Part shown: positions 1-64,000 of the stretch, piece after piece
Layout: every line of letters begins with the position of its first letter
Numbering within the stretch: the stretch's first letter is position 1
NCBI GenBank assembly: GCA_024404095.1
Contig: JAKSQO010000010.1
Location: 1 to 64,000 of the forward strand
Length of the DNA stretch: 64,000 nucleotides
Direction of reading: 5' to 3'
From: Clostridia bacterium
Lineage (GTDB): Bacteria > Bacillota > Clostridia > Oscillospirales > Acutalibacteraceae
Notes under the pieces: model-generated
Told to the model about the DNA's origin: nothing
The model's database searches: none
Seen by the model: the letters and a program-made list of their open reading frames with translations, nothing else
Translations under genes and position numbers: made by a program

Positions 1-141
1 AATATTGCTTGAATGGGTGTGCTTTGAAAAAATTGTTGTTATTCAGTAGGCATTACTTATCATTGTGATTCTTTTCTTCATTTTTAGACTCCTTGATTAG
101 TTCAAATTTGCCTAAAAAATCAAGAGGTCTAGTAAAAGCAA

Positions 142-182
142 AAAAATAAGCTTGATACCCCAGAAACATAGGAATATCAAGC
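142..182 (-). terminator. Intrinsic terminator of the native tRNA-Ala gene
   Basis: On the minus strand an 8-bp inverted repeat (GCTTGATA / TATCAAGC, 175-182 with 150-157) is followed by a T-rich run. It lies directly behind the tRNA 3' half at 186-244. It differs from the hairpin that follows the other tRNA-Ala copies, which suggests that this is the original chromosomal end of the gene. Confidence 0.7.
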
Positions 183-185
183 CTT

Positions 186-266
<81 letters not shown>

Positions 267-276
267 AAAAGATTTA

Positions 277-423
277 CTATGACAGAGCTGAAATAATGGC
301 TTTGTCATTTTCTTTTGTAAATTCACTTACCATATATGAAACAAGATATATTCTTTTTCGATGTTCGGTATAAAAAAGCATTTGCGGAAAGTCTTGTACA
401 GCGGTTAATAACTGTTTTGTTTG
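277..423 (-). pseudogene. Possible gene remnant without a start
   Basis: An open frame of 48 codons ends in TAG at 277-279 and is bounded upstream by a stop at 424-426. It has protein-like composition (for example FPQMLFYTEHRKRIYLVSYM) but no start codon with a ribosome site. It lies between the island border and the last gene of the sugar operon, where debris is expected. I do not recognise the family and it may be chance. Nothing else is visible in 267-471. Confidence 0.2.
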
Positions 424-471
424 TTATATCAAGCTGTCTAATTTTTACAGGTGCAAATCCAAATAAATGAT

Positions 472-1428
472 TTACCAATTAATCCGTTCTTCTTCAATAA
501 CTAACGGTCTGTTAATCAATCGTTGATTCATATTCATTATGTACTCGCCTATAAACCCTAATGCGCCGAGTTGAACACCGCCGACAAAGAACAGCCCGAT
601 AATAACGGGAGCAACACCTGCATCGAACGAATTCCAGTGCGTTAATTTATATATCAGGTAAACAAGTGATACCAGCAAACTGATTAGCGCAACAAAAAAT
701 CCGAAGAATGTTACAACACGAAGACCCGCTTTTGTATAACTTGTAAAGCTGAGCATAGCCGCATCATAAAGAGTATAGAAGTTATTATGTGTTTTGCCCG
801 CACGTCTTTTTGCCTGTTCATACGGGATTTCCAGATGGTCGGGGGAATACTCCGCAACAATTCCTCTGATAAACGGCATAGAATCCTTTAAATTTCTTAG
901 GATTTCTATAAAGCTCTTATCATAAAGTCCGAAGCCAGTAAAATGCTCTATCTGCTCAACATCACTGAGCCTTTTAATGAGCTTGTAGTAACAGCTTCTC
1001 GCAAAGTACATCAATTTGCTTTCCTTGCTTGACTTTTTAACCATACAGATAACCTTGTTGCCGTCTTCCCATTGGTGAACCATTTCGGGAATAAGCTCAA
1101 CGGGATCCTGAAAATCGGCACACATGGAAATTACACAGTCACCTGTGCACTGGGTAAGAGCATAATAAGGGCTGTTAAACTGACCGAAATTTTTAATATT
1201 AAATATCGCTTTTACGTTTTTATCCGTCTGACAGATTGCCCTGATAATCTCACGGGTCTTATCCTTTGACTTGTTGTCAATAAAAACAATTTCATATTCA
1301 TACTTAGGCAGATTTGTTGCTATTTCATTTTTCACCGCTTTATATATTTCAAAAGCGTTTTCTTCTTCATTATAACAAGGAATCATTATCGAAATTTTCT
1401 TACCGTTCATTTTAACGCTTCCCAACAT
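472..1428 (-). CDS. GtrB-like polyprenyl-phosphate glycosyltransferase (GT2)
   Basis: Family 2 glycosyltransferase that probably transfers a sugar from its nucleotide donor to polyprenyl phosphate on the inner membrane face. The N-terminal GT-A domain shows ISIMIPCYNEEEN, the donor-site region FIDNKSKD, and CADFQDP as the DXD-like metal motif near residue 100. Two membrane helices lie at about 235-265 and 275-300, as in GtrB/DPM1-like proteins. It is the last gene of the CDP-sugar operon and starts two bases after the SDR gene. The likely start is this ATG or the one six codons later (1410), which has a GGGAAG site. With GtrA and the Gtr-type transferase nearby it completes a gtr-like set. 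The sugar it handles is inferred from the operon, not visible in the protein. Confidence 0.85.
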   Translation of the reverse strand: MLGSVKMNGKKISIMIPCYNEEENAFEIYKAVKNEIATNLPKYEYEIVFIDNKSKDKTREIIRAICQTDKNVKAIFNIKNFGQFNSPYYALTQCTGDCVISMCADFQDPVELIPEMVHQWEDGNKVICMVKKSSKESKLMYFARSCYYKLIKRLSDVEQIEHFTGFGLYDKSFIEILRNLKDSMPFIRGIVAEYSPDHLEIPYEQAKRRAGKTHNNFYTLYDAAMLSFTSYTKAGLRVVTFFGFFVALISLLVSLVYLIYKLTHWNSFDAGVAPVIIGLFFVGGVQLGALGFIGEYIMNMNQRLINRPLVIEEERINW

Positions 1429-1429
1429 A

Positions 1430-2344
1430 TTATAGTGTGCTTTTTACATATTCAATAGTCTTCTTAATGCCTTTTTCAAATGACATCTGCGGTTCAAAGC
1501 CCGTGTCCTTTTTCAAATCCGAAGTATCCGCCCGAAGCGCAACAGGATTTTTAATATCAACCTCTCCGAAACCGAGCGGTAACGCAGGGTTAATACAGTC
1601 ACGGAGCGTTTTAACATATTCTTTCAGCGGCTGTGATTTGCCACCTGCAACAACATATGTCTTTCCGCTTATGCCTTTCTGTGCGAGCAGATAAAATGCT
1701 CTTGCGGCATCGTCGGCATAGATATAATCCCACATCTGTTCTCCCGAAGTCAGAGCAGGTTTGTCACCGTTCAGTAACTGTTTAATGACTGAGATTATCA
1801 TTGTAGCATTACCGTCAAAAGGTCCGTAAACGCTCAAAATTCTTGTCCAGATAAAATCCATACCGAGCTTTTCGCATTCAATTCTGCACATCTGCCCGGC
1901 GCAGAGCTTTGCCATTCCGTAACCGTTTTCGGGGAAACAGGGTGTCGACGGGGTGATTGTTCCGTTCACTCTGCCGTATTCCGCCTGCGAGCCAGATGTG
2001 ATAAAGACCTTGCAGCCGAGACTGTCAGCCGCGTGAGCGGCGTCAAGGGTGAATTTAATATTTTCATTTTGCAAAAGCATATTATTTCTGCTTTCACCTG
2101 TTGTTCCCTGCCAACCGAAATGAAAAAAAACATCAATCGGCGAAGTGATTTTATCCTTCAGTAAATTCAGAGCTGATAAGTCGCATTCAATAATTTCCGC
2201 TCCGTTGGGTATATTACATAATCTTTTTGAATCAGGTCTGCAAACAGCATAAACACGAACTCCGTTTTTTACAAGCAGACCGCACATCGCAGTTCCTATT
2301 GCGCCCGTGGGGCCGGTAATCACCGCAGACTTTATTTCCCGCAT
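1430..2344 (-). CDS. NAD-dependent epimerase/dehydratase (extended SDR)
   Basis: Extended short-chain dehydrogenase of 304 residues. The N-terminal GPTGAIG is the Rossmann dinucleotide motif and the catalytic YGMAK (YxxxK) sits near residue 142, with serine in TSGSQ before it. It lies between a ThDP-dependent enzyme and gtrB, and overlaps the ThDP gene by one base. In the Yersinia yersiniose pathway a reductase (YerF) follows the ThDP enzyme YerE; an equivalent reduction or 4-keto reduction of a CDP-3,6-dideoxyhexose is the most economical role here. Substrate is inferred from context only. Abequose/paratose-synthase-like activity is an alternative. Confidence 0.8.
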   Translation of the reverse strand: MREIKSAVITGPTGAIGTAMCGLLVKNGVRVYAVCRPDSKRLCNIPNGAEIIECDLSALNLLKDKITSPIDVFFHFGWQGTTGESRNNMLLQNENIKFTLDAAHAADSLGCKVFITSGSQAEYGRVNGTITPSTPCFPENGYGMAKLCAGQMCRIECEKLGMDFIWTRILSVYGPFDGNATMIISVIKQLLNGDKPALTSGEQMWDYIYADDAARAFYLLAQKGISGKTYVVAGGKSQPLKEYVKTLRDCINPALPLGFGEVDIKNPVALRADTSDLKKDTGFEPQMSFEKGIKKTIEYVKSTL

Positions 2345-4188
2345 TATTCTTCACCAACCATCGGAATATACATATTTTTTTCTAGCTCTTCTCTGGGCAG
2401 GAATGGAGCTAAATCTTCAAGTGGCGGACTGACAATTTTACCGTCAGGAAGCCGCTTTGCACTGCTCTTAGGTTCCCATACCTGAACTGTGTCCGTAACG
2501 ATTTCACAAAATGCATAGCTTTTCTCTGCAAGTGCTTTATCAACAACTGTTTTCATGTCCTCATTATTGTTCGCACAATAATAAGGATATCCAAAAGCTT
2601 TGGCAATCATTTCAAATTTAGGAAATGAAAGATCGCCGCTTTCCGGTCCGATACCAACTTTGCAATGTTCTTTAAAGATGTTATTCTGAGTCTGTCTAAT
2701 GCTGTGATAACCCTGATTGTTTATCAAAAAGATTTTAATCGGAAGATTGTTAGTCGCAATAGTTTGAAGCTCCTGAAGATTCATCATAATACTTCCGTCG
2801 CCTTCAAGGCATATTGTCTCCTTTTTGCCTGCAGAAACACAAAGTCCGATTGAGGCAGGAAGTCCATAACCCATACTTGCAACGGCACTGTTTATAATAA
2901 ACCTTGTGCCCTTTTTAATATCCCAACACTGGTGACCGACAACACAGCAAGCACCGTTGCTGACTGCCGTAAGACTGTTTTCAGGAAGCTGCTTGGTCAA
3001 ATAATCCGTAAACGCAAAAACATTAGCGTTATTCTGACAAGACTGATTTTTATGTCTTTCCAACACAACCGGATAATTATTTTTCCAATCAACGCACTGA
3101 TCGCGCCATGAATCGTTTTTGAATATCGGATACTCCTCGTTTTCAATAAGGCAGTTAATTCTTTTTATAAAATCTTTTGCATCAGCCCAAACAGGTATAT
3201 CAACGTGAATAGTGTGCTTTTTCAATTCTGCCTTATCAATATCTACCATCGCAACTTCAGCAGCTCTTGCCCACGTCTTCCAATTATATCCGACCTGACG
3301 AATTGAAAGACGAGTACCGATTGCAAGAATAAAATCTGCATTCTGAACGGCAAAATTTCCGGCTCTGTCGCCCATATTTCCGCCACGTCCGCAGTAAAGT
3401 GGGTTTGTTGTTTCAATAATATCAATACTGTCCCAATATGTAACAACAGGCACACCGAGATTATCAATCAATTCTTTAAAATCTTTTTCTCCGCCGGACA
3501 GTCTGATACCATTTCCCGCATAAATAACAGGACGTTGGGCATTTTTAATTTTGTCAATAATATTTCTTACCGTATCGAGCTTCAACGGAGGCGGAACATT
3601 CTCGTCGCTTTCTGACTCATATCCAACAAGGTCATCTGTTTCAATGATTGCGCCCTGAAAATTAACGGGAATGTCAAGCCATACCGGACCGGGACGACCT
3701 GATTTCATCTTACACCACGCTTTTTCAAGCATATATCTGATTTTTTTCGGGTCTTCAAGCATATCAGCATATTTGCACATACATGAAATTGATTTTGTAA
3801 TATCAAACTCCTGATCACCGACAGCTCTCAGTTCCAATCCATCCGTGAATTGCTTGGTATATCTGGCAGTTGTATCATACCTGACTTGTCCGCTTACAAT
3901 AAACATCGGTATTGAATCCAACCATGCACCAAGCACACCGGTAATTGCATTGGTTCCGCCCGGTCCGGATGTTACGCAAACCAAGGCCGGCTTATTATTT
4001 AATCGTGCATACGCTTCGGCAGCAATGGCACTCGCCTGTTCATGATGATTGTATGTACAATTAATACCTTCTTTATGACCAAAAGCATCGTTCAAATGCA
4101 TAGCTCCGCCACCAACTACTGTAAAGCAGTCAGTTATCTCATGTTCAACAAGGAAATCGGCAATATAATCAGCAAGTCTCTGTTTCAT
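2344..4188 (-). CDS. ThDP-dependent acetolactate-synthase-like enzyme (YerE-like)
   Basis: Thiamine-diphosphate enzyme of 614 residues with the three-domain acetolactate synthase layout. The cofactor-activating glutamate is Glu50 in HHEQ, the central domain covers about 200-340, and the C-terminal ThDP/metal motif GDGSIMMN...NN lies near 440-470. A valine/acetolactate role is unlikely because it stands among rfbFGH and gtr genes rather than ilv genes. In Yersinia, YerE is a homologous ThDP flavoenzyme that adds a two-carbon acetyl branch from pyruvate to CDP-3,6-dideoxy-4-hexulose; the same step fits here. The gene overlaps gtrA by four bases and the SDR gene by one, so translation is probably coupled. 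Confidence 0.75.
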   Translation of the reverse strand: MKQRLADYIADFLVEHEITDCFTVVGGGAMHLNDAFGHKEGINCTYNHHEQASAIAAEAYARLNNKPALVCVTSGPGGTNAITGVLGAWLDSIPMFIVSGQVRYDTTARYTKQFTDGLELRAVGDQEFDITKSISCMCKYADMLEDPKKIRYMLEKAWCKMKSGRPGPVWLDIPVNFQGAIIETDDLVGYESESDENVPPPLKLDTVRNIIDKIKNAQRPVIYAGNGIRLSGGEKDFKELIDNLGVPVVTYWDSIDIIETTNPLYCGRGGNMGDRAGNFAVQNADFILAIGTRLSIRQVGYNWKTWARAAEVAMVDIDKAELKKHTIHVDIPVWADAKDFIKRINCLIENEEYPIFKNDSWRDQCVDWKNNYPVVLERHKNQSCQNNANVFAFTDYLTKQLPENSLTAVSNGACCVVGHQCWDIKKGTRFIINSAVASMGYGLPASIGLCVSAGKKETICLEGDGSIMMNLQELQTIATNNLPIKIFLINNQGYHSIRQTQNNIFKEHCKVGIGPESGDLSFPKFEMIAKAFGYPYYCANNNEDMKTVVDKALAEKSYAFCEIVTDTVQVWEPKSSAKRLPDGKIVSPPLEDLAPFLPREELEKNMYIPMVGEE

Positions 4189-4688
4189 TGTGTATGTTTC
4201 TCCGTCTCTGAATCAGTTTTATTTTTTTGTCTGTATGCCCAAAATTTATTGAGGACAAAGTTAATCGGTATAGAGAATACAAGATTTAACACAGGAGCCA
4301 AATATCCTGCTAACTCAAAAGGAGTCAGACTTATACCGAATTTTTCAAATAACGGCAATGCAAATCCGATATAATTTTCAATATGAATAACATTGAGCCA
4401 TAGTGCAGTCAAAACTTCTGCAAGAAACAGTCCTGTAAAACTGTACGAAATATAAGTTTTAAGCAACACCTGCCACCATTTGCGTTCTTCCTTACTTTCG
4501 TCCTTTTTGAAAACGAACTTGCTGTTTAAAAGGAAGGATACAAAAACACTGATAATAAATGCAGGTATATTACAAATAAGAGGTGAAACCCCAAAATAAA
4601 ACAAAACAGAATATGTAATATACGATACAAAAGTGTTTACAATACCGACTAATCCAAATTTAATAATCTGCAACATTATTTTTTTCAT
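4185..4688 (-). CDS. GtrA-family membrane protein (lipid-linked sugar flippase)
   Basis: Small integral membrane protein of 167 residues with four predicted helices (about 8-30, 37-57, 85-105, 130-150) and the typical GtrA opening KFGLVGIVNT, plus NxxxxxxxFxF-like segments after helix 2 and at the end (NFVLNKFWAY). GtrA proteins are thought to flip the polyprenyl-phosphate sugar made by GtrB. Both neighbours overlap it by four bases. Presence of gtrA, gtrB and a Gtr transferase in one operon supports delivery of a lipid-linked sugar to the outside of the membrane. Confidence 0.85.
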   Translation of the reverse strand: MKKIMLQIIKFGLVGIVNTFVSYITYSVLFYFGVSPLICNIPAFIISVFVSFLLNSKFVFKKDESKEERKWWQVLLKTYISYSFTGLFLAEVLTALWLNVIHIENYIGFALPLFEKFGISLTPFELAGYLAPVLNLVFSIPINFVLNKFWAYRQKNKTDSETEKHTQ

Positions 4689-6373
4689 AATACTTCTTTT
4701 TTGATTATATTATTCGAAAATTTGACTACGATATAATCGCCTCGGTCAGCTATGCTGCCTTCTTTAGGCCATGAAGGCATATCATCGGATGTCGTTTGTG
4801 CTTCTATGACTTGCTCTTCAGTAGGCTCTTTTATTCCATCATATCCAAAAAATCGCAAAATTTTAATAGCAGCTCTTCCGGTTCCCTCAAATGAATCTTC
4901 TGACCAGTTAATAATACTCAGACAATTCGTTTCCTGAATATAATAAGTTTGATCTGATTCATCTGTTTGATCGAAACATGTTTTGAACATTTTTGCGTTT
5001 TTTACTTTATTAAATAATTTATTGTCTTCTTTAATTGCGTTTCTGTTTTTTATTTCTTCCGGAAATTCATATTTGCCAATAAAAATAACTGGTTTTGACA
5101 GATCAAAGTCCTTCTTAAGTTCATATCCGACGTTTTTTATTGTATCCTTTTCATATTCAAATCTTAAATAATCATTGGTAAAATAATAGTTTATTTTACA
5201 GATCTGAAAAAGGGTAAATACAGCAAAGGCAAAGCAACCGGTTTTATATAAAAATCTTTTCGTATTGACTTTAGATAATCTTAATAATATAAAAAATACT
5301 TCAAAAGCAACAAAAAAAGCATAATATTGACACGTTCTGTATGGCTGCCTGAAATAGAGTATAGGCGAAAGACCTATTACAAACAGCAAAATCATTATTT
5401 CACATAAAGATAAACACAAGCGATGTTTCTTTATTGAATCGTATAAAACAATCGCTATCATAATTAACATTGCAAAAAACAATATTATAATCGGAAAATA
5501 GCATGATAAAGAAATTAAATAATCACATATTACAGGTATAACAAATTTTTTAATATGGTAGATAGGACTATATTTAAAATACATTCCAAGGGCAAAATCA
5601 TTCTTGGCATTATTACTTTTCTCTAAATTTAAAAGTATTCTTATTGAATTAGAAATAATATATTCAGATACAACAGCAATAATCAACGGAATAGCATATT
5701 TAATGCCCTCGGAAATCATTTGTTTTAATTTATAGTTTTGACCTTCCACTTGTTTTAATAAAAAACCGGCAAAAACCATTCCGACATATATTAACACTAC
5801 TGATTCATACCATGATGTCACAAAAAATAAAGAAACTACAGACAGAATCAAATATAATATGTTTTTTTGCTTTAAAGATTGTATTGTTAATAAAAGCGAA
5901 ACGGCTACAAGTATTAAACCAAGACCAACGGCAATTGAGCAGCCATTGTAAGAAAACAGTTCAGAATGAAGAGGATAAGAAACAAACACACATGAAAAAA
6001 AGGCTTGAGGAACTCGATTTTTTGTATTAATAAACTGGTCAAATACTACGCAAAGTAATATAACACCAATACATATAAATAAAACGCCTAAAAAATCTTC
6101 TATCCAAATAAAATTATCAGTAAGACCAAAAAACCTGTGAAATATGGTTGCGCTTAGACGTCCCTGAGCAATCAATTCTCCATAATAATACCTGTCATAT
6201 TCCAAGTCATCAAGACTGATAGAATAATGTGTAACGAGGAAACCATAGCTTCCTATTGCTGTAATAATTAAAGTCAACAAATAGAATTTGTCATTTACAT
6301 ACGAAGACAATCCGTTTTTTATTATGGATAGAACTCCCTCGTTTGAATTTTTTTCACATCGTAATTTCCACAT
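4685..6373 (-). CDS. Gtr-type polytopic glycosyltransferase (glucosyltransferase domain family)
   Basis: Protein of 562 residues with about ten membrane helices. After the first helix comes a conserved loop, HYSISLDDLEYDRYYYG, which is characteristic of the GtrII/GtrIII glucosyl transferase family that decorates surface polymers using polyprenyl-phosphate sugar. A soluble, probably external, C-terminal part begins near residue 400. It is distinctly more AT-rich than rfbFGH, a sign of separate origin. The start has a GGGAAG site seven bases upstream, 21 bases after rfbH. By analogy with serotype-converting gtrABC sets this would be the specific transferase that attaches the operon's sugar to a wall polymer; acceptor unknown. 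Confidence 0.75.
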   Translation of the reverse strand: MWKLRCEKNSNEGVLSIIKNGLSSYVNDKFYLLTLIITAIGSYGFLVTHYSISLDDLEYDRYYYGELIAQGRLSATIFHRFFGLTDNFIWIEDFLGVLFICIGVILLCVVFDQFINTKNRVPQAFFSCVFVSYPLHSELFSYNGCSIAVGLGLILVAVSLLLTIQSLKQKNILYLILSVVSLFFVTSWYESVVLIYVGMVFAGFLLKQVEGQNYKLKQMISEGIKYAIPLIIAVVSEYIISNSIRILLNLEKSNNAKNDFALGMYFKYSPIYHIKKFVIPVICDYLISLSCYFPIIILFFAMLIMIAIVLYDSIKKHRLCLSLCEIMILLFVIGLSPILYFRQPYRTCQYYAFFVAFEVFFILLRLSKVNTKRFLYKTGCFAFAVFTLFQICKINYYFTNDYLRFEYEKDTIKNVGYELKKDFDLSKPVIFIGKYEFPEEIKNRNAIKEDNKLFNKVKNAKMFKTCFDQTDESDQTYYIQETNCLSIINWSEDSFEGTGRAAIKILRFFGYDGIKEPTEEQVIEAQTTSDDMPSWPKEGSIADRGDYIVVKFSNNIIKKEVL

Positions 6374-6394
6374 ATTACTTCCCGCCTTGTTAAA

Positions 6395-7732
6395 CTATTC
6401 TATTGATTCTATAATCACTTGAGCCATATAGTCTATCATTTCATCCGTCATACCCGGATAAACGCCAACCCAAAATGTATTATTCATAATGTAATCTGTG
6501 TTTTTAAGGTCACCAACAACACGGTATTTATCGGTTCCTCTTATCGAATCAAAGCATGGATGTTTGATAAGATTACCGCTGAAAAGCATTCTGGTCTGAA
6601 TATTTTTTCCTTCGATATATCTGACAACATTTTCTCTGTCAAGACCCGAATCCTCTTTAATACTGATAAGGAAACCAAACCAGCTCGGGTCGCTGTTTTC
6701 GGCAGGGCACGGAAGAATAAGCTTATCCTCCGCACATTCAAGTGCCTTGTGCAGTCTTGCCCAGTTGTGTTTTCTTCTTTCTATAAAAAACGGAAATTTC
6801 TTAAGCTGTTCACAGCCGACAGCCGCCTGCATATCGGTAACTTTAAGGTTATATCCGAAATGGCTATAAACATACTTATGGTCATAGCCCTTCGGAAGCT
6901 CGCCATACTGACCCTCATATCTACGACCGCAGAAGTTATCTCTTCCTGACGGGCAGATGCAGTCACGTCCCCAGTCTCTGAAGCTGAGAATAAGTCTGTT
7001 AAGAAGCGGATTATCTGTATATACGCATCCGCCCTCACCCATTGTCATATGATGGGGAGGATAAAAACTGCTTGTTCCGATATCGCCCCATGTGCCTGTA
7101 AATTTTGTTTCACTGGCAATTGTGTACTTTGAGCCGAGTGCGTCACAGTTATCCTCAACAAGCCAAAGGTTATGCTTGTCACAGAACTCCTTCACTGCCT
7201 TAAGATTGAACGGATTGCCGAGAGTATGAGCAATCATTACCGCCTTTGTTTTATCACTGTAGGCGTCTTCGAGTGCATTAATGTCAATGTTGTACTGCGG
7301 AATTGTTACGTCAACAAAAACAGGGACTGCACCGTATTGAAGTATCGGGGTAACTGTTGTCGGAAAACCGCAAGCAACAGTTATAACCTCATCGCCCGGT
7401 TTAATCTGCTTTTCTCCAAGCTCAGGAGCAGTAAGCACCATAAAAGCAAGTAAGTTTGCAGAAGAACCGCTGTTCACAAGGTGAGCATATTTCACTCCAA
7501 TCCACTGAGCAAAATTATTCTCGAATTCATCGGAAAATCTGCCTGTTGTGAGCCAGAAATCAAGTGTCGCATCTGTCAGTGCACACATTTCCTTTTCGTC
7601 AAACACTCTGGCAGCATAGGTTATTCTGTCGCCTTCTTTATATGTTTTTTTTGTTTTAAATTGATTATAATATTCAGATACAAGAGCTTTTATTTCCGCT
7701 CTTGCCTGCTCTTCGCTTTTCCAATCAGGCAT
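6395..7732 (-). CDS. rfbH: CDP-4-keto-6-deoxy-D-glucose-3-dehydrase (E1)
   Basis: PMP-dependent iron-sulfur enzyme that removes the C3 hydroxyl of CDP-4-keto-6-deoxyglucose, the step that commits the pathway to 3,6-dideoxyhexoses. The aminotransferase fold is clear, but the usual PLP lysine is replaced by His (HH at about 227-228 in SSFYPPHHMTMGEGG), the hallmark of this enzyme. The [2Fe-2S] cysteines are recognisable: Cys196, Cys258, Cys260 and Cys268, with the C-X1-C-X7-C spacing known from E1. The start ATG at 7732 has GGAGGG seven bases upstream; an earlier in-frame ATG pair overlaps that site. No dedicated reductase (E3/AscD) gene is seen, so electrons must come from another protein. Confidence 0.93.
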   Translation of the reverse strand: MPDWKSEEQARAEIKALVSEYYNQFKTKKTYKEGDRITYAARVFDEKEMCALTDATLDFWLTTGRFSDEFENNFAQWIGVKYAHLVNSGSSANLLAFMVLTAPELGEKQIKPGDEVITVACGFPTTVTPILQYGAVPVFVDVTIPQYNIDINALEDAYSDKTKAVMIAHTLGNPFNLKAVKEFCDKHNLWLVEDNCDALGSKYTIASETKFTGTWGDIGTSSFYPPHHMTMGEGGCVYTDNPLLNRLILSFRDWGRDCICPSGRDNFCGRRYEGQYGELPKGYDHKYVYSHFGYNLKVTDMQAAVGCEQLKKFPFFIERRKHNWARLHKALECAEDKLILPCPAENSDPSWFGFLISIKEDSGLDRENVVRYIEGKNIQTRMLFSGNLIKHPCFDSIRGTDKYRVVGDLKNTDYIMNNTFWVGVYPGMTDEMIDYMAQVIIESIE

Positions 7733-7746
7733 AACTTTGCCCTCCA

Positions 7747-8808
7747 TCATTTATTAAAAAATTCAAGTATTTCTTCTGACATTTCTTTCGGTATACTTCC
7801 ACCGTCAATCCATACCTTTGTCCATTGACAGGTTTTCTCAATTGCGTCCGAAATATGCCAGCGTGGTGACCATTTGAAAACGGTCTTGATTTTTGAACAA
7901 TCAAGCTTAAGAAAGTTTGCTTCGTGCGGAGCATTTTTCTCCGACTGATTTATCCATTTCATATCGCCCCACAAAGAACAGAACAAATCCACAAGCTCGC
8001 CTGTTGTCACGCAGTCACATTCATCGGGTCCTACATTATACCAGCCGCTTTTTGACTTATCGTTATACTGCTCCATAGCTATCATAAGGTAAGCATAAAG
8101 AGGTTCAAGCACGTGCTGATACGGTCTTGTCGAATAAGGATTTCTTACAACAATATCCTTTTTATCAACCGCTGCTCTTATACAGTCGGGAATGATTCTG
8201 TCGTTTGCAAAATCACCGCCGCCGATTACGTTTCCGGCACGTGCGGTACTTATTGCCGCTGAATCCTCGGCGGTAAAGAAACTGCATTTGTAGCTGTGAG
8301 TTACAAGTTCTGAACAGCTTTTGGAGTTGGAATACGGGTCAAAGCCGTCAAGCGGCTCATTTTCTCTGTATCCCCATGCCCATTCTTTGTTCTCATAAAC
8401 TTTATCTGTCGTGACGTTAAGGAACGATTTAACTTTAAAATCGGCAATTCTTATACATTCAAGAATATTGATTGTTCCGAGTACGTTTGTTTCATATGTA
8501 TATTTTGGATTTTTATAGCTGTCACGCACAATCGGCTGTGCCGCAAGATGAAGCACGATTTCGGGCTTTGCCTCGTCAAAGCATTTTTTCATTGAGTCAA
8601 AGTCACGCACATCACCGATGAAACTGTTAATTTCTTTCTCAATTCCCGATATTTCAAACAGTGACGGACTCGTCGGAGCTTCAAGGCTGTAGCCTGTAAC
8701 CCTGGCTCCTGCCATAGCAAGAATCTTGCAAAGCCACGTGCCTTTAAACCCTGTGTGACCTGTGACAAAAATCCTTTTCCCCTTGTAAAAATCGAATAAA
8801 TTATTCAT
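7747..8808 (-). CDS. rfbG: CDP-glucose 4,6-dehydratase
   Basis: Converts CDP-glucose to CDP-4-keto-6-deoxyglucose using bound NAD. Extended SDR of 353 residues with the N-terminal FVTGHTGFKGTWL dinucleotide motif, LAAQPIVRDSY, a Thr-Asp-Lys (TTDKVYEN) catalytic segment near 125, and YSNSKSCSE as the active-site Tyr-Lys. These are diagnostic of RfbG rather than of dTDP-glucose dehydratases. The chosen ATG has GGAAGG just upstream and lies one base beyond the rfbF stop; the longer reading frame upstream is only overlap with rfbF. Followed by rfbH after 14 bases. Confidence 0.93.
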   Translation of the reverse strand: MNNLFDFYKGKRIFVTGHTGFKGTWLCKILAMAGARVTGYSLEAPTSPSLFEISGIEKEINSFIGDVRDFDSMKKCFDEAKPEIVLHLAAQPIVRDSYKNPKYTYETNVLGTINILECIRIADFKVKSFLNVTTDKVYENKEWAWGYRENEPLDGFDPYSNSKSCSELVTHSYKCSFFTAEDSAAISTARAGNVIGGGDFANDRIIPDCIRAAVDKKDIVVRNPYSTRPYQHVLEPLYAYLMIAMEQYNDKSKSGWYNVGPDECDCVTTGELVDLFCSLWGDMKWINQSEKNAPHEANFLKLDCSKIKTVFKWSPRWHISDAIEKTCQWTKVWIDGGSIPKEMSEEILEFFNK

Positions 8809-8809
8809 T

Positions 8810-9583
8810 TTACCATACCTTCCACGGAGCGTTTTCACTGTTCCAGAGTTTTTCAAGCAAGTCCATTTCACGCTTGTTGTCCATACACTGCCAGAATCCC
8901 GTATGCTTGTATGACATCAGTTCGCCCTGCTCGGCAAGTTTGACAAGCGGATATTTTTCAAATACGGTTTCATCACCGTCAATATAATCAAATATCTCCG
9001 GCTGAAGAACCATATAACCTGCGTTAATAAGTGCCCCGTCATTTGCGTTTTTCTCTCTGAATGAATGAACCGCATTATCTCCGCCTATATCAAGAACGCC
9101 TTTCTGCTGTTCAACCTGCACAGCAGTCAAAGTTGCGACTTTTCCGTGTGACTTATGAAAATCAACAAGTTCTTTTATGTTGACGTCGCATACTCCGTCA
9201 CCGTAGGTCATAAGGAACGGCTCATTTCCGATATACGACTGAATACGCTTAATTCTGCCGCCTGTCATAGTGTTCAGACCTGTATTTACAACAGTAACTT
9301 TCCACTTCTCAGAATATTTGTTATGCACAATTATATCATTTCCCTTTGTAAAATCAAAGGTAACATCAGATGTGTAAAGAAAATAATTTGCAAACCACTC
9401 CTTTATTACATGCTGTTTGTATCCCGCACAGATTACAAATTCATTAAATCCGTAATGAGAATACTCTTTCATAATGTGCCAGAGAATAGGCATACCGCCA
9501 ATTTCAATCATCGGCTTCGGCTTATACTGAGATTCCTCAGAAATTCTTGTTCCGTATCCGCCCGCAAGAAGTACAACTTTCAT
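8810..9583 (-). CDS. rfbF: Glucose-1-phosphate cytidylyltransferase
   Basis: Makes CDP-glucose from CTP and glucose-1-phosphate, the first step of the CDP-dideoxyhexose pathway. Length 257 residues, normal for the family. The N-terminal nucleotidyltransferase signature is LLAGGYGTRISEES followed by KPKPMIEIG; the metal site is probably Asp in TYGDGVCDV near residue 130. It is the first gene of the eight-gene operon. ATG 9583 is preceded by AAGGTGTGAG; the upstream in-frame extension (to 9628) lacks homology to the family and a ribosome site. A consensus promoter lies about 80 bases upstream. Confidence 0.93.
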   Translation of the reverse strand: MKVVLLAGGYGTRISEESQYKPKPMIEIGGMPILWHIMKEYSHYGFNEFVICAGYKQHVIKEWFANYFLYTSDVTFDFTKGNDIIVHNKYSEKWKVTVVNTGLNTMTGGRIKRIQSYIGNEPFLMTYGDGVCDVNIKELVDFHKSHGKVATLTAVQVEQQKGVLDIGGDNAVHSFREKNANDGALINAGYMVLQPEIFDYIDGDETVFEKYPLVKLAEQGELMSYKHTGFWQCMDNKREMDLLEKLWNSENAPWKVW

Positions 9584-9669
9584 AAACTCACACCTTTCAA
9601 ATAATTCATTTTTCAAGAAAAAAGCCATTAGTGTATTTTATACCATTCTGAATATATCATACGTTATAC

Positions 9670-9698
9670 ATTATAATACTAAGAAACAAAAAAATCAA
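9670..9698 (-). promoter_or_regulatory. Sigma-70-type promoter of the CDP-sugar operon
   Basis: TTGATT at 9693-9698 and a perfect TATAAT at 9670-9675, 17 bases apart on the minus strand, about 80 bases before rfbF. No other comparable promoter is visible between the eight tightly spaced genes, so one transcript from here to about 472 is likely. Confidence 0.75.
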
Positions 9699-9744
9699 GA
9701 ATAACCACTAAAATAAAAATGCAGCATTGTAGGTTTACAATTGA

Positions 9745-9877
9745 TGTGTTACAGAAAGATAAAAAAATAAGAGACGAATAGCCAAAACCTGTGTTACAGT
9801 TAAGTTGCTACCCAAAAAGCAACAAGGAGGCTATCCATCGATGAATACTGTAACGCAAACAATGATGTACCGTCAAA
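9745..9877 (+). mobile_element. Truncated IS left end with the first codons of a transposase
   Basis: An ATG at 9841 with AAGGAGG 10 bases upstream starts MNTVTQTMMYRQ, which resembles the opening of IS481/IS3-like clostridial transposases that I recall. The frame then runs into recombinase DNA at 9878 and stops out of frame. TGTGTTACAG occurs twice (9745-9754 and 9790-9799), compatible with an IS terminus. The rest of the IS is gone, so this is a deletion scar. Family assignment rests on twelve residues and is tentative. Confidence 0.45.
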
Positions 9878-10472
9878 CCGAATACGATATGCCTGTTATG
9901 GTAAAACTCGAAAGCAGACAGATTACGACGGACAGACGGGTTACACCATGCACATTCTTGACGATATTATTGATAAAATAGTTCGTGATATTTTCAGCAA
10001 AATGAAAGGTGTTTCAAAAAACGACTTGGTTATGGCAAGATACGAAGATGAGCTTGAACAAAGAAAAGTCCGACTGCTTGCATTGAAATCCGAATATACA
10101 AAAGAAGCTGATAATCTGAACCTTTTAAAATCTGAGGTTATTAAGTGTATTCGTGGTGAAAGTAAATTTTCACAGGAAATGCTTTCGGGATTGATTACGG
10201 AATCAGAAGCAGAATGTAACAGACTTTTGAGTTTGTGTGGAGTTGCTGAAAAAGAAATTGCTGACAGCGAGAGTGTTCTGAAAGATTTATCCGCAACCTT
10301 TGACGAACTTGTTTCGTGGGCAGAGCTTTATGAAAAGGCAGAATTTGCACAGAAGAAAATGATTGTGAACTGCTTGATTAGACGGGTTGATGTGTGCCGT
10401 GATTACAAGTTGAAGATTGATTTTAACTTTGATTTTCAGCAGTTCATCAACGGGATAGATTCAGCAGCTTAA
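9878..10472 (+). pseudogene. 3' fragment of a large serine recombinase gene
   Basis: From 9878 the DNA is closely similar to the end of the intact recombinase gene at 24423-26018 (homology starts at 25424). It keeps the last part of the zinc-ribbon region, the coiled-coil C-terminal segment and the common ending (…QQFINGID). It lacks the catalytic resolvase domain and cannot recombine DNA. The internal ATG at 9948 could give a 174-residue peptide but no ribosome site favours it. It is the relic integrase of island unit II, cut by the IS-like sequence just upstream. Confidence 0.85.
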
Positions 10473-10481
10473 AAAATTGAA

Positions 10482-10523
10482 AACGCAAAACCGAGATGAT
10501 TTTCGTCATCTCGGTTTTGCGTT
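10482..10523. terminator. Bidirectional terminator between recombinase remnant and tRNA fragment
   Basis: Long near-perfect inverted repeat AACGCAAAACCGAGATGA / TCATCTCGGTTTTGCGTT with a short loop. The same hairpin, with small changes, follows the intact recombinase at 26028-26069. It separates the plus-strand recombinase end from the minus-strand tRNA fragment. Confidence 0.8.
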
Positions 10524-10526
10524 ATA

Positions 10527-10607
<81 letters not shown>

Positions 10608-10671
10608 AAAATAATTCTGCTTTAACATGAATTCCGGAATTATTTTTACATATTAAATCTGAAATTATTTA

Positions 10672-10872
10672 TCACTTGCCCATTTCACTACAATAATCTT
10701 TTAAATTATCATAATATCTTTGAGTATCAATTTTGAAGCCTTCCGGAGCATCAATCTGTATTTTTTTCTCTACGATTTCATGATTTTCATTTGCTTCTTC
10801 TATCCGTTTTTCTACAGTCGCACAACTTGAAGAGAAACATCCGATAACAAGTACTAATGATATAACCATCAA
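10672..10872 (-). CDS. Small predicted lipoprotein, unknown function
   Basis: Short protein of 66 residues with a hydrophobic start, VISLVLVIGC, that fits a lipobox (V-I-G-C), then a charged polar tail rich in Glu and Lys. The frame starts TTG-ATG, the ATG overlapping the stop of the upstream membrane gene as TGATG, which suggests coupled translation. Upstream in the same frame lie KKNFVIL codons that would give an ideal lipoprotein signal peptide but no standard start codon; a start there or a small deletion is possible. No family recognised. Confidence 0.5.
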   Translation of the reverse strand: MMVISLVLVIGCFSSSCATVEKRIEEANENHEIVEKKIQIDAPEGFKIDTQRYYDNLKDYCSEMGK

Positions 10873-11132
10873 AATGACAAAATTCTTTTTAACCGTTTTT
10901 TCTTTGTTTTATCAACAATTAATTTTATCAGAAGGAAAAGAAAAGCAAATGAAAAAACAAAGCTTAAAAAGAAAACCATCTGCTGCAGGCTATCAGCAAA
11001 AAGCAAAGAAAAAGCAACAAACATCAGTCTCAAAGAAAACTTAAATGCACTGATAAATCTTTTACCGCTGTTTGTTTTTTTATTCTTTACTAAGCCGATT
11101 ATCAAAAATACAACTGAAAAAACAAACAGCAA
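10869..11132 (-). CDS. Small membrane protein, possibly 5'-truncated
   Basis: At least 87 residues with two or three membrane helices (about 2-18, 33-48, 50-70) and a basic tail (KTKKKRLKR). The TTG start has no clear ribosome site. The open frame continues upstream to about 11215 with more hydrophobic codons (LTGLILFLITIG…) but no ATG, so the native N-terminus may have been lost or a rare start may be used. It is coupled to the lipoprotein gene by overlap. Function unknown. Nothing else is visible in 11216-11341. Confidence 0.45.
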   Translation of the reverse strand: MLFVFSVVFLIIGLVKNKKTNSGKRFISAFKFSLRLMFVAFSLLFADSLQQMVFFLSFVFSFAFLFLLIKLIVDKTKKKRLKRILSF

Positions 11133-11341
11133 AAAGCATATTATAATCGCAATTGATTTTTCATCTCCTATTGTGATTAAAAACAGAATCAGTCCTGTCA
11201 GAAAAAAATCAATGTCAAGGCTTTAAATTTAACTGGATTCCCCTTCCTTTTTACCATACATATAATAAAACAAATGAATGATAAAAATAAAAAAACAATA
11301 GAGAATAATAAAAGCGTAGGGAGCACCTCGTATCTGTATAG

Positions 11342-13252
11342 TTATTTAAACCACTTGGTTATTACATTGATAATTTTTGAAATTGCCTTTAATGCTGCAG
11401 TTACTATGGTTTCAAAAAAATATGCAACCTTTTCAAAAAAAATTTTCTCTCCGGTTTCTTCATCAGCTTCGACAATAAGCTTAAAAGCATCGTAATTTCC
11501 GCTTTCAAGCAGAGAAAGCATTTTTGCAAAGCTTATCTGATACTGACCGTCCTCATAAAGAACCTCCAAACTGATATATACATTATGAAGCGTCAAATCG
11601 TTTCCGTTAAATTCGGCATCTATTTCCTCGTTTTCAATAATGATTTGTTCCCTAATAACATTATGGAAATCAAGCTCTGTAAAATAAATGTATTCGCTGT
11701 CTTGATTTATCAAAAGATATTTTTTAAAGAAAAAATATGACAGATTTTTGTTAACATCTATCGTACCGTTAAAACTCAGTATTTTTTTATCTTCGTCGAA
11801 TGAAACAGTCAACGATTTAATACTGTTTTGTTCTGCAAATAAAGCAGGCTCTGTGTTTCCGTCTTCATATATAAACATCAGAGCAGAATTCGCACCCGAA
11901 AATGAGTTGTCCCCGATTTGCGTGTTTCCCATAAAAGAAACGTTTGAAAGCTGAGGGCAATCAGAAAACGCATTTTTACCGATTGACTGAAGTCCGTTTC
12001 CTAAGTGAACCTCCTTCAGATTATTCAGTCCGCTGAAAATATCATACGGGAACGACACAATCCCATCATCTGTTTCGATGTATTCAATGCTGTCATTATA
12101 TTCTTCCCAGCCATATTCGTCGCTGTCGCTAACGGAACCGGTCCCGGAAATCCTGAGTGCTCCGTCGCTGTATGACCAAACTGCATTTTCGCCGCATTCA
12201 TCATATTCTGTAAAAGCAGATTTCAAATTAAATGCGGGAACAACGCCACAGTAATCGGTTTCGTTTGCTGAGATATAATTTCCTCCATAGCCTTCACAAT
12301 GTACATTGCAGACACGATAAGAATCTATCGGTGTTCTGAGTACCCAGTTTGAGGAATATCCCGTTTCCGAACAGCTTAAGCCCTGACACGCAGCATAATC
12401 TGTAAATCGCATTATTCTTGCCGAATCGGTAGTTTTATACGGTGATTTAAATCCGTAGTCTGTATTGGAAATATCCGATACTGATAGAAGAAAAATTTTA
12501 TCAGTAACTGAAGGACAACCGTACTCATCATTATCTCTGCTCGGCGTTTCAACTGGCGATTTCTTTATCATAAAGCGTTCTTCGCTGTTGAATGCCGTAT
12601 AAAGAAAATCGTTGTTAAGCCATTCTCTGATTTCGCTTGTTGAGTAATCAGAAGCGTAGTTGGTGCAATCAGGATCGCTGTAATAATTACTTTCTCCTTC
12701 AGGGCGGTAAACATAGCCGTTAAAATCTCGGCAGTCAATAGCATTATTACAGCAAACAAAACCGTTTTCCGGATCAAGAATACGCCATTCTATCGGCTCA
12801 TATTTAAAATAATATACATTATTCGGGAAATACCCGTTGTCCTCCTGATCGCTGAAATGGCCTTCGTAACGCATTGTATCAAACGGACGGTATAAATCAA
12901 ATATAACCGCTCTGTACATTTCTCCGTTATATTCTATATCAGCATAGCGCATATAATCAGATTTGTACATCGTTCCGTCGGCAGAACCGCTTTGAATGAA
13001 ACCGGAATGAGTTCCGAGATAATAATCATACGAAATCCATGTTTTATCTTCTTTGTCAAGCTCAGAGATTAAATCTTTATCCTTAACCTCAGACTGAGGA
13101 TATGAACCAAACTCTATAATATCGCCGACATTCATCGAACTGATGTCAACTGCTTTTGATTCCACCATGAAATCAATTGATGGAACAACGCCTGTCAACA
13201 GCGCAGCAGCCATAATAAATGACATTGCTTTTTTATAAAACTTTTTAAGCAT
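11342..13252 (-). CDS. Secreted DUF6273 protein with a leucine-rich repeat
   Basis: Exported protein of 636 residues. A signal peptide (KKFYKKAMSFIMAAALLTGVVPS) is followed by a DUF6273-type domain at about 45-350, with FGSYPQSE, YEPIEWRIL, STSEIREWLNNDFLYTAF, LLS and GVVPAFNL as landmarks. A short BspA-type leucine-rich segment follows (about 390-455, IFSGLNNLKEVHLGNGLQSIGKNAFSDC), then a non-repetitive region and an amphipathic C-terminal helix ending KIINVITKWFK. The ATG at 13252 has AGGAGG at ideal spacing and overlaps the end of the histidine kinase gene by 8 bases. Probably cell-surface and controlled together with the two-component genes. Ligand unknown. Confidence 0.75.
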   Translation of the reverse strand: MLKKFYKKAMSFIMAAALLTGVVPSIDFMVESKAVDISSMNVGDIIEFGSYPQSEVKDKDLISELDKEDKTWISYDYYLGTHSGFIQSGSADGTMYKSDYMRYADIEYNGEMYRAVIFDLYRPFDTMRYEGHFSDQEDNGYFPNNVYYFKYEPIEWRILDPENGFVCCNNAIDCRDFNGYVYRPEGESNYYSDPDCTNYASDYSTSEIREWLNNDFLYTAFNSEERFMIKKSPVETPSRDNDEYGCPSVTDKIFLLSVSDISNTDYGFKSPYKTTDSARIMRFTDYAACQGLSCSETGYSSNWVLRTPIDSYRVCNVHCEGYGGNYISANETDYCGVVPAFNLKSAFTEYDECGENAVWSYSDGALRISGTGSVSDSDEYGWEEYNDSIEYIETDDGIVSFPYDIFSGLNNLKEVHLGNGLQSIGKNAFSDCPQLSNVSFMGNTQIGDNSFSGANSALMFIYEDGNTEPALFAEQNSIKSLTVSFDEDKKILSFNGTIDVNKNLSYFFFKKYLLINQDSEYIYFTELDFHNVIREQIIIENEEIDAEFNGNDLTLHNVYISLEVLYEDGQYQISFAKMLSLLESGNYDAFKLIVEADEETGEKIFFEKVAYFFETIVTAALKAISKIINVITKWFK

Positions 13253-14540
13253 AAACATCCTCCTGTTTGAAAACAAAGCCAACTTTTATTGTAAATATGC
13301 TTTCGGTGCATTCCAGCGTAACAAATCCGTTGTATTTTTTTGCAGCGGATTTAATATTTTCTATTCCGAAGCCGTGATTCTTTTTGAATTTTTTACTTGA
13401 TGCTATTCTGTTATTTTTAATATTAATTTTTTTAAGAACAGGATTGGAAAACGCAATTATCGCTCCGTCCCCGCTTTCAGACGAAGTAATGTTAATTGTA
13501 CCGGAAGACCACTCAGCACTTCCTTCAATTGCATTGTCAAGCGCATTTGACAGCACAGTACACAAATCGTTGTTAGCAATACCTGACGACGGAATTGTTC
13601 CGTCAAAATGAACATCTATCCCCTTTTCTGCGGCAACAGCAGCCTTGTGTGAAATAATAGCGTCAGCAAGATAGTTTCCTGTTGCAAATATTATTTCTGT
13701 ACTCTGAATAGAATTGTTCATCTGCTCAATAAATTTTTTCGCCTCGTCAATTTTTCCGTTATTCAACATAGAGCTGATTGCAAACATATTATTTTTATAA
13801 TCGTGTCTGAAGCGTTTGATATCCTGATTTTTATTGAGAAGCTCTTCGTATTGCTTTAACTGTGATTCAATCTGAAATCGAGCGTTGTTCTGAGCCTGAA
13901 TAATAGAAATGTATTTCAGTATTATGAAAACAACACATATTATCACCAAAAAAGCCGACCCGATAAGAAGTATATATGAGTTCCTCTGAGTAAATTCAGA
14001 ATCCTTGGACAGCATCATTGTGTAATAGGTTGAAAGCGTTGACAGAAAAATAACAATATAAACAATTACCGGCACATTTTCGAGTATATCAATAGACGTA
14101 CCGGATTTGTTGTTTCTGCCTACGGCTAAAATAATAAACATGGCTATTGCTGTAATTAAAACAAAAATCAGATTTGATACCGTTACAGAATTTATGCCGA
14201 ATATATAAACTGCAGTCTCGTTGAAAAGGTCAAGCACTGAATTAAGTATCAGACCGAAAAGAACAAACGTAAGCCTTTTCTTTCTTTTGAATATACAGTA
14301 AGGAATCAGCGTAAAAGAAAACATGGTTGAAAAATCTGCTGTTTCGCCTGCGGTCTCCCTGTCAAAGCAAAAGTACGGAACAACCGCAACAACAAGAACA
14401 ACTGCAGAAATAACGGTTAGAGCAGCCTTTTTTATTTTCAACTCATAATCCGCCAATTTACTCAGAAAAAATACTGTTAAAAAAATTCCTGCGATATTTT
14501 TCAATACGCAGGTAATACATTCTGCCATCATCAGCATCAC
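13245..14540 (-). CDS. AgrC-like sensor histidine kinase (GHKL family)
   Basis: Membrane sensor kinase of 431 residues. About six helices fill residues 10-210, then a coiled linker and a phosphoacceptor H box with His246 in RFRHDYKNN. The GHKL ATPase part has the N box LSNALDNAIEG near 330 and the G box HGFGIENIKSAAKKYNG near 390. This is the AgrC/NatK-type layout that pairs with LytTR regulators. It lies 13 bases after the regulator gene and is translationally coupled to the DUF6273 gene. No AgrB or AgrD gene is present next to it, so the signal is unlikely to be a locally made autoinducing peptide. Confidence 0.88.
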   Translation of the reverse strand: MMLMMAECITCVLKNIAGIFLTVFFLSKLADYELKIKKAALTVISAVVLVVAVVPYFCFDRETAGETADFSTMFSFTLIPYCIFKRKKRLTFVLFGLILNSVLDLFNETAVYIFGINSVTVSNLIFVLITAIAMFIILAVGRNNKSGTSIDILENVPVIVYIVIFLSTLSTYYTMMLSKDSEFTQRNSYILLIGSAFLVIICVVFIILKYISIIQAQNNARFQIESQLKQYEELLNKNQDIKRFRHDYKNNMFAISSMLNNGKIDEAKKFIEQMNNSIQSTEIIFATGNYLADAIISHKAAVAAEKGIDVHFDGTIPSSGIANNDLCTVLSNALDNAIEGSAEWSSGTINITSSESGDGAIIAFSNPVLKKINIKNNRIASSKKFKKNHGFGIENIKSAAKKYNGFVTLECTESIFTIKVGFVFKQEDVYA

Positions 14541-14553
14541 CGCCTCAGAGACA

Positions 14554-15291
14554 TTATATATTATTGTTTTTAGTTTGTAAATACAGCTCGCATAAACCGG
14601 GGTAACATTTTTGGCTTATAAAGATTTTTTCACCGTTCTGAAGAATAACAGTCCTTGTGTCAAACTGCTTTATTTTATTTATATTAACAATATATGAACG
14701 ATGAACGCGGTAAAAGCCAAATTCTTTTAGTTCTTCATTAAATAAGGTTATGGATTTTCTGCACTTGATAACATCCGTTTCCGTATAAATAAAGGTTCTT
14801 TTACCCGAAACCTCGAGATAAAGAATTTTATCTATATCGACGGGATACATCTCTTTATTGATATTAACAAGAATTTTTCCGCTTTCGGCAGTGCTGTTAA
14901 TAAATGACTGGATAGCATCAAACATCTTTTCTTTTTCAATTGGTTTCACAAAGAAACGGTATGTACGTACCTCAAAGGACTCATAGACAAACTCAGGGTA
15001 TGCCGTGATAAAAATAATACCCTTCTTTTCTGAATTTTGTCTGATAAGCTTTGCAAAATCGAGTCCGTTCAGCTTGTTTTCGCTAACAATTTTATCGCCG
15101 TTATCCGACATATTGTAATCAAGAATAAACAAATCAAAATCGCTGATTCTGTAACGAAGCTGTTCATATCCCGAAAACGTACTGTATTTTATGTCAATAT
15201 GCTTTTTTTCGGAAAAGTCCTCAATTATCTTTGAAATATCCTTGACAACCGAGCTGTTATTGTCACAAACTGCAATGTTAATTTTTGCCAC
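14554..15291 (-). CDS. LytTR-family response regulator (AgrA-like)
   Basis: Response regulator of 245 residues. The receiver domain (1-125) has Asp8-Asn pair, phosphoacceptor Asp58 in LFILDYN and Lys in FVKP near 116. The LytTR DNA-binding domain (about 135-240) shows FYRVHRSYIVNINKI and FDTRTVILQNGEKIFIS. It starts with GTG because the only upstream in-frame alternative is closed by TAA; the AAGG site is close. First gene of a three-gene operon with the kinase and the DUF6273 gene, divergent from the two large exported-protein genes, which are plausible targets. Confidence 0.9.
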   Translation of the reverse strand: MAKINIAVCDNNSSVVKDISKIIEDFSEKKHIDIKYSTFSGYEQLRYRISDFDLFILDYNMSDNGDKIVSENKLNGLDFAKLIRQNSEKKGIIFITAYPEFVYESFEVRTYRFFVKPIEKEKMFDAIQSFINSTAESGKILVNINKEMYPVDIDKILYLEVSGKRTFIYTETDVIKCRKSITLFNEELKEFGFYRVHRSYIVNINKIKQFDTRTVILQNGEKIFISQKCYPGLCELYLQTKNNNI

Positions 15292-15314
15292 ATCCTTTTT
15301 TTATGTTACATATA

Positions 15315-15343
15315 ATTATAAACTTTAAATGCTTTATTTTCAA
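15315..15343 (-). promoter_or_regulatory. Promoter of the two-component/DUF6273 operon
   Basis: TTGAAA (15338-15343) and TATAAT (15315-15320) with 17-base spacing on the minus strand, 24 bases before the regulator gene. I could not define LytTR direct repeats or a clear plus-strand promoter in the remaining 15344-15567. Confidence 0.7.
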
Positions 15344-15567
15344 TATTAACAAACACAATTGCGGCACTTTCTACGCCGCGGAAACGGCTTTTCAGGGCGG
15401 GTTATAAAATAATCGGAAATAATGTGTTAAAATACTGATTAGCCAATAAGGTGATTTTGCCGTTGTAAAATAGAATTTGAGAATTCCAAATTATTCTTAC
15501 GGTCAGAAATTCTAAGCGGAATTAACAAATAATTTTTATAAATAATAGGAGGTTAATATTCACAAAA

Positions 15568-17598
15568 ATGAAAAAAAGAATTTTAAGTTTTTGGCTTTCT
15601 TTCGGAATGGTAATCGGCATAGTTTTAACTGGACTTAATAACATTAAAGCAGAAGCAGTAAGTCCGGGTAATATCTCAGATTTTTCTGAGCCATATAAAA
15701 ACAGCCAATACTTTACTGCGTTAAAAAATGTCGTATTAACCGGTGATCAAAGAGAAGACATTGTTAATATTGCTAGAAGTCAGATTGGTTATCAGGAAGG
15801 CTTGACATATGAAGATTTGGACGGCAGCTTAAACAACTGGAATACACATCCGCTTTCACTCAGTTATCATAACGGTTCAAAATATTCTGATTATAAAGGT
15901 TATCTTGATTCATGCGAATATAATTATTGGAGATGGAACGGAAGCAGCGGAAACAGATTTACAAGCAGCTTTGAGAGTCCAAAACCCAATGGTGCAAATT
16001 ATGACGTTTCAAGATATGACCGTGCATGGTGCGCTACATTTGTCAGCTGGTGCGCAAGACAGGCGGATATTCCGATTTCGGTACTAAATAATTCAACCTT
16101 TGCGAGTCCGTTATCAGGAAGCATGAATATTCCGTATGTTATGAAAGGAAGTTATACTCCAATCTCAGGTGATATTATTTATTTCGGTACATCATCTGTA
16201 TGGAAGCATGTCGGAATAATCGAAAGTGTTAATGGCAAAAAAATAACCTATATTGACGGAAATGGTGATGATAACGTTTCACGTCATACGATTGACATTA
16301 ACGACAGTGATATTAAGGCATTCGGAATTCCTAATTATAATGGAACGTCCGTTTTGTCTCCGATCATCTGGAATAATGTTTATGTCAGCGATATAACTGA
16401 AACATCTGCTGTTGTGAAGACTGATGTAACTGCGAACACAGGACTTCTTGATAGAATCGGTCTTGAAATGTGGAAGGACGGAGAAAATCCGGAAACCGTT
16501 GCAAGCTGGGCTGTAGACAGTATCTTAACTTACTGCTATGTTACGTGTGACGGCTCTGAAGCTCCGAGCCTGAATAAAAACACAAAATACAATTATCGCT
16601 TTTATGTTATAAAAAAAGACGGGAAATATGAATACAGCTCTGAAAATTCTTTTATAACTCCAGGCGGAGCAAAAGAACCTATTCAGTGGATTAATGTTTA
16701 TGCGGATAACATAACGGAAATATCTGCGGAGATTAAAACAGATGTTTCAGCTGATACAAGCGTTATCAGTGAAATAGGTTTGCAACTGCGTAAAGCTGAT
16801 GAGAAATCATTTGAAATTGTCGCACACTGGCCTGTAAAGACTATTCTAAATTATTGCTATGTTAAATGCGACGGAAGTGAAGCAATAAATCTGAATCCGG
16901 GAACCGAGTATTATTACCGTTTCTATATTGTAAAAACAGACGGAAAATATCTTTACAGTTCTGAGAAATCTTTTGCAACTCTGTGCAGTCATACATACAA
17001 TTCAGGTTCTGTTACTCGGAACGCAACATGTACAGAACCCGGAGAAAAAAAATATGTATGTACAAAATGCGGCGCAGTAAAAACAGAAACGATTAATACT
17101 CTCGAGCATAATTACAAATTAACAGTTACAGAACCAACCTGTACAACAACAGGAAAAAAATCATTCACATGCTCATGCGGTGATTCGTACACGGAAACCA
17201 TTCCGGCAACAGGACACAGCTATGATTTATGGACGGTTACTAAGGCTGCTACAACCTCAGCAGAAGGAACTGAGACAAGAACATGTATAATATGCGATCA
17301 TAAAGAAACACGTTCAATTCCAAAACTGAAACAGACTTTTAAAGAAGAAACCGTTGAGTTAAGATATAAAGAAACGTTTCTTTTAAACGGAATTAATTAT
17401 CCTGTAGATCTTGTATCCTCAAACACAAATGTTGCGGTTGTTGAGGGTACTAACAAGGTTAAAGTTGTAGGAACGGGTTCTGCGAATGTAACAGCAACAT
17501 ACGAAGACGGAAGTCAATACATTATTCATGTCAATGCATCAAATGCATGGTGGCAGTGGGTTATTATTATCATCCTCTTCGGTTGGATATGGTATTAA
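15568..17598 (+). CDS. Exported CHAP-domain protein with FN3-like and Cys-rich repeats and a WWQW…FGWIWY tail
   Basis: Multidomain surface protein of 676 residues. A signal peptide (1-31) is followed by a CHAP/NlpC-like amidase domain (about 60-255) with candidate nucleophile Cys155 in AWCATFVSWC and His214 in WKHVGIIE. Two FN3-like repeats of about 100 residues (260-365, 368-472) follow, then two CxxC-type repeats (about 474-590), an Ig/Big2-like domain (595-655) and a hydrophobic C-terminus NAWWQWVIIIILFGWIWY with no positive tail. CHAP domains usually cut peptidoglycan peptides. AGGAGG lies unusually far (about 15 bases) from the ATG. The next gene is a paralogue with the same architecture and tail. 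Confidence 0.8.
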   Translation: MKKRILSFWLSFGMVIGIVLTGLNNIKAEAVSPGNISDFSEPYKNSQYFTALKNVVLTGDQREDIVNIARSQIGYQEGLTYEDLDGSLNNWNTHPLSLSYHNGSKYSDYKGYLDSCEYNYWRWNGSSGNRFTSSFESPKPNGANYDVSRYDRAWCATFVSWCARQADIPISVLNNSTFASPLSGSMNIPYVMKGSYTPISGDIIYFGTSSVWKHVGIIESVNGKKITYIDGNGDDNVSRHTIDINDSDIKAFGIPNYNGTSVLSPIIWNNVYVSDITETSAVVKTDVTANTGLLDRIGLEMWKDGENPETVASWAVDSILTYCYVTCDGSEAPSLNKNTKYNYRFYVIKKDGKYEYSSENSFITPGGAKEPIQWINVYADNITEISAEIKTDVSADTSVISEIGLQLRKADEKSFEIVAHWPVKTILNYCYVKCDGSEAINLNPGTEYYYRFYIVKTDGKYLYSSEKSFATLCSHTYNSGSVTRNATCTEPGEKKYVCTKCGAVKTETINTLEHNYKLTVTEPTCTTTGKKSFTCSCGDSYTETIPATGHSYDLWTVTKAATTSAEGTETRTCIICDHKETRSIPKLKQTFKEETVELRYKETFLLNGINYPVDLVSSNTNVAVVEGTNKVKVVGTGSANVTATYEDGSQYIIHVNASNAWWQWVIIIILFGWIWY

Positions 17599-17622
17599 TT
17601 ATTTACTTTAGGAGGAATTATT

Positions 17623-20484
17623 TTGAAAAAAACAAATGGATCGTTGACTAAACTTTTATCCTTAGTTCTGACACTTGTTATGTTAATTCCGATTTTTTCA
17701 ACACTGGAATTAACGTCATATGCGGCAACTTATGATCCGAATGCGGCATTAAACTATGCTGCAGCTCATTGTAATGACACACCACAATATAGTGCAGATT
17801 GCGCAAATTTTGTTTCAAAATGCCTAACTGCGGGTGGAATAAATGTAAATAAAACGGGTACAAGAGGATTATACAATGCTGTTAAAGGGTATGGAACGGT
17901 ATACAAACTTACTTTAACAAGTGGAAAAATCAAAGCTTCTTCAAATACAGGCAAGGTGTCTCCTGGTGACCCTATCTTTTATTACTGTAATAATTGTGAA
18001 GTGTATCCTCATGTCGTTTTATGCGGAGGAACCGACAAAAACGGATACATAACGGTATATGGTCATACAAGTCCGCAAAATAATTCTCAGGCACAAACAT
18101 GGGTACATAAACATCCCACAATGACAAAAGAAGAGTATTTCAAAGCCATCGAACCCGATAAGCGTGAATATTGTTTTGAAAACAACATGAGCGTTTATTG
18201 CGTTCATATTAATACTGCAATTCCGGTAGACAATAATATAATATCATGGAACAAACTGTCTGCGAGTAATATTACATCAACATCCGCTGTTGTCAGAGCA
18301 GATGTAACGGCAAAAACAGGATATATTAAAACAATCGGTTTGCAGATGTGGAAGGATGGAGAAAGTGCTAAGTCAGTAGCGAGCTGGTCTGTAGGTAATG
18401 TTTTGACATACTGTTCAGTTGCCTGCGATGGTACAGAGGCTCCGAAACTCAGTGCCGGTACAAAATACAATTACCGATTCTATATTGTCAAAACAGACGG
18501 AAGCAATGTCTACAGCGACACAAAGTTTTTCACAACATCAGGCACAGTGGCATCAGCAATCAGATGGGATAAACTTTCCATAAGTAATATGACAGCAAAC
18601 TCAGCGGTTATCAGAGCAGATGTAACTGCAACTACAAGTTTGATTAAAACAATAGGTTTGCAGATGTGGAAGGATGGAGAAAGTGCTAAGTCAGTAGCGA
18701 GCTGGTCTGTAGGTAATGTTTTGACATACTGTTCAGTTGCCTGCGATGGTACAGAAGCTCCGAAACTCAGTGCAAGTACTAAGTATAATTACAGATTCTA
18801 TATTGTACGAACAGACGGAACATATGAATACAGTACCTCTGAAAACTTTACTACCCCAAGCAGTACAGCAAACATTATTACATGGAAAAAGGTCTATGTA
18901 GAAAACATTACAGAAACATCCGCTGAAGTCAAGACTGATGTAACTGCAACTACAAGCGTTATAAATACAATAGGTTTGCAGTTATGGAAAGAGGGCGAAA
19001 GTGTCAAATCAGTTGCGAGTTGGCCTGTTAAACAAATACTTCAATATTGTTATGTTAAATGTGACGGAAGTGAAGCTGCAAAGCTCAGTCCGGGAACAAA
19101 ATATTATTATCGTTTCTTTATAATAAAAACCGATGGAACATATATTTACAGTGAGACATCAACATTTACAACTCCTTGCTCACATACATATAATTCAGGT
19201 TTCGTTACCAAGAGTGCAACCTGTACAGAATTAGGAGTAAAAACATTTACATGCACGAAGTGCGGAGCAACAAAGACTGAATCAATCGGCGTGCTTGGAC
19301 ATAGTTATACTGCAACTGTTATAGCATCAACATGTACAGAGCAGGGATATACAATTCACCAGTGCAGCCGCTGTACAGCAGGTTATAAAGACAATTATAC
19401 CGCATTAAAAAGCCATGACTTTGATTTAGGAGAAATTCTTATAGAACCCACCTATGAAGAAGCTGGTACAAAGATTTATTGCTGTAAAAACTGCGACACA
19501 ATAAAAACAGAATCTATTCCGAAGCTTGTTCCGGGCAATTATACAGTTACATTCAACCCCAACGGCGGTAACTGCTCAACATCAAGCAAGACTGTAACAT
19601 ATAATTCAACATACAGCACACTTCCTACTCCCACACGCACAGGCTATACATTTGACGGCTGGTACACATCTGCATTGGGTGGAAGTAAGGTTACAAGCAG
19701 CACAAAATATACAACCGCAGGCAATACAACCCTTTATGCTCATTGGACAGCGAATACTTATACCGTTTCATATAATGCGAACGGCGGTTCAGGTGCACCT
19801 GCAAATCAGACAAAGCCCTACGGCACAACGCTTACGCTGAGCTCAACTAAGCCGACAAAAGCAGGCTATACATTCAAAAACTGGAATACAAAGGCGGACG
19901 GTACAGGAACAACTTATTCTGCAGGTGCTACTTACACTTCAAACGCAGCCGTAACTCTTTATGCACAGTGGACTGCAAATGCAGCTCATACGCATTCATA
20001 CACAGAAAAAATAACGAAAAATCCGACCTGTACAGAATCGGGAACAAAGACTTTCACATGCTCGTGCGGTACTTCTTATACAGAAACCGTATCTGCCACA
20101 GGACACAGCTACGGCGCATGGACTGTTACTAAAAATGCAACCGTTTCTGAAGAAGGCACTGAAGCAAGGACGTGTTTAAAGTGCTTGCATAAAGAAACAC
20201 GTTCAATTCCCAAGCGGAATCCTTTTGTTAAAGAAGAAACTATAGCTGTAAATTACAAGCAGGTTCTGACTTTTGACGGAAATCAGCCGAAGCAGCTTGT
20301 ATCATCAAACAGCAGTGTTGCTCTGGTTGAAGGAAATAACTGTATCAGAGTCGCCGGCACAGGCTCGGCAACCGCAACAGCAACATATGAAGACGGAAGT
20401 CAGTATATTATTCATATCAACGCTAAATACGCCTGGTGGCAGTGGATTATTATAATCCTTCTCTTCGGTTGGATTTGGTATTGA
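17623..20484 (+). CDS. Exported amidase-domain protein with FN3-like, Cys-rich and InlB-type repeats and the same C-terminal tail
   Basis: Protein of 953 residues starting at TTG with AGGAGG seven bases upstream. Signal peptide 1-35; putative amidase (Amidase_6-like) domain about 37-205 with Cys60 in YSADCANFVSKC and His130 in YPHVVLCGG; three FN3-like repeats (208-305, 309-405, 411-512); Cys-rich repeats (513-630); two InlB/Listeria-type repeats of about 70 residues (633-785, with TVTFNPNGG and YAHW/YAQW); another Cys-rich pair; a Big2-like domain; and the tail WWQWIIIILLFGWIWY. It probably acts on the cell wall or on surface-bound substrate. FN3 repeats 1 and 2 are almost identical in DNA. 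Confidence 0.8.
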   Translation: MKKTNGSLTKLLSLVLTLVMLIPIFSTLELTSYAATYDPNAALNYAAAHCNDTPQYSADCANFVSKCLTAGGINVNKTGTRGLYNAVKGYGTVYKLTLTSGKIKASSNTGKVSPGDPIFYYCNNCEVYPHVVLCGGTDKNGYITVYGHTSPQNNSQAQTWVHKHPTMTKEEYFKAIEPDKREYCFENNMSVYCVHINTAIPVDNNIISWNKLSASNITSTSAVVRADVTAKTGYIKTIGLQMWKDGESAKSVASWSVGNVLTYCSVACDGTEAPKLSAGTKYNYRFYIVKTDGSNVYSDTKFFTTSGTVASAIRWDKLSISNMTANSAVIRADVTATTSLIKTIGLQMWKDGESAKSVASWSVGNVLTYCSVACDGTEAPKLSASTKYNYRFYIVRTDGTYEYSTSENFTTPSSTANIITWKKVYVENITETSAEVKTDVTATTSVINTIGLQLWKEGESVKSVASWPVKQILQYCYVKCDGSEAAKLSPGTKYYYRFFIIKTDGTYIYSETSTFTTPCSHTYNSGFVTKSATCTELGVKTFTCTKCGATKTESIGVLGHSYTATVIASTCTEQGYTIHQCSRCTAGYKDNYTALKSHDFDLGEILIEPTYEEAGTKIYCCKNCDTIKTESIPKLVPGNYTVTFNPNGGNCSTSSKTVTYNSTYSTLPTPTRTGYTFDGWYTSALGGSKVTSSTKYTTAGNTTLYAHWTANTYTVSYNANGGSGAPANQTKPYGTTLTLSSTKPTKAGYTFKNWNTKADGTGTTYSAGATYTSNAAVTLYAQWTANAAHTHSYTEKITKNPTCTESGTKTFTCSCGTSYTETVSATGHSYGAWTVTKNATVSEEGTEARTCLKCLHKETRSIPKRNPFVKEETIAVNYKQVLTFDGNQPKQLVSSNSSVALVEGNNCIRVAGTGSATATATYEDGSQYIIHINAKYAWWQWIIIILLFGWIWY
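18337..18455 (+). repeat. 119-bp internal direct repeat, copy 1
   Basis: Identical to 18655-18773 apart from one base; the offset of 318 bases equals 106 codons, one FN3-like domain. Conservation at synonymous sites indicates recent duplication or gene conversion and not selection on protein alone. Confidence 0.9.
18655..18773 (+). repeat. 119-bp internal direct repeat, copy 2
   Basis: Second copy of the repeat at 18337-18455, inside the second FN3-like domain of the same gene. Confidence 0.9.
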
Positions 20485-20504
20485 TTTTATTAAAACAACA
20501 CATT

Positions 20505-20534
20505 AAAAGCAGGGTATAAACCCCTGCTTTTTTG
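20505..20534 (+). terminator. Terminator after the exported-protein pair
   Basis: AAAAGCAGGG / CCCCTGCTTTT hairpin followed by T residues, 20 bases past the stop codon at 20484. Confidence 0.85.
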
Positions 20535-20680
20535 AATTAAGAGGCTTTCTGGAACAACTGAAAAAATATTTTCATCGCCAGATATACTTTTTTAGATCGG
20601 TATTTCGTACAATTTGTAATATGAATACTGGTAGCACAATTTTTAATGTATTATGGTAATAGAATACTGCGACACATTTT

Positions 20681-20713
20681 CAGCTCTCTGATTTTTCGGA
20701 GGGCTGTTTTTTT
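20681..20713 (+). terminator. Second intrinsic terminator
   Basis: CAGCTCTC…GGAGGGCTG hairpin with a run of seven T. No gene ends just before it; 20535-20680 shows no open frame, so this may end a short untranslated RNA or insulate the mobilization module. Confidence 0.7.
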
Positions 20714-20785
20714 ATGTCCGAAAATATTTTTAAAAAATTTTTCGATTTTCAGGAACATTTTGATTTTTTCTGTCGGGGTATATAT

Positions 20786-21060
20786 GAAAGGCAAAGCCTT
20801 TCATACAACTGAATACCTTGCCGGCAGGATACACCTGTTTGCGATGACAGCAGAGCAAAAGCTCTGTGTCCGCGGAGGAAGGTACGAAAGTACCCTCGAT
20901 TGAGGAGCGGACGAGCGAACACAAAGTGGTGAATACGCAGTCGGACCATATCATAGGGTATGCGGGTGCAGGAACTATGCCGGAACGACAAGGAAAATGG
21001 ACCAAGGCGGAGGACTTGTGAACTTCCTCTCAAAAGGACGAAGCGGCGGTTTAATAAGTA
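20786..21060 (+). ncRNA. Candidate structured RNA upstream of the mobilization genes
   Basis: A 275-base gene-free stretch with several strong hairpins: 20786-20802 (7-bp stem), 20845-20870 (10-bp stem with one bulge and an AAAA loop), 20881-20894 (GGTAC-GAAA-GTACC, a GNRA tetraloop) and 20894-20905. TCCGC at 20869-20873 can pair with GCGGA at 20907-20911, closing the last two hairpins into a three-way junction. A further CATAG…CTATG pairing lies downstream. I do not recognise a named RNA class. It could be a noncoding RNA, a long regulatory leader or part of the transfer origin. Confidence 0.4.
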
Positions 21061-21092
21061 TCTGAAATTAAGAATAGCGAGGAGGTGAAGCT

Positions 21093-21527
21093 ATGTTAAC
21101 AAAGACTGAAGCAATGTTACAGATAAAATACCCAAACGGTGGTGGAAAAAGTATCCACTACCAAACGGAAGAATTATCTGTAACGCAGAAAAGTAAACAC
21201 GAAAATGCTGCAGAACGGGAATATGCCGAACAGGAAACATTAAGGTATTGGTACGAAAATAACATCGGTTATCATGTTTGGAAAAAGGAATGTGAAACCT
21301 GCGGCAAGGTGTTTTACACCATTTGCAATTACCGCAAGTATTGTCATTTATCTGATTGCAGAAGTATTGCAGAGCAGAAGCGAAACGAAGAAAGAAAACA
21401 GAAGCATTATTCAGAGCATATCTGTTCTGTCTGTTCAGCACCTTTTGCAACCAAACGAAATGACGCTCGGTTTTGCAGTAATGCCTGCAGGCAAAAGGCG
21501 TACCGAAACAACAATAAGGAGGATTGA
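21093..21527 (+). CDS. Mobile-element zinc-finger protein
   Basis: Protein of 144 residues with two Cys-rich fingers in the C-terminal half: CETCGKVFYT…C…C (about 68-90) and CSVCSAPFA…C…AC (about 112-135), spaced by a basic helix rich in Lys, Arg and Glu. The N-terminal 60 residues look flexible. ATG has GAGGAGGTGAAGCT before it. Such proteins sit at the start of mobilization modules in clostridial elements and may regulate or bind DNA; no activity is established from the sequence. First gene after the candidate structured RNA. Confidence 0.6.
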   Translation: MLTKTEAMLQIKYPNGGGKSIHYQTEELSVTQKSKHENAAEREYAEQETLRYWYENNIGYHVWKKECETCGKVFYTICNYRKYCHLSDCRSIAEQKRNEERKQKHYSEHICSVCSAPFATKRNDARFCSNACRQKAYRNNNKED

Positions 21528-21542
21528 TATTTATGAAAATGT

Positions 21543-21616
21543 AAGGTATGTCTCATACCTTAGCGAGCAGGGACTTTGTGTGCCAAGTCCCGCTCCACTC
21601 AGGGGAAGTTTCCCCT
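21543..21616 (+). other. Candidate origin of transfer (oriT)
   Basis: Three inverted repeats in 75 bases directly upstream of mobC: AAGGTATG/CATACCTT (21543-21561), GGGACTT/AAGTCCC (21570-21591) and AGGGGAA/TTCCCCT (21601-21616). This position and density of dyads are typical for the site nicked by a relaxase. The nick position cannot be assigned by eye. Confidence 0.45.
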
Positions 21617-21643
21617 TAAACCCCTCAATAAATTTGAAAGGAT

Positions 21644-21985
21644 ATGATTATTGCAAACAAAAATGTCAGAATCGTTTCACGGGTAAGTGAAACGGAAAAG
21701 AAAAAGATTGAAAGCCTTGCAGATAAATGCGGACTTTCAATCAGCGAATATGTAAGGAAAAGAGCATTGGGATATGAGCCGAAAACGGTTCTTCCCGATG
21801 TCTTTTTTGATTTCTATGAAAAGCTGTGCGAGCTCATCAACTCTTTGAATGACAATGAACTGAAAGAAAAAGCTCTCAATCTGTTTGATGAAATTCACAA
21901 TGAGTTTTTCAAGGAAAAGAAACAAAGCGTTACGCAAATTCGGGAGGAGATTCAAAAATGGCAACCACCGGATTTTGGCCCGTAA
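21644..21985 (+). CDS. mobC: MobC-like relaxosome accessory protein
   Basis: Protein of 113 residues with a ribbon-helix-helix-like N-terminus: NVRIVSRVSETEKKKIESLADKCGLSISEYVRKRALG, the usual opening of MobC family proteins. These bind oriT and assist the relaxase in strand opening. The gene overlaps the relaxase start by 28 bases, so both are probably made together. The ATG is close to its AAAGGAT site. Confidence 0.8.
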   Translation: MIIANKNVRIVSRVSETEKKKIESLADKCGLSISEYVRKRALGYEPKTVLPDVFFDFYEKLCELINSLNDNELKEKALNLFDEIHNEFFKEKKQSVTQIREEIQKWQPPDFGP

Positions 21986-23307
21986 AGAGCAATCTTAAAT
22001 ATACCCTTGATTATGCTGAAAACCCCGATAAAACAACTGCCGAAAAATGTCTCGATAATGATCTGTATGCTGCAATCCGTTATGTTGAGAATGATGACAA
22101 AACCGACAGAAAGCTGTTTGTTACAGGCATTAACTGCGTAACCGAAAGAGCATACGAATGTATGATGTCAACAAAAAAGAGATACGGAAAGCTCGGTGGC
22201 AATTTAGCCTATCACGGTTTTCAGAGCTTTGCCGAGGGCGAGGTTACCCCCGAAGAATGTCATCGGATAGGAATTGAAACCGCAAAACTAATGTGGGGAG
22301 ATAAATACGAAGTTATTGTTACAACTCACTTAAATACACAGAATCATCTTCACAATCATTTTGTGGTGAACAGCGTATCTTTCAGAACAGGCGAAAAGTT
22401 CAAAAACAAAATCGGTGATCATCTTGAACTGAGAAAAATATCTGACGAAATCTGCCGTGAGCATGAAAAGTCTGTTCTTGAAAATGCTTCATTCTTCGGC
22501 GGAGAAAAAAGTGCCTATTGGGTACACAGGGACGGAGGCAAAACACACAGAGATATTTTAACGGAAGACATTGAACGATGTCTTGAATCGGCAAAGGATT
22601 ACGCCGGATTTTTCAGAGGATTGAAAAGGCTTGGATACGAGGTCGACCAGACGAGATATTCTGTTAAGGTACCAAACTGGGAACGGGCAATAAGGCTTAA
22701 TAGCATTGGATATACAAATGAAAATCTAAAAAAGAGGTTTGAAGGAAATATGTACAATCTCAATTCGTACAAGCTGTATATTCCCGTACCCAAACAGCAG
22801 CCGTTAAGAAAAATGCTCCGTGAGTATGAATATGAGATAAAGCATTCAAACGATGCGTCAACCGTACTTGTTGACTTGGTATTCTATCTCATTATCAGTC
22901 TGCTTGAAGCGGCACATGAAAGGCGCGAACTTCAGGCACAGGCTGCGGAAATATGCATGGAATACGCTCATATTAACGAGCTGAAAAGAGAGTATCAGTT
23001 TTTGACAGACAACAATATACACACGGTTATCGAACTGGAAAAAGCAATAGAAAATGCAAAATCTCAGTTTTCAGAACTTGAAGAGCAGCGTAAAAAGGAA
23101 TACAACCGCATCAGAAGACCAAAGAGTACAGAAGATAAAGAACTACACAAGCAGAAACGCAGCGAGCTTTCAGCACAGATGAAGCCGCTGCGTGATTTTA
23201 TTAAAACCGCAGAAAAGATAAATGAACGGTACAAAGCATTAAAACCCATGCTGGACATGGAGAAAAGAATGGAACGAGCTTCAATAGAAAGAAGCCGTGA
23301 CAGATAA
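21958..23307 (+). CDS. mobA: MobP-type relaxase
   Basis: Relaxase of 449 residues that would nick oriT and lead the DNA strand into a recipient through a conjugation machine supplied by another element. Metal-binding histidines are visible in TTHLNTQNHLHNHFVVNS: His124, His130, His132 and His134, followed by Asn138. The catalytic Tyr is expected in the first 50 residues (candidates Tyr15, Tyr19 or Tyr42). The C-terminal half from about 310 is a long coiled coil rich in Glu, Lys and Arg. No type IV secretion or coupling protein genes are in the unit, so it is mobilizable and not self-transmissible. Confidence 0.9.
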   Translation: MATTGFWPVKSNLKYTLDYAENPDKTTAEKCLDNDLYAAIRYVENDDKTDRKLFVTGINCVTERAYECMMSTKKRYGKLGGNLAYHGFQSFAEGEVTPEECHRIGIETAKLMWGDKYEVIVTTHLNTQNHLHNHFVVNSVSFRTGEKFKNKIGDHLELRKISDEICREHEKSVLENASFFGGEKSAYWVHRDGGKTHRDILTEDIERCLESAKDYAGFFRGLKRLGYEVDQTRYSVKVPNWERAIRLNSIGYTNENLKKRFEGNMYNLNSYKLYIPVPKQQPLRKMLREYEYEIKHSNDASTVLVDLVFYLIISLLEAAHERRELQAQAAEICMEYAHINELKREYQFLTDNNIHTVIELEKAIENAKSQFSELEEQRKKEYNRIRRPKSTEDKELHKQKRSELSAQMKPLRDFIKTAEKINERYKALKPMLDMEKRMERASIERSRDR

Positions 23308-23324
23308 TATAGGAGGAATTATTT

Positions 23325-24182
23325 ATGAAAAATATTACAGAAATTTCAATCAACAAACTTCACACCTTTGAGGGACATCCTTACAAAGTGCTTGACAATG
23401 AGGAAATGCGTGAGCTTACCGAAAGCGTAAGAGAGTACGGCATTCTCTCACCGATAACGGTCAGACCGTTAGAAAGTACAGTGGATGAATACGAAGTAAT
23501 TTCGGGACACCGAAGATTACACGCAGCAATGAAGGCAGGACTGGAAACAGTACCTGCCTTTGTTTATGACATCGACCGAGATACTGCGGCAGTAATGGTT
23601 GTGGACAGCAACCTGCACCGTGAACACATTCTGCCGAGTGAAAAAGCAAAGGCGTATAAGTTAAAAATGGATGCTCTGTCTCATCAGGGTAAACGTTCAG
23701 ATTTAACTTCGGAGCAAATTGCACCGAAGTTGACAACTGAAATTATAGCGGAACAGTATGGTACAAGTAAAGATACCGTTAAACGGTATATACGTTTAAC
23801 CTATCTGATACCTGAATTACTCGATTTAATGGATGAAGACAAAATTGCTTTCTCCGTTGGCGTGGAATTATCCTACCTTGACGAAGAAAAACAGTATGTT
23901 CTTCTCGGCTTGATTGAAGAACTTGACTGCACACCGTCATACGCTCAAGCAAATCGTATGCACAAGGATTTTCTTTCCGGCACATTATCAGATGACAGCA
24001 TTGCAGAAATGCTGTCTGCGGACAAGCCGAATCAAAGACCTGTGTATAAGGTTTCGGCTGAAAGGCTGTCACAGTTTATCAAGCCCGATACCCCACCGAA
24101 GCAGGCAGAGGAATTTATCATTAAGGCTTGTGACCACTACGCAAAGTTTCTCAAGCGTCAGCGCAACAGAGATGCGAGGTGA
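23325..24182 (+). CDS. ParB/Spo0J-like nuclease-domain protein
   Basis: Protein of 285 residues. The ParB N-terminal domain (about 5-95) is plain: EMRELTESVREYGILSPITVRPL, YEVISGHRRLHAAMKAG and VVDSNLHREHILPSEKA. A KorB-like helix-turn-helix region (about 115-190) follows. No parA gene is adjacent, as is usual for such proteins in clostridial mobilizable elements, where they may act in element copy control or regulation and not in chromosome segregation. Strong AGGAGG start, 17 bases after the relaxase. Confidence 0.88.
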   Translation: MKNITEISINKLHTFEGHPYKVLDNEEMRELTESVREYGILSPITVRPLESTVDEYEVISGHRRLHAAMKAGLETVPAFVYDIDRDTAAVMVVDSNLHREHILPSEKAKAYKLKMDALSHQGKRSDLTSEQIAPKLTTEIIAEQYGTSKDTVKRYIRLTYLIPELLDLMDEDKIAFSVGVELSYLDEEKQYVLLGLIEELDCTPSYAQANRMHKDFLSGTLSDDSIAEMLSADKPNQRPVYKVSAERLSQFIKPDTPPKQAEEFIIKACDHYAKFLKRQRNRDAR

Positions 24183-24186
24183 TTGA

Positions 24187-24423
24187 ATGAAATTACGCTC
24201 TATATTTTATGTTTTAAGAGAGAATTTCCGTTTTATCCTTAATGATACAAGCGGAACCTTTGTCTTTAATGTTGACGGTCATGAGATAACAGCGACATTT
24301 GCCGAAGAACGAAACGATGAGTTACTCCCCCGCCTGCGTGAAATTCTTTTAGGTTATCCGCACATTCGACATGATACACCTTCTGACAGTAAAATAGAGA
24401 AAAATATCAAGGAGGCGGTCTGA
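24187..24423 (+). CDS. Small conserved-type element protein, unknown function
   Basis: Protein of 78 residues, mixed alpha/beta in appearance (LRSIFYVLRENFRFILN; FVFNVDGHEITATFAEE), no motif I can name. GAGGTGATTGA precedes the ATG, and its TGA overlaps the recombinase ATG as TGATG, so it is translated with parB-like and recombinase genes. Position between them suggests an accessory role in the element. Confidence 0.7.
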   Translation: MKLRSIFYVLRENFRFILNDTSGTFVFNVDGHEITATFAEERNDELLPRLREILLGYPHIRHDTPSDSKIEKNIKEAV

Positions 24424-26018
24424 TGGCAAAACGAGTATGCTGTCTTTACAGAGTTTCAACCGACAAGCAGGTTGATTACGACAGTAACCACGAGGCAGAT
24501 ATACCCATGCAGCGAAAAGCCTGCCGCAAATTTGCCGAGCAGATGGGTTGGGAGATTGTTCATGAAGAACAGGAAGACGGCGTTTCAGGGCACAAGGTCA
24601 GAGCAGAAAACCGAGATAAAATACAAATCATAAAAGAGCTTGCAAGGAAAAAGCAGTTTGATATTTTGCTCGTGTTCATGTTTGACCGTATCGGCAGAAT
24701 CGCAGATGAAACACCGTTTGTTGTTGAGTGGTTTGTAAAAAACAATATTGAAGTGTGGAGCACCCAGGAGGGAGAACAGCGTTTTGATAACCATATTGAT
24801 AAACTCCTGAACTATATTCGATTTTGGCAGGCAGACGGTGAAAGTGAGAAAACCTCAATCCGTACAAAAACAAGCCTCGGTCAAATGGTCGAGGAAGGAC
24901 ATTTCAAGGGCGGCACTGCCGCCTTTGGATATGATCTCGTAAGAAGCGGGCGTTTAAACAAGAAAAAACATGAGCTGTATGATTTGAAAATCAATGAAGC
25001 AGAAGCCGATATTGTCAGAATGATTTTTGACAAATATACAACTGAAGGCTGTGGAGCACAGAGAATTACAACATGGCTTAATGAACAAGGGTACAGAGCC
25101 AGAACAGGTAAAATGTGGCATCCGGCAACAATTCGTGGCATACTGCATAATCTGACCTATACGGGTGTATTGCGAAGTGGTGAATCCCGTTCAGAGATAA
25201 TACCCGAATTGCAAATTATTCCTGTTGAACAGTTTGAAAGAACACAGGAAATTTTGAAAGCACGCTCAGAAAAAACACTTTCCGAATGTAAAGTACCGCT
25301 TAACACGAGAGGTCAGTCATTGCTTGCCGGAATTGCTTATTGCGGGCATTGCGGTTCAAAGCTAACACTTACAACAAGCGGTCGATACAGAAAGCGTACT
25401 GACGGAACGATAAAAGAAAGTACCCGAATACGATATGCCTGTTATGGTAAAACTCGAAAGCAGACAGATTGCGACGGACAGACGGGTTACACCATGCACA
25501 TTCTTGACGATATTATTGATAAAATAGTTCGTGATATTTTCAGCAAAATGAAAGGTGTTTCCAAAAACGATTTGGTGATGATAAGATATACAGATGAGCT
25601 TGAGCAGAGAAAAATGAGACTGACTGCATTGAAATCCAAATATGCCAAAGAAGCCGATAATCTGAACATTCTGAAATCTGAGGTGATTAAGTGTATTCGT
25701 GGTGAAAGCAAATTTTCGCAGGAAATGCTATCAAGCTTGATTACGGAATCAGAAGTAAAATGCAGCAGACTTCTGAATATGTGTGAAGATGCAGAAAAGG
25801 AAGTATCTGACAGTGAAAATGTTCTGAAAGATTTATCCGCAACCTTTGATGAGCTTGTTTCGTGGGCTGAACTCTACGACGACGCAGAATTTGCACAAAA
25901 GAAAATGATTGTGAACTGCCTTATTCGGAGAGTTGATGTTTACCGTGATTACAAGTTGAAGATTAATTTCAACTTTGATTTTCAGCAGTTCATCAACGGG
26001 ATAGATTCAGTAGTTTAA
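24423..26018 (+). CDS. Large serine recombinase (integrase of unit I)
   Basis: Site-specific integrase/excisionase of 531 residues. The resolvase domain (1-150) has catalytic Ser12 in YRVSTDKQ and DRIGRIADE; the recombinase domain (about 170-290) includes FGYDL and the loop of the DNA-binding helix with GILHNLTYTG; a zinc-ribbon follows (YCGHCGSKLTL…CYGKTRKQTDC, 310-355); the C-terminus is a coiled coil (about 365-500), as in TndX/TnpX-like enzymes. Start overlaps the preceding gene by one base with AAGGAGG upstream. It lies next to the attachment junction at 26209-26257, as expected. No separate directionality factor is obvious. Confidence 0.93.
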   Translation: MAKRVCCLYRVSTDKQVDYDSNHEADIPMQRKACRKFAEQMGWEIVHEEQEDGVSGHKVRAENRDKIQIIKELARKKQFDILLVFMFDRIGRIADETPFVVEWFVKNNIEVWSTQEGEQRFDNHIDKLLNYIRFWQADGESEKTSIRTKTSLGQMVEEGHFKGGTAAFGYDLVRSGRLNKKKHELYDLKINEAEADIVRMIFDKYTTEGCGAQRITTWLNEQGYRARTGKMWHPATIRGILHNLTYTGVLRSGESRSEIIPELQIIPVEQFERTQEILKARSEKTLSECKVPLNTRGQSLLAGIAYCGHCGSKLTLTTSGRYRKRTDGTIKESTRIRYACYGKTRKQTDCDGQTGYTMHILDDIIDKIVRDIFSKMKGVSKNDLVMIRYTDELEQRKMRLTALKSKYAKEADNLNILKSEVIKCIRGESKFSQEMLSSLITESEVKCSRLLNMCEDAEKEVSDSENVLKDLSATFDELVSWAELYDDAEFAQKKMIVNCLIRRVDVYRDYKLKINFNFDFQQFINGIDSVV

Positions 26019-26027
26019 AAAATTGAA

Positions 26028-26069
26028 AACGCAAAACCGAGATGACTTTCATCATCTCGGTTTTGCGTT
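26028..26069. terminator. Bidirectional terminator between recombinase and tRNA-Ala
   Basis: Inverted repeat AACGCAAAACCGAGATGA / TCATCTCGGTTTTGCGTT. On the minus strand it is followed by a T-rich run and so ends the tRNA transcript; it also faces the recombinase stop. Same hairpin as 10482-10523. Confidence 0.8.
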
Positions 26070-26072
26070 ATA

Positions 26073-26148
26073 TGGTGGAGCATGTCGGGATCGAACCGAT
26101 GACCTCTACACTGCCAGTGTAGCGCTCTCCCAGCTGAGCTAATGCCCC
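26073..26148 (-). tRNA. tRNA-Ala(GGC), complete, element-borne
   Basis: Full 76-base tRNA including encoded CCA. Acceptor strands GGGGCAT / ATGCTCC, D arm with AGCTCAGCTGGGAGAGC, anticodon arm CTACA-CTGGCAG-TGTAG (anticodon GGC) and T loop TTCGATC. It differs from the split host gene in the acceptor, anticodon and T stems. It lies inside the element end, 60 bases from the attachment arm, and has no convincing promoter of its own; the native tRNA promoter at 26280-26308 reads into it. Confidence 0.95.
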
Positions 26149-26208
26149 GTATTCCTTATTCTTTTTTATTTTTTGCCCGCTTTTCATTCGACTTTTTTCT
26201 CAATTATC

Positions 26209-26240
26209 GGGGGGTGCGTTTCCGGGTGTTTCGCTCTCCC
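26209..26240 (-). other. Attachment junction of unit I (attL)
   Basis: Core GGGAGAGCG (26232-26240) followed on the minus strand by AAACACCCGGAAACGCACCCC (26209-26231). The outer 14 bases are the exact inverted repeat of the arm at 10594-10607. The 60 bases between this arm and the intact tRNA are AT-rich and show no gene. Confidence 0.75.
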
Positions 26241-26257
26241 AGCTGAGCTACACCCCC
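26232..26257 (-). pseudogene. 5' fragment of the host tRNA-Ala(GGC)
   Basis: First 26 bases of a tRNA (acceptor strand GGGGGTG, TAGCTCAGCT, GGGAGAGCG), cut in the D arm. Joined to either 3' fragment (186-244 or 10527-10585) it gives a full 76-base tRNA-Ala(GGC) with a paired acceptor stem. It still sits behind its promoter. Confidence 0.85.
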
Positions 26258-26279
26258 ATATTTAGTTTTCAACGGAACT

Positions 26280-26308
26280 ATAATATCATATAATTCCGTT
26301 GAAATCAA
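26280..26308 (-). promoter_or_regulatory. Promoter of the split tRNA-Ala, inside an 11-bp inverted repeat
   Basis: TTGATT (26303-26308) and TATTAT (26280-26285), spacing 17, about 22 bases before the tRNA 5' fragment. The element-borne intact tRNA lies 130 bases downstream with no terminator between. The same DNA forms a perfect inverted repeat TTTCAACGGAA/TTCCGTTGAAA (26267-26304) that may end the upstream gene's transcript. Confidence 0.6.
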
Positions 26309-26326
26309 TAGTTTTACAAATAATAT

Positions 26327-27697
26327 TTACGCTGTTTTATCGTCCGGCATTTTAACCTTTTTCCGTGTCGTTAAATATTGTGCGGCAACAGAAGCAGGAA
26401 TTATCATTTCGGGAAGCATCGGAAAATGATATCGTGCGCCGCCTACTATTATAACCACTATCGCCGTAAATCCCGCCATAAGCAAATACAACGGCAGTAT
26501 GCCTCGCCATTTTTTTATTTTAAGCAGAATAACTGTGCCGATCACAAACAGCAAAGCTATCATCATATACCAGCATTGATTAAAACACGCAATCGCATCT
26601 GCAATGCTGAACTTTTCAGAAGATCTGCCCATAAGCTTATCAGCTATTGACTTTATATACTCCATACCCGAGGTTCTGACATGATTGTTATAAAGCGTTG
26701 AGCTTGAATAAGTTTCGGTCGAATAAAGGTAAAACAGTTTCTTCGGGAACTGCATAATATATTTGCCCGGATTTTTCTTTATCCATTCAATTGAAATATC
26801 CTTATAATACTCATCGTAATCCTTATAATTCATTGTCTTAGCCTGCTCCGGCGGAATGTATCCGGGCTTGCCTTCCTTAAAGACCTCACTCATATAGCTT
26901 CCGTCTGCTTCGTCGTTAGCTGACATTATAAGATTATATCCGAGTGTGGTCGACTGATAAATAACATTACCGTTTGAAGCATATGAAATGCCGCCAATCA
27001 GCATAAGCACACAGGCATAGCCTGCAACAACACCGATAAAACGTCTGAATTTATCTTTTTTGTAAATCACAATAAACAAGCAAACGACTATTGCGACAAT
27101 ACTCAACGGTCTTATCCAGTTGGCAATCGCAAGTATTATACCGCAAAGCACTGACTTAAAACGAAAATCAGAATAAAAAACCGCAAGTGCGAAAAAGCAA
27201 AGAGCTGTGTACGGTATCTCTGTTCTGACGTTTACAACCTCCATAAACATAGTAGAGAAAAGGCAGAAAAGAATTGTAAACCAGTAATGCACCGTAGAAT
27301 TTGCAAACAGTTTTTTTACAATATAAATACAGGAAAAAAGCATTAACTGAACCAGCAAAATATTTAGTACAAAAAACGGTTTCAGACTCTTTGTAAAATG
27401 GAAAATCAGGATAAGAATATTTACTATTCCGTTACCTGAAATATACGGAGCTGCCATATCATACTTGCTCGGATAAAACACTCCGTTTTTGAAATCCAGT
27501 TCCGCAAGTCGTACAAATCCCGCGGAATCGCTTAACTGCGGTCCGTTAAATCTGATAAGAAGAACAATCTGCATTACCACCATAACAACCCATGAAATAA
27601 TTGCAGCAGTCTTTAAAATCTTCGGTCTGTTCGATTTTAAACGAGGACAATTTTCGTTGTCTTTCGCAAATGACAACCACTCTGTCAGTTTTCTCAT
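26327..27697 (-). CDS. Polytopic membrane glycosyltransferase (GT39/ArnT-like)
   Basis: Integral membrane protein of about 456 residues with 10-12 helices and a first external loop holding acidic residues (PQLSDSAGFVRLAELDF), typical of GT-C enzymes that use polyprenyl-phosphate sugars. The C-terminal third has a soluble segment (about 250-330) before the last helices. The ATG at 27697 has AAGAGG upstream. It follows a UbiA-type phosphoribosyltransferase gene by 23 bases, so a pentose-phosphate-lipid donor is plausible. First chromosomal gene outside the island. Confidence 0.65.
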   Translation of the reverse strand: MRKLTEWLSFAKDNENCPRLKSNRPKILKTAAIISWVVMVVMQIVLLIRFNGPQLSDSAGFVRLAELDFKNGVFYPSKYDMAAPYISGNGIVNILILIFHFTKSLKPFFVLNILLVQLMLFSCIYIVKKLFANSTVHYWFTILFCLFSTMFMEVVNVRTEIPYTALCFFALAVFYSDFRFKSVLCGIILAIANWIRPLSIVAIVVCLFIVIYKKDKFRRFIGVVAGYACVLMLIGGISYASNGNVIYQSTTLGYNLIMSANDEADGSYMSEVFKEGKPGYIPPEQAKTMNYKDYDEYYKDISIEWIKKNPGKYIMQFPKKLFYLYSTETYSSSTLYNNHVRTSGMEYIKSIADKLMGRSSEKFSIADAIACFNQCWYMMIALLFVIGTVILLKIKKWRGILPLYLLMAGFTAIVVIIVGGARYHFPMLPEMIIPASVAAQYLTTRKKVKMPDDKTA

Positions 27698-27720
27698 AGT
27701 AAACCTCTTGAACAAATCAT

Positions 27721-28584
27721 TTATAATTTCGGCAGATATAAAACCGCAGCGGTAATAATTGCATAAGCCGCAAGCATTGTCATCAGAACGGCATCACCGA
27801 CAATAACGTCTATCGGATCGCCGTCCGATTCCGGCTTATGAATATCAAGGCTATACTTCATAGCGATAATAATTACAAGCGGAACGGTCCATATCATTAT
27901 GTTGTTTTCAAGATCTCTGACCCAAAGCGAATAGAATACTATTGCCAGCGTCATACAAGTGTTCATAAATTTATCGAGGAAATCCGGTGTGTACTCTTTC
28001 AATACCGCTCTTGTTTCGCCATCGGAATGTCTTTCAAGCTCTTTTTTTCTCTTGCCGAGCACCATAAAAAACGCAATAGAAGAAACAGTAAGATACAGCC
28101 ATGATGAAACAGTTACACCGATAACCGCACCGCCATAAAGAACACGTATAAAGAAGCCCGAGGAAAGCAAAGCGATATCAACAATCGGTATATGCTTGAG
28201 CTTAAGACTGTATGCAAGATTAAGCACAAAATACGTCAGCGGATATAAAATACACAGCGGAGGAATCGGTGCGGCAAAGCTCAGCGCAGTTCCTGTCAAG
28301 AGACAGACAGTCAAAACAATTACCGCTTCCTTCTTGGATATTGCGCCGCTTGCAATCGGTCTGTTCTTTTTCTTGGGATGCAGCTTATCCTTTTCGTAAT
28401 CGCATAAATCGTTCAAAATATAAATTGCAGAAGAAAATACACAAAAAACGCAAAAGGCTATCAGAACTATAAAAAGTTTTCCGGAAAAAACATTTCCCGA
28501 AAAGAACAACGGAAGAAAAACCAATACGTTTTTCAGATAGTGCTTCACTCTAATCAATTTCAGTATGTTTTTCGTTTTTTCCAT
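27721..28584 (-). CDS. UbiA-family polyprenyl-phosphate phosphoribosyltransferase
   Basis: Membrane prenyltransferase of 287 residues resembling decaprenyl-phosphate phosphoribosyltransferase (Rv3806c type), which moves phosphoribose from PRPP to a polyprenyl phosphate. The first Asp-rich motif NDLCDYEKDKLHPKKKNRPIASG (about 57-79) is diagnostic; the second lies near 185-200 with DFLDKFMN. Eight or nine helices are visible. Forms a two-gene unit with the following GT-C enzyme, suggesting incorporation of ribose or arabinose in a surface glycan. The pathway's later enzymes are not in this window. Confidence 0.8.
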   Translation of the reverse strand: MEKTKNILKLIRVKHYLKNVLVFLPLFFSGNVFSGKLFIVLIAFCVFCVFSSAIYILNDLCDYEKDKLHPKKKNRPIASGAISKKEAVIVLTVCLLTGTALSFAAPIPPLCILYPLTYFVLNLAYSLKLKHIPIVDIALLSSGFFIRVLYGGAVIGVTVSSWLYLTVSSIAFFMVLGKRKKELERHSDGETRAVLKEYTPDFLDKFMNTCMTLAIVFYSLWVRDLENNIMIWTVPLVIIIAMKYSLDIHKPESDGDPIDVIVGDAVLMTMLAAYAIITAAVLYLPKL

Positions 28585-28656
28585 TTGCAACCTTCTCTAT
28601 AATCTTTTTAGGATAATACTATCACATTACCCTTGAAAAATCAACACATCCGCGTC

Positions 28657-29934
28657 TTACAGTATTCCTTTATCAACAGCATACTCAACAAACTCCGCAA
28701 AAATAGAGTTTGACCACGCAAACCATTTGCGCGTAAAGTCTGTCGGGTCATCTGCATTAAAGCCCTCGTGCATATAGCCTGTGTCGGCATCTGTGGAGGC
28801 AAGTATATCAAGAATTCTGCGCATCTCATCGGGGTCATCGGATGTAAGTCCCTGCATTGACAGAGCAATATGCCAGATAAATCCCGGCTTTGTATGCGGA
28901 CTTCCTACACCCTCGCCAAACCTGCCCTTATAGAAATACGGGTTGTCCTCGCTGAGAATGAACGCTCTTGTGCGCTTATACATCTCGTCATTCTTATCTG
29001 CATAACCGATATACGGAATCGACAGCAAGCTCGGCACGTTAGCATCGTCAAACAGCTTTCGGTTACCCATACCGTCTGTTTCGCAGGCATAGATTTTGCC
29101 GTACTTCGGATGGTCATAAATCGCATAGCTTTCGATACCGTGCTCAATCTCTTCTCTGAGAATATCACATTCTTTTATAAACTCTTCGTCATTATAGACC
29201 TTACCGAAAATTTCAATCAAGTATCCGAGTGCAACAACAGCAAACATATTTGACGGAACAAGATATCCGAATGTGCAGGCATCGTCGCTCGGGCGGAAGC
29301 CTGACCATGTCATACCCGTGTATGAAACAGGCATACCCATTCCGTTGTTGTGAAGTGTATCGCTCCAGCGGCAGCCGAGACGTGTGAAACGGTAAGAAGA
29401 ATTTTCAAAATGTCTCTGCTCTGTTTTCCAGAGGTTGAGAATTGTTTTGGCAGCCTTTTCAAAATCCGCGTCAAATATGCTTCCGTCACCTGTGGACTTA
29501 TAATAGAGATAAGCGAGTCTGACAGGATAGCAAAGAGAGTCAATCTCATATTTTCTCTCCCACACCCACGGACTGTTGGTCGGGATATCCTTGATATGTC
29601 CGTGAGAGTTAGCCTCCTCGTTAAAAGCATTGGCATACGGATCCTTGAGAATATAGCTGAACTGAGTTTTAATTACCCCTCTGATTATGTTTCCTGTTTC
29701 TTCATCCTCACCTGCAAGCGGAAGATAATGGCTGACCTGAGCGGTTGAATCTCTGAGCCACATTGCGGGAATATCTCCCGTGAGAACAAAAAGCTCGCCG
29801 TTGTCCTTTTCCTTTACGGTAGTTTCAAGCGTATTCGGATAGCAGTTACGGTAAAGCTCGGCAAGCTTCGGATAGTTTTCAAGCTTTTTGCAATATTTTT
29901 CTATTCTGTTGTAAACAGCTGACGGAACTTTCAT
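28657..29934 (-). CDS. GH125 exo-alpha-mannosidase
   Basis: Metal-independent exo-alpha-1,6-mannosidase family, 425 residues, cytoplasmic (no signal peptide). Characteristic segments: GDIPAMWLRDSTAQVSHYL near 55, FNEEANSHGHIKDIPTNSPWVWERKYEIDSLCYP around 105-135, and FRPSDDACTFGYLVPSNMF near 215; the acids in these stretches include the expected catalytic pair. The start has GGAGATTTATT. It probably trims imported mannosides, such as N-glycan or yeast mannan fragments. A terminator separates it from the SDR gene upstream. Confidence 0.88.
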   Translation of the reverse strand: MKVPSAVYNRIEKYCKKLENYPKLAELYRNCYPNTLETTVKEKDNGELFVLTGDIPAMWLRDSTAQVSHYLPLAGEDEETGNIIRGVIKTQFSYILKDPYANAFNEEANSHGHIKDIPTNSPWVWERKYEIDSLCYPVRLAYLYYKSTGDGSIFDADFEKAAKTILNLWKTEQRHFENSSYRFTRLGCRWSDTLHNNGMGMPVSYTGMTWSGFRPSDDACTFGYLVPSNMFAVVALGYLIEIFGKVYNDEEFIKECDILREEIEHGIESYAIYDHPKYGKIYACETDGMGNRKLFDDANVPSLLSIPYIGYADKNDEMYKRTRAFILSEDNPYFYKGRFGEGVGSPHTKPGFIWHIALSMQGLTSDDPDEMRRILDILASTDADTGYMHEGFNADDPTDFTRKWFAWSNSIFAEFVEYAVDKGIL

Positions 29935-29952
29935 AATAAATCTCCATTCAAA

Positions 29953-29981
29953 AATGAACGCCTGTTATAGCGTTCATTTTT
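29953..29981 (-). terminator. Terminator between SDR and GH125 genes
   Basis: AATGAACGC/GCGTTCATT inverted repeat followed by T on the minus strand, just after the SDR stop (29988) and before the GH125 ribosome site. It could partly attenuate read-through. Confidence 0.7.
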
Positions 29982-29987
29982 CCAGTT

Positions 29988-30977
29988 TTATTTTTCGTTT
30001 TCTTTAATCCACTCAACCATATCCTTGAGCGACTGTTCAACGCTCATCGGTGAGTAGCCAAGCTCTTTCTTTGCCTTCTCAATTGAGAAATTGCAGTTGG
30101 AAATAAGCTTTCTGATTGAATATCTTGTAAACAGCGGTGTTGCCTTGCTGATTTTGTAGTAAACCTCACAAACAGGAGCACCGAGACTGACAATACCGTA
30201 GCCCATCTTGAGCTTCGGCTCTCTCTTTCCGCAGACACGGCAGAGTGTGCAGATGAAGTCATCAACTGAAATCTGCTCACCGCAGAGGATATAGCCCTCA
30301 CCTGTTCTGCCCTGCTTTGCAGCGGCATACATACCGTCGGCGATATCACGAATATCAACAAAGTTATATGCACCGAAATTGAGTGAAACGGGATAGCCGT
30401 GCTTGATAACCGTTCTTACCATTTCACCGATGTTAGAAACCTTGAAGTCATACGGTCCGATACAGGCACCGGGATAAACAACAACAGCGTCAAGAAGTCC
30501 GTTTCTTACATTTTCAAAAACATAGTTTGTTGCGCTTGCCTTTGTCTTTGCGTATGTACCGTCAAGCTCGTCAGGCTGGAATGTTTCCTTTTCAACCATA
30601 AGCTGGTTGTTCGGGAGAGGCTTGTATGCATCAACCGATGAAGCATAAACAAGACGGCGGACACCGCACTTCTTGCAGGCTTCAACAACATTCTTTGTGC
30701 CCTCGTAGTTTACCTTCCATACCATATCGTCCTGACCGACATTTATGTCAATAAGTCCTGCAAGGTGATAAACAACGTCAGCACCCTCAAATGCTTTTTC
30801 AAGTGAAGCGGGATCTGTAACGTCACCGAATAATTTTTCGCACTCGATACCGTCAAACTGCTTTGAATCCTTGCGAATAAGAATTTTTACATTTTCGCCC
30901 TCGGCGACAAGCTTTTTGAGAAGTGCATAGCCGATATGACCTGTTGCACCTGTTAAAACACAAAATGATTTTTCCAT
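29988..30977 (-). CDS. NAD-dependent epimerase/dehydratase (extended SDR)
   Basis: Extended SDR of about 329 residues resembling dihydroflavonol-reductase/3-beta-HSD-like bacterial enzymes. LTGATGHIGYALL is the cofactor motif, LAGLID and YASSVDAYKP surround the Ser, and YAKTKA (about 145) is the YxxxK. ATG 30977 is preceded by GGTCGAGGAA; a GTG 12 bases earlier is possible. It has its own promoter, divergent from a second SDR gene. Substrate unknown. Confidence 0.85.
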   Translation of the reverse strand: MEKSFCVLTGATGHIGYALLKKLVAEGENVKILIRKDSKQFDGIECEKLFGDVTDPASLEKAFEGADVVYHLAGLIDINVGQDDMVWKVNYEGTKNVVEACKKCGVRRLVYASSVDAYKPLPNNQLMVEKETFQPDELDGTYAKTKASATNYVFENVRNGLLDAVVVYPGACIGPYDFKVSNIGEMVRTVIKHGYPVSLNFGAYNFVDIRDIADGMYAAAKQGRTGEGYILCGEQISVDDFICTLCRVCGKREPKLKMGYGIVSLGAPVCEVYYKISKATPLFTRYSIRKLISNCNFSIEKAKKELGYSPMSVEQSLKDMVEWIKENEK

Positions 30978-31008
30978 TTCCTCGACCACCCTTTCTTTTA
31001 TATGACAG

Positions 31009-31038
31009 ATTATACTACTTTTCTGTCTGCATTTTCAA
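31009..31038 (-). promoter_or_regulatory. Promoter of the minus-strand SDR gene
   Basis: TTGAAA (31033-31038) and TATAAT (31009-31014), spacing 18, about 30 bases from the start codon. Confidence 0.65.
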
Positions 31039-31151
31039 TAGATAATACATTTCTTTTTAAAAAATATTTTTACATTTTCCTTTATTTGTTTGTTTCCGAA
31101 TTATTTTTCATTATTTTTTTGGATTATTATGCTAAAAATTTTCAAATATCA

Positions 31152-31181
31152 TTGACGATAATATTACAGTTGTGCTAATAT
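31152..31181 (+). promoter_or_regulatory. Promoter of the plus-strand SDR pair
   Basis: TTGACG (31152-31157) and TAATAT (31176-31181), spacing 18, with a leader of about 55 bases. The rest of 31039-31151 is AT-rich without a gene. Confidence 0.5.
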
Positions 31182-31242
31182 TATAGAGATTAAGACTGAC
31201 TTATAAAAAGTTTAATCAATACTTTAATAAGGAGTGTTTCCA

Positions 31243-32754
31243 ATGGCAAAGAAAACCGTAGCTCTTACAGGTGCTTCGGGTAACATGGGTTACCAGGGCT
31301 TCAAAGAGCTTTACAAACAGAAAAACAGATATAATATTGCTCTTCTCCTCAGAGACAGCGAAAAGAATCGCGAAAAGTTCAAGAATTTCATTAACGATCC
31401 CTCAATCAGAATCGTATGGGGTGATCTCACAAAGTATGAGGACGTTTTTGACCTTGTAACAGGTGCAGACTATGTTCTCCATGTCGGCGGTATGGTTTCT
31501 CCCGCTGCTGACTACTATCCCAAGCGCACACTTAAGACAAATACAACAGCTGCACAGAACATTGTTGACGCTGTTAAGGCTCAGCCCGACCCCGACAGCA
31601 TCAAGGTTGTTTACATCGGTACTGTTGCCGAAACAGGTGACCGTAACCCGCCTATTCACTGGGCTCGTACAGGTGACCCCATCAAAATCAGTATGTATGA
31701 CCACTATGCAATAAGCAAGGTTAAGGCAGAGGCAATTTTTGCTGAGTCAGGTCTTAAATACTGGGTTTCACTCCGTCAGTCAGGTATCCTTTATCCAGCA
31801 ATTCTTAAGAACATGGATCCCATTATGTATCACGTTCCGATCAACGGTGTTCTTGAATGGGCAACAGTTGAAGATTCCGGACGTCTTCTCGCAAATGTCT
31901 GCGGTGACGACATTCCCGACAACTTCTGGCGTAAGTTCTATAACATCGGCAGCGGTAAGGAATACAGAATCACAAACTATGAGTTTGAAGAGCTTCTCCT
32001 CGGTGCTCTCGGACTTCCCTCACCAAAGAAGCTGTTTGACGCTGACTGGTTCACACTTCGCAATTTCCACGGTCAGTGGTACGCAGACTCAGACAAGCTT
32101 GAGAGCTTCCTCCACTTCCGTGCAAACGTTCCTATTCAGAAGTATTTTGACCAGATGGCAAAGCAGGTTCCCGCATATTACAGAGCATGTAAGCTTCTTC
32201 CCAAGTTTATGGGCGGCGCAGTTGCGGCACTCGCAAAGCCGTTCATGAAGAAGATTGCGGAGGCTGAGGTTTACGGCACACTTAACTGGAAGAAGACAGA
32301 AAATCCTGACAGAATTTCCGCTTACTTCGGTGACATGGAAACTGTTCGCAATATGAAGAACTGGGATGAATTTGAAATCATCCGTCCGACAGAAGAAGTT
32401 ACTCTTCTTGACCACGGTTATGATGAGACCAAGCCTCTCCATAAGCTTGATATCGAAGACATGAAGAAGGCTGCTGCATTCAGAGGCGGCGAATGCCTTT
32501 CAGAGACAATGGTTCCCGGCGACCTTTACACTCCGCTTAAGTGGAAGAGCGCAAGAGGCAACGAGTTCGAGATGACTCCGAACCTTGTTCTTCTCGGCGG
32601 TCACTGGTGCCCCGAAGAGCTTCCCTGGCCGTGGGATTATGATACAGAAGCAAAGATCAACCCCTTCTTTGCACAGGTATGGTATCCGCTTCACAGCAAG
32701 GATGAAAACAACTACTATGACGAGTCCATCTTCAAGGGCTTCAAAGATATGTGA
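31243..32754 (+). CDS. SDR-family oxidoreductase with a long C-terminal extension
   Basis: Protein of 503 residues. The first 330 residues are an extended SDR: VALTGASGNMGYQG, VGGMVSPAADYYP, and YAISKVKAE as the catalytic YxxxK near 150. The last 170 are not part of a standard SDR and include ECLSETMVPGDLY, KWKSARGNEFEMTPN and GGHWCPEE, which resembles a degenerate treble-clef zinc finger (GHxFxxxPNxxxxGxWCPxC type). ATG 31243 has AAGGAG upstream; a GTG three codons earlier is less likely. Codon use is strongly biased (CTT, CTC, GCA), as in well-expressed genes here. Co-transcribed with the next SDR gene. Confidence 0.8.
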   Translation: MAKKTVALTGASGNMGYQGFKELYKQKNRYNIALLLRDSEKNREKFKNFINDPSIRIVWGDLTKYEDVFDLVTGADYVLHVGGMVSPAADYYPKRTLKTNTTAAQNIVDAVKAQPDPDSIKVVYIGTVAETGDRNPPIHWARTGDPIKISMYDHYAISKVKAEAIFAESGLKYWVSLRQSGILYPAILKNMDPIMYHVPINGVLEWATVEDSGRLLANVCGDDIPDNFWRKFYNIGSGKEYRITNYEFEELLLGALGLPSPKKLFDADWFTLRNFHGQWYADSDKLESFLHFRANVPIQKYFDQMAKQVPAYYRACKLLPKFMGGAVAALAKPFMKKIAEAEVYGTLNWKKTENPDRISAYFGDMETVRNMKNWDEFEIIRPTEEVTLLDHGYDETKPLHKLDIEDMKKAAAFRGGECLSETMVPGDLYTPLKWKSARGNEFEMTPNLVLLGGHWCPEELPWPWDYDTEAKINPFFAQVWYPLHSKDENNYYDESIFKGFKDM

Positions 32755-32765
32755 GGTATAACATA

Positions 32766-33788
32766 ATGAACGTATTTATGATTGGCGGCACAGGTCTTCT
32801 CGGTTGTGAAGCCGCAAAAATTCTTATTGAAAAAGGTCACAAGGTTACTTCAGTTGCACTTCCTCCCCTCCCCGAAGGAGCTCCGATTCCTGAAGAGATG
32901 GACATCATCTTTGGCGATATCAACAAGAAGTCAGATGAAGAAATCATGGAACTCCTCAACGGCAACGAGGTATTTATCTATGCCGCAGGTGTTGACGAGC
33001 GTGTAGAGTTCCCTGCACCCGTTATGGATTATTACAACAAGTTTAACATCGCTCCTCTTAAGAGAATTTTCCCGCTCTGCAAAAAAGCAGGCGTTAAGAG
33101 AGCTGTTGTTCTCGGTTCTTATTTCTCATATCTTTCAAAGCTTCGTCCCGACATGAAGCTCACAGATAAGAACCCGTACTTCAAGTCAAGAATTCAGCAG
33201 GAAGAGGTTTGTGAATCCTTCTGCGACGACAGCTTCAGCTGTGCAGTTCTTGAGCTTCCGTACATCTTCGGCACACAGCCGGGCAGAAAGCCTGTTTGGA
33301 CAATCCTCATCGAGCAGATTGCATTCATGGACAAGTGGCCGTTCACAATGTATCCGGGCGGCGGTACAGCAATGCTTACATGCCGTCAGGTTGGTCAGGT
33401 TATCGCAGGTGCTGCCGAGAAGAAGAAGGCAGGCTTTGAGGCTATTCCTATCGGAATGTATGACTACAAATGGGATAAGTTCCTTTCAATTGTTTACAAG
33501 GCACGCGGTATGGGCGCAGACAGAAAGATTGTCAGCGTTGCTCCGTGGATGATGAAGATGGGTATGTTCAAGGTTGCCGCAGATTACAAGAATCGCGGAA
33601 TTGATTCAGGTATGGATCCGTTCAACCTTCCCGACATCATGGATCTTGATCTTTTCATCAACGATACATTTGCTCGTGAGCTTGGCGCAACAGATGATGA
33701 CATTGCAGCTGCTATCGAAGATTCAATCAAGGTTTCAGTTGCTTCCTACAACGGAACAGTTAAGCTCCTTGAAATGAAGGGCGAATAA
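32766..33788 (+). CDS. NAD-dependent epimerase/dehydratase
   Basis: Atypical extended SDR of 340 residues. Cofactor motif VFMIGGTGLLGCEAAKIL at the start; AGVDERVEFPAP and VLGSYFSYLSK follow. The catalytic YxxxK is not obvious (NPYFKSRIQQEEV takes its place), so it may be an atypical SDR. GAGG lies 11 bases before ATG 32766; the stop of the previous gene is 12 bases upstream. The two SDR genes probably act on the same substrate in sequence. Confidence 0.8.
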   Translation: MNVFMIGGTGLLGCEAAKILIEKGHKVTSVALPPLPEGAPIPEEMDIIFGDINKKSDEEIMELLNGNEVFIYAAGVDERVEFPAPVMDYYNKFNIAPLKRIFPLCKKAGVKRAVVLGSYFSYLSKLRPDMKLTDKNPYFKSRIQQEEVCESFCDDSFSCAVLELPYIFGTQPGRKPVWTILIEQIAFMDKWPFTMYPGGGTAMLTCRQVGQVIAGAAEKKKAGFEAIPIGMYDYKWDKFLSIVYKARGMGADRKIVSVAPWMMKMGMFKVAADYKNRGIDSGMDPFNLPDIMDLDLFINDTFARELGATDDDIAAAIEDSIKVSVASYNGTVKLLEMKGE

Positions 33789-33807
33789 TTAACACGTACA
33801 AATAACT

Positions 33808-33840
33808 AAGAGCTGGTCAGCCGACCAGCTCTTTTACTTT
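33808..33840 (+). terminator. Terminator of the SDR pair
   Basis: AAGAGCTGGTC / GACCAGCTCTT, four-base loop, followed by a T-rich run. It also faces the end of the minus-strand glycosidase gene at 33853. Confidence 0.9.
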
Positions 33841-33852
33841 TTATCTTAAGAC

Positions 33853-35865
33853 TTACTTATACATATAAAAAACCATATCGCAGTCAACAGGCTGACCGTT
33901 CCACATTCTTTCACCTATTGAATATGTTCCGAATGCGGTTGAAGTGAACTGCTGTTCTTCGGAGAACTCGCCTGTCTGCGGATTGAACCATTTATACCTG
34001 TAAACCGTACTCGGTTCAAGGCAGCCGATTCTGCCTGTCATTCGTCCGCCGAATTCATTTGCATTCGGCTTTTCGCCGACAGATTTATCACTGAAGCTGT
34101 AGAAATAAATTACCATCTCCGAATTATCCGCATTGCTTGCCGTGTATGAATATACACCTGCCGCACGCAGGAAATATGTGCTGTCATTAAACCTCGGCAC
34201 AAGATTCCACCAGTCAAAAGATGTGAAGAACTTTTTCGTATAGCCTGTCTGATATGCGCTTGGATATTCGAGTGCATCCTGCCATGTTGCATTGATTTTC
34301 TCCTGCGAGGTAATCACATCAATGCCGTCATTTGAATCCTTGTCCTCGTCATAGATATTCAAATAACTCCAAGTATCGTGAGCACCCCAGCCATAACCGA
34401 ACATTCCGCTCAGATAAGCTGCCCAGCCCTGCATTCTTGAACCGTAATTTTTTGTCCAGAGGTAACAGTATCTGCCCTCATAATCAACAACAGGCTTGCC
34501 CTGAGAATTGTACCAGTAATCCTTCTGAATTTTGCAGTCGGTCTGCTTCGTCAGACTCGGTGACCACTGTGCCGCATACCAGCTGTGCGACTCGACATCA
34601 CGAAAAGCAGATGCAAATGTATCTTTATTCGTATATCTTTTCTGCTTTTCATCTGTGCCCTTTCCGCCACCGTATGCCGTTGTTCCTCCCGCATTTTCCT
34701 GATGCGCCGTCAGCGGATGCGAATAGGCATCGTATTTATCAATATATTCAGCAACAAGTCGATACGGATTGTTAACGAAGTTCCACTCGGGATGATCAGA
34801 AGCGTTGCTGTAAAAATCATTATCAACCTCCTGTCCCAAGGTCCACATAACGGGATAAGCACCGTAACGAGCGACCCAGTATCGGGAGATTTTTTCAAGA
34901 TAGCTCTTTGTTTTTTCCGAAAGCTCATGTGCTGTAACTTTTTCTTTGCCGACTTTCATGCTTACGGTTTTGTCGGAATAACCGCCCATATTATTTATAA
35001 GCACCTGCATTGAAGCCGGGAAGAAAAATTCAGCGTTTGCGTGAACAAGTCCTGCGTCCGCTATCGTCTTAAACTTTGCGTCATAATCGGCAAGACCTGC
35101 CATATCAGCCTCAGTTATACCGTCAGCAAATTCAAACGCTGCGCCGATAGGTTCACTCTGAAAAACAGTAAAACCTTGCTCTGCCCTCTTATCACAGATT
35201 ATTTTCACCATTTCCTGGGTTTCATCACCAAGACTCCAATGAGTATCACCGAGATAAAAGAAAGGTGTACCGTCATCGTATGTCATATACTTCTTGCCGT
35301 ATGACGTGGTGACAAAGCCGTGTCGGTAAATTTCAAGCTCACCGTCATACTTCGTGCAGTTAACCTTACCTGTTCTGCCGTTAAGGTCAGCGTTTGTTTC
35401 GTCTGTGCAGACTGTTCTGAATTTCCATTCACCCTCACTCGGGCAAACAAAACGCATCTTCCAGATATTACCACCGTTCCAAAACGCAGGGATTGTATAT
35501 TTAACACCGTTTCCGGCAAGAATCAAATCAACGTCAACATCGTTAAACGGGTCTGCATAGCTTTTTTCGCTCACATATGTAAGCTCATTGACTACCCACG
35601 TTTGAGCGTTAACTGTTTTTTCGGGTGACGGTGCAAAATCCGCACCTGTATCATCAGCGAAAATCTTTTTTGTGTACCCCGACGGTTCGGGATAAACCTG
35701 TTTTTTTGCTTCAATGCTTCTAACAAGCTTCGCATACGCTCTGCCTGCGAAGCAGTACGGCAAGCCTGTGCTGTCAAAAAAGCTCTGAATGCTCTTCTCG
35801 CTCTGTATCGCACCCGAATACATTGCAATAATTACACTCAGAAAAAAAGAAATCATTTTTTTCAT
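33853..35865 (-). CDS. Secreted DUF5060/DUF4038 glycoside hydrolase
   Basis: Exported protein of 670 residues. A signal-like N-terminus (MISFFLSVIIAMYSGAIQS) is followed by a DUF5060-type beta domain (about 75-170) and a DUF4038 apiosidase-like TIM barrel (about 170-540) with FFYLGDTHWSLGDE, WVARYGAYPVMWTLGQEVDND (probable acid/base region) and a late GYGWGAHDTW. A C-terminal beta domain closes the protein. The family acts on plant cell-wall polysaccharides such as rhamnogalacturonan II. Four-base overlap with the upstream amidohydrolase gene indicates coupled translation. Confidence 0.75.
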   Translation of the reverse strand: MKKMISFFLSVIIAMYSGAIQSEKSIQSFFDSTGLPYCFAGRAYAKLVRSIEAKKQVYPEPSGYTKKIFADDTGADFAPSPEKTVNAQTWVVNELTYVSEKSYADPFNDVDVDLILAGNGVKYTIPAFWNGGNIWKMRFVCPSEGEWKFRTVCTDETNADLNGRTGKVNCTKYDGELEIYRHGFVTTSYGKKYMTYDDGTPFFYLGDTHWSLGDETQEMVKIICDKRAEQGFTVFQSEPIGAAFEFADGITEADMAGLADYDAKFKTIADAGLVHANAEFFFPASMQVLINNMGGYSDKTVSMKVGKEKVTAHELSEKTKSYLEKISRYWVARYGAYPVMWTLGQEVDNDFYSNASDHPEWNFVNNPYRLVAEYIDKYDAYSHPLTAHQENAGGTTAYGGGKGTDEKQKRYTNKDTFASAFRDVESHSWYAAQWSPSLTKQTDCKIQKDYWYNSQGKPVVDYEGRYCYLWTKNYGSRMQGWAAYLSGMFGYGWGAHDTWSYLNIYDEDKDSNDGIDVITSQEKINATWQDALEYPSAYQTGYTKKFFTSFDWWNLVPRFNDSTYFLRAAGVYSYTASNADNSEMVIYFYSFSDKSVGEKPNANEFGGRMTGRIGCLEPSTVYRYKWFNPQTGEFSEEQQFTSTAFGTYSIGERMWNGQPVDCDMVFYMYK

Positions 35866-36674
35866 ATTTTTTCTCCTTCTCTTTTTGAAAGTTTTAAAGC
35901 ATTTTTATATAAAATATTTTCCTTGTCCTTATCAGAAATATCCATTTGATTTATTATTTCAACAAACTTCTTCGTATCGCTCCACGGATAATCCGTTGCA
36001 AAAAGCACACGGTCGCTTCCGTGTTTTTTAATAATTTCAACGCACTTTTCGTTATATCGGTCAAGCACAAAAGATGTATCAAAATAAACAGGTTTGCCGG
36101 TAAGTTTTTCAAGCACCTCGTCGGGCATATCACATCCGCCCATATGTGCAAGCACAAGCTTATCATCAATAAGTCCTGCAAGCTCGTTCAGCACATTCAG
36201 CACCATATCGGGCGTACAATGAACGTGGTCGGGATAACCTATATCAACACCTGCGTGAGTTACTGTTATCAGACTGCGCTTCGCCGCTTCGGACATAATC
36301 CTTATATAATCGGGGCTGTCAAAGTTATAGCCCTGATAATCGGGATGAATCTTTATTCCGATAAGCCCCGAAGCCTTAATTTCGTCAAGTATTTCTTCGA
36401 TATTCTCACATTCGGGATGGATTGCACCTGCATAAATAATCCCGTCCGTGCCGTTTATTTCAGCCGCCATACGGTTGATTGAGTTTACTTGTTTAGAACT
36501 TGTTGCAACAGGCAGAATAACACTGTAATCAATTTCCGATTTCTTCATTGTCTGCTTTATATCGTCAAGTGTAGCCTTGCCGTACGGCTTTGTGTTACCT
36601 TTTTCCGCAAGAAACTGCACACTCTGTGCCGCAATTTTATCAGGAAAAATATGAGTATGGAAATCAATAACCAT
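35862..36674 (-). CDS. Amidohydrolase (Amidohydro_2 family)
   Basis: Metal-dependent TIM-barrel hydrolase or decarboxylase of 270 residues. Visible metal ligands: HTH in DFHTHIFPDK, His in IKIHPDYQGY, His in VTHAGVDI, His in LAHMGGCD, and Asp in FATDYPWSD. ATG 36674 follows AAAGGAGG; an upstream in-frame ATG is spurious. Substrate unknown. First gene of a two-gene operon with the secreted glycosidase, an odd pairing. Confidence 0.85.
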   Translation of the reverse strand: MVIDFHTHIFPDKIAAQSVQFLAEKGNTKPYGKATLDDIKQTMKKSEIDYSVILPVATSSKQVNSINRMAAEINGTDGIIYAGAIHPECENIEEILDEIKASGLIGIKIHPDYQGYNFDSPDYIRIMSEAAKRSLITVTHAGVDIGYPDHVHCTPDMVLNVLNELAGLIDDKLVLAHMGGCDMPDEVLEKLTGKPVYFDTSFVLDRYNEKCVEIIKKHGSDRVLFATDYPWSDTKKFVEIINQMDISDKDKENILYKNALKLSKREGEKI

Positions 36675-36697
36675 AAAACGACCTCCTTTTATACAAT

Positions 36698-36725
36698 AAT
36701 ATAACACAAAATATCTGGTTTTCAA
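36698..36725 (-). promoter_or_regulatory. Promoter of the amidohydrolase-glycosidase operon
   Basis: TTGAAA (36720-36725) and TATATT (36698-36703), spacing 16, 23 bases before the start. Confidence 0.55.
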
Positions 36726-36785
36726 AATATTTTTTCAATTGGCAGAAAATAATTTCTGTTTTCAAAAAATTCTTTCAAAAAAAGC

Positions 36786-36814
36786 TTTACAAAATCGAAA
36801 TTATATGATATTAT
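36786..36814 (+). promoter_or_regulatory. Promoter of the iron alcohol dehydrogenase gene
   Basis: TTTACA (36786-36791) and TATTAT (36809-36814), spacing 17, about 55 bases before the start codon and divergent from the amidohydrolase promoter. Confidence 0.65.
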
Positions 36815-36869
36815 TTTAACAATGATTGTTAATGTTTTAACATTCAATATTATTCAGGAGGTATGCATT

Positions 36870-38087
36870 ATGAACAGATTCACTTTACCCCGTGATCTCT
36901 ATCACGGAAAGGGTGCTCTTGAGGCACTCAAAACATTTCATGGAGCTCGTGCAATGATTTGTGTCGGCGGCGGTTCTATGAAAAAGTTAGGATTTCTTGA
37001 TAAAGCTGCTGACTATCTTAAAGATGCAGGTATGGAAGTGGAAATATTTGAAGGTATCGAACCCGACCCGTCTGTTGAAACAGTTATGCGCGGTGCTGAG
37101 GCAATGCTTAAGTTCCAGCCCGACTGGATTGTCGCTATCGGTGGCGGCTCACCCATTGACGCTGCAAAAGCAATGTGGATTAAATATGAATATCCCGAGA
37201 TTACTTTTGAAGATATGTGCAAGGTTTTCGGTATACCTTCTCTTCGTAAAAAGGCTCACTTCTGCGCCGTATCTTCAACATCAGGTACAGCAACAGAGGT
37301 TACTGCTTTCTCAATTATCACAGACTACAACAAGGGTATCAAGTATCCTATCGCAGACTTTGAAATTACTCCCGACGTTGCTATCGTTGACCCCGATCTT
37401 GCAGAAATGATGCCGAAAAAGCTTGTTGCTCACACAGGCATGGACGCAATGACACACGCTGTTGAGGCTTATGTTTCAACTGCAAACTGCGACTACACAG
37501 ATCCTCTTGCTCTTCATGCAATCAAGATGATTCAGAATAATCTTGTTGATTCATACAACGGCGATATGGACAAGCGTGACTCAATGCACAACGCACAATG
37601 CCTTGCAGGCATGGCTTTTTCAAATGCTCTTCTCGGTATTGTTCATTCAATGGCTCACAAAACAGGCGCAGCTTTCGCTGACTTTGGCGCACACATCATT
37701 CACGGTGCCGCAAACGCAATGTACCTTCCCAAGGTTATTGCTTTTAACGCAAAGGATGAGAAAGCCGCAAAGAGATATGCTGAAATTGCTGACCTCATGA
37801 ACCTCGGCGGTGAAACAGTTTGTGAAAAGGTTGACCTCCTCATCAAATATCTCAGAAAGATGAATGACGACCTCAATATTCCTCATTGCATCAAAAACTA
37901 CGGTGCTGACAGCTATCCCTGTGACAACGGTTTCGTTCCCGAGGATGTATTCCTTGAGAGAGTAAATGACATCGCTGTTAATGCTCTTGGCGACGCATGC
38001 ACAGGTTCTAACCCCCGTCAGCCGTCTGTCGACGAAATGGTTAAGCTCCTCAAGTGCTGCTACTACGACACAGAAGTTGATTTCTGA
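36870..38087 (+). CDS. Iron-containing alcohol dehydrogenase
   Basis: Group III alcohol dehydrogenase of 405 residues, probably reducing aldehydes to alcohols with NAD(P)H during fermentation. Nucleotide site CVGGGSMKK and GGGSPIDAAKAMW (about 35-100). The iron ligands are Asp in VAHTGMDAMTHAVEAY, then His in HSMAHKTGAAF and HGAANAMYLP (about 195-290). Strong AGGAGGT ribosome site; very biased codon use suggests high expression. Single-gene unit with promoter and terminator. Substrate not determined; resembles butanol/lactaldehyde-type enzymes. Confidence 0.9.
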   Translation: MNRFTLPRDLYHGKGALEALKTFHGARAMICVGGGSMKKLGFLDKAADYLKDAGMEVEIFEGIEPDPSVETVMRGAEAMLKFQPDWIVAIGGGSPIDAAKAMWIKYEYPEITFEDMCKVFGIPSLRKKAHFCAVSSTSGTATEVTAFSIITDYNKGIKYPIADFEITPDVAIVDPDLAEMMPKKLVAHTGMDAMTHAVEAYVSTANCDYTDPLALHAIKMIQNNLVDSYNGDMDKRDSMHNAQCLAGMAFSNALLGIVHSMAHKTGAAFADFGAHIIHGAANAMYLPKVIAFNAKDEKAAKRYAEIADLMNLGGETVCEKVDLLIKYLRKMNDDLNIPHCIKNYGADSYPCDNGFVPEDVFLERVNDIAVNALGDACTGSNPRQPSVDEMVKLLKCCYYDTEVDF

Positions 38088-38100
38088 TTAAATGCTATCT

Positions 38101-38136
38101 GCCCTTTCAAAGTTTGCTTTGAAAGGGCATTTTTTA
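38101..38136 (+). terminator. Terminator of the alcohol dehydrogenase gene
   Basis: GCCCTTTCAAAG / CTTTGAAAGGGC with a four-base loop and T run. Confidence 0.9.
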
Positions 38137-38165
38137 TTGAACAAAACTTCACGTTATGATATAAT
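38137..38165 (+). promoter_or_regulatory. Promoter of the peptidase E-like gene
   Basis: TTGAAC (38137-38142) and TATAAT (38160-38165), spacing 17, directly after the preceding terminator. Confidence 0.7.
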
Positions 38166-38206
38166 TCTTAAAGATCTTATAACATGTTATTAAAAGGAGC
38201 TTATTT

Positions 38207-38899
38207 ATGGGCAATATTGTAGCAATTGGCGGAGGATTTGACATTGAATCCGCTCACCGCTGGAAAATGGCAAGATATCTTAATTCGCTTACCAAAAAGG
38301 AAAATCCGAATTTTCTTCTTGTACCTGCATCAGGTTTCGACTCCTACGGCACAAGAGAAATCGAACGCCACTTTGCTCTCGGATGCGATGTTGATATTCT
38401 GAAAATCAGCAGCGATTCTCAGAGTGATGTTGCACGCAAAATTCGCTGGGCTGATATCATCTACATTCCGGGCGGCAACTCAACATATCCTATTGCGGCA
38501 TTCCGCAAGCGCGAAGCTGACAAATATCTGCGTGAAGTTTGGGAAGAAAAAGAAACTGTTCTCAGCGGTAAATGCGCAGGTGCAATGTTCTGGTTTGCAG
38601 AAAGCTATGACAATGACGGAATTGATGACAGCTTTGAGTTTATAAAGCCTCTCGGATTCATCAATTACTGTATGTGTCCTCACTTTGACAGCCCCGAATG
38701 GATGCCGTTTGAACAGCTTGCTCCGACACGAGAGCTGTCAAGTATTGCAATTGACAACGGGGCGGCTATATGTTTTCTCGGCGACAATAGAGAAATTTTC
38801 AATGTTTCGGGCAAGGAAAAGGTTTATCTTTTTGACAAAAATCAGAACTACAAAAAGATTGACCTTACTCAGGATGCCGAAGCGCTCAGAAATCTTTGA
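38207..38899 (+). CDS. Peptidase E / class I glutamine-amidotransferase-like protein with Cys nucleophile
   Basis: Cytoplasmic protein of 230 residues with the S51 peptidase fold: IAIGGGFDIE, FLLVPASGFDSYG, IYIPGGNSTYPIAAF and the nucleophile elbow LSGKCAGAMFWF. In dipeptidase E the elbow is GxSAGA; here Cys123 takes the Ser place, as in glutamine amidotransferases (GxCxG). His in CMCPHFDSPEW may complete the site. Could cleave Asp-X dipeptides or act as an amidotransferase-like thiol enzyme. Preceded by its own promoter; followed after 67 bases by a phosphoesterase gene. Confidence 0.8.
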   Translation: MGNIVAIGGGFDIESAHRWKMARYLNSLTKKENPNFLLVPASGFDSYGTREIERHFALGCDVDILKISSDSQSDVARKIRWADIIYIPGGNSTYPIAAFRKREADKYLREVWEEKETVLSGKCAGAMFWFAESYDNDGIDDSFEFIKPLGFINYCMCPHFDSPEWMPFEQLAPTRELSSIAIDNGAAICFLGDNREIFNVSGKEKVYLFDKNQNYKKIDLTQDAEALRNL

Positions 38900-38966
38900 T
38901 ATTACTCTGAAAAGAGGAAAAATATTTGGAACTTAAAGAATATACAGCACAACTGAAGGAGAACTT

Positions 38967-40028
38967 ATGGCAACAGGATATACACTTTTTAACAAAGCAA
39001 AACGCAATGCTCTTGAACCGCTCAGATTCAGAGAAGACGGAACTTTCAGAATTCTTCACCTTACCGACATTCACAAGATTCACCCCGACATGGATGACGA
39101 CACAGACAGAAGTATTCCGGAAAGAAAATCAAAAAATACGATAAATACAATTGAAAAGGCTATCGAAAAAACCACCCCTGACCTTATAGTTTTCGGCGGT
39201 GACAACATCGGCGGACATTGGGAGGAAATGACAAACGAATACGCTTTATGGTGTCTTAACACAATAATCGGCGCTGTAAAAAAATACAACATTCCGCTTG
39301 CTGTGGTTTTCGGAAACCATGACGCACAGAATGAAGGTATTGCTCAGCTGCTGAGCAAAGAGGTTCAGATGAGCATTTATATGCAGTACGATAACTTCCG
39401 AGGCTGTTTCAATGAGGCTGAGGTTTACGGCTGCGGCAACTGTCACCTGCCGATTCTCGCACACAACAGTGACGAGGTTATGTGGAATGTTTGGTGCTTT
39501 GATTCAAACGATTATCCGCGTAACCCCGACCACAGCGTTATCAGCTATGACGCTGACGCAGTTCACGCCGACCAGCTGGATTGGTATGAGCGTACCGTCA
39601 ACGAAGAAAAGAAGCTTTTTGGCAAAACCGTTCCCGCAGTTCTCTTTCAGCACATCCCGATAAATCAGGAATATGATTTTATTGAGGAATGCGACAAGTC
39701 CGAGATGGATTACGAGCATAACGGAAAGTTCTTCCGTGCTAAATGCGGCATGCTTAAAGAGGGACTTCTGCGAGAAACTCCCTGCGCTCCGCAGAGTGAC
39801 AGAAGCGAATTTGAGGCGTGGGTCAGATGCGGCGATATAAAAGCGGCATTTTTCGGTCACGATCATACAAATTCTTTCCGCTTTGAAAAGGACGGAATTT
39901 CACTTTTTCAAACAATCGGATGCGGCTATGAAAGCTACGGTATTGAACGTGGCGGCAGGCTGATAACTCTCAATGAAAACAGCGACACATTTACAACAGA
40001 AACAATTATAATTGAAAAAGAATATTAA
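38967..40028 (+). CDS. Calcineurin-like metallophosphoesterase
   Basis: Cytoplasmic phosphoesterase of 353 residues with all metal motifs: HLTDIHKIHPD (DxH), FGGDNIGG (GD), FGNHDAQNE (GNHD), LFQHIP and FFGHDHTNSF (GHxH). The fold is of the purple-acid-phosphatase-like/Dcr2 group. GAAGGAGAAC precedes the start. A second, secreted relative lies at 46066-47283. Substrate unknown. Confidence 0.88.
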   Translation: MATGYTLFNKAKRNALEPLRFREDGTFRILHLTDIHKIHPDMDDDTDRSIPERKSKNTINTIEKAIEKTTPDLIVFGGDNIGGHWEEMTNEYALWCLNTIIGAVKKYNIPLAVVFGNHDAQNEGIAQLLSKEVQMSIYMQYDNFRGCFNEAEVYGCGNCHLPILAHNSDEVMWNVWCFDSNDYPRNPDHSVISYDADAVHADQLDWYERTVNEEKKLFGKTVPAVLFQHIPINQEYDFIEECDKSEMDYEHNGKFFRAKCGMLKEGLLRETPCAPQSDRSEFEAWVRCGDIKAAFFGHDHTNSFRFEKDGISLFQTIGCGYESYGIERGGRLITLNENSDTFTTETIIIEKEY

Positions 40029-40030
40029 AA

Positions 40031-40068
40031 ATTCGGGGCAGTTCACATCAGGAACAGCCCCGAATCTT
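40031..40068. terminator. Bidirectional terminator between phosphoesterase and antiporter
   Basis: ATTCGGGGC / GCCCCGAAT inverted repeat. The minus-strand side has a T run and fits the end of the antiporter transcript; it also serves the convergent phosphoesterase gene. Confidence 0.75.
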
Positions 40069-41263
40069 ATTCGCGAGATAATAATTTTTTATAGCTGAAA
40101 TCCATTCCGAACGCGCCGAGCGGAGCTGTGATAAGAATTGAAAGAACAGCGATTGAAAGTACGAGCTTTCCGCACGGCAATCCGAGCGACAGAGGCACCG
40201 AACCGATTGCCGCCTGTACTGTTGCTTTAGGAAGATACGCAATCACGCAGTACAGCCGTTCCTTTGAGTTGAGCGGTGTGCCGATAAGGCACAGCAGAAC
40301 TCCGACAGAGCGAAAAATGAGTGCAATAAAAATCATAAGCACGGCTATCGCACCTGCTTCAAGCGTATAACGTATATCGACTGCCGCACCTACAAGCACA
40401 AACAGTATTACCTCAGCGGCAAGCCACAGACGTCCGTACTTTACTGAAAGGTCAGCAGACACTTCCTTTCTGCACCTCATCTGAATAACACAAGCCATAC
40501 TCATAACTGCAAGCAGACCCGATACAGATACAACGCCCTCCAGCCACGTTTCAACAGCCATTAAAAGAAATGCCGTTCCGACAGAAATAATAACCTTAAG
40601 GCTCTGACGAATTGAATCGCCTTTTTTATGTGCAAGCTCGAATACAAACGAAACAATAAGTCCTGCAACAACTCCGAGCAGAACACCGAGGATAATCGAC
40701 ACAGGAATATTTAAAAAATCCATAACATTTGCTTTTGTCCCCTGAGCCATTCCGACAAAGGTTGAAAACAGTACAATCACAAAAACATCATCAAGTGATG
40801 CACCTGCGAGAATAAGCTGAGGTATGCTTTTGTCGGTTCCATAGCCTGTTTCCATAAGTTGAACCATTCGAGGAACTACAACCGCGGGCGATACCGCACC
40901 GAGAACCGCTCCGATTATTGCCGCCTCGGTGAGCGACACTTTCAGTAAAGTTGGCGCAAGCAGCATAAACGCTCCGATTTCAAACAGCGCAGGCAGGAAT
41001 GACATCATTATGGCAGGTCTGCCGACTTTTTTCAGGTCAGCGACATTGAGTGAAAGCCCTGCTTTTATCAAAATAATTATCAGCGCAATCCGACGAAGCT
41101 CAGCTGAAATGCCGAGAATCTCGGGTGCGAGCAAATCCAGCACAAACGGTCCGAGAACAATGCCGGTAATCAGCATACCGATAATTCGCGGCAAGCCGAT
41201 TTTTTTACAGATAAAAGCCGCCGAAAGACCGACAAGAAAAATAAGAGCCAATGATGTAATCAT
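40067..41263 (-). CDS. Cation:proton antiporter (CPA family), fluoride-regulated
   Basis: Integral membrane protein of 398 residues with about 12 helices and the Na+/H+ exchanger family domain (PF00999): RIIGMLITGIVLGPFVLD at the N-terminus, ALIIILIKAGLSL, and ILAGASLDDVFVIVLF with the acidic pair typical of ion-binding in helix 5. GGAGGTAAATT precedes ATG 41263. The upstream leader is a fluoride riboswitch ending in a terminator, so the gene is expected to be switched on by fluoride. Antiporter-type genes are a known class of fluoride-riboswitch targets. Its ion is not proven from sequence. Confidence 0.88.
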   Translation of the reverse strand: MITSLALIFLVGLSAAFICKKIGLPRIIGMLITGIVLGPFVLDLLAPEILGISAELRRIALIIILIKAGLSLNVADLKKVGRPAIMMSFLPALFEIGAFMLLAPTLLKVSLTEAAIIGAVLGAVSPAVVVPRMVQLMETGYGTDKSIPQLILAGASLDDVFVIVLFSTFVGMAQGTKANVMDFLNIPVSIILGVLLGVVAGLIVSFVFELAHKKGDSIRQSLKVIISVGTAFLLMAVETWLEGVVSVSGLLAVMSMACVIQMRCRKEVSADLSVKYGRLWLAAEVILFVLVGAAVDIRYTLEAGAIAVLMIFIALIFRSVGVLLCLIGTPLNSKERLYCVIAYLPKATVQAAIGSVPLSLGLPCGKLVLSIAVLSILITAPLGAFGMDFSYKKLLSRE

Positions 41264-41278
41264 AATTTACCTCCAAGC

Positions 41279-41364
41279 AAAAAAGCTGACAACTCTGCCG
41301 TAAACAGCAGAAGTCATCAGCTAAAAGCGGTTCAGGTTTCCCTCGGGAGAACTTCATTCCCATG
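41279..41364 (-). ncRNA. Fluoride riboswitch (crcB motif) with terminator
   Basis: Minus-strand leader containing the crcB aptamer landmarks in order: GGGAATGAAGTTCTCCC (41345-41361), then AACCGC-TTTTA-GCTGATGACTTC. The pseudoknot and the GCTGATGACTYC segment are signature parts of this motif. The 3' half of the aptamer can refold with the downstream GAGTTGTCAGC to form a terminator (AGCTGATGAC…CTGC/GCAG…GTTGTCAGCT) followed by six T, 15 bases before the antiporter start. A transcriptional ON switch is expected: fluoride stabilises the aptamer and prevents termination. Confidence 0.88.
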
Positions 41365-41370
41365 GGTTGT

Positions 41371-41399
41371 ATTATACTTTATAAATCTCAGAATGTCAA
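41371..41399 (-). promoter_or_regulatory. Promoter of the fluoride riboswitch-antiporter transcript
   Basis: Perfect TTGACA (41394-41399) and perfect TATAAT (41371-41376), spacing 17; transcription would start at about 41364, just at the aptamer 5' end. Confidence 0.85.
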
Positions 41400-41408
41400 A
41401 TAAAAATA

Positions 41409-41437
41409 TTGAAGTTAAAAAGTTTATATGATATAAT
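41409..41437 (+). promoter_or_regulatory. Promoter of the SGNH hydrolase-glycosidase unit
   Basis: TTGAAG (41409-41414) and TATAAT (41432-41437), spacing 17, 30 bases before ATG 41467. Back to back with the antiporter promoter, ten bases apart. Confidence 0.75.
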
Positions 41438-41466
41438 TCTGATATAATGTCAAAGGAGAATCGGCG

Positions 41467-42114
41467 ATGAAAAAGCTGTATCTTATCGGTGACTCAATAC
41501 GAATAGGTTACTGTGAATATGTTAAAGCCGCACTGAAAGGCAAAGCTGATGTTCACTGGAACGAGGGAAACGCTCGCTTTGCCGAATATGTTCTTTATTC
41601 CATTGGTGACTGGGAGCATAAGCAGAGAATCGGTGAGGACACCGCCTGCGTACATTGGAACACAGGTCTGCATGATGTTGTACGCACAATGGACGAGGAT
41701 CCTCTCACTCCTACTGAAATCTACGGATATTACATTGACAGAATCTGTCAGCGTCTTAAAAAGTATTATCCGAATGCCGTACAGATTTTTGCAACCTCCA
41801 CACCTGTTCAGGAGGAGCTTTATGACTACTGGTTCTCACGGAAAAATTCTGACATCGACGCAATAAATGCCGAAGCCGTTAGAATTGTTAAAAAATACGG
41901 CATGGAAGTCAATGACCTCAATACCCTGCTCAGAAATCAGCCTAAGGAAATATATTCTGACAAAACACACTTCAACACTCCCGCTGCAAGGGAAATCATC
42001 ACAAAGGCAGTCCTCAAAGCCGTCTGCCCTGCCCTCGGCATTGATTATGACGAGCTTGAAATGCCCGATTTCAGCAAAGAAATAATTTCCGATGAAAAGG
42101 AAATTTTAAAATAA
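41467..42114 (+). CDS. SGNH/GDSL-family hydrolase
   Basis: Predicted esterase of 215 residues without signal peptide. The nucleophile Ser is in LIGDSIRIGY (block I), an Asn/His block appears as WNTGLHD, and the catalytic Asp-x-x-His is SDKTHFN near 185. Enzymes of this family commonly remove acetyl groups from carbohydrates. AAAGGAG start. The next gene, a secreted glycosidase candidate, follows after 18 bases, so both are likely in one transcript. Confidence 0.82.
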   Translation: MKKLYLIGDSIRIGYCEYVKAALKGKADVHWNEGNARFAEYVLYSIGDWEHKQRIGEDTACVHWNTGLHDVVRTMDEDPLTPTEIYGYYIDRICQRLKKYYPNAVQIFATSTPVQEELYDYWFSRKNSDIDAINAEAVRIVKKYGMEVNDLNTLLRNQPKEIYSDKTHFNTPAAREIITKAVLKAVCPALGIDYDELEMPDFSKEIISDEKEILK

Positions 42115-42132
42115 ACAAAAAGGAGCAACACT

Positions 42133-43284
42133 ATGAAAGCTTTTCTCTCTTTTCTGCTCGCATTACTTCAGTTCAATTTTGTAGGCATTTTCGGTGTTTC
42201 GGATAAGAACCTCGGAAATGTCGAAAAAAACATTGACAACTACAACTATGTTCTCGGCACTCAGGCAATATGTCCGAGCTACAAATTCACAAAGCAATCC
42301 GACTTATCTGAACTCGGCGGACGCATTCTTGCGATGGGTTCAAATATGATTAAAATTGAAACAGGTGATACCGCCGTTCACAAGCTTCTTGACGAGTACG
42401 GCGATCAGTTCAAGTACGTGTTTATGTGGTATCGCAAGTACAATCTTCATCAGGCCGTTTTCTATGACGGACTCAGTGAGGAAGAAAAGCAGGAGGATTA
42501 CAATGCCTGCTACAACTTTGCGAAAACTCTTCTTGAAAAGTATAACGGCTCAGGCATAGAGTTCTATATCGGCAACTGGGAGACAGACTGGTATTATATC
42601 AACGGCTACGATGTTAACGTCAAAAAAGTTGATGACACGGTTACCAAAGCTATGATTGAATGGATAAACAACCGTCAGAAAGCTATTGACGATGCGAAGC
42701 GTGACACAGAGTACAGCAATGTTGAGGTATGGGGTTATCTTGAGGTCAACCGCACACAGGATGCATTTAACAAAAACTATGACCGTGTTGTAAACAATGT
42801 TCTTCCCTATGCGAATGTCGACTACGTTTCATATTCAGCATACGATTGCCAGAAGCTTTCCGCAACGAAAATCCGTAAAACTATCAACAAGATAAACAAG
42901 CTTCTTCCCGAAAAAGATAACATACCGGGTTCAAGAGTGTTTATCGGTGAATTTGCAAGACCGGCAAGTGATTTCAATTACGATGACGAGGCATACACAA
43001 AGGCAAATCTTGAAATCCTTTCAAAGTTCCTCAGATGCAACGTAAAGTTTATTCTGTTCTGGCAGATGTACTGCAACGAAAAGCCTGCCGACGGTCGTTG
43101 TAAGGGTTACTGGCTTGTTGACGATAACGGAAACGAAACCGCTCTTTATAAAGCATTGCAGAGTATGCTCGCACAGGGGCACAATTATGTTGAAGAATAT
43201 CAGCAGAAGCACGGTGAGCTTCCGTCAGAGGCAAATTACAGAGCTTATCTGCGTACACTTCCAGAGCTTTACTCATTAAAATAA
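42133..43284 (+). CDS. Secreted TIM-barrel glycosidase candidate
   Basis: Protein of 383 residues with a short N-terminal hydrophobic segment (AFLSFLLALLQFNFVGIFG). Two Glu-containing stretches resemble the acid/base and nucleophile strands of clan GH-A barrels: EFYIGNWETDWYY (about 140) and RVFIGEFARPASD (about 275), with ILFWQMYCNE as the closing strand-8 type tryptophan. No known family can be named with certainty. Conserved spacing of the two Glu (about 135 residues) supports hydrolase function on an extracellular polysaccharide. Confidence 0.6.
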   Translation: MKAFLSFLLALLQFNFVGIFGVSDKNLGNVEKNIDNYNYVLGTQAICPSYKFTKQSDLSELGGRILAMGSNMIKIETGDTAVHKLLDEYGDQFKYVFMWYRKYNLHQAVFYDGLSEEEKQEDYNACYNFAKTLLEKYNGSGIEFYIGNWETDWYYINGYDVNVKKVDDTVTKAMIEWINNRQKAIDDAKRDTEYSNVEVWGYLEVNRTQDAFNKNYDRVVNNVLPYANVDYVSYSAYDCQKLSATKIRKTINKINKLLPEKDNIPGSRVFIGEFARPASDFNYDDEAYTKANLEILSKFLRCNVKFILFWQMYCNEKPADGRCKGYWLVDDNGNETALYKALQSMLAQGHNYVEEYQQKHGELPSEANYRAYLRTLPELYSLK

Positions 43285-43381
43285 AGCTTATTGAATGGCG
43301 CATTAGTTTTTTCAAAAATATAGTGACTTTTTTGTGATTTATTTTATAATTGATATATTATGTTAAACAGGAGAGTAAAAA

Positions 43382-44107
43382 ATGGCAGAACAGAAAAAAG
43401 ATTACAGCAAGCTTGTTAAAGCTTTGCAGATTGCAACAGGTATCCTTATGGTCGGGCTTGTCATTGTTGCAATAATTTTGATTCAGAAATACAACATTAA
43501 GGTTTCAAACATCAAAAATCTCAGTGCAATTTTAAATGAACAGTTTGGTAACGGAGCTTTAATTCTCTCCGCTATTATGATTGGCATTACCGTTGTCAAG
43601 AGCTTTGCTCTTGTATTCCCGCCCGCAGTTGTTTTCTCAATTACCGCATATGTACTTCCAAATCCGTTCATCGCTTTTGTAGTGAATTTCATCGGAATGG
43701 TACTTTCGCTGATGATTCCTTATTTCCTCGGAAAATTCACAGGCGCAGGAATGGTTGATACTTTATCAGGTAAGTTCAAAGCAATCAAAAAAATTGATGA
43801 CTTTGCAGGAACAAACGAAGTGGCTCTGACAGCGATTTTCAAATTCGCAGGCATTCTTCCCGGTGACCTTTCAAGCCTTCTCTTCGGAGCAATGAACATT
43901 TCATTCAAGAACTATATGATTGGCTGCACAATCGGCAATCTTCCCCTTGTTCTTGTTTATACAGCATTCGGCTATGTTTTGAAAAATGTCGGTGAAAAGC
44001 CCTGGGTTGCCGCAATTCCGATTGCAGTAATAATTCTTTTCCTTTTCATCGCAAGTCTGCTGACTAAGAAAATGATTTCTGACAATAAGAAAAAACAGAG
44101 TGCGTAA
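43382..44107 (+). CDS. TVP38/TMEM64-family (DedA-like) membrane protein
   Basis: Integral membrane protein of 241 residues with about six helices and the SNARE-associated/VTT core: GKFTGAGMVDTLSGKF, FAGILPGDLSSLLFGAMNISFKNYMIGCTIGNLP (about 150-190). Homologues include lipid scramblases and bactoprenyl-phosphate recyclers, so a role in membrane lipid movement is possible but not shown. CAGGAGAG start. A weak promoter may lie at about 43335-43365. Monocistronic, followed by a terminator. Confidence 0.85.
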   Translation: MAEQKKDYSKLVKALQIATGILMVGLVIVAIILIQKYNIKVSNIKNLSAILNEQFGNGALILSAIMIGITVVKSFALVFPPAVVFSITAYVLPNPFIAFVVNFIGMVLSLMIPYFLGKFTGAGMVDTLSGKFKAIKKIDDFAGTNEVALTAIFKFAGILPGDLSSLLFGAMNISFKNYMIGCTIGNLPLVLVYTAFGYVLKNVGEKPWVAAIPIAVIILFLFIASLLTKKMISDNKKKQSA

Positions 44108-44113
44108 TTATTC

Positions 44114-44147
44114 AATCCGATTGGTTTTTATCAATCGGATTTTTTAT
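44114..44147 (+). terminator. Terminator after the TVP38 gene
   Basis: AATCCGATTG / CAATCGGATT hairpin with T run, directly followed by the next promoter. Confidence 0.88.
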
Positions 44148-44175
44148 TGCAATTCTTCATAGTATAGTTTACAAT
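44147..44175 (+). promoter_or_regulatory. Promoter of the hydroxyacid dehydrogenase pair
   Basis: TTGCAA (44147-44152) and TACAAT (44170-44175), spacing 17. Confidence 0.55.
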
Positions 44176-44205
44176 AAAAACAGATTATTTTTCGAGGTAA
44201 TGAGC

Positions 44206-45216
44206 ATGAAACCAAAAGGAATTTATATGGGAACGCATGAAGCAATATGCAATGCTTTCTCTGACGAAATACAGAAAAAGATTTCCGAAAAGCTTGACAT
44301 TCTGCCGACATTTTACAGCGCAGATTTTTTCAAGGAGCAGTCGGATTTATCTGAGTTAAAAGACGTCGAATACATTTTCTCAACCTGGGGTATTGCTAAG
44401 CTTGATGAAGCAACACTTGAAAGAATAATGCCGAAGCTCAAAGCGGTTTTCTATGCGGCAGGCACAGTTCAGCAGTTTGCAAGACCGTTTATGAATCGCG
44501 GAGTAAAAATTTTCTCTGCGTGGGGAGCGAATGCAGTTCCTGTTGCCGAGGTTACAGCTTCAGAAATTCTGCTTGCCAACAAAGGCTTTTTCCAGACGCT
44601 TCACCGCGGTGGAAGCAGTACATGGACGGAGCACGATTGTGCTAAGCCTCACCCCGGTAATTACAACACAAACGTCGGAATTATCGGTGCAGGAATGATT
44701 GGCACACTTGTAATAAAAGCGTTAAAAAACTACAAGCTGAACATAAAGGTTTTTGACCCGTTTATGAGCGATGAGCGTGCAAATGAGCTGGGCGTCAAAA
44801 AGGTCAGCTCCCTCCCTCAGCTTTTCAGCGAGTGTCACGTCATTTCCAATCACCTCGCCAACAACGATAAAACGGTCGGCATAATTGATAAATCCTGCTT
44901 TGACAGAATGGACAACAGCGCAGTTTTCATCAACACTGGCAGAGGCAGACAGGTTGTTGAAGGTGATATGATAGCTGCACTTAAAGATGTGTCTACACGC
45001 TGCGCAGTGCTTGATGTTACATATCCCGAGCCGCCCGAGGAAGGCAGTGAGCTTTACACAATGCCGAATGTTTTTCTCACACCGCATATGGCAGGCTCTA
45101 TCGGCAACGAGGTTCAGCGCATGGGCGAATATATGTATGACGAATTTACTGCATTTATTGATGGTCAGCCGACAAAGTATATGGTGACTGAAAAAATGCT
45201 TGAAACAATGGCTTAA
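44206..45216 (+). CDS. D-2-hydroxyacid dehydrogenase family protein
   Basis: NAD-dependent dehydrogenase of 336 residues. The Rossmann motif VGIIGAGMIGTLVIKAL is at about 155-172; catalytic Arg is in INTGRGRQV near 245, Glu in VTYPEPPEEG near 275 and His in LTPHMAGS near 293, the usual Arg-Glu-His triad. ATG 44206 is used because GAGG is eight bases upstream; the first ATG (44200) is too near. Followed after 13 bases by a sugar isomerase gene. Substrate may be a sugar-derived 2-keto acid. Confidence 0.87.
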   Translation: MKPKGIYMGTHEAICNAFSDEIQKKISEKLDILPTFYSADFFKEQSDLSELKDVEYIFSTWGIAKLDEATLERIMPKLKAVFYAAGTVQQFARPFMNRGVKIFSAWGANAVPVAEVTASEILLANKGFFQTLHRGGSSTWTEHDCAKPHPGNYNTNVGIIGAGMIGTLVIKALKNYKLNIKVFDPFMSDERANELGVKKVSSLPQLFSECHVISNHLANNDKTVGIIDKSCFDRMDNSAVFINTGRGRQVVEGDMIAALKDVSTRCAVLDVTYPEPPEEGSELYTMPNVFLTPHMAGSIGNEVQRMGEYMYDEFTAFIDGQPTKYMVTEKMLETMA

Positions 45217-45229
45217 AGAGGGTTTTATT

Positions 45230-45994
45230 TTGATTAAAACAGGACTTGTGTCAATCAGCTTCCGCGGTCTTTCGTGCGAAGCAATCATTGATATTACAAA
45301 AAAATGCGGACTTGACGGAATCGAATGGGGCGGTGATGTCCACGTTCCGCCGAACAATCCCGAAAACGCAAAACGGGTATCAGAACTTACCGAAGCCGCA
45401 GGGCTTTGCACCTCGGCTTACGGCTCATATTACAAAGCAGGAACACACGGCGACAATTACAAAGCAGAATTCAGAAAAATTCTCGACACAGCCGTAATTC
45501 TTGAAGCTCCGATAATCAGAATCTGGGCAGGCAACACGGCAAGTGCTGAAATCTCTGAAAAAACGCGTGCTCAGATAACCGAAGAATGTATGGAGCTTGC
45601 AAAAATGGCTGACGAAAAAGGCATAAAAATTGCCTTTGAATGTCACCGCAATACGCTGACTGACGATTATCACTCTTCACTCAGACTGATGCGTGAAACT
45701 AACTGCGATAATCTGCTGATGTACTGGCAGCCAAACGAAACAAAAACATATGATTACAATATGACTGCGCTTAATAATCTGATGCCGTACCTTACAAACG
45801 TGCACGTTTTCAACTGGCCCGAGCCGAATTGCAGAAAACCGCTTTGTGAGGCGGAAACTGAATGGACCAGCTACATTTCTGTAATCGGCAAAGACAACGG
45901 AGAACATTGGTGTTCTATTGAATTTGTTCCAGACAACCAACCCGAAACACTTTTCAATGAGGCAAAAATGCTTAACAAACTGATACTAAAATAA
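45230..45994 (+). CDS. Sugar phosphate isomerase/epimerase (AP-endonuclease 2-like barrel)
   Basis: TIM-barrel protein of 254 residues of the xylose-isomerase-like family. Metal ligands are suggested by Glu in GIEWGGDVHV, IRIWAG, IAFECHRNT (Glu-x-His), MYWQPNE and VHVFNW, and Glu in CSIEFVPDN. The likely start is TTG 45230, placed seven bases after AGAGGG; an upstream in-frame ATG would overlap the dehydrogenase gene. Forms an operon with the hydroxyacid dehydrogenase. Exact sugar unknown. Confidence 0.83.
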   Translation: MIKTGLVSISFRGLSCEAIIDITKKCGLDGIEWGGDVHVPPNNPENAKRVSELTEAAGLCTSAYGSYYKAGTHGDNYKAEFRKILDTAVILEAPIIRIWAGNTASAEISEKTRAQITEECMELAKMADEKGIKIAFECHRNTLTDDYHSSLRLMRETNCDNLLMYWQPNETKTYDYNMTALNNLMPYLTNVHVFNWPEPNCRKPLCEAETEWTSYISVIGKDNGEHWCSIEFVPDNQPETLFNEAKMLNKLILK

Positions 45995-46005
45995 AACAAT
46001 GTCCG

Positions 46006-46034
46006 TTGACTTGATGTCAAATACGTGATAAAAT
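46006..46034 (+). promoter_or_regulatory. Promoter of the secreted phosphoesterase gene
   Basis: TTGACT (46006-46011) and TAAAAT (46029-46034), spacing 17, about 32 bases before the start. Confidence 0.7.
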
Positions 46035-46065
46035 AAATCCATAAATTAAGGGAGGTTTTACTTTG

Positions 46066-47283
46066 ATGAAAAAAGTATTATCAGTTATCCTTGCAGTTAT
46101 TATGCTTGTTTCATGCACGGCTATTTCTTTTGCCGCTGACAGCAAATCAACTGCATTGCAGTTTAACAAAGACGGAAAGTTTAAAATTCTCATTTTTGCA
46201 GATATTCAGGACGGATATCCGATGGAAGATGATTTAATTGCATTTATGAATCAGGCTCTTGACAAGGCTCAGCCGGATTTTGTTGTTTTCCTTGGCGACA
46301 ATGTAATGGGTCCCAAGTCCATTCCGGGTGATGTTGATGAATATGTCAAAGGTTTTGACCAGGCACTCGCTCCCCTCATTGAGCGTGAAATTCCGTTCAG
46401 CTTTGTATTCGGCAATCACGATGATGAAACAATGCCGAGCCTTACAAAAGAGCAGATGCTTGAAATCTATCAGAGATATGACGGATGCCTTGCATACGAT
46501 GCAGATCCCGAGCTTCACGGCACAGCAACACACAACCTTGAAGTTCTTTCAAGTGACGGCACACACACCGCATTCAACATGTGGTTTATGGACAGCGGTG
46601 ACTATGTTTTTGACGAGAACGGCGAAAAGCTCCACTATGACTGCGTTCGCAAGGATCAGATAGAATGGTATGAGCAGACAAGCAAAGCTCTTGAAGAAAA
46701 GAACGGCGCACCTGTTCCCTCATTTATGTTCCAGCACATTGTTCCCGCTGATGTAGCTCAGCAGGTTATGGTTACTCTCCCCTTCCATATCGGTGACCTT
46801 GCTCATTACGATATGGACGACGGCACAGCTGTTACATATCTTCCTAATATCTTCGGCTTCAAAGCGGGTATGGTTGGCGAAGGTCTTTGCCCCTCAACAG
46901 AAAACGACGGTCAGTGGGATGCAATTTCAGAGCGTGGTGACGTTCTCGCCTGCTTCTTCGGTCACGACCACAAGAACACATATCAGGCACGAGTAAAGGG
47001 CGTTGACGCTATCAATGTTCCCGGCACAACCTTCCGTTCATACAGCAGTAAGATTCATCAGGGCTGTATGGTGCTTACTCTTGATGAGAAAGACCTCAGC
47101 AAATATGAGCAGGAAACATATTACGTTACAAGTCTTGCACTTGAAAAGGGTTCAGAACTTCCGAACCTCTCACGTTCAAAGGCTAACTACGGTTTCTATG
47201 AATTCCTCCGCATCTTCCTTAAGGTTCTTCTTACACCCTTCAAGATGCTTGCAAATGTCCCCGGAAAAATCATTTACGGTTAA
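46066..47283 (+). CDS. Exported calcineurin-like phosphoesterase
   Basis: Protein of 405 residues with a signal peptide (MKKVLSVILAVIMLVSCTAISFAADS; Cys at position 17 might also suit lipid attachment). Motifs: FADIQDGYP in place of DxH (His replaced by Gln), LGDNVMGP, FGNHDDE, FQHIVPAD and CFFGHDHKN. The C-terminal 35 residues are amphipathic/hydrophobic (YEFLRIFLKVLLTPFKML). Homologous to the cytoplasmic enzyme at 38967-40028. ATG 46066 has GGGAGG upstream; a TTG immediately before is less likely. Probably releases phosphate outside the cell. Confidence 0.83.
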   Translation: MKKVLSVILAVIMLVSCTAISFAADSKSTALQFNKDGKFKILIFADIQDGYPMEDDLIAFMNQALDKAQPDFVVFLGDNVMGPKSIPGDVDEYVKGFDQALAPLIEREIPFSFVFGNHDDETMPSLTKEQMLEIYQRYDGCLAYDADPELHGTATHNLEVLSSDGTHTAFNMWFMDSGDYVFDENGEKLHYDCVRKDQIEWYEQTSKALEEKNGAPVPSFMFQHIVPADVAQQVMVTLPFHIGDLAHYDMDDGTAVTYLPNIFGFKAGMVGEGLCPSTENDGQWDAISERGDVLACFFGHDHKNTYQARVKGVDAINVPGTTFRSYSSKIHQGCMVLTLDEKDLSKYEQETYYVTSLALEKGSELPNLSRSKANYGFYEFLRIFLKVLLTPFKMLANVPGKIIYG

Positions 47284-47290
47284 AATTATG

Positions 47291-47323
47291 AATACGGCTG
47301 AGCAATTCAGCCGTATTTTTATT
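47291..47323 (+). terminator. Terminator of the exported phosphoesterase
   Basis: AATACGGCTGA / TCAGCCGTATT hairpin followed by T residues. Confidence 0.85.
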
Positions 47324-47349
47324 GCAATATAAATTTAATCTGATATAAT
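47322..47349 (+). promoter_or_regulatory. Promoter of the Gfo/Idh/MocA gene
   Basis: TTGCAA (47322-47327) and TATAAT (47344-47349), spacing 16. Confidence 0.6.
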
Positions 47350-47393
47350 AGCAATGAACGGAGTTCAAATTACCGTTAAAGGAGTTTAAAATT

Positions 47394-48455
47394 ATGAAAA
47401 AATGGCGAGTAGCACTTATCGGCAACGGCGGAATATGCAAGGGTTGTCACCTTAACGAATACCTTACTGACGACAGACTTGAGGTTGCGGCAGTATGCGA
47501 CATCATTGAAGAAAGAGCGCAGTTCCTTAAGGACAATTACTTCCCGAATGCTGATGTTTACACAGATTACAAAGAGCTTTTAAAGGATGAAACAATCGAC
47601 TCGGTTGACATCTGCACACCCAACTATCTTCATTCGATTATTGCTGTTGAGGCTTTTAAAGCAGGCAAGCACGTTTTTTGTGAGAAGCCCGACGCAATCA
47701 ATGTTGAGGAAGTTCTCAAAATGGATGAAGCCGCTAAAAAAGCAGGCAAAACCCTTATGGTTATGAGAAATAACCGCCACGTCGACATTTCAAAATATGC
47801 AAAAAAATACATAGCAAGCGGTAAAATGGGAGACATCTACTGCGGTCGCTGCGGCTGGCAGAGAAGACGCGGTATTCCCGGCAAGGGCGGCTGGTTCACC
47901 ACAAAAGAGCAATCGGGCGGCGGTCCGCTGATTGACCTCGGTGTTCACCTTATCGACCTTTCAATCTGGCTTATGGGCAACCCCACACCCGTTTCAGTTT
48001 CCGGCAACACCTTCAGCAAGTTCGCAGACAACGACCTCAGCGACTCCGCTAACTCCGATTTCGGAGACAAAAACTCAGAGGGCACATTTGACGTTGAGGA
48101 CCTCGCAATGGGCATGATTCGTTTTGACAACGGCGCTATTCTTCAGATTGAGTTCAGCTGGGCTTCAAACATCAAGGAAGAGTCTCGTTTTGTTGAGCTT
48201 CGCGGCTCAAAGGCAGGACTTACATGGAAGGACGGCAAGCTCGAAATTTACACAGAGGAAGAGGGGGAGCTTGTTGATATCATCCCGACTAAGCTCAGCG
48301 AAAAAGACGGACACGGCAGGAACCTCAAACACTTCTACGATGTTGTTATCGAGGGTGCTAAGCCCGACTTCGAGCCACAGCAGGGCATTGATATGATTAA
48401 GATTCTCTGCGCTATGTATGAAAGCGCAAAGCAGGGCAAGGAAATCGCTCTTTAA
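47394..48455 (+). CDS. Gfo/Idh/MocA-family oxidoreductase
   Basis: NAD(P)-dependent sugar oxidoreductase of 353 residues. N-terminal Rossmann fold with ALIGNGGICKGCHL, DICTPNYLHS and the family signature CEKPDA (about 98-103, Lys catalytic). The C-terminal alpha/beta domain includes GGGPLIDLGVHLIDLSIWLMG with Asp and His of the active site near 180-190. AAAGGAGTTT start. It stands alone, convergent with a GH127 gene. Inositol, glucose-type or N-acetyl sugars are possible substrates. Confidence 0.9.
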   Translation: MKKWRVALIGNGGICKGCHLNEYLTDDRLEVAAVCDIIEERAQFLKDNYFPNADVYTDYKELLKDETIDSVDICTPNYLHSIIAVEAFKAGKHVFCEKPDAINVEEVLKMDEAAKKAGKTLMVMRNNRHVDISKYAKKYIASGKMGDIYCGRCGWQRRRGIPGKGGWFTTKEQSGGGPLIDLGVHLIDLSIWLMGNPTPVSVSGNTFSKFADNDLSDSANSDFGDKNSEGTFDVEDLAMGMIRFDNGAILQIEFSWASNIKEESRFVELRGSKAGLTWKDGKLEIYTEEEGELVDIIPTKLSEKDGHGRNLKHFYDVVIEGAKPDFEPQQGIDMIKILCAMYESAKQGKEIAL

Positions 48456-48463
48456 TAAGAATT

Positions 48464-48499
48464 ACCGCCGAAAAGGATTTTTCCTCTTCGGCGGTTTTA
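48464..48499. terminator. Shared terminator of convergent genes
   Basis: ACCGCCGAA / TTCGGCGGT inverted repeat between the oxidoreductase stop and the GH127 stop, with T runs on the plus side. Confidence 0.8.
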
Positions 48500-48501
48500 C
48501 G

Positions 48502-50220
48502 TTATTCTGCTTTAAACCAGACAGAAACAATGCTCTTGCCGTCCTGTCCTGCGGCGGCGTAATCGGTAAGGAGAAGCTTTCCGTCCGCTGTTTCGGCGAA
48601 AATACGGAGCTGTTCCCCTGCTTCGGGTTCGGCTATTTCATATTTTATATCGCCGTTTTCATCACGGATAAATTCTATTTGCTGTCCTGCTTTGTAGCTT
48701 CCTTTCGATTCGTCAGCCGCAAGAACAAAGCCACCGTAATTAAGTGATATTTTTCCGTTAAGCTGTTTTTCAACAAGTCTGTTTTCAACAGAAAGCTCAA
48801 TAACATCTCCGTCATTCCACACAGCGTCAATAACGGTAAATCCGTTTTCATTCTTAATCTCTTTACCGTCAGCGGATGCCGAAACAGTTGTATAAGCATC
48901 ACCGTTTGTAACTCTGACGCTGAATTTCTTACTCTCAGATAAGCTGAGGGTTATTTTTTTATCCTCAACTCTGACATCGGCATAGCTTGTTTTATAGCTG
49001 CCGTCAAGCAGATAATTTATGCTGATTCCGTCTTTGCTCTCAGTTACGGCAGTCAGCGGATAAAGCGCAAAACCTGCTGAGGCAATACAAGCACAGCAGC
49101 CGAAAAACGGACCGTCAGCAAACTGCTTGAAGCCGCCGATACCAAGTCCTCTTTTTGAGTCACAAAGCGGTGAATAGCTGTCAAAAAGAAGCCCTTTCAG
49201 ATATTCCTTCTTCTCATTGCTAAATTGGTCAAAGCCGTTAATATTTAATGAACCTGCAAGCGCATTCAGCGAAGCAAGTCGGATTGTATCAGCCAGACGT
49301 TTATCGCCTGTTGCCTTATAAAGTCTTGCGAAAAAGCGTATGAGCGTAACCGTAACGCAGGTTTCCTGCATAATTTTTCCTGTCGCCTCGGTCTGGCAAA
49401 CAGCTGAATTATCAAACAGCTCGTGCGTGCAGCCGCAGCTTCCGATTACAGTTACATCAGTTTCAAGCAATGCATCGGTAAACTTCTGAACAGCTTCAAG
49501 ATATTTCTTCTCTCCTGTAACCTCATAATATGCAAGCAAGCCTTCAAAAAAGCTCATCGTCTCGTAAGCTTTCTGCTCGGGGAACTGATACGGTGCCAGC
49601 CCGTTGAGAGCGCAGTCAATAAGACTTCCGTCAAAGCATCCGCCTGTTGAAATTATGTAACGGGCAAAGTCAAGATATTTCTCATTTTTGGTGTCTGTAT
49701 AAAGACGTACAAACGGTTCAAGGATGCTTGCCGCATTAACTCCGCCCCAGAATCTGCCTGTGCGCAGTATATCTTTTTTGCCCTCGCCTATTCTGTCAAC
49801 AATATAATCCGCATGAGCACAGAGAGCCTGCATTATTCTTCCTTTAAGCTCTTCATCCCCGCAGATATCATAGAAATGCTGAAGTCCCGTCATAACATAC
49901 TTGCGCGCCCACATATCCCAATCAAGGAATTCCGCATCCTCACGGTATGTACTGATTCTTCCGCTTTTTTCCTGCTTGGACAGCAGACCGTTTACCGCTT
50001 CAGTCAGCACTTCAAGCAATTCGGATGAACGTGTTACGCTGTAAACAAGACACGCACCTCGCATCATCTTGCCCCAGTATTCGCCTCGCCAGCCTGCGTC
50101 CTGATTATCAATGCCGGTAGAGAAAACGCCAACGCACCTTTCCCACAGCTTTCGGTCGAGCAGCTGACGCTCGGTTATTATATCAAGATATTCTGCAAAT
50201 TTTCCGTTAATATTTATCAT
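48502..50220 (-). CDS. GH127-type beta-L-arabinofuranosidase family protein
   Basis: Cytoplasmic protein of 572 residues with an (alpha/alpha)6 barrel and C-terminal beta domains, like HypBA1-type enzymes. The zinc/cysteine catalytic features are visible: IMQETCVTVT (Glu-Thr-Cys, about 300) and GPFFGCCACIAS (paired Cys, about 385). Also GWRGEYWGKMMRG near 45 and FWGGVNAASIL near 165. ATG 50220 has AAAGGAG upstream; the longer upstream frame has no support. The family cleaves beta-L-arabinofuranosyl groups, but this member is diverged, so sugar specificity is uncertain. Starts 14 bases after a PHP-domain gene. Confidence 0.75.
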   Translation of the reverse strand: MININGKFAEYLDIITERQLLDRKLWERCVGVFSTGIDNQDAGWRGEYWGKMMRGACLVYSVTRSSELLEVLTEAVNGLLSKQEKSGRISTYREDAEFLDWDMWARKYVMTGLQHFYDICGDEELKGRIMQALCAHADYIVDRIGEGKKDILRTGRFWGGVNAASILEPFVRLYTDTKNEKYLDFARYIISTGGCFDGSLIDCALNGLAPYQFPEQKAYETMSFFEGLLAYYEVTGEKKYLEAVQKFTDALLETDVTVIGSCGCTHELFDNSAVCQTEATGKIMQETCVTVTLIRFFARLYKATGDKRLADTIRLASLNALAGSLNINGFDQFSNEKKEYLKGLLFDSYSPLCDSKRGLGIGGFKQFADGPFFGCCACIASAGFALYPLTAVTESKDGISINYLLDGSYKTSYADVRVEDKKITLSLSESKKFSVRVTNGDAYTTVSASADGKEIKNENGFTVIDAVWNDGDVIELSVENRLVEKQLNGKISLNYGGFVLAADESKGSYKAGQQIEFIRDENGDIKYEIAEPEAGEQLRIFAETADGKLLLTDYAAAGQDGKSIVSVWFKAE

Positions 50221-50233
50221 AAAGATTCTCCTT

Positions 50234-50914
50234 TTATTCTCCGAGATAAAGCTTATAATCTCCGCTTTTGAGCATCTGTGCAAGCTCGAATGAATCCGCA
50301 ATCCGTCGATTACAGGCTATTCCGTATCGCACATCCTGATTTTCTGCGTGAGCATCTGAGCCTGCGCTTATAAGCAATCCGTTCTTTTCCGCATACGCTT
50401 CGGCACGTATGTTTTCGTCACCCTTGTTGCACACATTATATGTTTCAAATCCGTCAAGAAATTCAATTGGCAGATTCTCATTCGGATTAGTCACATATGA
50501 CCTGTCACGGTAGGGATGCGCCTGGAAAACAAGACCGCCAAACTCACGCACAAGGCGGCTGATTGTTTCAAGCTCGTGGTTGCGCAACTCGGGATGAGCA
50601 TAGAGAAATTCAGGTGTAATACCGTACAGCAAAACCTCTTTGCCGTTTCCGATATGCTCCTCTATGCCAAAGATAACGTCAAAATCTTCCTCTTCGCCCG
50701 CCTTTTTTGCGGCAAGATAATCATTCTCGTAACAGCGAACAAATTCATCCCACGGCAGGTTTCGGTCAATTCCCGTATTGCCGCCGATAAAATGATTTGT
50801 CAGCACCATACCTGCAAATCCCGCCTTTTTCAACGCTCGGACAGTTTCGGCAGGATCACCTCGTCCGCAGGCACTGCACGGTGCCGTATGCTGATGCATT
50901 TCATAAATATACAT
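50234..50914 (-). CDS. PHP-domain metal-dependent phosphoesterase-like protein
   Basis: Protein of 226 residues. PHP metal ligands: EMHQHTAPCS (HxH) at the start, LTNHFIGG, FGIEEHIG, VFQAHPYRD and SAGSDAHAENQDVRYG near 190. Such proteins hydrolyse small phosphoesters or nucleotides. ATG 50914 follows CGGAGAAACACA; an upstream ATG eight codons earlier has no ribosome site. In operon with the GH127 gene. Confidence 0.82.
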   Translation of the reverse strand: MYIYEMHQHTAPCSACGRGDPAETVRALKKAGFAGMVLTNHFIGGNTGIDRNLPWDEFVRCYENDYLAAKKAGEEEDFDVIFGIEEHIGNGKEVLLYGITPEFLYAHPELRNHELETISRLVREFGGLVFQAHPYRDRSYVTNPNENLPIEFLDGFETYNVCNKGDENIRAEAYAEKNGLLISAGSDAHAENQDVRYGIACNRRIADSFELAQMLKSGDYKLYLGE

Positions 50915-50937
50915 TGTGTTTCTCCGTTTCATATTCA

Positions 50938-50967
50938 AAATGCCGATTCAGCACAGAATCGGCATTT
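50938..50967 (-). terminator. Hairpin after the cytidylate-kinase-like gene
   Basis: ATGCCGATTC / GAATCGGCAT inverted repeat between the kinase stop (50975) and the PHP gene start; the following T run is short. Confidence 0.65.
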
Positions 50968-50974
50968 ATCGGCT

Positions 50975-51562
50975 TTATTGGGTGCAGATATCGTAAAGAA
51001 TATCAACACATCTGTCAATACCAAGCGAACCCGCATTAAGGCTGATATCATAATTGGAAGCCACACCCCATTTGAGGTCTGTGAAAAGCTGATAATATGA
51101 AGCTCTGCGCTTATCCTTATCCTTAAGGCGCTTTTCGGGTGAATCCTCTTTTTCTCCGTAAACTGTTACAATTCGCTGAGCACGAGATTTCATATCAGCA
51201 CAGATAAACACGTTGAACACGTCCTCACGCTCACGTAATATGTAGTCGGCACATCTTCCGATCATTACACAAGGTCCCTGCTCAGCAAGCTCGCTTACAA
51301 TTCTGCTCTGAATTTCCCAGATAATATCCTCATCACTTGACTTATAGTAGTAGTTACTCTTAAAAAGTCCCGACAGCTTTGCGCCGCGTGCATCTTCGCC
51401 CTTTTCCTTGACATAATCTCTGTCAAATCCGCTTTTTTCGGCAACCTTTTCGATAATTTCACTGTCATAACAAGGTACACCTAATTTTTCGGCAAGAGCC
51501 TTTCCGATAGTTCTTCCGCCTGAACCGAACTGACGGCTGATTGTGATTATATTATAGCTCAT
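50975..51562 (-). CDS. Cytidylate kinase-like family protein
   Basis: P-loop kinase of 195 residues of the Cytidylate_kin2 family. Walker A region ITISRQFGSGGRTIGKALAEKLG (about 7-29); YDSEIIEKVAEKSG; VMIGRCADYIL near 100 and a lid-like segment KDKDKRRASYYQLFTD near 150. Many clostridial genomes carry several such genes of unknown substrate. Its own promoter lies 35 bases upstream. Confidence 0.85.
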   Translation of the reverse strand: MSYNIITISRQFGSGGRTIGKALAEKLGVPCYDSEIIEKVAEKSGFDRDYVKEKGEDARGAKLSGLFKSNYYYKSSDEDIIWEIQSRIVSELAEQGPCVMIGRCADYILREREDVFNVFICADMKSRAQRIVTVYGEKEDSPEKRLKDKDKRRASYYQLFTDLKWGVASNYDISLNAGSLGIDRCVDILYDICTQ

Positions 51563-51596
51563 AATCCATTCCTCCGAGTAACCAAATCTTTTGAAT

Positions 51597-51626
51597 ATTA
51601 TAGCTGAACGAAGCTATAAATGTCAA
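51597..51626 (-). promoter_or_regulatory. Promoter of the cytidylate-kinase-like gene
   Basis: Perfect TTGACA (51621-51626) and TATAAT (51597-51602), spacing 18. In the rest of 51627-51852 there is no gene; a GC-richer patch at 51720-51765 can form weak stems but nothing I can name. Confidence 0.75.
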
Positions 51627-51852
51627 GAAAATATACCCCGACAATTTCTACTTTTTAATTATTGGATATATTCATAAAAAGTTTATGAATCGTTCCTGTA
51701 TTATATCAAGAGTAATTTCTGTCTGTGCACTTCCGGTCAGACGGCAGGCACAGCCGCCGCAATGTTTAAATGATAATTTAAATATAGAATTCTTTCAGAC
51801 AAAGCCTCGTGATAACGGATTTGTTCTTCACAAATCAGAGCTGTAAAAGCAA

Positions 51853-51884
51853 TCCTCCTACGAACAGTAACTGCCATAGGAGGA
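51853..51884 (-). terminator. Terminator after the DUF3784 gene
   Basis: TCCTCCTA / TAGGAGGA inverted repeat followed by TTGCTTTT on the minus strand, 24 bases past the DUF3784 stop. Confidence 0.65.
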
Positions 51885-51907
51885 ACTTTTATATTTATAA
51901 CTTCTAT

Positions 51908-52222
51908 TTACTTTTTCCTTGAAATCATCACCGATGAAACAACTGCATAAGCAAGAGTGATAACAGCTAACGCGATTACAAGATAGAACAGCTTATACAT
52001 TTCAAATAAGACCTCAAAAGCGTTAACCGCAAATATCAAACCGATTAAAGCAAACACTACTCCCGACTGTCTGTAATGCGGTGTCTTATTCATCTTCCGG
52101 CGCTCTTCCTGTGAAGCATAAATGTATGCATTATTAAAGAGAAAGCCTTTCCCTTTAAACTGCATAACGCTGACAGCAAAACAGCAAATTGAGATTATAC
52201 CGAGTATTATCGCACCAATCAT
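51908..52222 (-). CDS. DUF3784-family membrane protein
   Basis: Small protein of 104 residues with three helices (1-18, 52-70, 75-97) and a polar loop between helices 1 and 2 (FKGKGFLFNNAYIYASQEERRKMN), typical of DUF3784. AGAGGTGG precedes the ATG. It follows the U32-like gene by 16 bases on the same strand, so co-transcription is likely. Function unknown. Confidence 0.75.
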   Translation of the reverse strand: MIGAIILGIISICCFAVSVMQFKGKGFLFNNAYIYASQEERRKMNKTPHYRQSGVVFALIGLIFAVNAFEVLFEMYKLFYLVIALAVITLAYAVVSSVMISRKK

Positions 52223-52238
52223 TTAACCACCTCTGTAA

Positions 52239-53132
52239 TCAGAACAAATCAAGCATACTGTCAAGGTACATAGCCTCTCTGACATTCAGCTGGTACTCCG
52301 GCTTGACCATATAATAAAGGATAAATTCAAGAAGTATGGCAGAGCCGAGTCCACGACCCTCAATTTTGAAATTAGAGAATCCGTTTGGTAAATACGTATC
52401 AACTATATCCTCAGTTCCGATAAATGTCGGATTTTTCATCGCTCTTGAAAACAAATACCCCTCTGCTCCATCGGGCGCAGAGCAACTGAACTCGGGACAA
52501 TCTTCGCCGAGAATACGTCTGCTGACATTTTCATAGCACGCTTTTCTGTCTTTACAGCCGACCCAACAACATTCATTGCATAGAAATTCAACCTTATTCT
52601 TTTCCGTCTGCGACAGCATTTTCAGCTTTTCAAGCTGTCTGTTAAGACGAAAATCAGGAACAACATAGCTGAAATCATCACGCTTAATCTCGTTGTAAAA
52701 CTCATCAAAATCCGTCAGAACCTTTGTTGTGGAAGAAACAAAATAAAAGTCGGGATAGTTCTTCTTGAGATAATCCAGAAGCAAATCAGAATGAAGAATA
52801 ATTCCATTCTGCACTTCTCCGTTTTTCTCAAAAAGCTCACAAAACTTATTGCATTTTACGTCTGAAAGATGCTCCTCACGAAGAAGAGAATTGCTGAACG
52901 TAAGCCGTGCAGATATCCCGTATCTTCGTACCAAATCAAGAACATCAGATACATTTTCGTCCGAGCCGAAGCGTCCGCCGCCCCATATGCAGTCCGACGG
53001 TGCGCCATACAGCGATGCTACGTCAGCCCATTCATGGAAATACTCTCTGCGGTTATAAAAAAGGGGCAAAAAAACCTTATAGAATTCGAAAAACTCAAAC
53101 AATCCCGGCAAATGGAAATGAGCAGTATTCAT
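52239..53132 (-). CDS. U32-peptidase-like protein with a Cys cluster
   Basis: Soluble protein of 297 residues. A barrel-like N-terminal half (YGAPSDCIWGGGRFG…) is followed by FLCNECCWVGCKDRKACYENV near 190, a cysteine cluster placed as in U32-family proteins that bind [4Fe-4S], and FSNFKIEGRGLGSAILLEF near 265, close to the FKIEGR motif of that family. It lacks the length of full U32 peptidases (about 400). Some U32 proteins modify tRNA or rRNA. AGGGAGGAAG start and own promoter. Assignment is tentative. Confidence 0.5.
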   Translation of the reverse strand: MNTAHFHLPGLFEFFEFYKVFLPLFYNRREYFHEWADVASLYGAPSDCIWGGGRFGSDENVSDVLDLVRRYGISARLTFSNSLLREEHLSDVKCNKFCELFEKNGEVQNGIILHSDLLLDYLKKNYPDFYFVSSTTKVLTDFDEFYNEIKRDDFSYVVPDFRLNRQLEKLKMLSQTEKNKVEFLCNECCWVGCKDRKACYENVSRRILGEDCPEFSCSAPDGAEGYLFSRAMKNPTFIGTEDIVDTYLPNGFSNFKIEGRGLGSAILLEFILYYMVKPEYQLNVREAMYLDSMLDLF

Positions 53133-53160
53133 AAGACTTCCTCCCTTAGAGATTTATTAA

Positions 53161-53188
53161 ATTATACCATAAAATCTACACTATTCAA
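53161..53188 (-). promoter_or_regulatory. Promoter of the U32-like/DUF3784 operon
   Basis: TTGAAT (53183-53188) and TATAAT (53161-53166), spacing 16. Confidence 0.65.
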
Positions 53189-53200
53189 CAAAAATAAATA

Positions 53201-53222
53201 AGCTCCCGAAAAATCAGGAGCT
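53201..53222 (-). terminator. Terminator of tRNA-Leu
   Basis: AGCTCC / GGAGCT hairpin followed by a T-rich run on the minus strand, five bases past the tRNA 3' end. Confidence 0.75.
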
Positions 53223-53226
53223 CATT

Positions 53227-53313
53227 TGGTGCTGGTGACCGGGGTCGAACCGGTACGATATTGCTATCACGGGATTTTAAGTCCCGGGCGTCTGCCTATT
53301 CCGCCACACCAGC
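53227..53313 (-). tRNA. tRNA-Leu(TAA)
   Basis: Complete 87-base class II tRNA with encoded CCA. Acceptor GCTGGTG/CACCAGC, anticodon arm CGGGA-CTTAAAA-TCCCG (anticodon TAA), long variable arm and T loop TTCGACC. Its own upstream 126 bases come from an integration scar; only a weak promoter-like ATGACA/TTTAAT is seen there. Confidence 0.95.
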
Positions 53314-53439
53314 GTATTAAATTGTCCGTGGAAAAATGATGTCATTTTTGATGTCACTTGCCGATTTTTCGGCGGAAAATTTTTCAGAAACCCTTATATA
53401 TCAAGGGTTTCGGGACTTTCTCTGAGAAATTGCATTCGA
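53314..53439 (-). mobile_element. Relic integration scar at tRNA-Leu
   Basis: 126 bases between a truncated and a complete copy of the same tRNA. They contain direct repeats GATGTCA (twice, 12 bases apart), the dyads GAAACCCTT/AAGGGTTTC and GCCGA/TCGGC, and no open frame. This is the structure expected of attachment-site arms left after an element was lost or deleted. Confidence 0.6.
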
Positions 53440-53480
53440 GATTTTAAGTCCCTTGCGTCTGCCTATTCCGCCACACCAGC
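53440..53480 (-). pseudogene. 5' fragment of tRNA-Leu
   Basis: 41 bases matching the first half of the intact tRNA-Leu, through the anticodon loop (GGGACTTAAAATC), with two mismatches in the anticodon stem region. It ends where scar sequence starts. It sits directly behind a consensus promoter, so it marks the original gene, with the intact copy rebuilt downstream. Confidence 0.8.
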
Positions 53481-53498
53481 ATTTTCTATTGCCGATAT

Positions 53499-53527
53499 AT
53501 TATAACTAAATCATTCAGATTTGTCAA
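53499..53527 (-). promoter_or_regulatory. Original tRNA-Leu promoter
   Basis: Perfect TTGACA (53522-53527) and TATAAT (53499-53504), spacing 17, 18 bases before the tRNA fragment. It probably drives the intact tRNA-Leu by reading through fragment and scar. Confidence 0.8.
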
Positions 53528-53546
53528 TAACACCTGCAAGATTTTC

Positions 53547-54617
53547 TTATTTTGTTTTGGATTTTATATGATTTATCAGCGGAGCGAATTCGTTGCTTAA
53601 ATCGTGATCGCGGCATTCATCAAGATTTATTTCAAGCAGCTCGTCAACATTCTTAAGCATTTTGTCACAATCAAAGCTGCCACACATTCTGATATAACCG
53701 TAATCCTTGAGCCATGAATTAAAAACACCTGAGGTCTTATTATTTGAGTTATCAAATACAACGCATGGTGTTTTGGTAATTGCGCAGAAAATCATGCAAT
53801 GAAGTCTGTCGGTTACAACAACCTTTTTGGTTCTGAGCATCGCCCAGAAGCGTTCAAGTGTATCCTTAAGATTTTCAGGTTTACATTCATCCTCTGTAAC
53901 ATTGACAGTATCTGTAAATTCAACATTGCCGTATCTTTCACGGAGAATACTTTTTATATTTTCGCTTTCTGCGTCAGAAAGGTGCATTTCTCTGTCACTT
54001 CTGAGAACACAAAGCACTCCGTCTCTCTCCTGCTTCGGCTCCGTTTTGTTAAGATAAAGAACCATGTCGGGAACAAAACCTATTTCAGAATTAAAGCTTT
54101 CTTTCATCATCGCAAGTGACTTTGGCTCACGTGTAAAAATCTTAAGATTTTTGTTTTTGTTATATGTTTTTATTGTCTTTTTCTTTCTCATTCTGCCATA
54201 GGCTGTGTCGGTAAAGCCCATAGTCTGAGGGAAAGAAACAACGGGATTATTCGGGAATTTTCTTATTACAAAGCGGCGCGCATTTTCAAGTGAAACATAG
54301 AGATCGTCCATATTTCCGCCGCCGAGAATTGTAATGATATCATCCTTTGTAAGTATTCTCTGAAGCTCTTTCATCCACGGATAGGTCTTGTAACCCGCAA
54401 CCATAATAACCTCGTAGTCGGGGAAGTTATCTCGAAGGAATTTTTCATGAGCATAAGTCAGAGCCATATCGCCGAGATTCTGATAATAACCGCAGAGAAA
54501 AACATAGAATTTTTTCACACCTGCATACTTATCAAAGTCAGGAACCTTTTCAGCAAAAAACTCTGCCATTATTTCAGATTTTATTTGATATTCTACTTCT
54601 TTAAGTTTTCTGTTCAT
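53547..54617 (-). CDS. Polysaccharide pyruvyl transferase family protein
   Basis: Protein of 356 residues of the PF04230 family, which adds pyruvate ketals to sugars of surface polymers. FLCGYYQNLGDMALTYAHEKFL, ITILGGGNMDDLY, FPQTMGF, TREPKSLAMMKE and VTDRLHCMIFCAITKTPCVV are the typical blocks. TGATG overlap with the preceding GT2 gene suggests coupling. Acts in the cytoplasm on a lipid-linked or nucleotide sugar; acceptor unknown. Confidence 0.87.
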   Translation of the reverse strand: MNRKLKEVEYQIKSEIMAEFFAEKVPDFDKYAGVKKFYVFLCGYYQNLGDMALTYAHEKFLRDNFPDYEVIMVAGYKTYPWMKELQRILTKDDIITILGGGNMDDLYVSLENARRFVIRKFPNNPVVSFPQTMGFTDTAYGRMRKKKTIKTYNKNKNLKIFTREPKSLAMMKESFNSEIGFVPDMVLYLNKTEPKQERDGVLCVLRSDREMHLSDAESENIKSILRERYGNVEFTDTVNVTEDECKPENLKDTLERFWAMLRTKKVVVTDRLHCMIFCAITKTPCVVFDNSNNKTSGVFNSWLKDYGYIRMCGSFDCDKMLKNVDELLEINLDECRDHDLSNEFAPLINHIKSKTK

Positions 54618-55636
54618 CAGCCGATTCCTTTCGATTTTAAAATCAGTTTTCGGAAATTATACAGTGCAAGCACCGCATTCTTTGTATACAGTTCGCCTGC
54701 GATTTTCTGCGCTTTGGATACATTTCCGTTTAGACTCACCTTTATAGCATCGTTGATTTCCTGCTCAGTTTTCATCTTTTTAATTCCGTTTTTAAAAACT
54801 TCATAAGAGCCTTTTTTGCAAAAATTATCAATACATCCGTAAGCCGCACCGTAAATCATTTTATTCACTCTATCCTGACATTCAATGCCTTGCTGTTGCA
54901 GAAATGACTTGATAAAACTGATAAAATACAAATCCTTTTCCAGCTTGCCTTCACGAAACGCAACGGTAATTGAATTCATATTCATTCTGTACCTGTATAG
55001 CACCTCATCAACAACTGCAATGCGATTGATATTATTCAGAATTTTCAGATTTGTATAAACATCCTCGCGCGTACAGATTTTATCTGATATGAAGCAATCA
55101 TCCGTCAGGCATTCTGCTTTATAAAGATGATTCCAGTAAAAAGGAGCAATCCGGATTTCATCGGCAGCCTCGGGACAAACCGCAGGAAGAATTATTGCGC
55201 TTTCAAAATCATTCTTTTCAATTACAGTTTTGTTGGATTTAATTCTGAATTCAGCATTCTCTCCGCCAAATTTTTCATATCCGCAGGCTGCTGCTTCAGC
55301 GTTGTTTTCAATACAGGCTTTGAGCAGTTTTTCTATCAGCTCGGGTTTAAGAATATCATCGGAATCCGAGAAAAAAATATATTCTCCGTCAGCTTCACGC
55401 TTACCTGCAACACGGCAGCTTGTCGGGCCTCCGTTTTCCTTTTCAATCACTCTTACCCTGCTGTCTCTCCCGGCAAATGTTTGGCAAATTTCAAGTGTTG
55501 AATCTGTTGAGCCGTCGTTTACCAGTACAACTTCAATGTTCTTATACGTCTGTGCTAAAACACTTTCGACACATTCTGCGGCGAAATTTTGAACATTATA
55601 CATCGGAATTATCACAGATACAAGATTATTTACCAC
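54617..55636 (-). CDS. Glycosyltransferase family 2
   Basis: GT-A fold enzyme of about 340 residues: VSVIIPMYNVQNFAAECVESVLAQTY, VLVNDGSTDSTL and FFSDSDDIL (DXD region, about 95). The C-terminus is alpha-helical and lacks membrane segments. The start is probably GTG 55636, eight bases after AAGGCGG; a GTG at 55645 is an alternative, and the longer frame to 55717 covers the promoter. First gene of the minus half of a divergent polysaccharide cluster. Confidence 0.87.
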   Translation of the reverse strand: MVNNLVSVIIPMYNVQNFAAECVESVLAQTYKNIEVVLVNDGSTDSTLEICQTFAGRDSRVRVIEKENGGPTSCRVAGKREADGEYIFFSDSDDILKPELIEKLLKACIENNAEAAACGYEKFGGENAEFRIKSNKTVIEKNDFESAIILPAVCPEAADEIRIAPFYWNHLYKAECLTDDCFISDKICTREDVYTNLKILNNINRIAVVDEVLYRYRMNMNSITVAFREGKLEKDLYFISFIKSFLQQQGIECQDRVNKMIYGAAYGCIDNFCKKGSYEVFKNGIKKMKTEQEINDAIKVSLNGNVSKAQKIAGELYTKNAVLALYNFRKLILKSKGIG

Positions 55637-55664
55637 ATAATTCACCGCCTTTGTTTCTGTTTTT

Positions 55665-55692
55665 ATTATACCATACAAATTATTGTTTTCAA
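55665..55692 (-). promoter_or_regulatory. Promoter of the GT2-pyruvyltransferase operon
   Basis: TTGAAA (55687-55692) and TATAAT (55665-55670), spacing 16. Confidence 0.7.
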
Positions 55693-55705
55693 TACTAAAA
55701 TTATA

Positions 55706-55734
55706 TTTACAAAACATAATTTATGTTGTAAAAT
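55706..55734 (+). promoter_or_regulatory. Promoter of the GT4-GT2-flippase operon
   Basis: TTTACA (55706-55711) and TAAAAT (55729-55734), spacing 17; the leader is only about ten bases. Divergent from the minus promoter with -35 boxes 13 bases apart. Confidence 0.7.
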
Positions 55735-55750
55735 AACATGAGGTGTTTTT

Positions 55751-56929
55751 ATGAAAATCTTTATCGCAGCGTCATGGCTTAAGCTCGGCGGCGGTGTAAC
55801 ACGTACGCTGTTTGAGCTGTTCAGGCACATTGACTATTCAAAGCACGACGTAACGCTTATGGTTATGGAGCTTGACAAAGATGTACTCTCCTATGTACCG
55901 AAAGAGGTTAAAGTCATCTGGTCAGGTGACAGCTTTCAGAGTCAGAGTGCAGGTGCGATACTTAAAAACACTCTTAAAAAAGGTAAGATATTCACAGCCG
56001 CCTCTTATGCGTTCAATGTTGCTGACTTCCGTCTGACAGGTGATAACTATCGTCATCAGGCGTGGATTACCAAACATATGACCAAGCAGGATGAAGAATA
56101 TGACATTGCAATTTCCTATGCAATGATGAATTCAATTGTCAATAAATACGTTATTGACAACGTTAAGGCAAAGAAAAAAATTCTGTGGTGTCATATTGAT
56201 GTTAACATCTACAAGCCTCAATATATCAAGGGACTCGAAAAGCTTTATAATCAGTACGACAGAATCAACTGTGTTTCGCAAAGCTCACTGAATTCACTTA
56301 AAGAGAAATACCCCGGGCTTTCAGATAAGCTACATATTGCTTATAATTTTATTGACAGCGAACGCATAATTAAAGAGGCTGAAACTGAGCCCGATATAGA
56401 TATAAGCAATGACAGAATAAAGCTTTGCACCGTCGGCAGAATTTCCGACCAGAAAGGTATCGACATACTTGTAGATGTCGCTGACAGGCTCAATAAAAAC
56501 GGATTCGATTTTGAATGGTGGGTTGTCGGAACAAGATATGATGATGAGCTCAACCGCAGAATTGAATCTGACATTAAAAACGCGGGTCTTGATACCAAGG
56601 TTCTTCTTCTCGGAGAAAAAAATCCCCCCTACCCCTTTATGAAAAATTGTGATATTTATGTTCAGCCATCCCGATACGAGGGTTTCTGCACTACAACAAA
56701 CGAAGCAAAAATTTTGCTTAAGCCAATCATCACAACGTGTGTTGCAGGCGCAGATGAACAGTTCACCAACAACGTTGATGGAATGATTACAGATATTTCG
56801 GCTGACGCTGTTTACGAAGCGGTTTCCGAGTTGATTTCCAACCCCGAAAAGAGAACACAAATCACAGAAAATCTCAAAAATAGTTTTAAAATATCGCAAG
56901 AAAATTCTTTTGAAAGTATGATTTTATGA
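55751..56929 (+). CDS. Glycosyltransferase family 4
   Basis: GT-B retaining glycosyltransferase of 392 residues. N-terminal acceptor domain starts KIFIAASWLKLGGGVTRTLFEL; the donor domain has LCTVGRISDQKGIDILVDVADRL (about 220) and the EX7E-type segment QPSRYEGFCTTTNEAKIL (about 310). Probably adds a hexose to the lipid-linked unit in the cytoplasm. Overlaps the next GT2 gene by four bases. Confidence 0.9.
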   Translation: MKIFIAASWLKLGGGVTRTLFELFRHIDYSKHDVTLMVMELDKDVLSYVPKEVKVIWSGDSFQSQSAGAILKNTLKKGKIFTAASYAFNVADFRLTGDNYRHQAWITKHMTKQDEEYDIAISYAMMNSIVNKYVIDNVKAKKKILWCHIDVNIYKPQYIKGLEKLYNQYDRINCVSQSSLNSLKEKYPGLSDKLHIAYNFIDSERIIKEAETEPDIDISNDRIKLCTVGRISDQKGIDILVDVADRLNKNGFDFEWWVVGTRYDDELNRRIESDIKNAGLDTKVLLLGEKNPPYPFMKNCDIYVQPSRYEGFCTTTNEAKILLKPIITTCVAGADEQFTNNVDGMITDISADAVYEAVSELISNPEKRTQITENLKNSFKISQENSFESMIL

Positions 56930-57915
56930 ACGACAGAATAAGCGTTGTTATTCCTGTTTTCAATGCAGAAAAATATCTGGCAAAATGTGTTGAAAGTATC
57001 GAAAAACAAACATATAAATACTTCAGTATTGTTCTCGTTGACGACGGTTCTTCCGACGGTTCGGGAAAGCTTTGCGATGAGCTCAAAGCAAAATACAATA
57101 ACATATCTGTCATTCATCAGAAAAATTCAGGTGCAAGCTCAGCCCGCAATGCAGGTATTGAGGCATCTGACGGAGAATACATTGTTTTCTGTGACAGTGA
57201 TGATTATATTGACTCCGAAATGTTCCAAAAGCTTATTAACGCACAAATTATGTATTCCGACAGACTCGCACTTTGCGGTATAAAAAAACTCACTTCATCA
57301 GGTGAAAAGAGTTGTGTTCTTGACGGTGATAATCTGCTTACAATTGATAAAGAAGATTTCTTCATCATACAAAAAACACAGCTTTTCAACGCACCTGTCA
57401 ACAAGCTTTTCCGACGAGACGTTCTTATCACAAAAGGTATTCGCTTCAATCCTTCGATTGCCCTTGGCGAGGACTTGATTTTTAATGCTGATTATGTTAT
57501 GGCAACAGGATGTGATTTTGCGGTTGTAAATGAACCGCTGTATATTTACGATACAAGCGTAACCAACAGCGTCAGCAAAAAATATCTGCCGCAAATGCTT
57601 TCCGATTACATTGAACTAAAGCACAAATTTGACCAGCTTATCGAATATACAAAGGCGGATATGGATAAATATGCCTCTCGCTACGCAACCATTCTTCTTT
57701 ACAATATAGTAAATGCGATAAAAAACGCAATGTCCGAAAAAAACGATGCACCGTCATCACAAAAAATTAAACAGATTAAAGAAATACTTGACAGCTTCGA
57801 TGTTAAAGCTATCGTATCAAAGGCAGATACAAGCGCATACAGCGATATTTATTTAAAAATGCTGTGCTCTGGCAACGCACGATTAGTATACACCTTCAGA
57901 ACCATCAGAAAGTAA
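56926..57915 (+). CDS. Glycosyltransferase family 2
   Basis: GT-A enzyme of 329 residues: ISVVIPVFNAEKYLAKCVESIEKQTY, VLVDDGSSDGSG, NSGASSARNAGIEASDGEYIVFCDSDDYID (DXD about 90). Paralogue of the gene at 54617-55636. ATGA overlap with the GT4 gene; the flippase gene follows after 15 bases. Confidence 0.9.
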   Translation: MNDRISVVIPVFNAEKYLAKCVESIEKQTYKYFSIVLVDDGSSDGSGKLCDELKAKYNNISVIHQKNSGASSARNAGIEASDGEYIVFCDSDDYIDSEMFQKLINAQIMYSDRLALCGIKKLTSSGEKSCVLDGDNLLTIDKEDFFIIQKTQLFNAPVNKLFRRDVLITKGIRFNPSIALGEDLIFNADYVMATGCDFAVVNEPLYIYDTSVTNSVSKKYLPQMLSDYIELKHKFDQLIEYTKADMDKYASRYATILLYNIVNAIKNAMSEKNDAPSSQKIKQIKEILDSFDVKAIVSKADTSAYSDIYLKMLCSGNARLVYTFRTIRK

Positions 57916-57930
57916 TACGAGGAGATCTGT

Positions 57931-59481
57931 ATGAATCATAATTCAAGGACTAAAAATTCAATAATTAACCTTATTGTTACGCTTGGGTGTCAGTTTCTTA
58001 CTCTCATTCTGAATTTTGTTGTAAGAACATATTTTATTAACATCCTCGGAACAAGCAATCTCGGTATCAACGGACTTTTTTCAAATATTCTTACGGTTCT
58101 TTCTCTTGCCGAATTAGGAATCGGTTCAGCAATCGGTTTTTCACTTTATAAGCCCGTTGCAGAAAACGACAAGGACAGAATTTCCGCATTGATGTATTTT
58201 TACAAAAAAGCTTACCGTTACATCGCTGTAATCGTTACAATAGTCGGAGTTATTCTCGTTCCTTTTCTGAAACATCTCGTAAAGTCAAGTATTGATATGA
58301 AGTTGGTCATTATCTATTACCTGCTTTACCTTGCCAACACAGTTTTCAGCTATCTGCTCTCTTATAAAGCTACGCTGCTTTATGTCGATCAAAAAAACTA
58401 CATTACCAGAATTTCATCCACAATTTTTAATGTTGTGCAGAATGCGGCACAGCTTGCAGTTCTCTTTTTGACAAGAAGCTATGTTTACTATATAGTTGTT
58501 CTTATATGCTGTACGCTTTTGAATAACATTGTTATCGCATCTGTTGTTGACAAGCAGTACTCGTTCATCAAAAAGAATAAAACCCGCCTTAACAAAGATG
58601 AACAAAAGTCAATTTTTGCCAATATTAAGGCAATGTTCTTCTACAAAATCGGCGGTGTGCTTGTTAACAACACCGATAACATTCTTATTTCAAAAATCAT
58701 CAATACTGCAACAGTTGGTTTTTTCTCAAACTACACACTTGTTATTAACTCCGTTATGACATATGTTGATTTGATTATCGGTTCAGCAACTGGAAGTATT
58801 GGTAATTTTAATGCCGGTGCAAGTAAAAAGGATTCACAGAAGTTGTTTGAAGCTGTTTCACTATTCGACTACTGGATATGCAGTTTCTGTGCTGTAGGTT
58901 TTTATACGGTCATCAACGACTTTATTACCGTATGGTTGAGTACTACAAAATATCTTCTTGACGAAAAAACACTTATCGCAATCGTGCTCAATACATTTAT
59001 CATGGGTGTTTCGACAAGCACAGCAACATTCCGTTCAACAACCGGTCTGTTCAAAGAGACAAAATACATCTTTATGTTTACGGCCGTTCTGAATATTTTC
59101 TTCTCGATTGTACTCGGAATTAAATTCGGACTTTGCGGAATTATTTTTGCAACTTCAATTGCAAAGCTCCTTACAAACTTCTGGTATGAGCCTTATATGC
59201 TCTATAACAAATGCTTTGAAATGAGTTGTAAAACACATTTCCTTAAGCGGGGATTGATTGCGGTTCTTACATTCTCCTGCTGTGCCGGTCTCAAGTATCT
59301 TTTCTCATTCTTCCCTCCGACTAACAAGTTCATCCTACTCAGCAAGGCTGTTATTGTAACGGTTGTAACGAATCTCGTATTCTTCATTGTATATCACAAG
59401 ACCGAGGAGTTTAAGTTTATTGTTTCAAAGCTCAAGCCGTTTGTTCAGGAAAAAATCAACAAATATCTTAAAAGAGCATAA
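57931..59481 (+). CDS. Polysaccharide flippase (Wzx-like, MOP superfamily)
   Basis: Membrane protein of 516 residues with 12-14 helices. RTYFINILGTSNLGINGLFSNILTVLSLAELGIGSAIGFSLYKPVAENDKDRI is the family's start, and KIGGVLVNNTDNILISKIINTATVGFFSNYTL the second conserved half. It would turn lipid-linked repeat units to the outer face for polymerisation; no Wzy-type polymerase is found in the cluster. CGAGGAG start. Confidence 0.9.
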   Translation: MNHNSRTKNSIINLIVTLGCQFLTLILNFVVRTYFINILGTSNLGINGLFSNILTVLSLAELGIGSAIGFSLYKPVAENDKDRISALMYFYKKAYRYIAVIVTIVGVILVPFLKHLVKSSIDMKLVIIYYLLYLANTVFSYLLSYKATLLYVDQKNYITRISSTIFNVVQNAAQLAVLFLTRSYVYYIVVLICCTLLNNIVIASVVDKQYSFIKKNKTRLNKDEQKSIFANIKAMFFYKIGGVLVNNTDNILISKIINTATVGFFSNYTLVINSVMTYVDLIIGSATGSIGNFNAGASKKDSQKLFEAVSLFDYWICSFCAVGFYTVINDFITVWLSTTKYLLDEKTLIAIVLNTFIMGVSTSTATFRSTTGLFKETKYIFMFTAVLNIFFSIVLGIKFGLCGIIFATSIAKLLTNFWYEPYMLYNKCFEMSCKTHFLKRGLIAVLTFSCCAGLKYLFSFFPPTNKFILLSKAVIVTVVTNLVFFIVYHKTEEFKFIVSKLKPFVQEKINKYLKRA

Positions 59482-59487
59482 ATATAG

Positions 59488-59520
59488 CAGGGAAAAAGTT
59501 CATCGCTTTTTCCCTGTTTC
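59488..59520 (+). terminator. Terminator of the flippase operon
   Basis: CAGGGAAAAAG / CTTTTTCCCTG hairpin plus T residues. Its DNA also encodes the last codons of the convergent gene at 59500-59895. Confidence 0.8.
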
Positions 59521-59895
59521 TTTTATTTTGTCTATAAATGATTCTGCATTTGATTTACTGATTATCTTCGGGATTTTCAATATTGCCCATTGCAAAAGCA
59601 ATATCCATGTAATACTGTTAAAAGACGAAAACAAACTGTTTACGAAAGAAAATATTCCCGAATCTTCTGCATCAACTGCAACAAACATACCGACAAAATT
59701 AAATATAATTTCTATCGAAAGATAAATAACTCCTGCGATAACAAGATACTTTGACCATTCGGATTTTTCAAGCGGTCGGCGATATTTTATAAAGCGGACA
59801 ACAATCGGCGACATCAGAATATAGAAGATGATATACACCGCAATAAACCACATTACAAACAGCCCTGAAGTGATTCCGATAAGCATTGCACCCAT
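59500..59895 (-). CDS. Small membrane protein, unknown function
   Basis: Protein of 131 residues with three or four helices (about 5-30, 48-72, 90-108) and a basic tail. GGGGAGATGATATA precedes the ATG. It lies behind the ATP synthase operon, separated by a strong terminator, and convergent with the flippase gene. I do not recognise a family; no link to ATP synthase assembly can be claimed. Confidence 0.65.
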   Translation of the reverse strand: MGAMLIGITSGLFVMWFIAVYIIFYILMSPIVVRFIKYRRPLEKSEWSKYLVIAGVIYLSIEIIFNFVGMFVAVDAEDSGIFSFVNSLFSSFNSITWILLLQWAILKIPKIISKSNAESFIDKIKETGKKR

Positions 59896-59920
59896 TATAT
59901 CATCTCCCCTATCCTATTAA

Positions 59921-59951
59921 AAACGGACGCGGTAAAGCGCCCGTTTTTTTA
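59921..59951 (-). terminator. Terminator of the ATP synthase operon
   Basis: ACGGGCGC / GCGTCCGT hairpin followed by five T on the minus strand, immediately behind the atpC stop. Confidence 0.9.
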
Positions 59952-60209
59952 TTTCCATTGAAAGCTTCCTGAAAGAAGAGTTGTCTGTTCAGCAGAAACA
60001 GTAAGTATTCCGCCGTCGGAAGTGCCGAGTTTTTCCGTTCCGTCGCTGAGAACAATTTTGCAGTCACTCGGCTTTAATGTTGTAACAAACGGAATATGTC
60101 CGGCAAGAACCGCAAGCTCGCCTTCTACTCCTCTTGCAGTCAGCATCTGAACCTCTTCTGAAAAGATTTTACCCTCGGGTGAGGTAATGTTAAGCAAAAA
60201 CGTATTCAT
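59949..60209 (-). CDS. atpC: ATP synthase F1 subunit epsilon, short form
   Basis: Subunit of the F1 rotor stalk, 86 residues. Only the N-terminal beta-sandwich is present: FLLNITSPEGKIFSEEVQMLTARGVEGELAVLAGHIPFVTTLKPSD ending in GSFQWK-stop. Usual bacterial epsilon subunits have about 130-140 residues, with a C-terminal two-helix domain that binds ATP and brakes hydrolysis. The stop codon is followed at once by the operon terminator, so the gene is not merely frameshifted. Two bases separate it from atpD. Confidence 0.9.
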   Translation of the reverse strand: MNTFLLNITSPEGKIFSEEVQMLTARGVEGELAVLAGHIPFVTTLKPSDCKIVLSDGTEKLGTSDGGILTVSAEQTTLLSGSFQWK

Positions 60210-60211
60210 AA

Positions 60212-62454
<2,243 letters not shown>

Positions 62455-62459
62455 AGCCG

Positions 62460-64000
<1,541 letters not shown>

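Follow-up and report, generated by a model that had tools for sequence, protein, structure and literature searches.

We analyzed positions 1-64,000 of contig JAKSQO010000010.1 (assembly GCA_024404095.1; Clostridia bacterium, Acutalibacteraceae); the whole of this 64,000-nucleotide stretch is referred to as the window. The window holds two elements in tandem, an intact one that spans about 10,582-26,236 and an older one at lower coordinates. The features of both elements, in order from the promoter side of the intact element, are as follows:

26280..26308, minus strand: captured host promoter on the attL side (-35 box TTGATT at 26303-26308, 17 nt, extended -10 box TATTAT at 26280-26285)
26232..26257, minus strand: orphaned 5' part (26 nt) of the split tRNA-Ala, which pairs with the displaced 3' part
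26211..26240: attL of the intact element, with core CGCTCTCCC (26232-26240) and inner arm GGGGTGCGTTTCCG (26211-26224)
26149..26231, minus strand: 83-nt spacer from the broken half to the complete tRNA, starting with an attachment arm; promoter score at chance level
26073..26148, minus strand: complete element-borne tRNA-Ala(GGC), called by ARAGORN and by Rfam (56.8 bits), with G3:U70 and an encoded CCA
26028..26069, minus strand: intrinsic terminator of 19 pairs, 3' of the element tRNA, found in a scan of the window
24423..26018, plus strand: large serine recombinase (LSR), 531 aa, with Resolvase, Recombinase and Zn_ribbon_recom domains
23325..24182, plus strand: ParB-like protein (domain match)
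21958..23307, plus strand: relaxase with a MobA/VirD2-like nuclease domain
21644..21985, plus strand: NikA-like mobilization protein (domain match)
10577..10607: attR of the intact element, with core GGGAGAGCG (10577-10585) and inner arm CGGAAACGCACCCC (10594-10607)
10527..10585, minus strand: displaced 3' part (59 nt) of the tRNA-Ala(GGC) cut by the intact element, anticodon GGC
10482..10523, minus strand: terminator of the tRNA assigned to the older element, 90% identical to 26028-26069
9878..10472, plus strand: 3' remnant of the LSR gene of the older element, recognized by sequence identity to the intact LSR gene
236..266: attR of the older element (core at 236-244 and inner arm)
186..244, minus strand: displaced 3' part (59 nt) assigned to the ancestral host tRNA-Ala(GGC), anticodon GGC, with a different, host-type terminator (about 149-184)

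At attL, 26 nt of the cut tRNA gene run on into unrelated sequence, and the -10 box of the host-side promoter is preceded by TG. A preliminary description of this DNA had proposed that a serine-recombinase element cut a host tRNA-Ala(GGC) gene in the D arm, leaving the promoter and 26 bases in place, and that a full tRNA-Ala(GGC) with different stems lies 83 bases past the cut in the same orientation, with a terminator behind it. Each of these points agrees with the listed features and with the structure of the two parts. When the 26-nt 5' part and the 59-nt 3' part were joined in a script, they gave a full tRNA-Ala(GGC), in which all acceptor, D and anticodon pairs are formed and the AlaRS identity pair G3:U70 is present; the single mismatch, at the end of the T stem, is found in the element's own tRNA as well. 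This shows a genuine split of the gene. Compared with the split tRNA, the carried one has different acceptor and anticodon stems and the same anticodon and G3:U70, and the LSR gene is convergent with it. The inner arm of attL has an inverted copy at 10594-10607, each located 12 nt from the A21/G22 center; two arms that are inverted repeats equidistant from the core center show the symmetry that a serine-integrase attP should have. The intact element has a direct repeat of only 9 bp (10577-10585 and 26232-26240), and the crossover is likely to have occurred between A21 and G22 of the tRNA, i.e., in the D arm, within GGGAGAGCG.

The missing remainder of the tRNA-Ala gene is present twice (10585..10527 and 244..186). 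The first copy is preceded by an element-type terminator and by a truncated LSR gene that is 88% identical, over 708 nt, to the LSR gene of the intact element; thus, the tRNA cut at this place was probably the older element's own. In the simplest reading of the tandem, the older element inserted into the ancestral host gene and came with a tRNA of its own, and it was this tRNA that the present element cut later. The tandem shows two 3' parts and one 5' part, and so this history needs a deletion; the lost 5' part would have been removed by deletion between short direct repeats, as seen at other loci. We found no true empty site that corresponds to the locus in the window; the search through its UbiA neighbor returned only distant homologues, with no tRNA nearby.

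The cargo of the intact element (11342-20484) includes a DUF6273/LRR_5 protein, a GHKL histidine kinase with a LytTR regulator, as well as two large, repeat-rich proteins in which CHAP and amidase domains and internal repeats of 318 nt are found. The cargo of the older element (472-9628) is of polysaccharide type (GT2, two epimerase/dehydratases, a TPP enzyme, GtrII, a DegT aminotransferase and a nucleotidyltransferase). A fluoride riboswitch (41301-41370, minus strand, 46.1 bits) lies outside both elements.

The ParB-like, relaxase and NikA-like genes located before the LSR make the element look like an integrative mobilizable element (IME). It has two features of serine-integrase IMEs, an LSR with Resolvase and Recombinase domains, and a relaxase together with an accessory mobilization protein. 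Scans of larger ORFs of the element gave no match to conjugation machinery.

Using LSR alignment in a scan of GTDB genomes, we collected relatives of the element and studied the best 80 loci (62-78% identity). A complete tRNA-Ala (GGC or CGC) lies past the 3' end of the LSR in 65 of these 80 loci, with a broken 5' half behind it in nearly all of the 65, and the shared order is LSR, terminator, complete tRNA-Ala, attL, broken 5' half, host promoter. About half of the 15 loci that lack this unit stop at a contig edge just after the LSR. Three of the 15 (L052, L086 and L108) have a displaced 3' part beside the LSR, which means either that the carried tRNA was itself cut by another element or that this LSR lies at the other end, and at the remaining loci, L104, L118 and L123 among them, no complete tRNA-Ala was found nearby. 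It should be noted that ARAGORN called a complete tRNA at L086; we rejected this call as an attR chimera and left it out of the count of complete tRNAs. The element ends, at loci where both were read, are up to about 40 kb apart. The hosts are gut Clostridia, e.g., Faecalibacterium, Angelakisella, Neglectibacter, Negativibacillus, Yanshouia and many MAGs, and phage and plasmid collections contained relatives only below 60% identity. At one locus (L051, 8011-8093), a tRNA-Ala 3' half close to the end of the contig faces an inverted copy of itself head-to-head, which is possibly an assembly palindrome.

Wherever displaced 3' parts were read, they have the isoacceptor of the carried tRNA: GGC carriers are accompanied by GGC 3' parts, and CGC carriers by CGC 3' parts, with the GGC genes intact in genomes that have CGC-carrying elements. 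In Neglectibacter timonensis, a search with the tRNA-Ala 3' half returned three UGC genes, two displaced 3' parts and, as the single GGC tRNA-Ala gene, that of the element. In Negativibacillus, the D-stem strand of the 5' part is GCGC and the matching GCGC is in the 3' part, at a distance of 24.5 kb; the D stem of the carried tRNA is GCTC/GAGC instead. The broken halves match each other in Lachnoclostridium as well.

We regard it as very probable that the window element is one member of a large LSR family that uses a tRNA gene as attB and replaces this gene instead of repairing it. In the proposed mechanism, the LSR would recombine attP with the D arm of tRNA-Ala, presumably acting at A21/G22, and integration would part the promoter and the first ~22-26 nt from the remaining gene, which would be left at the opposite end of the element. 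A complete promoterless tRNA of the same isoacceptor and orientation, with a terminator of its own, sits just inside the promoter-side end, where the host promoter would transcribe the broken half, the spacer and the complete tRNA, and RNase P would presumably cut the mature 5' end of the carried tRNA. The carried tRNA would also regenerate attB, so that it could be the target of later elements, which would stack up. If the repeated 5' halves recombined with each other, attL could be deleted and the element tRNA fused to the host promoter for good, and exact excision would restore the host tRNA gene.

A sister LSR subfamily, of about 42-46% identity, cuts tRNA-Asn. In one genome (G255), two broken tRNA-Asn halves lie behind a TTGACA...TATAAT promoter, and a complete tRNA-Asn comes after them; one base of its T loop is unusual, and CCA is not encoded. 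A displaced 3' part adjoins an LSR on another contig. This is the only complete tRNA-Asn among the 44 tRNA matches of a genome that is 96% complete. No other tRNA is known to read Asn codons, and so the G255 copy must work, unless the assembly misses another one. Displaced 3' parts were also seen beside more distant LSRs, apparently of tRNA-Lys(CTT) at L029 and apparently of tRNA-Asn at L028; these parts suggest that the target range is wider than Ala.

Stacks of two to three or more broken 5' halves are present at several loci and are likely to record serial insertion. At L064, upstream of 15332 on the minus strand, at least three tandem broken 5' halves stand before one complete tRNA-Ala. 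An orthologous promoter next to SulP could be compared in four genomes of one genus: it is followed by one broken half in L275 and by two or more in L276, and the complete tRNA-Ala lies directly on the promoter in L274 and L277. L274 and L054 are the same site; at L054, an LSR and the displaced 3' part with attR are found on one contig. Fused scars of this type, in which attL is gone and the complete tRNA is on the host promoter, were found at L054/L274, L277, L113, L119 and L287. The last of these, on contig C14 of F. longum, was a candidate empty site that we rejected on account of an LSR remnant; the element was once there, and the site is a fused scar. We found no element-free relative that carries both the split and the intact tRNA, an arrangement that the preliminary description had named as evidence against its reading.

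That description had also taken the broken gene to be of an essential type and the replacement to be a form of addiction, the host being held hostage through its dependence on the element's tRNA. The breakage and the replacement stand; "essential" and "addiction" are the weak parts of the claim. Dependence is suggested by the gene counts that had been proposed as a check: of the 40 tRNA matches in its assembly, no other than the window tRNA is a tRNA-Ala(GGC), and the one further tRNA-Ala is CGC; the G255 copy is the only complete tRNA-Asn found, "only copy" being provisional in both cases, because most of the genomes are draft MAGs. All of the 40 matches were typed except for one weak 64-nt match in the window's genome without an ARAGORN call (L050, G000:C9:44363-44426, 31.2 bits). 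However, exact excision would rebuild the host gene, and so clean loss would go unpunished, with only a sloppy deletion of the tRNA end being punished. A host that has tRNA-Ala(UGC) may tolerate losing the GGC isoacceptor, and CGC, which some members carry, should be more dispensable still; CGC and perhaps GGC isoacceptors would not be essential in the presence of a UGC tRNA. In fused scars, moreover, the host keeps the tRNA of an element that is no longer excisable. Addiction is, in our view, improbable. The selective reason would be avoidance of harm to the host, with a possible ratchet once attL is lost, and this is a better description of the strategy.

The stacks of two, three or more broken halves, together with carried tRNAs that were cut beside LSRs, the window itself being such a tandem, might also mean that the main use of the carried tRNA is that of a fresh attB for further elements and not that of a working tRNA. 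We consider this to be very unlikely, given the structure of the carried tRNAs. Among sixteen distinct carried tRNAs, 98.8% of cells form standard pairs, G3:U70 is invariant, and both-side changes (covariation) are found in 13 of 21 pairs; in a shuffle control, 0 to 4 of 500 cases reach the same pairing values. For a mere attB, with its ~50 bp, neither compensatory changes in all four stems nor an invariant G3:U70, CCA and a terminator would be needed; the anticodon match is unneeded for an attB as well, and fusions keep the tRNA after attL has been lost.

Promoters were compared at 61 loci, using the best sigma-70-like score versus that of shuffled sequence. Upstream of the outermost broken half, the mean score is 10.4, compared to 5.6 for shuffled sequence, 39 of the 61 loci are above the shuffled 95% level, and TTGACA-17-TATAAT is seen at many loci; the window's own promoter is moderate (9.1, with the shuffled 95% level at 9.0). 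For the spacers, the mean score is 4.66 versus 4.49 for shuffled sequence, and four of 61 are above the 95% level. A scan of the window spacer (26149-26231) found no minus-strand promoter, in line with the earlier expectation that the intact tRNA has no strong independent promoter. The absence of promoters beyond chance in the spacers suggests that the carried tRNA depends on the captured host promoter. A promoter of the carried tRNA's own in the spacer, with none captured, could account for the few high-scoring spacers and for L106, an exception in which a longer spacer (~170 nt, in the region of about 3818-4080) contains TTGACA-17-TATAAT; however, this view has only a slight chance of being correct, given that the spacers score as shuffled sequence does and the host-side regions do not. 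The L106 member may have gained its own spacer promoter.

The LSR of L087-L092 is 100% identical across six species, which belong to several genera; the carried tRNA is the same, and several of the host 5' halves differ; this implies transfer, though not by which route. The same cross-species element refutes the idea that the complete tRNA is a second host tRNA-Ala gene beside the integration site, i.e., part of a tRNA cluster in which the element disrupted one copy, an idea that fits the several GGC genes of some genomes and to which we assign next to no probability, because the tRNA travels with the LSR in 65 of 80 loci, lies inside the att boundaries and is CGC in the CGC-targeting members. 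The central claim of the preliminary description, that the element replaces the broken gene with its own tRNA behind the captured promoter, has thus gained support from the recurrence, the isoacceptor match, the promoter statistics, the scars and the tRNA-Asn case.

Tyrosine-integrase islands and prophages in tRNA and tmRNA genes rebuild the same gene through the att core (Islander, PMC4383910; PMC12884075; Int-Y mycobacteriophages, PMC9262239). The elements described here resemble them in that attB is located in a tRNA gene and the function of this gene would survive integration. The distinction is that the recombinase is an LSR, not a tyrosine integrase, and that it cuts the D arm; the common core of the islands is about 25-35 bp or more, compared to 9 bp in the window, and instead of a core that rebuilds the gene at one end, a separate complete and non-identical gene behind the captured promoter would supply the function. 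Serine IMEs such as Tn4451/TndX and the streptococcal IMEs (reviewed in PMC5704250) and IME_Rho_tet (PMC12904643) share with the window element the LSR, the relaxase, the accessory mobilization protein, the very short direct repeat, the inverted att arms and the occurrence in gut Clostridia. However, the targets that the serine IMEs of the review disrupt are maff2-type ORFs or genes said to be dispensable, such as rumA (PMC5704250), and these IMEs bring no replacement copy of the target. The ssrA islands of Dehalococcoides (dsiA/dsiB) insert at the 3' end of ssrA, where a 20-bp repeat preserves the gene (PMC3146451); both systems have serine recombinases, an essential RNA gene as the target, islands in tandem and a module that includes a tRNA-like locus, whereas the tRNA-Gly-like locus of these islands is not a copy of the target. 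Mycobacteriophages with serine integrases (Bxb1 and others), which have the same recombinase class and a short core, are stated to avoid tRNA genes, and Bxb1 inactivates groEL1 without a replacement (PMC9262239). We found no description of a full tRNA replacement behind a captured promoter in the open-access literature; priority is thus unproven.

Taken together, we think it likely that a widespread LSR lineage evolved a gene swap, in which an indispensable RNA gene is broken, its promoter is captured, and an imported tRNA of the same isoacceptor is driven from it, with at least two tRNA identities (Ala and Asn) involved. Deletion between the repeated 5' halves would make the swap irreversible, so that horizontally acquired tRNAs would permanently replace host tRNA genes. 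A whole LSR clade would thus do the opposite of those serine integrases that avoid tRNA genes or use dispensable genes, by carrying a spare tRNA, and this would be a second solution to insertion into an indispensable gene, besides rebuilding it by identity. The family yields natural pairs of LSR and attB at conserved tRNA sequence, and the stacks of broken halves may be read as a log of past insertions. The swap would account for the tandem tRNA-Ala fragments in gut Clostridia, and through it mobile elements would be able to put their own tRNA genes in place of those of the host.
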